Part shown: positions 1-21,125 of the stretch, one piece after another
How the letters are laid out: each line of letters opens with the position of its first letter
How positions within the stretch are numbered: position 1 is the stretch's first letter
Source of the DNA: a virus
Length of the DNA stretch: 21,125 nt
Reading direction: 5' to 3' (one strand)
Virus record (IMG/VR): IMGVR_UViG_3300028388_005621
Coordinates: 1-21,125 of that record
The notes under the pieces: model-generated
What the model was told of the DNA's origin: nothing
What the model saw: the letters and a program-made list of their open reading frames with translations, nothing else
Databases searched by the model: none
Program-made: the position numbers and the translations under genes

Positions 1-2
1 CC

Positions 3-68
3 TCAATACTGCCAAACGGACAAGATACCATTTATCGCTTAATTAACGGCATTCGCGATGCAAAATGA
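3..68 (+). CDS. C-terminal end of an upstream phage gene (partial, possibly portal protein)
   Basis: An open frame enters from the left edge and ends at TGA 66-68 after 21 visible residues, SILPNGQDTIYRLINGIRD followed by AK. The other two forward frames stop at base 42 and by base 44, so this is the only frame that can run into the next gene. It overlaps the protease start by 11 bases, matching the tight overlaps elsewhere in this block. The gene just before a prohead protease is often the portal protein, but too little is visible to identify it; that name is inference from gene order only. Confidence 0.5.
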   Translation, partial: SILPNGQDTIYRLINGIRDAK

Positions 69-1716
69 TAAGTTTAATTTCTTCGTGCCAGTCGACTTTG
101 AAAAAAGTGGAGACGGTCAATCGATGAAGATTGCTGGTATCGCTTCTACTCCTGATCTTGATGCCGACCAAGAAATGATGGATCCTCACGGATTCGACCT
201 ATCATATTTCCTAGACAAAGGATTCTTCAACTACAATCACGCAAGTAAAAGCGATCCCTCTTCTATCGTAGGAGAGCCAACTAAAGCATTCATTACCAAG
301 AAGGGCGAGTTGCACCTAGAAGGATTCTTATATCCCAACTCTGCAAAGGCACGCGATATTTTCAACCTAGCTGACACTTTGAAAAAAAGCGGTAGCTCAC
401 GAAAGCTAGGCTTTAGTATTGAAGGCAAAGTTATTGATCGCGACCTATTAAACCCGCAAAAAGTTACTAAAGCACGCATTACTGGATGCGCAATCACTCC
501 TACTCCCAAGAATGCCAATACATATCTTGACGTTATTAAAGGTCATGGTGTGTATAAGGCTCCTGAGGAGATTACCTACGAAGCCGCTCCTGTGAAAGCA
601 AACGGTGGAACCGAGTACATCATCGACGTTACACGTCCAGATGGCACTCGTATTCGTATGGACAAAGGCTTCAACATCACCGTTGAGAAAGCCGCAACAA
701 CTGCGTCAGCCGCACCATTGATCCCCGAAAGCGTGGACTCTGGTCGCAATAAAAAATTAAAACAGGGCGCAGTGTTGACTAAATCAGAAATTGGGGCGAA
801 CGTAGACTCCAATTCTGACTTTTTGACCAAGTCACAAGTCTATGAGCGTATTTTCGAATACACTTCGGATATGCCTACAGCACATAAATTTTACAAATTA
901 ATTACAAAACAGTCTAACATGGCAAACCAAGTAACAATGGACGATATCCAGAAGGCGCTAGACGCCCTTGGCCTAAACGACGACTCCTCTGAGACTCTCG
1001 AAAAAGGCATGCCAACTGATGCTTCTGGCGTATCCGCAAAGTCCTCCGATTCTGAAAACCTTTCCGACCCTTCTGGCGATGCCAAGAAGCTCGAATCCGA
1101 AAACCTCACCAAGGGTGATGATGAGAAGGATGAAGAGGATGAGGACGAAATGGAGAAGATGCGCGGCGATCTCGATGAGATGAAGAAGGGCATGATGGCC
1201 CTCACCAAAGCGATGACCGCTATCAATGAAAAGTTGGGCGGATCGTCTGCTGCAAACGGTGGTCAAGTGACCATGAAAGCAGTTGAGACCGATATCGAAA
1301 AGAGCATGGCTGATGAATTCGGCGAAACCCGGGATTTGATCAAGAACTTGGCAACTATCGTCAAGGGGCAGTACGACGAAATGGGCAACATGAATGAGCA
1401 GCTTGAAACGCTGCAAATTCGGTTGAACGACGTTGAAAGCCAGCCAGTTGGTCGCAAAAGCGTCATCACTAAAGGCGATGTGCTTGAGAAGTCTTATGGA
1501 GGCGAAACTCGTCAATCTCAGTCTGATAACGAGCAATTGCACGTAGCTCAGCACCGGGCTCAGATCGTTAAGGCTTTGAATAGCCTATCTGGAATCGAAG
1601 GTGGTGAGTACAACGAGTTCTACGGCAACGCAGTTCTCCAGTACGAAGCTACCGGCGAAATCTCCAAAGCTGTCCGTAACGATCTCGCGACCAAAGGGTA
1701 CGATATCTACGGATAA
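58..1716 (+). CDS. Prohead serine protease fused to capsid scaffold
   Basis: A 552-residue two-part protein. Residues 22-165 look like a caudoviral prohead maturation protease: GIASTPDLDADQE, then NYNH with His61 as likely catalytic histidine, IVGEPTKA, and SGSSRKLGFSIEG with Ser120 as likely nucleophile, followed by ARITGCAITPTP. The protease would cleave scaffold and capsid precursor during head maturation. Residues 166-287 are a low-complexity linker. From Met288 the protein becomes a scaffold: a very acidic stretch near 350-370, a Met/Lys-rich helix likely to form a coiled coil (about 365-393), and more helix to 460. It lies directly upstream of the capsid gene, the normal place for protease and scaffold. 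Family protease domains are usually 150-250 residues, so the length reflects the fusion. Catalytic residues are assigned by motif, not by structure. Confidence 0.85.
   Translation: MQNDKFNFFVPVDFEKSGDGQSMKIAGIASTPDLDADQEMMDPHGFDLSYFLDKGFFNYNHASKSDPSSIVGEPTKAFITKKGELHLEGFLYPNSAKARDIFNLADTLKKSGSSRKLGFSIEGKVIDRDLLNPQKVTKARITGCAITPTPKNANTYLDVIKGHGVYKAPEEITYEAAPVKANGGTEYIIDVTRPDGTRIRMDKGFNITVEKAATTASAAPLIPESVDSGRNKKLKQGAVLTKSEIGANVDSNSDFLTKSQVYERIFEYTSDMPTAHKFYKLITKQSNMANQVTMDDIQKALDALGLNDDSSETLEKGMPTDASGVSAKSSDSENLSDPSGDAKKLESENLTKGDDEKDEEDEDEMEKMRGDLDEMKKGMMALTKAMTAINEKLGGSSAANGGQVTMKAVETDIEKSMADEFGETRDLIKNLATIVKGQYDEMGNMNEQLETLQIRLNDVESQPVGRKSVITKGDVLEKSYGGETRQSQSDNEQLHVAQHRAQIVKALNSLSGIEGGEYNEFYGNAVLQYEATGEISKAVRNDLATKGYDIYG
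919..1716 (+). CDS. Possible separate scaffold protein from an internal in-frame start
   Basis: An in-frame ATG at 919 (residue 288 of the protease gene) begins MANQVTMDDIQKALDALG, which reads like a natural N-terminus. It is preceded by the A/C-rich stretch acaaaacagtctaac, similar to leaders before other starts in this window. Codon choice changes near here: downstream, Lys is mostly AAG and Leu, Ser and Thr often CTC, TCC and ACC, as in the capsid gene, while upstream AAA, TTA and CTA are common. This would give a 265-residue scaffold made in excess of the protease, as with the nested C/Nu3 genes of lambda. There is no Shine-Dalgarno sequence, so internal initiation is inferred. Confidence 0.45.
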   Translation: MANQVTMDDIQKALDALGLNDDSSETLEKGMPTDASGVSAKSSDSENLSDPSGDAKKLESENLTKGDDEKDEEDEDEMEKMRGDLDEMKKGMMALTKAMTAINEKLGGSSAANGGQVTMKAVETDIEKSMADEFGETRDLIKNLATIVKGQYDEMGNMNEQLETLQIRLNDVESQPVGRKSVITKGDVLEKSYGGETRQSQSDNEQLHVAQHRAQIVKALNSLSGIEGGEYNEFYGNAVLQYEATGEISKAVRNDLATKGYDIYG

Positions 1717-1760
1717 TCGCACAAACAACCACTTTTTTTAACCAATAATTGAATACAATT

Positions 1761-3266
1761 ATGACTAACCTAGGCGTATCGATGGCTGATTATCAGCTTG
1801 ACGTAAACAGTCAGGGAGGCGTTTTTGGCGAGAGTTCTGCTGCAGAATTGGCGGACTTGTCTAAGGCTCTAGAAGCTGGTAGTATTACCGGCCGTGAGAC
1901 GGACGGGTTGTCAACTGCTTCTGGTGCTCCGTTAAAAGTCGAGTCCCTGGAAGGCACTCTAAAGCATTTGACGTATCGTGAAAGCGACATCGTGCTTTGG
2001 CGTATGATCAATAAAGCCCCTGCGTACAACACTGTAGAAGAATTCAACCAACTGTTGAGTTACGGTGCTGATCGTGGAGGATTCCAAAACGAAGGCGAGC
2101 TGCCGCAAGAAGAAGACTCTGTCTACCGTCGTATGGCTGAGCACGTGAAATTCCTTGGCGTTACCAAGTCGGTGACTCATCCAATGCAGCTCGTGCGTTT
2201 GCAGCCAGGAATTGGCGGCATCATGCAGCGCGAGATTAAGAATGGTACGATGTGGATCCTTCGTAAGGTAAACCGCGCTTTGGCTTATGCCAACTCCGCA
2301 ATCGTCCCTCAAGAGTTCAACGGCCTGTATGCTCAGCATCAGAGTGCTTATAGCACCTTGTCTGCATACCAGGACAGCGACGTTGTCGTTGACCTTCGCG
2401 GTGTACGTTTGACCGAAGAGGTGATTGAGCAGGCTGCCGAAGCTATCCTGGAGAACCATGGATATGCGGATACACTTATCGCTCCACCTTCTGTACTATC
2501 CAATTTTAGCAAGAACTTCCTGTCTTACAAGCAGATCTTCCCGAACACCCAGCAGGTGACGCAGGGAATCATGGGTCAGCGCGTTAAGGCGGTACAGACT
2601 CAGTTCGGCGAAATTGGCGTGAAGTACGACAAATTCCTCAAGTCTGGTGTTTCCAAAAAGCAAGCGACCGCTGCAGATAGCTCGAAGGCTCCTGCTGCTG
2701 TTACTGCCGGTGGAACCCCTGTTGCCGTAGCCGCTGACGCTGCATCTACCAAGTTCGGTGATGGAGCAGGTGACTACTACTACGCAGTAGCTGCAGTAAA
2801 CCGCTACGGTGAATCTGCTTTGACGCTGCTTAATGCAGGTGGTGCTCAGACCGTTACCGCTACTCAATCCGTCGACCTGTCCTTTACTGACGGAGGTGGT
2901 GCTTATCCAGCCACTGGATACACAATCTACCGTTCCGTTAAGGATGATGCTTCTGCCATTGCCGATGTGAAGTTCTACCCGATCTTCTCCATCAGCACTG
3001 CTCAGCGCACTGCCGGATATGATGGTGGATCTGCAGGATTGGTTCGCGATCGCAACCGCTTCTTGCCAAACACCGAGCAGGCCTTTATGTTGCAGAACGA
3101 TACCGACGTGTATGAGTTCAAGCAGCTTGCGCCTCTGATGAAGATGGACCTGGCCGTCCTGGCTCCTGCAACTCGATTTATGATCCTGTTGTACGGTACG
3201 CCTCAACTTTACGCGCCTGGTAAGGCTGTAAAATTCATCAATATCGGCACGACGGCTCCGTCCTAA
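1761..3266 (+). CDS. Major capsid protein with inserted Fn3/Ig-like domain
   Basis: A 501-residue protein that should form the icosahedral shell. It follows protease and scaffold and has rich, C-ending codon use typical of a highly expressed gene. The ATG at 1761 is preferred over an in-frame TTG at 1749, which would add only four residues. The body is consistent with an HK97-type capsid fold: an N-terminal arm, then a region resembling phage capsids (LVRLQPGIGGIMQREIKNG), then VLAPATRFMILLYGTP near the C-terminus. Between about residues 305 and 425 an extra domain interrupts the fold: an Ala/Thr-rich linker, YYYAVAAVNRYGESALTL, then GYTIYRSV, the pattern of a fibronectin-III/Ig-like beta-sandwich. 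Such insertions are known in large-phage capsids and probably project outward. A terminator follows the gene. Confidence 0.88.
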   Translation: MTNLGVSMADYQLDVNSQGGVFGESSAAELADLSKALEAGSITGRETDGLSTASGAPLKVESLEGTLKHLTYRESDIVLWRMINKAPAYNTVEEFNQLLSYGADRGGFQNEGELPQEEDSVYRRMAEHVKFLGVTKSVTHPMQLVRLQPGIGGIMQREIKNGTMWILRKVNRALAYANSAIVPQEFNGLYAQHQSAYSTLSAYQDSDVVVDLRGVRLTEEVIEQAAEAILENHGYADTLIAPPSVLSNFSKNFLSYKQIFPNTQQVTQGIMGQRVKAVQTQFGEIGVKYDKFLKSGVSKKQATAADSSKAPAAVTAGGTPVAVAADAASTKFGDGAGDYYYAVAAVNRYGESALTLLNAGGAQTVTATQSVDLSFTDGGGAYPATGYTIYRSVKDDASAIADVKFYPIFSISTAQRTAGYDGGSAGLVRDRNRFLPNTEQAFMLQNDTDVYEFKQLAPLMKMDLAVLAPATRFMILLYGTPQLYAPGKAVKFINIGTTAPS

Positions 3267-3296
3267 GATAATTGGATTGGAACTTGGAAATACCCT

Positions 3297-3328
3297 GAGA
3301 GAGATCTGATTTTTATCAGGTCTCTTTC
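3297..3328 (+). terminator. Intrinsic terminator after the capsid gene
   Basis: An inverted repeat pairs 3297-3310 with 3315-3328 around a TTTT loop. The 11-bp core (agagatctgat with atcaggtctct) contains one G-U pair, and the stem can extend to 14 bp. It is followed by a weak T-rich run (tatttat). It lies 30 bases past the capsid stop and before the next gene, so it probably limits read-through from capsid transcription. Confidence 0.75.
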
Positions 3329-3355
3329 TATTTATAACGCAAACTCAATATTAAA

Positions 3356-3793
3356 ATGACTATTGTCCTTAAAACAAACAAGCCCAGTCGCGCAAGTCGT
3401 ACAATCAAATTTATGGTTGAAGGACAAAATGTGGCACTGGCATTCGATGAAAATCTCGAGGCAGAAGTTGACGCACAGCTTGTCGATCCACTTTTGACTG
3501 ATTATGGTGATTCTTTAGAGGTCGTCGATGGCGATGTGTCTGTTCCGGCCGATGAGCCAATTGCACCTGCCAATCTCGACGAGGTTGAGCCTGTTATCGA
3601 AGAAGATCCCGAGCCTGAGGCGGAGGAGATGGAAAAGGTTGCTGTTGTCGATGAGACTCCAGATAACGACTTTTCCAACGCTACCGTAGCAGAACTTCGC
3701 GCAATTGCGAAGGATCTCGATTTACCAGCTAACGAGTATCGCTCATTGAAAAAGGCTGCTTTGATTGCTTATTTGCAGGATAAAATCGGCTAA
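3356..3793 (+). CDS. Small capsid-adjacent protein with C-terminal SAP/HeH-like domain
   Basis: A 145-residue acidic protein. Residues 1-60 form a compact N-terminal part (TIKFMVEGQNVALAFDENL). Residues 65-105 are a Pro/Glu-rich acidic linker. Residues 107-145 (ATVAELRAIAKDLDLP, then SLKKAALIAYLQDKI) match the helix-extended-helix pattern of SAP, HeH/LEM and Rho N-terminal domains, which often bind nucleic acid or act as docking modules. Its place just after the capsid gene suggests a head decoration, head completion or packaging-related role, but this is inference from position. It follows the capsid terminator, so it may have its own promoter in the AT-rich stretch 3328-3355. The start has no Shine-Dalgarno sequence. 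Confidence 0.7.
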   Translation: MTIVLKTNKPSRASRTIKFMVEGQNVALAFDENLEAEVDAQLVDPLLTDYGDSLEVVDGDVSVPADEPIAPANLDEVEPVIEEDPEPEAEEMEKVAVVDETPDNDFSNATVAELRAIAKDLDLPANEYRSLKKAALIAYLQDKIG

Positions 3794-3807
3794 TAAAAAC
3801 CACCACC

Positions 3808-4596
3808 ATGCCTCAACTAGAATTCTACACCAAGTATCGACTCAATCAATCTCAAGTGCTGAGCGCTGATGAGTTGCTGCAGATCTACTTATTCCAGATC
3901 AAACAGGTTGTAGTTGACGGCCAACGTCTGTCGAACGAGACATTGAACTACTACATTCGAGCAGCCCAGGATGATATTGAAGATCAGCTTGATATTAAGC
4001 TCAAGAAACAGATTGTCTATGAGACGCGCGACTTCATCCGCTCCGATTGGCAGCAATGGGGCTTTTTGCAAACTCGCTATCCCGTCAATTCACCACAACT
4101 ACTCGAAGGTTTTGTCAATTCCGTTCGGCAGATTACCTATCCAACCGAATGGCTTTCTGTCAAGAAGGGGAATGATGATTTGCCATGGCGCAACATCTAT
4201 TTAGTGCCAAACGGCAGCACTGCCGAATTTTCCTCAACATCCGTTATTTATAGCGGCATTACGCCTCACATAGGCTTAACAAACGCACGACATATTCCGA
4301 ATTACTGGCATATTACATATTGTACAGGATTTGATCGTGTACCAGAAGACATTATGAATGCGATCGGCAAACTAGCCAGCATTAACGTATTTCACCTACT
4401 TGGAGACCTAATCTTGGGCGCAGGTATCGCTTCCCAAAGCATCGGAATCGATGGATTGTCTCAGAGCATCTCAACAACATCTTCTGCAACGAACGCAGGA
4501 TATGGTTCTAGAATTCAGGGCTACCTGGCTGACTTGAAAAAAGCCATTCCAGAGCTCAAAGCAAAGTATAAAGGATTTACATTCACTAGTTTATAA
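3808..4596 (+). CDS. Head-tail connector / adaptor protein
   Basis: A 262-residue protein. The N-terminal half contains LSNETLNYYIRAAQDDIEDQLDI, a helical pattern typical of phage head-tail adaptors that dock under the portal. The C-terminal half contains VPEDIMNAIGKLASINVFHLLGDLILGAGIASQ, a long apolar helical stretch followed by a Ser/Gly-rich loop and a Lys-rich end. Adaptors of the HK97 gp6 and SPP1 gp15 type are usually about 100-150 residues, so this is an enlarged version if the assignment is right. It sits 14 bases after the SAP/HeH gene and 5 bases before the next gene, at the start of the neck cluster. The call rests on position plus helical pattern; exact function is uncertain. Confidence 0.6.
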   Translation: MPQLEFYTKYRLNQSQVLSADELLQIYLFQIKQVVVDGQRLSNETLNYYIRAAQDDIEDQLDIKLKKQIVYETRDFIRSDWQQWGFLQTRYPVNSPQLLEGFVNSVRQITYPTEWLSVKKGNDDLPWRNIYLVPNGSTAEFSSTSVIYSGITPHIGLTNARHIPNYWHITYCTGFDRVPEDIMNAIGKLASINVFHLLGDLILGAGIASQSIGIDGLSQSISTTSSATNAGYGSRIQGYLADLKKAIPELKAKYKGFTFTSL

Positions 4597-4601
4597 TAGC
4601 C

Positions 4602-5414
4602 ATGCCACAAGCAACAGTAGACCAAACTAGTCCAAATTTAGCACAGCAAGCCAATGTGGAGCTCGTTCTTAACGACTTCGAGGCTAGCGTGTGGAATAAG
4701 GGTTACGAGGTCGTCCATGAAAAAGCGTTGCGATGCCCATGCAAGCAAAAAGGAGGTGACAACCGAAGTGCTTGCAAGAATTGTCTTGGTAGCGGCTGGT
4801 TATTCATCAATCGCACCAAGACAAGAATGGTATCTCAGTCGATGAATCTGCGCAAGAATTTCAAAGACTGGAGTGAGGAGGATATGGGTAATATTAGCAT
4901 AACTGCAATTGCGCGTGATAAGTTAGGATACATGGATCGCATTACATTATTGGATGCGACCACCTACTTTTCACAGATCATATATCCCGTATACAATGGG
5001 ATTAAAGATACCTTTACAGCGCGATGCATATACGAGCCAATTGCTGTTGAGGATGCGTTCTTGTTTGATGGCACCGATAATGGATTGAAGCGACTTGCTC
5101 AAGGCACAGATTTTACTGTAGCTAGTAACGTCCTGACATTTAGTGCCGAAATTCGTCAAAAGTATTCTAATGCCGCAGTTAGTGTGCGCTATTCGCATAA
5201 TCCAGCATTTCACGTTATTGATATGACGAGGGAGGCAATTGCAAGTCGAACGACAGCTAACGAAACAGGCGTTACTAGCGTATCGCAATTTCCGATACAT
5301 GCTATTGCTCGTAGAGCGCATTACATTTTCGACAGTGCCAATGTATATGGCAATGATGGTAATCAAAACGAACTGATCGACAACTCATACACAACTGATG
5401 TTTGTACCGATTGA
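4602..5414 (+). CDS. Neck-region virion protein with zinc-ribbon-like Cys cluster
   Basis: A 270-residue protein I cannot assign to a named family. Near residues 44-63 it has RCPCKQKGG and then ACKNCLGSGW, two Cys pairs (CxC and CxxC) about ten residues apart. The second resembles the CxxCxGxG unit of DnaJ zinc fingers, so a bound zinc ion is likely. The remainder is beta-rich (DRITLLDATTYFSQIIYPVYNG; VLTFSAEIRQKYSNAAVSVRY), as expected for a structural protein. It lies between the connector and a tail-completion-like protein, so a head-closure or neck role is likely. The final 17 bases overlap the next gene, which suggests translational coupling. The function is inferred from position only. 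Confidence 0.6.
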   Translation: MPQATVDQTSPNLAQQANVELVLNDFEASVWNKGYEVVHEKALRCPCKQKGGDNRSACKNCLGSGWLFINRTKTRMVSQSMNLRKNFKDWSEEDMGNISITAIARDKLGYMDRITLLDATTYFSQIIYPVYNGIKDTFTARCIYEPIAVEDAFLFDGTDNGLKRLAQGTDFTVASNVLTFSAEIRQKYSNAAVSVRYSHNPAFHVIDMTREAIASRTTANETGVTSVSQFPIHAIARRAHYIFDSANVYGNDGNQNELIDNSYTTDVCTD

Positions 5415-6207
5415 CATAGATGCTCGCGACCTGGCCATGGAATTTTCTCTTTCCAATGGCCAGGTTAATGATATGATGGAGTTTACTATCCACGAGATCA
5501 CTGCAGCGTTTGCACGTGAATGGGATAGCTATGCACGTCGGGAATTACGTAGTACGCGCGATCTATATCGACGCAGCTTGATCGTTGGCGAAGAGGGCTT
5601 TTTGACTGGCTACGTAATGCTGGTTGGAGATCTACCCAATATGCTCGAGCAGGGCGCTGGATCCTGGGATATGAAAACTAATTTCGCCAGATCCGGCAAG
5701 GTTCGCTACAACAAGAATGGGGGCTGGTATCTAACCATCCCATTTCGCTTTGCTACACCAGGAGCGCTTGGCGAAAACGAGGCTTTCTCCAACATATTGC
5801 CAAAAAGCGTATACAAGGCGTTACGTACTGTAGGCGATACACGCACATCTGTGCAAGATTCAAGACAATATGGAGGAGGTCTATCTTTGAGCGATATTCC
5901 AGCTCAGTATAGAGCTCCAAAATCTCGGGCTGCATTTAGCGATGTAAAGGAAAAAACGACATTCAGCGAATACAAACACAAAACCAGCATATATCAAGGC
6001 ATCATTCGCAACAAGAAAGTTTACGAACGAGCCGATCAATCACAATACACATCGTTTCGTCGAGCTAGCTCGAATAGCGATCCTAATAGCTGGATCCACA
6101 AAGGATTTTTGCGTCGCAACTTTGCAGGTCGTGCCCTAGAATCAATGCCGATGGATACAGTAGTAGATAATGCAATTGATGACTTTTTAAGCGCTCAAGG
6201 CTTTTAA
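5398..6207 (+). CDS. Neck / tail-completion protein (HK97 gp10-like position)
   Basis: A 269-residue protein. The N-terminal part is helical (MMEFTIHEITAAFAREWDSY, then ARRELRSTRDLYRRSL), followed by a beta region with the phrase PNMLEQGAGSWDMK, a pattern seen in phage neck proteins where an 'E-x-G' turn precedes a conserved aromatic. The second half is Ser/Arg-rich and less ordered. In gene order it falls between head-closure and tail-terminator candidates, where HK97 gp10-type joining proteins occur. The ATG at 5398 overlaps the previous gene by 17 bases; an alternative in-frame ATG at 5437 would drop 13 residues and lies within an inverted repeat (5431-5463). Function is moderately supported. 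Confidence 0.6.
   Translation: MFVPIDIDARDLAMEFSLSNGQVNDMMEFTIHEITAAFAREWDSYARRELRSTRDLYRRSLIVGEEGFLTGYVMLVGDLPNMLEQGAGSWDMKTNFARSGKVRYNKNGGWYLTIPFRFATPGALGENEAFSNILPKSVYKALRTVGDTRTSVQDSRQYGGGLSLSDIPAQYRAPKSRAAFSDVKEKTTFSEYKHKTSIYQGIIRNKKVYERADQSQYTSFRRASSNSDPNSWIHKGFLRRNFAGRALESMPMDTVVDNAIDDFLSAQGF
5431..5463 (+). repeat. Inverted repeat over the alternative start of the neck gene
   Basis: The arms ctggccat (5431-5438) and atggccag (5456-5463) are perfectly complementary, with a 17-base loop. The left arm includes the first bases of the alternative ATG at 5437. In mRNA this would hide that ATG, favouring initiation at 5398. It is not followed by a T-run, so it is not a terminator. It may be chance. 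Confidence 0.35.
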
Positions 6208-6208
6208 T

Positions 6209-6874
6209 ATGATTATTGTACCGCAATTACTCGTTGAAGATGCAGTTCGCAAACTGCTATCAATTCTTCGCAAAGACTTGCTCAACAAGCCATGGCAGGA
6301 AACCATCTTGTACACCTTGTGGAGTGAGACAGACCGCTTTGGCGTAGAGTATGCAGAAGAGGTTCGAGACCTATTCTCACGCAAAGAGGGCGAGAATTCG
6401 CGCTTTATTGATGTGCGATTATCATTTGATGCCGAACGAGCCAACATACCAACGATTCACGTAACTGTTCCTACAGATGAAGAAAAAGCGCCATTCCTCG
6501 GAAACAATCAAAATGGCTATGGCGGCGAAACTCTTTCAAATGGGAGTGAGTATCGAGATATGTATTCGCGCATGTTTACTGCACGAGTTTCGCTGGTAAT
6601 TACCTCAGACAATGCACATGAGTGTATGTTGATATACGAGACAATTCGCGCATTGTTGATCTCAATCATCCCCGTGATCACGCTGGGAGGTTTTGAAAAC
6701 GCACGATTGTCTGGACAGGACTTAATGCTTAATCAAGACCTCGTGCCACCAAACATATTTATCCGTTCAATATCCTTGACTGGTGATTATTTGATTAAAG
6801 TTCCGGATATTGTGACTCGTCAGATCGGCCTTAGCCTATTAAATGTCGTTGGCACACCAAAAGAATCATTATGA
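6209..6874 (+). CDS. Probable tail terminator / tail completion protein
   Basis: A 221-residue protein. It contains FIDVRLSFDAERANIPTIHVTVPTDEE early on, then SLVITSDNAHECMLIYETIRALL in the second half. The latter resembles phage tail terminators, which have a beta strand followed by a long helix over an 'S-x-N-x-x-E-x-x-x-I-Y' segment and cap the tail at the neck. It directly precedes the sheath gene (apart from one small gene), the usual location. It starts one base after the previous stop and its final bases overlap the next start as ATGA. The assignment is by pattern and position. Confidence 0.6.
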   Translation: MIIVPQLLVEDAVRKLLSILRKDLLNKPWQETILYTLWSETDRFGVEYAEEVRDLFSRKEGENSRFIDVRLSFDAERANIPTIHVTVPTDEEKAPFLGNNQNGYGGETLSNGSEYRDMYSRMFTARVSLVITSDNAHECMLIYETIRALLISIIPVITLGGFENARLSGQDLMLNQDLVPPNIFIRSISLTGDYLIKVPDIVTRQIGLSLLNVVGTPKESL

Positions 6875-7104
6875 GTGTAAAAAAAATTAATGCCGTGCAA
6901 TATTGCGGCGTTCTTGGCTTGGATAATCGCAAGCGTTTTGCCGCTCAACGTCTTTTCAAAGACCACCTCCAAACTGTCGACGATTGGGGTGAGACCTTCT
7001 ATGAAGTTGGTCTAATCGAAGAAAAGCCCGCAAAGCAGATCAAGACGAAGCCAGTAAAGAAACGTATTGCCGATGAGGCTCCACCAAAAACAGAAGATAA
7101 ATAA
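6871..7104 (+). CDS. Small basic protein of unknown function
   Basis: A 77-residue protein. Residues 1-48 appear folded (AVQYCGVLGLDNRKRFAAQR, then TVDDWGETFYEVGLIEE). Residues 50-77 are a Lys/Pro-rich tail. The first part could be a short helical element, but I do not recognise a family. It is linked by ATGA overlap to the upstream gene and by TAATG overlap to the sheath gene, so it should be translated with them. A similar small gene before the sheath is common in contractile-tail modules, but no role can be assigned from the sequence. Confidence 0.6.
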   Translation: MSVKKINAVQYCGVLGLDNRKRFAAQRLFKDHLQTVDDWGETFYEVGLIEEKPAKQIKTKPVKKRIADEAPPKTEDK

Positions 7105-8744
7105 TGGCAACCGAAGTTTTATTTAACGGACGAGTTATTGCAGAACCAGGTGTTTATACCGCCATTAAAAGCGGCATCCAAGCACCTCCACGCGAGCTAG
7201 ACTTTGGTCGCGTTCTGATTATTGATACCGGAAGCGGAGCCACCTGGGGTGGTGAAGGGATTAGCGGCGAGCTTACTAATGGCTTGGCTGCTGTTCGTGC
7301 GTTCGATACTATTGGCGAGTTTCGCGAGTACGTTCGTGGAGGCGTTTGGTGGTCTAATGCCGAAGGTCTTTTCCGTCCAAACGGTCCTGGAAGTATTGGT
7401 GTTAGCCGTGTATATTTTGTGCGTGCAGCTACTACCACCGCATCGACAATGACAATGACCTTTGCCAATGGTGCCGGTCCTACTGTCGATCTTGACATCA
7501 AGACTAAGCGCGAAGGACTTGGATCTGTAGGTGCTCAAACAGCAGGCAACAATCTGTATAAGGGCTATGCGATGACTCTTGAAGCTGGTGTTATCGACAC
7601 AGCAAAATTCATCATCAAGTTCTGGGAAGGAACCTGGAAAGGCCAGCATACTGACAACACCGATCTTGATGGCGTATCACAAGCGGATTCCGCACCACGC
7701 CTCATCACTCAATCTGACGAGATCGACACGTTGGCTGAATTCATTACCTGGGCCAATAGTGATGTTGCATTTGACAACTACTTCTCCATTGACGGCACTC
7801 CAAGTAGTGATATTGTTACCGCAGACATCGCCTCCAACGCTGGAAATAATCTAGCGGTTGGTGGTACGGAAACATATAACGATGCCGGATTGACGGCCGT
7901 GCTTGATGCCATTGGAGAGCTGGATTACAACTTTTTACTTTCTGATCAGTATGGATCAGATGCCGCATCAGCCAACAACCTATCCATGTTGGCACATATT
8001 ATCGAGGAAGCGAAATATCGCAAGTATCTGGTAGTAGGTGGTGGCGCAGGTTCTTCGGAATTTGCATCCCAATCTGTTGCCAGTGCAGCTACCCTAGATA
8101 GTGCTCGCGCTATTCTCGTTCATGGAGCCAGCAAGAAAAATAACGGTAGTGCGTCAGCTAACACGTTGCGCACATACACTTCCCTACATAAGGCATCGTA
8201 TGTTCTAGGTCGCATTTGCGGTCTTGAGCCACAAACACCTCCAACATTTAAGTTCATCGACATAGATGGAGAGGCTCACGTGATGAGCGAAAAAGAGCGC
8301 CGCCAGGCTTTATCGGCTGGTGTACTTCATACGCGCTACGACGTTGATTTGGGAGGATACGTCATCAATCAGGGCATCAATACGCTGCAGAACAATTCGC
8401 AGGTGGTCAATGAAGACGGCACGTCACACCTGATCCAGGTAATGCGGATCACGTCGCAGTTGGAGCGCGAAATCATGCTGAATGCCAAAGTGCAGTTGCT
8501 CGGAACTCAGGACTTAGGTCCAAACCGCAATACTCTTGGCCAAGATGATGTAACGCGCTGGCTGGAAGGATACTTGACGCGTAGAACAGCCACAGATCTG
8601 GAAGATAACCTAATCATTCGTTTCGGCGATATCAATGTTGCCACGCAAGGCGATGCATATTACATCACTTTCGGATTTGTGCCAAACTTCGAGGTCAACA
8701 AGCTGTTCTTCACCGGCTTCATCTTGGACACAAATTTATCATAA
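7104..8744 (+). CDS. Contractile tail sheath protein
   Basis: A 546-residue protein that should polymerise around the tail tube and contract on infection. The N-terminus EPGVYTAIKSGIQAPPRELDFGRVLIIDTG is typical of phage sheaths, as is FVRAATTTAS shortly after. The C-terminal domain contains RITSQLEREIMLNAKVQLLG, then DVTRWLEGYLTRR and IRFGDINVATQGDAYYITFGF, matching the conserved sheath domain that contacts the tube. A variable middle domain (about 130-310) probably faces outward. Length is normal for family members (about 400-700). The start overlaps the preceding stop as TAATG, and the tube gene follows after 16 bases. Codon use is richer in C-ending codons than in the neck genes, consistent with high expression. 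This gene defines the phage as having a myovirus-type tail. Confidence 0.93.
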   Translation: MATEVLFNGRVIAEPGVYTAIKSGIQAPPRELDFGRVLIIDTGSGATWGGEGISGELTNGLAAVRAFDTIGEFREYVRGGVWWSNAEGLFRPNGPGSIGVSRVYFVRAATTTASTMTMTFANGAGPTVDLDIKTKREGLGSVGAQTAGNNLYKGYAMTLEAGVIDTAKFIIKFWEGTWKGQHTDNTDLDGVSQADSAPRLITQSDEIDTLAEFITWANSDVAFDNYFSIDGTPSSDIVTADIASNAGNNLAVGGTETYNDAGLTAVLDAIGELDYNFLLSDQYGSDAASANNLSMLAHIIEEAKYRKYLVVGGGAGSSEFASQSVASAATLDSARAILVHGASKKNNGSASANTLRTYTSLHKASYVLGRICGLEPQTPPTFKFIDIDGEAHVMSEKERRQALSAGVLHTRYDVDLGGYVINQGINTLQNNSQVVNEDGTSHLIQVMRITSQLEREIMLNAKVQLLGTQDLGPNRNTLGQDDVTRWLEGYLTRRTATDLEDNLIIRFGDINVATQGDAYYITFGFVPNFEVNKLFFTGFILDTNLS

Positions 8745-8760
8745 ACCATAACTAACAACG

Positions 8761-9240
8761 ATGGCTAGTAAAACAATGAGTGCGCCACTGGCGATAATTA
8801 AGAAAGATGGTAAGCCAATTGGCCTGATGAAAGACATCAGAGTCACTGAGACCTTCCGTCGTCAGAAAGTTACGGGCTTGGGGCGCTTGATTCCACGCGA
8901 ACGTCCTCTTACTGACTGGGATGGACAGTTTTCGTGCGGCTTCTATACAATCAACCTCAAGGAGACTGGCATTCCAGACGCTGTACAGCGTGATGTGCCA
9001 GGCATCCAAGAATGGATTGACAACGTCCTCCTCCAAGAGGATGGTGTTGACGTTACGATCTTCAAAAAGGTCAAGGACGTGCTTGATACCGAGACTGGGC
9101 TGATCACCCCCAAATTGGAGGAATTCGCTACAATTCGCGCCGCTTTCGTTGAGCGTGATTCTTTTGATATAAGCGAAGGTCAAGTCTCCGGACAGAACCA
9201 AGACTTCGTGTACAACCAACCGATCCTGTACTTCATGTAA
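8761..9240 (+). CDS. Tail tube protein
   Basis: A 159-residue protein that should form the inner tube through which DNA is ejected. It shows the tube-family pattern: PLAIIKKDGKPIGLMKDIRV, then VTGLGRLIPRERPLTDWDG with the conserved Gly-Leu-Gly and Pro. The rest is alternating beta strand and a helix (VQRDVPGIQEWIDNVL), as in tube beta-barrels. Length is typical (about 140-180). It immediately follows the sheath gene, the standard arrangement. It is followed by a strong terminator, which fits a high-copy product. The leader ahead of the ATG is A/C-rich without a Shine-Dalgarno sequence. Confidence 0.92.
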   Translation: MASKTMSAPLAIIKKDGKPIGLMKDIRVTETFRRQKVTGLGRLIPRERPLTDWDGQFSCGFYTINLKETGIPDAVQRDVPGIQEWIDNVLLQEDGVDVTIFKKVKDVLDTETGLITPKLEEFATIRAAFVERDSFDISEGQVSGQNQDFVYNQPILYFM

Positions 9241-9283
9241 GCAGGATTAAGTTGGAGAGTACGATAGTTTCAACGATATTGGG

Positions 9284-9320
9284 TAGCGATTTGCAAGTAA
9301 TTGCGATCGCTATTCTTTTT
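9284..9320 (+). terminator. Intrinsic terminator after the tail tube gene
   Basis: Arms 9284-9296 (tagcgatttgcaa) and 9301-9312 (ttgcgatcgcta) pair with a one-base bulge around a GTAA loop, followed by ttcttttt at 9313-9320. This is a classic Rho-independent terminator. The right arm includes the octamer GCGATCGC (9303-9310). Confidence 0.88.
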
Positions 9321-9336
9321 ATACAAAACGTGACAA

Positions 9337-9708
9337 ATGGACATTAAAAGAGTTGTAAATTTTGAGATTGGTGGAAACCCGTACCAGCTAACCATTCCAA
9401 CCAATCGCACACTTATCGCAATTGAGGTCAAAAAAGCCCAATTGTCGAAAGATCAGTATTTCACCATGATGCGCACGCCAACCATATTGGCAACCACTGT
9501 ATTGGATCTTATTGATGCGTATTGCTGGCTAACAATAGCTTGTCCTCAATTCCAGGACGATACGCGCATTAACGATATCTTGGATCTTGATGTGCTAGAT
9601 TCACAGTCGATTCTCAAGGCATATCGTGAACACATTGCACCCTGGATTGCAAGTTGGCAAGAAGCATTGTCGGCTGTAGCAAAAGAGGCTGTAGATGAGG
9701 AGAAATAA
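9337..9708 (+). CDS. Tail assembly chaperone, first gene (G-like)
   Basis: A 123-residue acidic protein. It opens with DIKRVVNFEIGGNPYQLTIP, a beta-rich phage-tail-chaperone-like start, and continues with a helical part (TILATTVLDLIDAYCWLTIA) and a Glu/Ala-rich end. It sits between tube and tape measure, the universal position of the tail assembly chaperone that coats the tape measure during tube growth. It is followed by a second small gene in a different frame, overlapping by 14 bases, as in lambda G/GT-type pairs. The assignment is mainly by position. Confidence 0.7.
   Translation: MDIKRVVNFEIGGNPYQLTIPTNRTLIAIEVKKAQLSKDQYFTMMRTPTILATTVLDLIDAYCWLTIACPQFQDDTRINDILDLDVLDSQSILKAYREHIAPWIASWQEALSAVAKEAVDEEK
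9684..9688 (+). promoter_or_regulatory. Shine-Dalgarno-like site for the second chaperone gene
   Basis: AGAGG lies six bases before the ATG at 9695. Most genes in this window have no such site, so this one supports independent initiation rather than frameshifting. Confidence 0.5.
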
Positions 9709-10027
9709 CGATCTACGCCAAATGGTCGTTGAGTGGAACCTTCGATTTCCGCTAGATGCTTGGTGGCGCAAAAAACACAAAGTGCCGTTCGGAAGTGAGC
9801 GGCACCTTCAAGTTTCGCAATTAGACATTGCGTTTGAATTCATGGAGGATCAGCTCTTCAATACAGAGCAAAAAGAAGAAGACCAATATGCGTACGAGCC
9901 AGGCATGCGTAATTGGCTTAAGCCTCGCGAACGATTTGAGGAGATGAAGTCGAGCGATCTTACAGGAGTGAATGATCTGAATGACATTCGCTTTGACGAC
10001 AATGGCAACATATTGTTAAAAAAGTAA
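9695..10027 (+). CDS. Tail assembly chaperone, second gene (T-like)
   Basis: A 110-residue protein with FPLDAWWRKKHKVPFGSERH, a phrase seen in second-position tail-chaperone proteins of large phages, then helical ISFEFMEDQL-like sequence (DIAFEFMEDQLFNTEQKEE). It is in the +1 frame relative to the first chaperone gene. A TAG at 9692-9694 closes this frame directly upstream of the ATG, so only 14 bases overlap. It ends three bases before the tape-measure start. The position and motif support the call; whether a fusion product is ever made is unresolved. Confidence 0.7.
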   Translation: MRRNNDLRQMVVEWNLRFPLDAWWRKKHKVPFGSERHLQVSQLDIAFEFMEDQLFNTEQKEEDQYAYEPGMRNWLKPRERFEEMKSSDLTGVNDLNDIRFDDNGNILLKK

Positions 10028-10030
10028 TAT

Positions 10031-11797
10031 ATGGAACGCAATACTAAAATAGTCTTTTCCGCCCGTGACGCAGGGGTCGAGTCGATGATTAATAGATTGC
10101 GTTCCAGCTCAACTACTTTAGCACGAGACATGATTCGTGACGCCTCTCAACAGGCTGAAACGGGTCGTGAGATGGTAGATATCATCGAGAATCAGATCCG
10201 TGCTATTCAACGACGCAACCAGCTTGACGCAGCACAAACATCGTTGGCTTTACGTCAGCGTTTGGGTGCTGGCGACATATCTCAAGAGGAATTCACTTCC
10301 CAGACAGGCGCAATGCGCCTTGCCAATCAAGAAGATAATCTTCAAATTCAAGTTTTACGCGATATTCTTGCCGAATTACAAGAGCAGGCTGAGGATGAGT
10401 TGCGTAGCGATCGCCAACTTGTTGAGCAGCAGGTTGCAGAGCAAAGACGTCAATCGCTGCAAGATGGGGATGATGAGTTCGCGTTTTTCCGCCGTAAGGT
10501 GCAAGAGTCTGCGATTGACGGTCCCGAAGAGGAGAGGAGTGCAGGAGGAGCTGGTGTACGCAATGCTGGTGTTTTTGCAGTCAATCAAGCTGGTCGTGCG
10601 GTAGTATCTCGAAATGAGGTCTATGCAGTAGCTGGATTACTGGCTGCATTGCCGTTAGTCGGTGGCGCTCTTAGTGGATTGGTAACAAAAGCATTCAGTC
10701 AAGCTGAACAACTGCAAGGCGCCAGAGGGCAACTGCAAGGACTATCAGGAACACCCATCGGTAATATAGGTGGAGGTGCAGTGCGCTTTGGAACGACAAT
10801 GTCGGAGTTCATCGCACAATATGTGCAGCCATCTATTAGAGCAAGAGGGCAGTTTGCCGGCGCTGAGCAGCTTGGCATGGATGTATTGTCACTTGAGCGT
10901 GGCTTGGGACTATCCTCTGCTGCATTGCAAGGATCATTGCGTGCAACACGAAACGATTTTAGCGATCCTTCGCTTATCGGTGTTGTTGGAACTCTAGCCA
11001 CTCAACTCATTTCAAGTGGCGCAATTCCACAGGAAGATTTCACTCGCATCGAAGAGTATCTCGAAATAGCCAATCAACTAGCTAGCCAACAAAACATGCG
11101 TCTTGATGGTGTAAATAGTAGCTTAAACGCATCTATTATTGGCCGATTTGCTGGTTTAGGTGGCAGCTTTAGCGATCCACAGGTGTTGGGTAATATTGTG
11201 CAAGCGTTAGATCAGGGTCTGCAAAATCCAGGCTCTGACTACGCACAAGCTATGCAGTTCTCAGTGTTGAGTCGTATGAATCCTAATGCGACACGATTCG
11301 ACCTTATGGCAATGCAAGAGCGAGGCATTGCACAACCAGGACTTTTATCTGGTCTTTTTGAAATGATCAGTGGATCGACTGAGGATGTGATGATGGAGCA
11401 GGTCAAAGCACTATTTCCACAACTATCATTCTCGCAAGCCCAGCGATTGACGCGTGCGTATCGCGATGGATCCCTGGACCTATCCTTTACACAAGGACAA
11501 GCTGTCAATGATGCGGAATTGCGTACACGTTTGTTGGGCAGAGCAGGTGCAACGACCGGATATCTTCAACGCGAAACTGCAGAAATCGACAATGTATTAG
11601 CCCAAAAAGGAGATGAGCTGTCGCGACAGGTTGGAACGCTAGTTCAATCGCTTGGTGGTATTGAAGGTGCTGCAGGAGGATTGATGGATATAGGTATTAA
11701 TTTGACATCAGCGATCAATAAGCTCACTGGCCAGTTTGATGTACTGCATCGCGCTGGTCTCGGCAAGTCAAACAAGATATTTAAAGCGAATGAATAA
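10031..11797 (+). CDS. Tape measure protein
   Basis: A 588-residue protein. Residues 1-165 are highly charged and helical with strong coiled-coil character (EMVDIIENQIRAIQRRNQLD; then VEQQVAEQRRQSLQDGDDEF). Near residues 193-215 an apolar segment (YAVAGLLAALPLVGGALSGLV) could span a membrane. The rest is Gly/Ala/Gln-rich helix. This pattern, with location between chaperone and baseplate hub, fits a tape measure, which sets tail length and later enters the cell envelope. At about 1.5 angstrom per residue it would specify a tail of roughly 90 nm, short for a myovirus. No lytic domain is visible. It overlaps the hub gene by 8 bases. Confidence 0.8.
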   Translation: MERNTKIVFSARDAGVESMINRLRSSSTTLARDMIRDASQQAETGREMVDIIENQIRAIQRRNQLDAAQTSLALRQRLGAGDISQEEFTSQTGAMRLANQEDNLQIQVLRDILAELQEQAEDELRSDRQLVEQQVAEQRRQSLQDGDDEFAFFRRKVQESAIDGPEEERSAGGAGVRNAGVFAVNQAGRAVVSRNEVYAVAGLLAALPLVGGALSGLVTKAFSQAEQLQGARGQLQGLSGTPIGNIGGGAVRFGTTMSEFIAQYVQPSIRARGQFAGAEQLGMDVLSLERGLGLSSAALQGSLRATRNDFSDPSLIGVVGTLATQLISSGAIPQEDFTRIEEYLEIANQLASQQNMRLDGVNSSLNASIIGRFAGLGGSFSDPQVLGNIVQALDQGLQNPGSDYAQAMQFSVLSRMNPNATRFDLMAMQERGIAQPGLLSGLFEMISGSTEDVMMEQVKALFPQLSFSQAQRLTRAYRDGSLDLSFTQGQAVNDAELRTRLLGRAGATTGYLQRETAEIDNVLAQKGDELSRQVGTLVQSLGGIEGAAGGLMDIGINLTSAINKLTGQFDVLHRAGLGKSNKIFKANE

Positions 11798-14348
11798 TTT
11801 GCCATACATATATTATACGCATCGCGATACGGAAATCGATAGCCTTGAGGAATTTGTAGATCAGCAAGGCTTATCTCTTGTGCGCTCTATGACAGTTGCA
11901 GAGGTGCTAGCCTATACTGATGAACAGGGCATTCGCAATATTGATCGTGTATGGATGGCATACGATCGCTATCAAAAGAAGCAATATCAAGGGGAGTATG
12001 ATTTGGGCACCTTATCGTATCTAGCTTACAATACAGTGCTTGCGTTGCCTAAGGATCGCTTGTTTCGCGAAACTCTTGGTATTACTGGCGTCAATCAGGT
12101 TGCAGATGTCAACACATTCAATGCTTTCATCGCTGATCGTTATAAGACGTTGCTCACAGATGCGCGCTTCGTGCGTGCAGCAGATTATACGAACGGTGCA
12201 GAGATCAACTCCGTCAAGCAGATAGGAGCTAATATTAGCGTGTGGATTTGGAGCAGAGCGTTCAATGAAAATCAGCCTGGCCAGATGATTAACGTCTCGC
12301 CGTTTGTTACATCGTGCAATACGCGCGTAGATGATAATGGAGGCAACTTCAATCTCGAACTAGCACCAATTATTGGTCGCAAAAATGCATCAGGCAAGTG
12401 GTCTTTAGCGCCATTTCACATTTCGCAGGATAGCGAAAACTATACGGCGACAGCGCATTTGAATCGCTTGGTCGACGATCAAATCCAGCGGGAATCATTC
12501 TTATTTCACCAAATTCTAGGCAACAACGACCTGGTTTTTGTTCGCTTTGAAGAGTTGCAAGTTGAAGATGATCGTGATCAAAGCGACTTTACAGTTCCGA
12601 TTACCAATTTGCCATCCAAAGAGAATGCGGTTCGTGTGTATGATATGATTGGCTTGGTAGACAATAGCTCGCTCGATGTTGGTGCCGATCAAAATAGTGT
12701 GCAGATCAATATTACTGGACGAGATCTATCCAAAGTGCTTATTGATGATGGAAGCTACTTTTACCCACTGCAATTCGCTCAAAATGTATTTATCAATCCC
12801 GATGAGGATCGGCGCTTAATAAATCGTCTAGCCATAGATGGCAGTTTTGTATTGCAAAGCGCATTTGCATTCAGATCGGTGCGATTTTCACTGCAATTCA
12901 TTATGAATCACCTGGCGAACATGGGTGTTGTTGCTGATGATTTATTCGCATCTTATGGTGATAAGCGCACGACCGTGTATCGTGTTGAAGATACCGAACC
13001 AAACAGCTCATCGCAAACTCAGCGCGTTCTAAGCAACATTCGTGCCGAGGTAGAAGAAGAAATTCGTCAAGCCATTTTGCAAAGCGGAACACAACCGACA
13101 GATGCACTTGTACGTAATGTATTCGATCAAGCAAGTGGATTTGTGGCTAACGCCGTTCAACAGCGAGTATTGACGTTTAATGGGGGTGCTTTGAGTGGAT
13201 ATCGAACACATAGCTATCTTGGTGGAGGAGTGACGGCAAACACAACGCCGTCATTTTTGACACAATACTCAATCTATTTGTTCGCCCGCATTACCTCTAA
13301 GGTGCAGGGGGAGCTTGAAGGGGAGGGAGATCCATCTGTTCTTCCAACATATATTTTCAATCGTCTATATGAGTATGTGCGTAGCAGTGCAGGAGATGAT
13401 GTGGGCGAAAATCTCATCGAAACTCCAGCCAACGGCATTTGGCAGATCATCAAGCTGGTCATCGACTCAAGCGTGGCTGATCGTCGCTTAGCCGACTCGT
13501 CAATATCGCAACCAGATGGATCGCTAATCAACCAATTCTGGAAGGTGTGTCAAAAGCCCTTTGTTGAGTTTTATACCGACACGTATGAGGATTTGTTCTA
13601 CTTCATCGTTCGCCAACCACCACTGAATAGGTCGGCCATTCATTCATTTTTCGATGATGGATTAGCACTTACGATAGAAAATAGTGAGGTCGTTAGTGAG
13701 CAGTTAAGTTTCACCGATCAAGAGGTGTATAGCTTCTACGAATTAAAGCCGCAAGGCCTATTTGCAGGAGCTGGAAGTGAAGTTTCGCTAGCTTATATTC
13801 CGATCATTTACTTTCCACAATATGCCGATATTTGGGGTACACGACGATTAAGTGTTGTTTCCTCATATTTGCCTTATTCTGGAATAATCGGAGAGCAGAG
13901 CGACGAAGATTCTAATTACTTGATCGAGCAAACGGCTGAGGATCTCAAATATGTAATTGATACCAATTGCTATCTGCCTTTTACACGCAGCGGCACAATC
14001 ACGCTACTTGGTGATCGCAGAATCAAGAAGGGCACATGGATCCGTTACGCTCCAACGAACGAAATATTTTATGTTACAGCAGTCGATCAGTCATACAGCA
14101 TTAGCATGAATTCGATTGATCGCTTGACTATTCTAACTGTTGAACGTGGTATGGTTGAAAGGTACGTTTTCAACGAGACACTCAATTACTTCAACATAGT
14201 AGATACCGAGATTATTAAGGATTTTATCGTGACAAGTTTAACGGGCACGCAAGAGAATATTCAACGCATTAGTCTTGAGATTCAGCGCAATTTTGCAGTG
14301 AACCAAGGGGCATTTGATTTCTTTTTGCAGCGCAAACAATTTGATTAA
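11790..14348 (+). CDS. Baseplate hub protein (gp27-like)
   Basis: An 852-residue protein that should form the trimeric hub joining tail tube to spike. The start at 11790 (ATGAATAA overlap with the tape-measure stop) is preferred over an in-frame TTG at 11736 and ATG at 11739 inside the tape-measure gene. Residues about 145-325 (ANISVWIWSRAFNENQPGQM; then RVYDMIGLVDNSSLDVG and ITGRDLSKVLIDDGSYFYP) and residues 736-773 (TITLLGDRRIKKGTWIRYAP; then IFYVTAVDQSYSI) match the pattern of large-phage hubs, the latter resembling the gp27/gpD domain that binds spike and tube. The region near 385-580 is long and variable. It is directly upstream of the spike gene with TAATG overlap. The protein is longer than T4 gp27 (391) and P2 gpD. 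Confidence 0.78.
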   Translation: MNNLPYIYYTHRDTEIDSLEEFVDQQGLSLVRSMTVAEVLAYTDEQGIRNIDRVWMAYDRYQKKQYQGEYDLGTLSYLAYNTVLALPKDRLFRETLGITGVNQVADVNTFNAFIADRYKTLLTDARFVRAADYTNGAEINSVKQIGANISVWIWSRAFNENQPGQMINVSPFVTSCNTRVDDNGGNFNLELAPIIGRKNASGKWSLAPFHISQDSENYTATAHLNRLVDDQIQRESFLFHQILGNNDLVFVRFEELQVEDDRDQSDFTVPITNLPSKENAVRVYDMIGLVDNSSLDVGADQNSVQINITGRDLSKVLIDDGSYFYPLQFAQNVFINPDEDRRLINRLAIDGSFVLQSAFAFRSVRFSLQFIMNHLANMGVVADDLFASYGDKRTTVYRVEDTEPNSSSQTQRVLSNIRAEVEEEIRQAILQSGTQPTDALVRNVFDQASGFVANAVQQRVLTFNGGALSGYRTHSYLGGGVTANTTPSFLTQYSIYLFARITSKVQGELEGEGDPSVLPTYIFNRLYEYVRSSAGDDVGENLIETPANGIWQIIKLVIDSSVADRRLADSSISQPDGSLINQFWKVCQKPFVEFYTDTYEDLFYFIVRQPPLNRSAIHSFFDDGLALTIENSEVVSEQLSFTDQEVYSFYELKPQGLFAGAGSEVSLAYIPIIYFPQYADIWGTRRLSVVSSYLPYSGIIGEQSDEDSNYLIEQTAEDLKYVIDTNCYLPFTRSGTITLLGDRRIKKGTWIRYAPTNEIFYVTAVDQSYSISMNSIDRLTILTVERGMVERYVFNETLNYFNIVDTEIIKDFIVTSLTGTQENIQRISLEIQRNFAVNQGAFDFFLQRKQFD

Positions 14349-15262
14349 TGAACGCAGTAAAGCAAGTTGGAGTAGGCAACACTCGACCAACAATTTCAAT
14401 TGGCTATGTGATCTTACCATCAGGTGAGGTGCGCAGCGATTACGTTGCTAGATGCTTGCGGACTAATACGATTAGTGTTTTTACTGAGAACAACGAAGTG
14501 CTCAACAATATTAAGATCACTCAGGCATTAGAGGGGCACATTGTCTTTCCTAATGGCGAAGGGGAATTGGGTAGTGCCGTAGTACTTGCCAACATTGCGG
14601 CACACAATCAGCCGATTGCAGTCGGAATATTGCCAAAGCAAGATGAGCTGGACGATCACGACGAGGATGAGGTTGTAGTGGGAAGAAAACATCGTTGGGG
14701 CGTTAATGAAATTCGTCAAGACGCTAAGAATGGACGCACAACAATTGCTATTACATCACGCAATAGCACTGGAGGTCGATTGGACGTTTTATTGCGCAAT
14801 CCTTATGATTCCGCACGTTATAATGTCGAAGTGCAGGGCGAAATTACAGTAGACGGTGCAGGAAGAATCTTCTTACGATCAGGAGAGTCCGTACACTTTT
14901 TGATTGAAGATGTTGAGACTGACACTCAGACCAATATTATGTATGTGGCTGGTGAAGGATTCTCATATATCGATGAATTCGGCAACACACTTTCAATGAC
15001 TGACGGCAATGTTGCAATAAATGGTGAGGCGATAGCTATTGGAGAGGATGGTCTTGAGCCTGCAGTAAAAGGTGACGAGCTCTACAACCAATTGCAAGCC
15101 AACAAAGCGCGTCTTGATGCATTAATTGACGCAATCACCAACGCCGTTCCTGTGCCAAGTGATGGTGGATCTGCGTTAAAAACTGCAATTGTAGCTGCAG
15201 TATCTGCGCTACCATCAGAAGACTATTCCAATATTCGCTCATCCAAGGTGTCGTTGGAATAA
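14348..15262 (+). CDS. Baseplate spike / membrane-puncturing protein (gp5/gpV-like)
   Basis: A 304-residue protein. Residues 1-120 carry an OB-fold-like start (VGNTRPTISIGYVILPSGEV; then GHIVFPNGEGELGSAVVLAN) as in gp5 and gpV spikes. The middle (160-235) is beta-rich with repeated glycine turns, consistent with a beta-helix or needle. The C-terminal end has the widely shared phrase PAVKGDELYNQLQANKARLD followed by NAVPVPSDGG and EDYSNIRSSKVSLE, seen at the end of many phage spike proteins. It is coupled to the hub gene by TAATG and lacks a lysozyme domain; the separate amidase gene that follows may fill that role. Confidence 0.8.
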   Translation: MNAVKQVGVGNTRPTISIGYVILPSGEVRSDYVARCLRTNTISVFTENNEVLNNIKITQALEGHIVFPNGEGELGSAVVLANIAAHNQPIAVGILPKQDELDDHDEDEVVVGRKHRWGVNEIRQDAKNGRTTIAITSRNSTGGRLDVLLRNPYDSARYNVEVQGEITVDGAGRIFLRSGESVHFLIEDVETDTQTNIMYVAGEGFSYIDEFGNTLSMTDGNVAINGEAIAIGEDGLEPAVKGDELYNQLQANKARLDALIDAITNAVPVPSDGGSALKTAIVAAVSALPSEDYSNIRSSKVSLE

Positions 15263-15313
15263 CGATTGATTTATAGGAGAAAAAGCACGATATTTGCAAC
15301 TAAATTCGTACCA

Positions 15314-16000
15314 ATGGATTATTCAAAAATACCGCAACTCAATACAGCTGACATTATTCAAGTACCGTTTCCGCGAGATCAGTATATCCCGAGTGAGACG
15401 AAAAAGAGTCAAATCGTATTGCACCACACAGTAAGTCCAAGTTTTTCTGCGTCTGGAGATATTGCGTGGTGGAAGCAGACAAGAGCTCGAGTGGCGACCT
15501 GCATCATCATTGATGGTAAGGGGCGCATTCACCAGCTTTTCAGTTCAAAATATTGGGCATATCATTTGTATGTATCGTCGCCACGCAATAAAGTAGCGAC
15601 AAAGTTAAAAGCGCGCAGCAATGATGTTGCGTTAAATCGAGGATCTATTGGGGTTGAGCTGGACAGTGCAGGAGGACTGACATACAAGAATGGGCGTTGG
15701 TATACAGCGTATGGAAGGCAGATCTCAAAAACGCGCGTTCAAGAATATCCTGATGGATATCGGGGCTATTATGGCTTTGAAAAATATTACCCACAGCAAC
15801 TTGCAGCACTATGGCAGTTGCTAAAGTATTGGGAACAGCATTATCCTCATATTCCACTGCAGTATCGTGATGAAATATGGGATGTAGATCGTAACGCATT
15901 GACAGGCGTGCCTGGATTGTACGCGCACACGAGCTATCGCACTGATAAGTCCGATTGTCATCCAGATCCAGGCCTGATTGAAATGCTAAAACAACTATAA
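15314..16000 (+). CDS. Tail-associated N-acetylmuramoyl-L-alanine amidase
   Basis: A 228-residue protein that should cut the amide bond between muramic acid and the peptide stem of peptidoglycan. It has the amidase_2/PGRP pattern: QIVLHHTVS with His37 or His38 as first zinc ligand, ATCIIIDGKGRIHQLFSSKYWAYH, GSIGVELDSAGG, and YAHTSYRTDKSDCHPDPG with His205 and Asp214 or Cys215 as the other likely ligands, and Lys212 matching the catalytic lysine of T7 lysozyme. No signal peptide or wall-binding domain is visible. Lying inside the baseplate genes, it is more likely virion-associated, helping DNA entry, than the main endolysin. The start is uncertain: a TTG at 15266 would add 16 residues. An AGGAG at 15275-15279 lies too far from the ATG at 15314. 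Confidence 0.85.
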   Translation: MDYSKIPQLNTADIIQVPFPRDQYIPSETKKSQIVLHHTVSPSFSASGDIAWWKQTRARVATCIIIDGKGRIHQLFSSKYWAYHLYVSSPRNKVATKLKARSNDVALNRGSIGVELDSAGGLTYKNGRWYTAYGRQISKTRVQEYPDGYRGYYGFEKYYPQQLAALWQLLKYWEQHYPHIPLQYRDEIWDVDRNALTGVPGLYAHTSYRTDKSDCHPDPGLIEMLKQL

Positions 16001-16731
16001 TGCCAACACCTGCACAAATACGATATCGCGGTCTTGTTGAGACCTTAGGACGAGCGACAGTTAATGCGCTATTTCCGAAGGATTTTGAGTACTATATGAT
16101 TGCATTCGAGCTGACAGACTCGAAGGATCGCGTTGTCGATTATTTTGTGCTACCTGTAATGCCAAAATCACTCAATCAATCTCAACAATCGCTGACCAGT
16201 ATCCGCAAGACTGCAGGTGGTATTGTGACGATTGAAACCAATACTTTCGTACCAGTCAATATTTCGTTGAGTGGTACGTTTGGACGTCAATTGCGAGCTT
16301 TGATCGGGAATACAGCGGCAAACTTTACAGCACTTGCTTTTTCGACAAAAAGTGGTGTTTTTAACGAGACGTTCACAAGCAAGCTTGTTGAAAAGGTCAA
16401 TGTGTTCGATCCGCAAGTGAAGACTGGATATGGCGCGACAAAGATTTTAGAGTCGATGCTAAGCAAGAGTCGCACATTTGATGAGTTTGGCAACCCATAC
16501 AAGCTCTATATGTACAATCCTGCATTTGGAGACAGTTGGCTTGTAAGAGTGAATTCACAGCGCTATCATCAAGATGAGGCAACAAATATGCTGTGGCATT
16601 ACGATATTGAACTCACTGCAATTGCTCGTGCAGCTCAAGCAGGTTCCAAAAAGCGACTAGCGCCATTGGGATTTAGTGTTGTGCAGGAAGCAATTGGTAA
16701 TACAGTACAAGTGATAAAAGGCCTATTATGA
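16000..16731 (+). CDS. Baseplate structural protein
   Basis: A 243-residue protein. A clear phrase VLPVMPKSLNQSQQSLTSIR, then GGIVTIETNTFVPVNISLSG, is typical of baseplate proteins in contractile-tail phages that share a beta-rich fold with distal tail proteins, such as the Bacillus PBSX XkdP/XkdQ-region genes. The C-terminal half contains NSQRYHQDEATNMLWHYDIEL, again in beta strands. It overlaps the amidase stop as TAATG and the next start as ATGA. It probably links tube end, hub and wedges, but which T4 or P2 counterpart it equals cannot be determined from the sequence alone. Confidence 0.6.
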   Translation: MPTPAQIRYRGLVETLGRATVNALFPKDFEYYMIAFELTDSKDRVVDYFVLPVMPKSLNQSQQSLTSIRKTAGGIVTIETNTFVPVNISLSGTFGRQLRALIGNTAANFTALAFSTKSGVFNETFTSKLVEKVNVFDPQVKTGYGATKILESMLSKSRTFDEFGNPYKLYMYNPAFGDSWLVRVNSQRYHQDEATNMLWHYDIELTAIARAAQAGSKKRLAPLGFSVVQEAIGNTVQVIKGLL

Positions 16732-17654
16732 TACCAGACGGTACATTGGACGATTTTTACGAAATCACTGGATTTGACATAGGTGCTTATTTCAGTGACT
16801 TTGCTGTGTTCTATAATGCAGCATTTGCGTCGTTTGTCGACTATTATTCTGGTGACCTTGAGATCGTGCCATCCAAATATTTGTTGGAGTACGAGCGTTT
16901 AGCGAAGTTGGAGCGCGAATTGAAGGCGGTATTGGCCTATAAGCGTGACGACCTCTCTAATGCCAAGTATTGGGAGCTTGTAATTGTTGTTGAACAGGTC
17001 AGTAAGAGCCTTGACACGATTGCTAATCTTGACAAGTGGCAGCGCTCTAGTCGTCAGAATGCGTTTTTTGCCTCTACTGCGCAAGTAAATGCGACATTGA
17101 AGCAAGGCGTTACGTTGGAGAAATTCACGGTAGATGTGTTAGGATCCAGTGATGTTGACGATTGGTCCAATATTGCAATCCGCAATGATCTTGCGGAAGA
17201 TGGATATACGGTAGACGATGTATTACTACTAAAAGCTGAATTTCGCGGCTCATATTCATCTGTCCAGATTCAATCGGTCGTCGACGTGATTAATGGAGAG
17301 AATGTATACGGGAAAGACATCAATCGCCAATTGGCTTTTGTAGACAATGATCTTGAAGTCCTGACGCCTAAGGAGTCTATGGTGCAGGCGGTAGAGATAC
17401 TGGCATCGCTAACCAAAGGAGACAATCCAGCATTTCCTAGCGATGGCATTCAAGCTGGAGTTGGAGCGAATCGCAATCTTACCAGTACTACGTTTCCTGT
17501 GGTATTTCGTCAGATGGCAGATGTATTCCGCACCGATGATACACTGAAAGCATTCGTCTTACGAGATGTGTATATAGAGCAAGATTCTGTATTTTACGAG
17601 TTTGAGGTGCAAACGCGTCTCGACGAACTACTAACGACAAAAGTGCGCATATGA
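16728..17654 (+). CDS. Baseplate wedge protein with gp25-like C-terminal domain
   Basis: A 308-residue protein. Residues 1-195 form a helical N-terminal part I do not recognise (LLEYERLAKLERELKAVLAY). Residues about 198-308 have the gp25-like pattern: NDLEVLTPKESMVQAVEIL, GDNPAFPSDGIQAGVG, then helical VFRQMADVFRTDD and strand RDVYIEQDSVFYEFEVQTRL. T4 gp25 is 132 residues and joins wedge to sheath; here a long extra domain precedes it. The gene is upstream of baseplate J, the same order seen in many contractile systems. Overlaps as ATGA on both sides indicate coupling. Confidence 0.72.
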   Translation: MIPDGTLDDFYEITGFDIGAYFSDFAVFYNAAFASFVDYYSGDLEIVPSKYLLEYERLAKLERELKAVLAYKRDDLSNAKYWELVIVVEQVSKSLDTIANLDKWQRSSRQNAFFASTAQVNATLKQGVTLEKFTVDVLGSSDVDDWSNIAIRNDLAEDGYTVDDVLLLKAEFRGSYSSVQIQSVVDVINGENVYGKDINRQLAFVDNDLEVLTPKESMVQAVEILASLTKGDNPAFPSDGIQAGVGANRNLTSTTFPVVFRQMADVFRTDDTLKAFVLRDVYIEQDSVFYEFEVQTRLDELLTTKVRI

Positions 17655-18850
17655 TCACCACAATAATGACACAAGAGGAGTTGTTTGACTTGTTTGCCGA
17701 AACACTTCTTAACAATACTAGTAAGGTCACCAAGATTAGCCGTCATAGTGCGCTATCTGGGATTGGCTATGGAGTAGGTGCTGTAGCGCAGCGTGCGATG
17801 AAGGATATCGCTCTAGTCGAGTCGCACTTATTGCCTGAAAATGCGTTTGGATCTCACCTGGACGCTATTGCTGCACGCACTGGAGTTGGTGCTCGTTTTG
17901 GCGCAAGTGGATCTTCCACATACATACGTCTAGTTGGCGCAGTAGGAACAACCTATTCCAAAGGCACACACACATTTTCTGGCAATCACGGTATTGTGTT
18001 TGATCTCGATCATAGTGTGGCAATCGGATCTGCTGGATACACCTATGCCAAAGTAAGTAGCACTACTACTGGAGTTGGAACAAATGTTGATCCATTGTCG
18101 ATAACAACGATAAATACTGCACCTGCAGGACACGTATATGTGATTAACGAATACGAAGCCACAGGAGGGCGTGATAGCGAGAGTGATGCTGATTTCCGCG
18201 ATCGAATTCGCTCTTATGCAAATATTGCAGCTCGTGGCACTCTTGCATTCATCCATCAGGTGATGCTGCAGACCAATTCTGATATTTTGCGTGTATTCTA
18301 TCAAGGCACCAATAGTGCAGGGCAAAGTATTTTGCGAGTTGCCACCCAAAATGGTGCAGATCTGTCTCCAAGCGAGCTTGAAGCATTAGCTAGTAACGTG
18401 CAAGAGTATGTCTCGGTGGCGGATCTGCAGCCCTATGGCAGTTCTGCTCGTGGCTTTGTTATTGAAAACGTGCAGTGGCAACCTGTTGATATCTCTTTCC
18501 GCGTTGTACTGCAAGACAACGCAGACAACGATGAAGTTCGCAAGCTAATTCAAGCGCGAATCTCCAAGTATTTCGATGTGCGATCTTGGGATGCGAACAA
18601 GCGAGTAGAGTGGGATGATTTATTGCAAATAGTTAAGGCTACTACTGGCGTAAAATATGTGTTGGATACATTTTTTGTTCCTAATCAGGATATTCAAGTG
18701 GATGAGGGCAAAATTCCCAGAGTGCGTGGATTTTTGATGTTAGATGCGAGTGGAGCTCTGCTGAGTGGCGTAAACGGAACCCTCAATCCATTTTACTATC
18801 CAATAGAAGCAGATTTCAACTTTCAAGCATCAATTCTAAGAACACTGTAA
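17651..18850 (+). CDS. Baseplate J-like protein (gp6-like wedge)
   Basis: A 399-residue protein that should form part of the baseplate wedge ring. The baseplate J pattern is clear: a helical N-terminus (AVAQRAMKDIALVESHLLPE), GSHLDAIAARTGVGARFGAS, a beta region (TYSKGTHTFSGNHGIVFDLD), then TGGRDSESDADFRDRIRSYA, the family's strongest hallmark. The final part (VQWQPVDISFRVVLQDNADN; RKLIQARISKYFDVRSW) matches the C-terminal domain. Length is normal for P2 J, Mu gp47 and larger forms. It starts within the previous stop (ATGA); an internal ATG at 17666 is an alternative. It is the last certain baseplate gene here. Confidence 0.9.
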   Translation: MITTIMTQEELFDLFAETLLNNTSKVTKISRHSALSGIGYGVGAVAQRAMKDIALVESHLLPENAFGSHLDAIAARTGVGARFGASGSSTYIRLVGAVGTTYSKGTHTFSGNHGIVFDLDHSVAIGSAGYTYAKVSSTTTGVGTNVDPLSITTINTAPAGHVYVINEYEATGGRDSESDADFRDRIRSYANIAARGTLAFIHQVMLQTNSDILRVFYQGTNSAGQSILRVATQNGADLSPSELEALASNVQEYVSVADLQPYGSSARGFVIENVQWQPVDISFRVVLQDNADNDEVRKLIQARISKYFDVRSWDANKRVEWDDLLQIVKATTGVKYVLDTFFVPNQDIQVDEGKIPRVRGFLMLDASGALLSGVNGTLNPFYYPIEADFNFQASILRTL

Positions 18851-18851
18851 C

Positions 18852-18977
18852 ATGGACGAGCAAGTATTGACACCAACAGAAACAACAACCAATATAGTAA
18901 CAACCACTATTACGGTAACGACGACATTTCAGCCGTCCGATCCTGGTAGTGATAATTCGATAACTGTTTGTAGCTAA
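18852..18977 (+). CDS. Small Thr-rich protein (41 residues)
   Basis: A short open frame of 41 codons ending at TAA 18975-18977, starting one base past the baseplate J stop. The product begins MDEQVLTPTETTTNIVTTTI and continues with TVTTTFQPSDPGSDNSITVC. About one third is Thr, in a beta-prone pattern. It fills the gap between two genes exactly and has no Shine-Dalgarno sequence, like its neighbours. It may be a small fibre or collar peptide, or a leader for the following adhesin, but no function can be assigned. Confidence 0.45.
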   Translation: MDEQVLTPTETTTNIVTTTITVTTTFQPSDPGSDNSITVCS

Positions 18978-18989
18978 AATAACGATATC

Positions 18990-19592
18990 ATGGCAGTATG
19001 CACACTAGATTTATTTGGAGAATTAGGCGGCAGCCCAGATACAGGTGGTTACTGGGAACAAACCAGTGGTCCGCAATCCATCACACTTTCCGGAGGGCAC
19101 CTTGGCACTGCAAGTTTCTTGAATGCAGCGGCTGGAACCTACACATTTGACTATAAATTCAATGAGGTAGATGCTCCAGCAACCGTCACAGTGACCGTTG
19201 GCGATCGTCCAGATCCTGGGAACAATACCTCCCTCAATACTACTGAGGGAGCTGGCGTAATAACTCTACTCGACCAACTTGATGGAACTCCTGATGCTGG
19301 TGGCTCATGGACGGTTTTGCCGGCAATTCCTGCAGGAACATTTAATGCTGGAGCTGGGACGTACGATCCTGCTAGTGGCGATGGATCGCTCGAAGGTACC
19401 GTATATGTATTTACGTATAGCGTTACCGAACCTGGAAGTGATGCAGATTGTGCGTGCTGCACTCAAACTGCAGATCTAACAATTACTGTATTCCAAGGTG
19501 GAACTGTTGGTACAGATGCATCATCAGAAACAGAAACTTCTGATGGTTCCAAACTCTTAGAACCGAAAGGCAGAACCTTGGTTGTTGGATAA
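18990..19592 (+). CDS. Adhesin-like repeat protein, truncated at the chimeric join
   Basis: A 200-codon open frame of which only about the first 170 residues appear genuine. It holds two tandem repeats of the same type: DLFGELGGSPDTGGYWEQTS (residues 7-26) and TLLDQLDGTPDAGGSWTVLP (near 91-110), each followed by a Gly/Ala turn, a GTYTF-like strand and a TVTVTV or LTITVF end. This D-x-L-G-G-x-P-D-x-G-G-x-W pattern is known from large surface proteins, especially of Bacteroidota. In a phage after baseplate J it is likely a receptor-binding or fibre protein. After TVFQGG (about 19500) the pattern stops and the remaining residues are the reverse complement of the other strand's gene, so the 3' end is not real. 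Confidence 0.65.
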   Translation: MAVCTLDLFGELGGSPDTGGYWEQTSGPQSITLSGGHLGTASFLNAAAGTYTFDYKFNEVDAPATVTVTVGDRPDPGNNTSLNTTEGAGVITLLDQLDGTPDAGGSWTVLPAIPAGTFNAGAGTYDPASGDGSLEGTVYVFTYSVTEPGSDADCACCTQTADLTITVFQGGTVGTDASSETETSDGSKLLEPKGRTLVVG

Positions 19593-21125
19593 CCATTTGA
19601 CATCTCACGAATCTGACATGTAACAGGAACTTCAGTATCCTTCTTCTGGAAGAATGCTTCAACCTTTGTAATGTACTCACCACCTTTCGCCTGTGGCATA
19701 AAGGATTGTGCAAGTGGATCCCACCATCCTACAATCTCATCACGAGTATCCTGTCTGACAACATTCTGTGTCTGAGATACTTCACGAGTTTCAACCCTAG
19801 CGTTACGAGTTGCAATGATAGTTTCTTGAACTGTGTTAAGGATACCAGTTGCAGAGTAGATGGTCTGTGCAAATGTTTCTACACTTGACGTACCATTGTC
19901 TGCATCAGATGTTAATCTGAATACACGTTCACCTGTTCTGAAACGTGGATTACCATCGATGTTTGGATTTGGAATATTGAATGTACCAATAATCTTACCG
20001 GCACCATTCGTGATCAAAGAATCTCCCAATGATCCACCGTCTGGAGTACAGTATGCACCAACATTCGTCTTATCAAAATATGCATATACCTTAGTACGAG
20101 GTTTCAAACCTGTCGCAGTAAATGTAATGTTTCTTGAGCGAATGAATGGAATAACCGCACGAGATACGATACGATCTCCTTGTGACTCTTCATCGATCTG
20201 TGGTACAACGGTAGTTTGAATACCTGTACGAGATGATACCCCCGCCTCTTGAACTGTTGAACGTTGAATAACTGGTCTAAATGGAACTTGTCTTCTTGCA
20301 CGAGCCCATGAGGTTTCTCTGAATCGTGTTGTTGCAACAGTTTCAGAAACACCAGACCACTGAGTTTGCCATGCATTCCAAACAGTACCCAAAGAGTTAC
20401 GGTTTGCAGCAAGGACTGTATCAAAGTTACCTTCACGGTTGATAATCAAATCAGGTAGACGATCAACCTCAAACCATTCGTCACCAGATGGTGACAGTGT
20501 ACAAATACCAGACCATGAGAAATTAAGAACTGGGTTCAAGTTTTCTACACGAGTCGCATAAGGCTGTTGTACAACCAACTGATGGGTATACGGTAGAGTA
20601 ACAACGTCACCAGTCTTGGCATAGTTGTCACCAGTACGATCAGCATCAGTCAAATTCTCTTCAGTGAGAGAGATACCCTTCATGTAATATTTTGGTCTAA
20701 GAACACCAGAAGACATGTCAATCGCAACACGATAGTCTGGGTGTTTGACATCACCAACAGCATGTCCTTTGAAGTTATCTACGACAAAACCAGACTTGAA
20801 TCGATCCAATCCATTAGAGTCTTGAATCTGTAATGACTGTGCTTCCTTCTCAAGTAGATTGAGAGAAGTATAGTATTCGATGTTTTGAATACGAGTCTCC
20901 AACTTGCCGATGTCACGCATCGTGTAACTTCTATTGTTTGTTCTAGACAAAGACGCATCTTCTAAAGAAATCAAGTATGGGTTCAAGTTGATAGTCGCAA
21001 GTTTCATTGCGTTTTCAAGTGGTTTAGGTGCAATTGGTTGTTCTGATGGTGAACCAGATACTAACTTGAAGTTACCCTCAGCAGTAAGGAATACCATATC
21101 AATACGTCCAAGATAATGATCAAAG
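19463..21125 (-). CDS. DUF4815-type virion structural protein of T4-like marine phages (partial at both ends)
   Basis: On the - strand the frame runs open from the right edge (FDHYLGRIDMVFLTAEGNFK) for about 553 visible codons to a stop at 19463-19465. It matches the large structural protein of T4-like cyanophages and pelagiphages: KLETRIQNIEYYTSLNLLEK, RFKSGFVVDNFKGHAVGDVK, RPKYYMKGISL, then REMSNGYPTTKVLPFGSK and SVSDDASVPT. In that family this last phrase is followed by a TFTF-type strand and a further C-terminal domain. Here it turns into 13 unrelated residues (VPPWNTVIVRSAV), so the true C-terminus is missing. The true N-terminus lies beyond the window. The product is a baseplate- or fibre-associated virion protein of unknown exact role. 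The ATG at 21097 is internal. Confidence 0.82.
   Translation of the reverse strand, partial: FDHYLGRIDMVFLTAEGNFKLVSGSPSEQPIAPKPLENAMKLATINLNPYLISLEDASLSRTNNRSYTMRDIGKLETRIQNIEYYTSLNLLEKEAQSLQIQDSNGLDRFKSGFVVDNFKGHAVGDVKHPDYRVAIDMSSGVLRPKYYMKGISLTEENLTDADRTGDNYAKTGDVVTLPYTHQLVVQQPYATRVENLNPVLNFSWSGICTLSPSGDEWFEVDRLPDLIINREGNFDTVLAANRNSLGTVWNAWQTQWSGVSETVATTRFRETSWARARRQVPFRPVIQRSTVQEAGVSSRTGIQTTVVPQIDEESQGDRIVSRAVIPFIRSRNITFTATGLKPRTKVYAYFDKTNVGAYCTPDGGSLGDSLITNGAGKIIGTFNIPNPNIDGNPRFRTGERVFRLTSDADNGTSSVETFAQTIYSATGILNTVQETIIATRNARVETREVSQTQNVVRQDTRDEIVGWWDPLAQSFMPQAKGGEYITKVEAFFQKKDTEVPVTCQIREMSNGYPTTKVLPFGSKSLEPSEVSVSDDASVPTVPPWNTVIVRSAV
19494..19510. other. Likely chimeric join of two unrelated phage sequences
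   Basis: Left of about 19500 the + strand adhesin repeat is intact; right of about 19508 the - strand DUF4815-type protein is intact. In the join each gene loses its family pattern and both run out in meaningless frame: the + strand for about 30 residues, the - strand for about 13. Strand, protein family and codon style all change here. The exact base is not resolvable by eye. Confidence 0.7.

Follow-up and report, generated by a model that had tools for sequence, protein, structure and literature searches.

An antisense gene overlap in an IMG/VR virus record very probably stems from a chimeric contig of two unrelated phages

The window analyzed here is one complete IMG/VR virus record of 21,125 bases, and near its right end two open reading frames run into each other tail to tail, which raises the question whether this arrangement belongs to a single phage genome or marks the joining of two. 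An earlier note had described a 130-base overlap at 19,463–19,592, and we recovered it exactly: the plus-strand ORF at 18990..19592 ends with TAA at 19590–19592, and the minus-strand ORF at 19463..21124 ends with TGA at 19465–19463 and is open at the contig end. The length of the overlap carries little meaning by itself, because equally long open runs are common in these frames. On the right side, open runs of at least 29 codons occurred at 30–35% of positions in two of three frames, and on the left side, open runs of at least 13 codons occurred at 48–69% of positions. Raw overlap length was dropped as evidence, since such runs are expected by chance. We read the features around the overlap as follows:

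1..19504, plus strand (all genes): Bacteroidota-type myophage segment with head protease, major capsid protein, tail sheath, tail and baseplate genes (synteny with MA9V-3, PHROG/Pfam matches, Shine-Dalgarno (SD) motif at 1 of 20 starts)
17651..18850, plus strand: baseplate J-like protein, the last left gene with clear phage homologs (Pfam PF04865, E=2e-20; 46% identity to MA9V-3)
18990..19504, plus strand: authentic portion of a PKD/Ig-like repeat gene (two repeats) belonging to the left phage, cut by the join (weak Pfam PKD match below cut-off; left-type codon usage)
19504..19505, no strand: probable chimeric junction (per-base identity to 40 distinct relatives falls from 1.0 to about 0)
19505..19592, plus strand: spurious 29-codon extension of the left ORF, on the strand opposite to the right-hand gene
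19463..19504, minus strand: spurious extension of the right ORF by 14 codons (13 residues and TGA), antisense to the gene of the left phage (matches to relatives end at residue 540)
19505..21124, minus strand: middle part (540 residues) of a T4-like virion protein of about 2,100 residues, DUF4815 or 'VrlC' type (PF16075, phrog_358; 68.8% identity to the Melnitz gene)

The break is placed most precisely by the right-hand gene. Its 540 residues matched gene MelnitzEXVC044M_166 of Methylophilales phage Melnitz, which comprises 2,128 codons, so that the window carries only the middle of the gene, cut at one side by the join and at the other by the end of the contig. A tblastn search of the right protein against IMG/VR gave 359 relatives, and among the 80 that were kept most matches ended at query residue 540. 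Another 19 ended at residue 527, because those relatives have an insertion of their own there. This insertion of about 90–100 residues in the large structural protein follows query residue 527–529 in a subset of T4-like relatives (L007–L011, L034–L036, L045, L048 and others) and carries the motif 'DGTVxMxxGSTTVTGTxTxF...'; it lies near the break point of the window yet is unrelated to the break. In all 67 relatives with a visible gene end, the gene continues for at least 444 codons past the break. At the DNA level, identity of the right gene to 40 distinct relatives was 1.00, 1.00 and 0.68 at positions 19507, 19506 and 19505, and 0.02, 0, 0, 0, 0.02, 0.02 and 0.02 at positions 19504–19498. In the codon that ends at 19505, positions one and two matched in all 40 relatives, and from 19504 on almost none matched; this collapse of identity puts the end of the right-hand sequence at 19,505, give or take a base or two. 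In a codon-by-codon comparison, the relatives read TFTFDEPVYVKDGVEYCIVL... after '...DDASVPT-', where the window reads VPPWNTVIVRSAV*.

On the left side, the longest matches of the PKD-like gene to flavobacterial PKD-like proteins extend to residue 165–168 of 171, where homology stops. Because this is also a natural domain end, the break is located less sharply here and its position rests mainly on the right-hand evidence. The suggestion that both frames lose their family pattern at about 19,500 thus agrees with our mapping, to the base pair 19504/19505 on the right and more loosely on the left. Homology switches abruptly between two unrelated genomes at one position, as is expected for a chimeric contig. 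The tail of the plus-strand ORF (residues 173–200) gave a tblastn match to the minus strand of Melnitz, which was rejected as a sign of kinship: the match is the antisense of the right gene and thereby confirms the join, not a relation.

Separate protein searches with the two parts, which had been proposed as a check, led to different phages, MA9V-3 and other phages of Bacteroidota for the left part and T4-like phages of the Melnitz type for the right. Fourteen of the 21 left frames matched Chryseobacterium phage MA9V-3 in the same order with 25–46% identity, in a collinear stretch that runs from the head protease (58) over capsid, sheath and tail genes to baseplate J (17,651), and two further frames matched only Bacteroides phage DAC16 (one of them MT835500 as well). 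In the phage collection, baseplate J matched one human faecal phage record and, apart from MA9V-3, six Bacteroides phages. When IMG/VR was scanned with single proteins (the PKD gene, baseplate J and the major capsid protein as queries), no relatives emerged; a four-sequence baseplate J alignment as query found 19 loci there, the best with 52% identity. With such syntenic head, tail and baseplate genes, the left 19.5 kb almost certainly come from an MA9V-3/DAC16-related phage of Bacteroidota, judged by protein homology and gene order. Within this group the segment is divergent, its baseplate J having at most 52% identity to any relative compared. Both MA9V-3 and the left part lack SD sites; the PKD-like gene is unmatched in MA9V-3. 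An Amidase_2 gene at 15266–16000 is flanked by tail genes; in MA9V-3 its place is taken by another gene, of about 188 codons, and the Amidase_2 gene probably encodes a tail-associated or lysis amidase that was swapped in this lineage. Baseplate J is followed at 18852–18977 by a Thr-rich ORF of 41 residues (MDEQVLTPTETTTNIVTTTITVTTTF...), for which tblastn gave no similarity; in MA9V-3, a poly-Thr stretch is encoded by a gene lying close to that place (L082:22871–23608). The two PKD-like repeats of the truncated gene align to each other, and related proteins occur in Aquimarina, Flavobacterium, Kordia and other Bacteroidota (Flavobacteriia-like repeats).

For the right 1.6 kb, the earlier assignment to a marine T4-like gene is borne out by the Pfam and PHROG families of the large structural protein and by the match to Melnitz EXVC044M, in which the gene is intact, whereas the window contains only a fragment cut at both ends. 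By these matches the piece almost certainly derives from a Melnitz-type (Methylophilales) T4-like phage of marine Proteobacteria. The cyanophage or pelagiphage identity named in the earlier note fits loosely and only for this part; among cultured phages, those of Methylophilales (OM43) in the Melnitz group are nearest.

The two sides also differ in their sequence signatures, as would be expected for a chimera. An SD-like motif was present at 1 of 20 left starts, 1 of 30 starts in MA9V-3 and 16 of 23 in Melnitz; the SD habit of the right side is that of this relative and not of the fragment itself, because the fragment has no start codon within the window. Absence of SD motifs is usual in Bacteroidota. 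The left genes had been described as unfamiliar and low in SD motifs; the latter holds and is explained by a phage of the Bacteroidota type, whereas the former does not, given the relationship to MA9V-3 and DAC16. Synonymous codon usage of the right gene differed from the left pool with a chi2 of 201, which exceeds the values of all 282 left windows of the same size (mean 61, maximum 147). By the same measure, the PKD gene resembles the left pool (40.6; mean 47.4) and not the right gene (108). Among individual codons, GGC for glycine had a frequency of 0.33 on the left versus 0.03 on the right and AGC for serine 0.19 versus 0.

No relative of either side shows the arrangement found in the window. 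None of 22 left-type records contained the right protein, and none of 22 right-type records contained the left baseplate J, with the controls for both searches recovered at E below 1e-80; since many of these records are fragments, this absence is support and not proof. A close relative with the same gene order, named beforehand as evidence against a chimera, was not among these records. At the 22 left-type loci, the ORFs 3' of baseplate J were nearly all on the same strand, and none had convincing likeness to the right gene (best E 0.036). The 28-mer spanning the junction occurred in no other IMG/VR contig, in a search that may not cover the records closest to the window. On the other hand, no close relative, with more than about 75% amino acid identity on the right or 52% on the left, was found in which either side continues intact past the break, a point that counts against the chimera.

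Features of an orderly junction had been reported as missing, and we likewise found no tRNA, no inverted repeat or strong direct repeat and no promoter or terminator beyond chance at the join, which lies in mid-gene and not at a gene boundary. A terminator-like stem at 19229–19251 (minus strand) was discarded, as it is inside the PKD gene and within chance. A long shared word that would point to the assembler as the cause was not found at the join, which is a further point against.

Taken together, we are confident that the window is a chimeric contig of two unrelated phages and that the overlap is an artefact and not biology. Bases 1–19,504 would come from an MA9V-3-related phage of Bacteroidota, and bases 19,505–21,125 would stem from a Melnitz-type T4-like marine phage and represent, in antisense, an internal portion of a large structural gene. 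Assembly, library ligation or amplification would have linked the two, in vitro or in silico. In the joined sequence, the left frame would gain 29 codons that are antisense to the right gene, and the right frame would gain 13 residues and a stop codon that are antisense to the left gene; the 130-base overlap thus arises because each truncated frame reads by chance into DNA of the other phage up to the first stop. The exact break, the different origins and the fact that chance suffices for such read-through are shown by the data; a join made outside a cell, by one or other of these steps, is an inference and the most likely origin. Chimeric contigs are common in simulated viral assemblies (11.5 +/- 3.2%, deep SPAdes; PMC4585024), and multiple displacement amplification (MDA) links molecules that are unrelated, in either orientation and frequently with hardly any complementarity or none (PMC1855051).

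The earlier note had left the choice between a chimeric contig and a recent recombination. The mid-protein break, the relatives and likely hosts of the two sides, SD and codon usage, the co-occurrence searches and the lack of a second contig with the junction are independent lines that strongly favor the chimera, and nothing positive emerged for recombination. An illegitimate recombination in nature, by which a T4-like fragment was joined to a Bacteroidota phage beside its baseplate and adhesin genes, would fit the position of the join next to a host-recognition-type gene, where phages do swap modules, and marine water could be common to both phages. However, the hosts of the relatives belong to different phyla, Bacteroidota and Pseudomonadota, so that phages of such hosts would have had to meet and been caught with both genes broken. 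The acquired piece would moreover be antisense, extend to the contig end, lack left-type codon usage and sit in an arrangement that no relative has and at a junction seen nowhere else in IMG/VR. We therefore regard this as very unlikely, and its stricter form as slightly less probable again: a true and recent event in which a T4-like proteobacterial phage recombined with a Bacteroidota phage, leaving a fresh joint by which both genes are disrupted. A natural genome, in which phages of the left type normally have such a gene after the baseplate genes and the overlap is genuine, would account for both frames being open through the overlap, but chance alone would often keep frames open over such a length, homology stops in mid-protein at one base and the gene is present in 0 of 22 left-type records, which makes this reading barely credible.

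The preferred reading, a chimeric contig, has counterparts among chimeric contigs from viral metagenomes (PMC4585024; PMC4247695), which likewise contain two unrelated genomes per contig with a sharp switch of homology. Chimeras formed during MDA (PMC1855051) are similarly sharp at the join, share little or no sequence there and link molecules in either orientation; in contrast to the window, which joins two genomes, they are mostly inversions within one molecule.

As a warning about quality, the public record should be split at 19,504/19,505. Left unsplit, it would lead to the misassignment of a marker gene of T4-like proteobacterial phages to a Bacteroidota phage, or vice versa, and to the annotation of two accidental ORF tails as protein. 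A sharp shift in SD habit together with codon usage is a cheap signal for chimeras between phages of different hosts.
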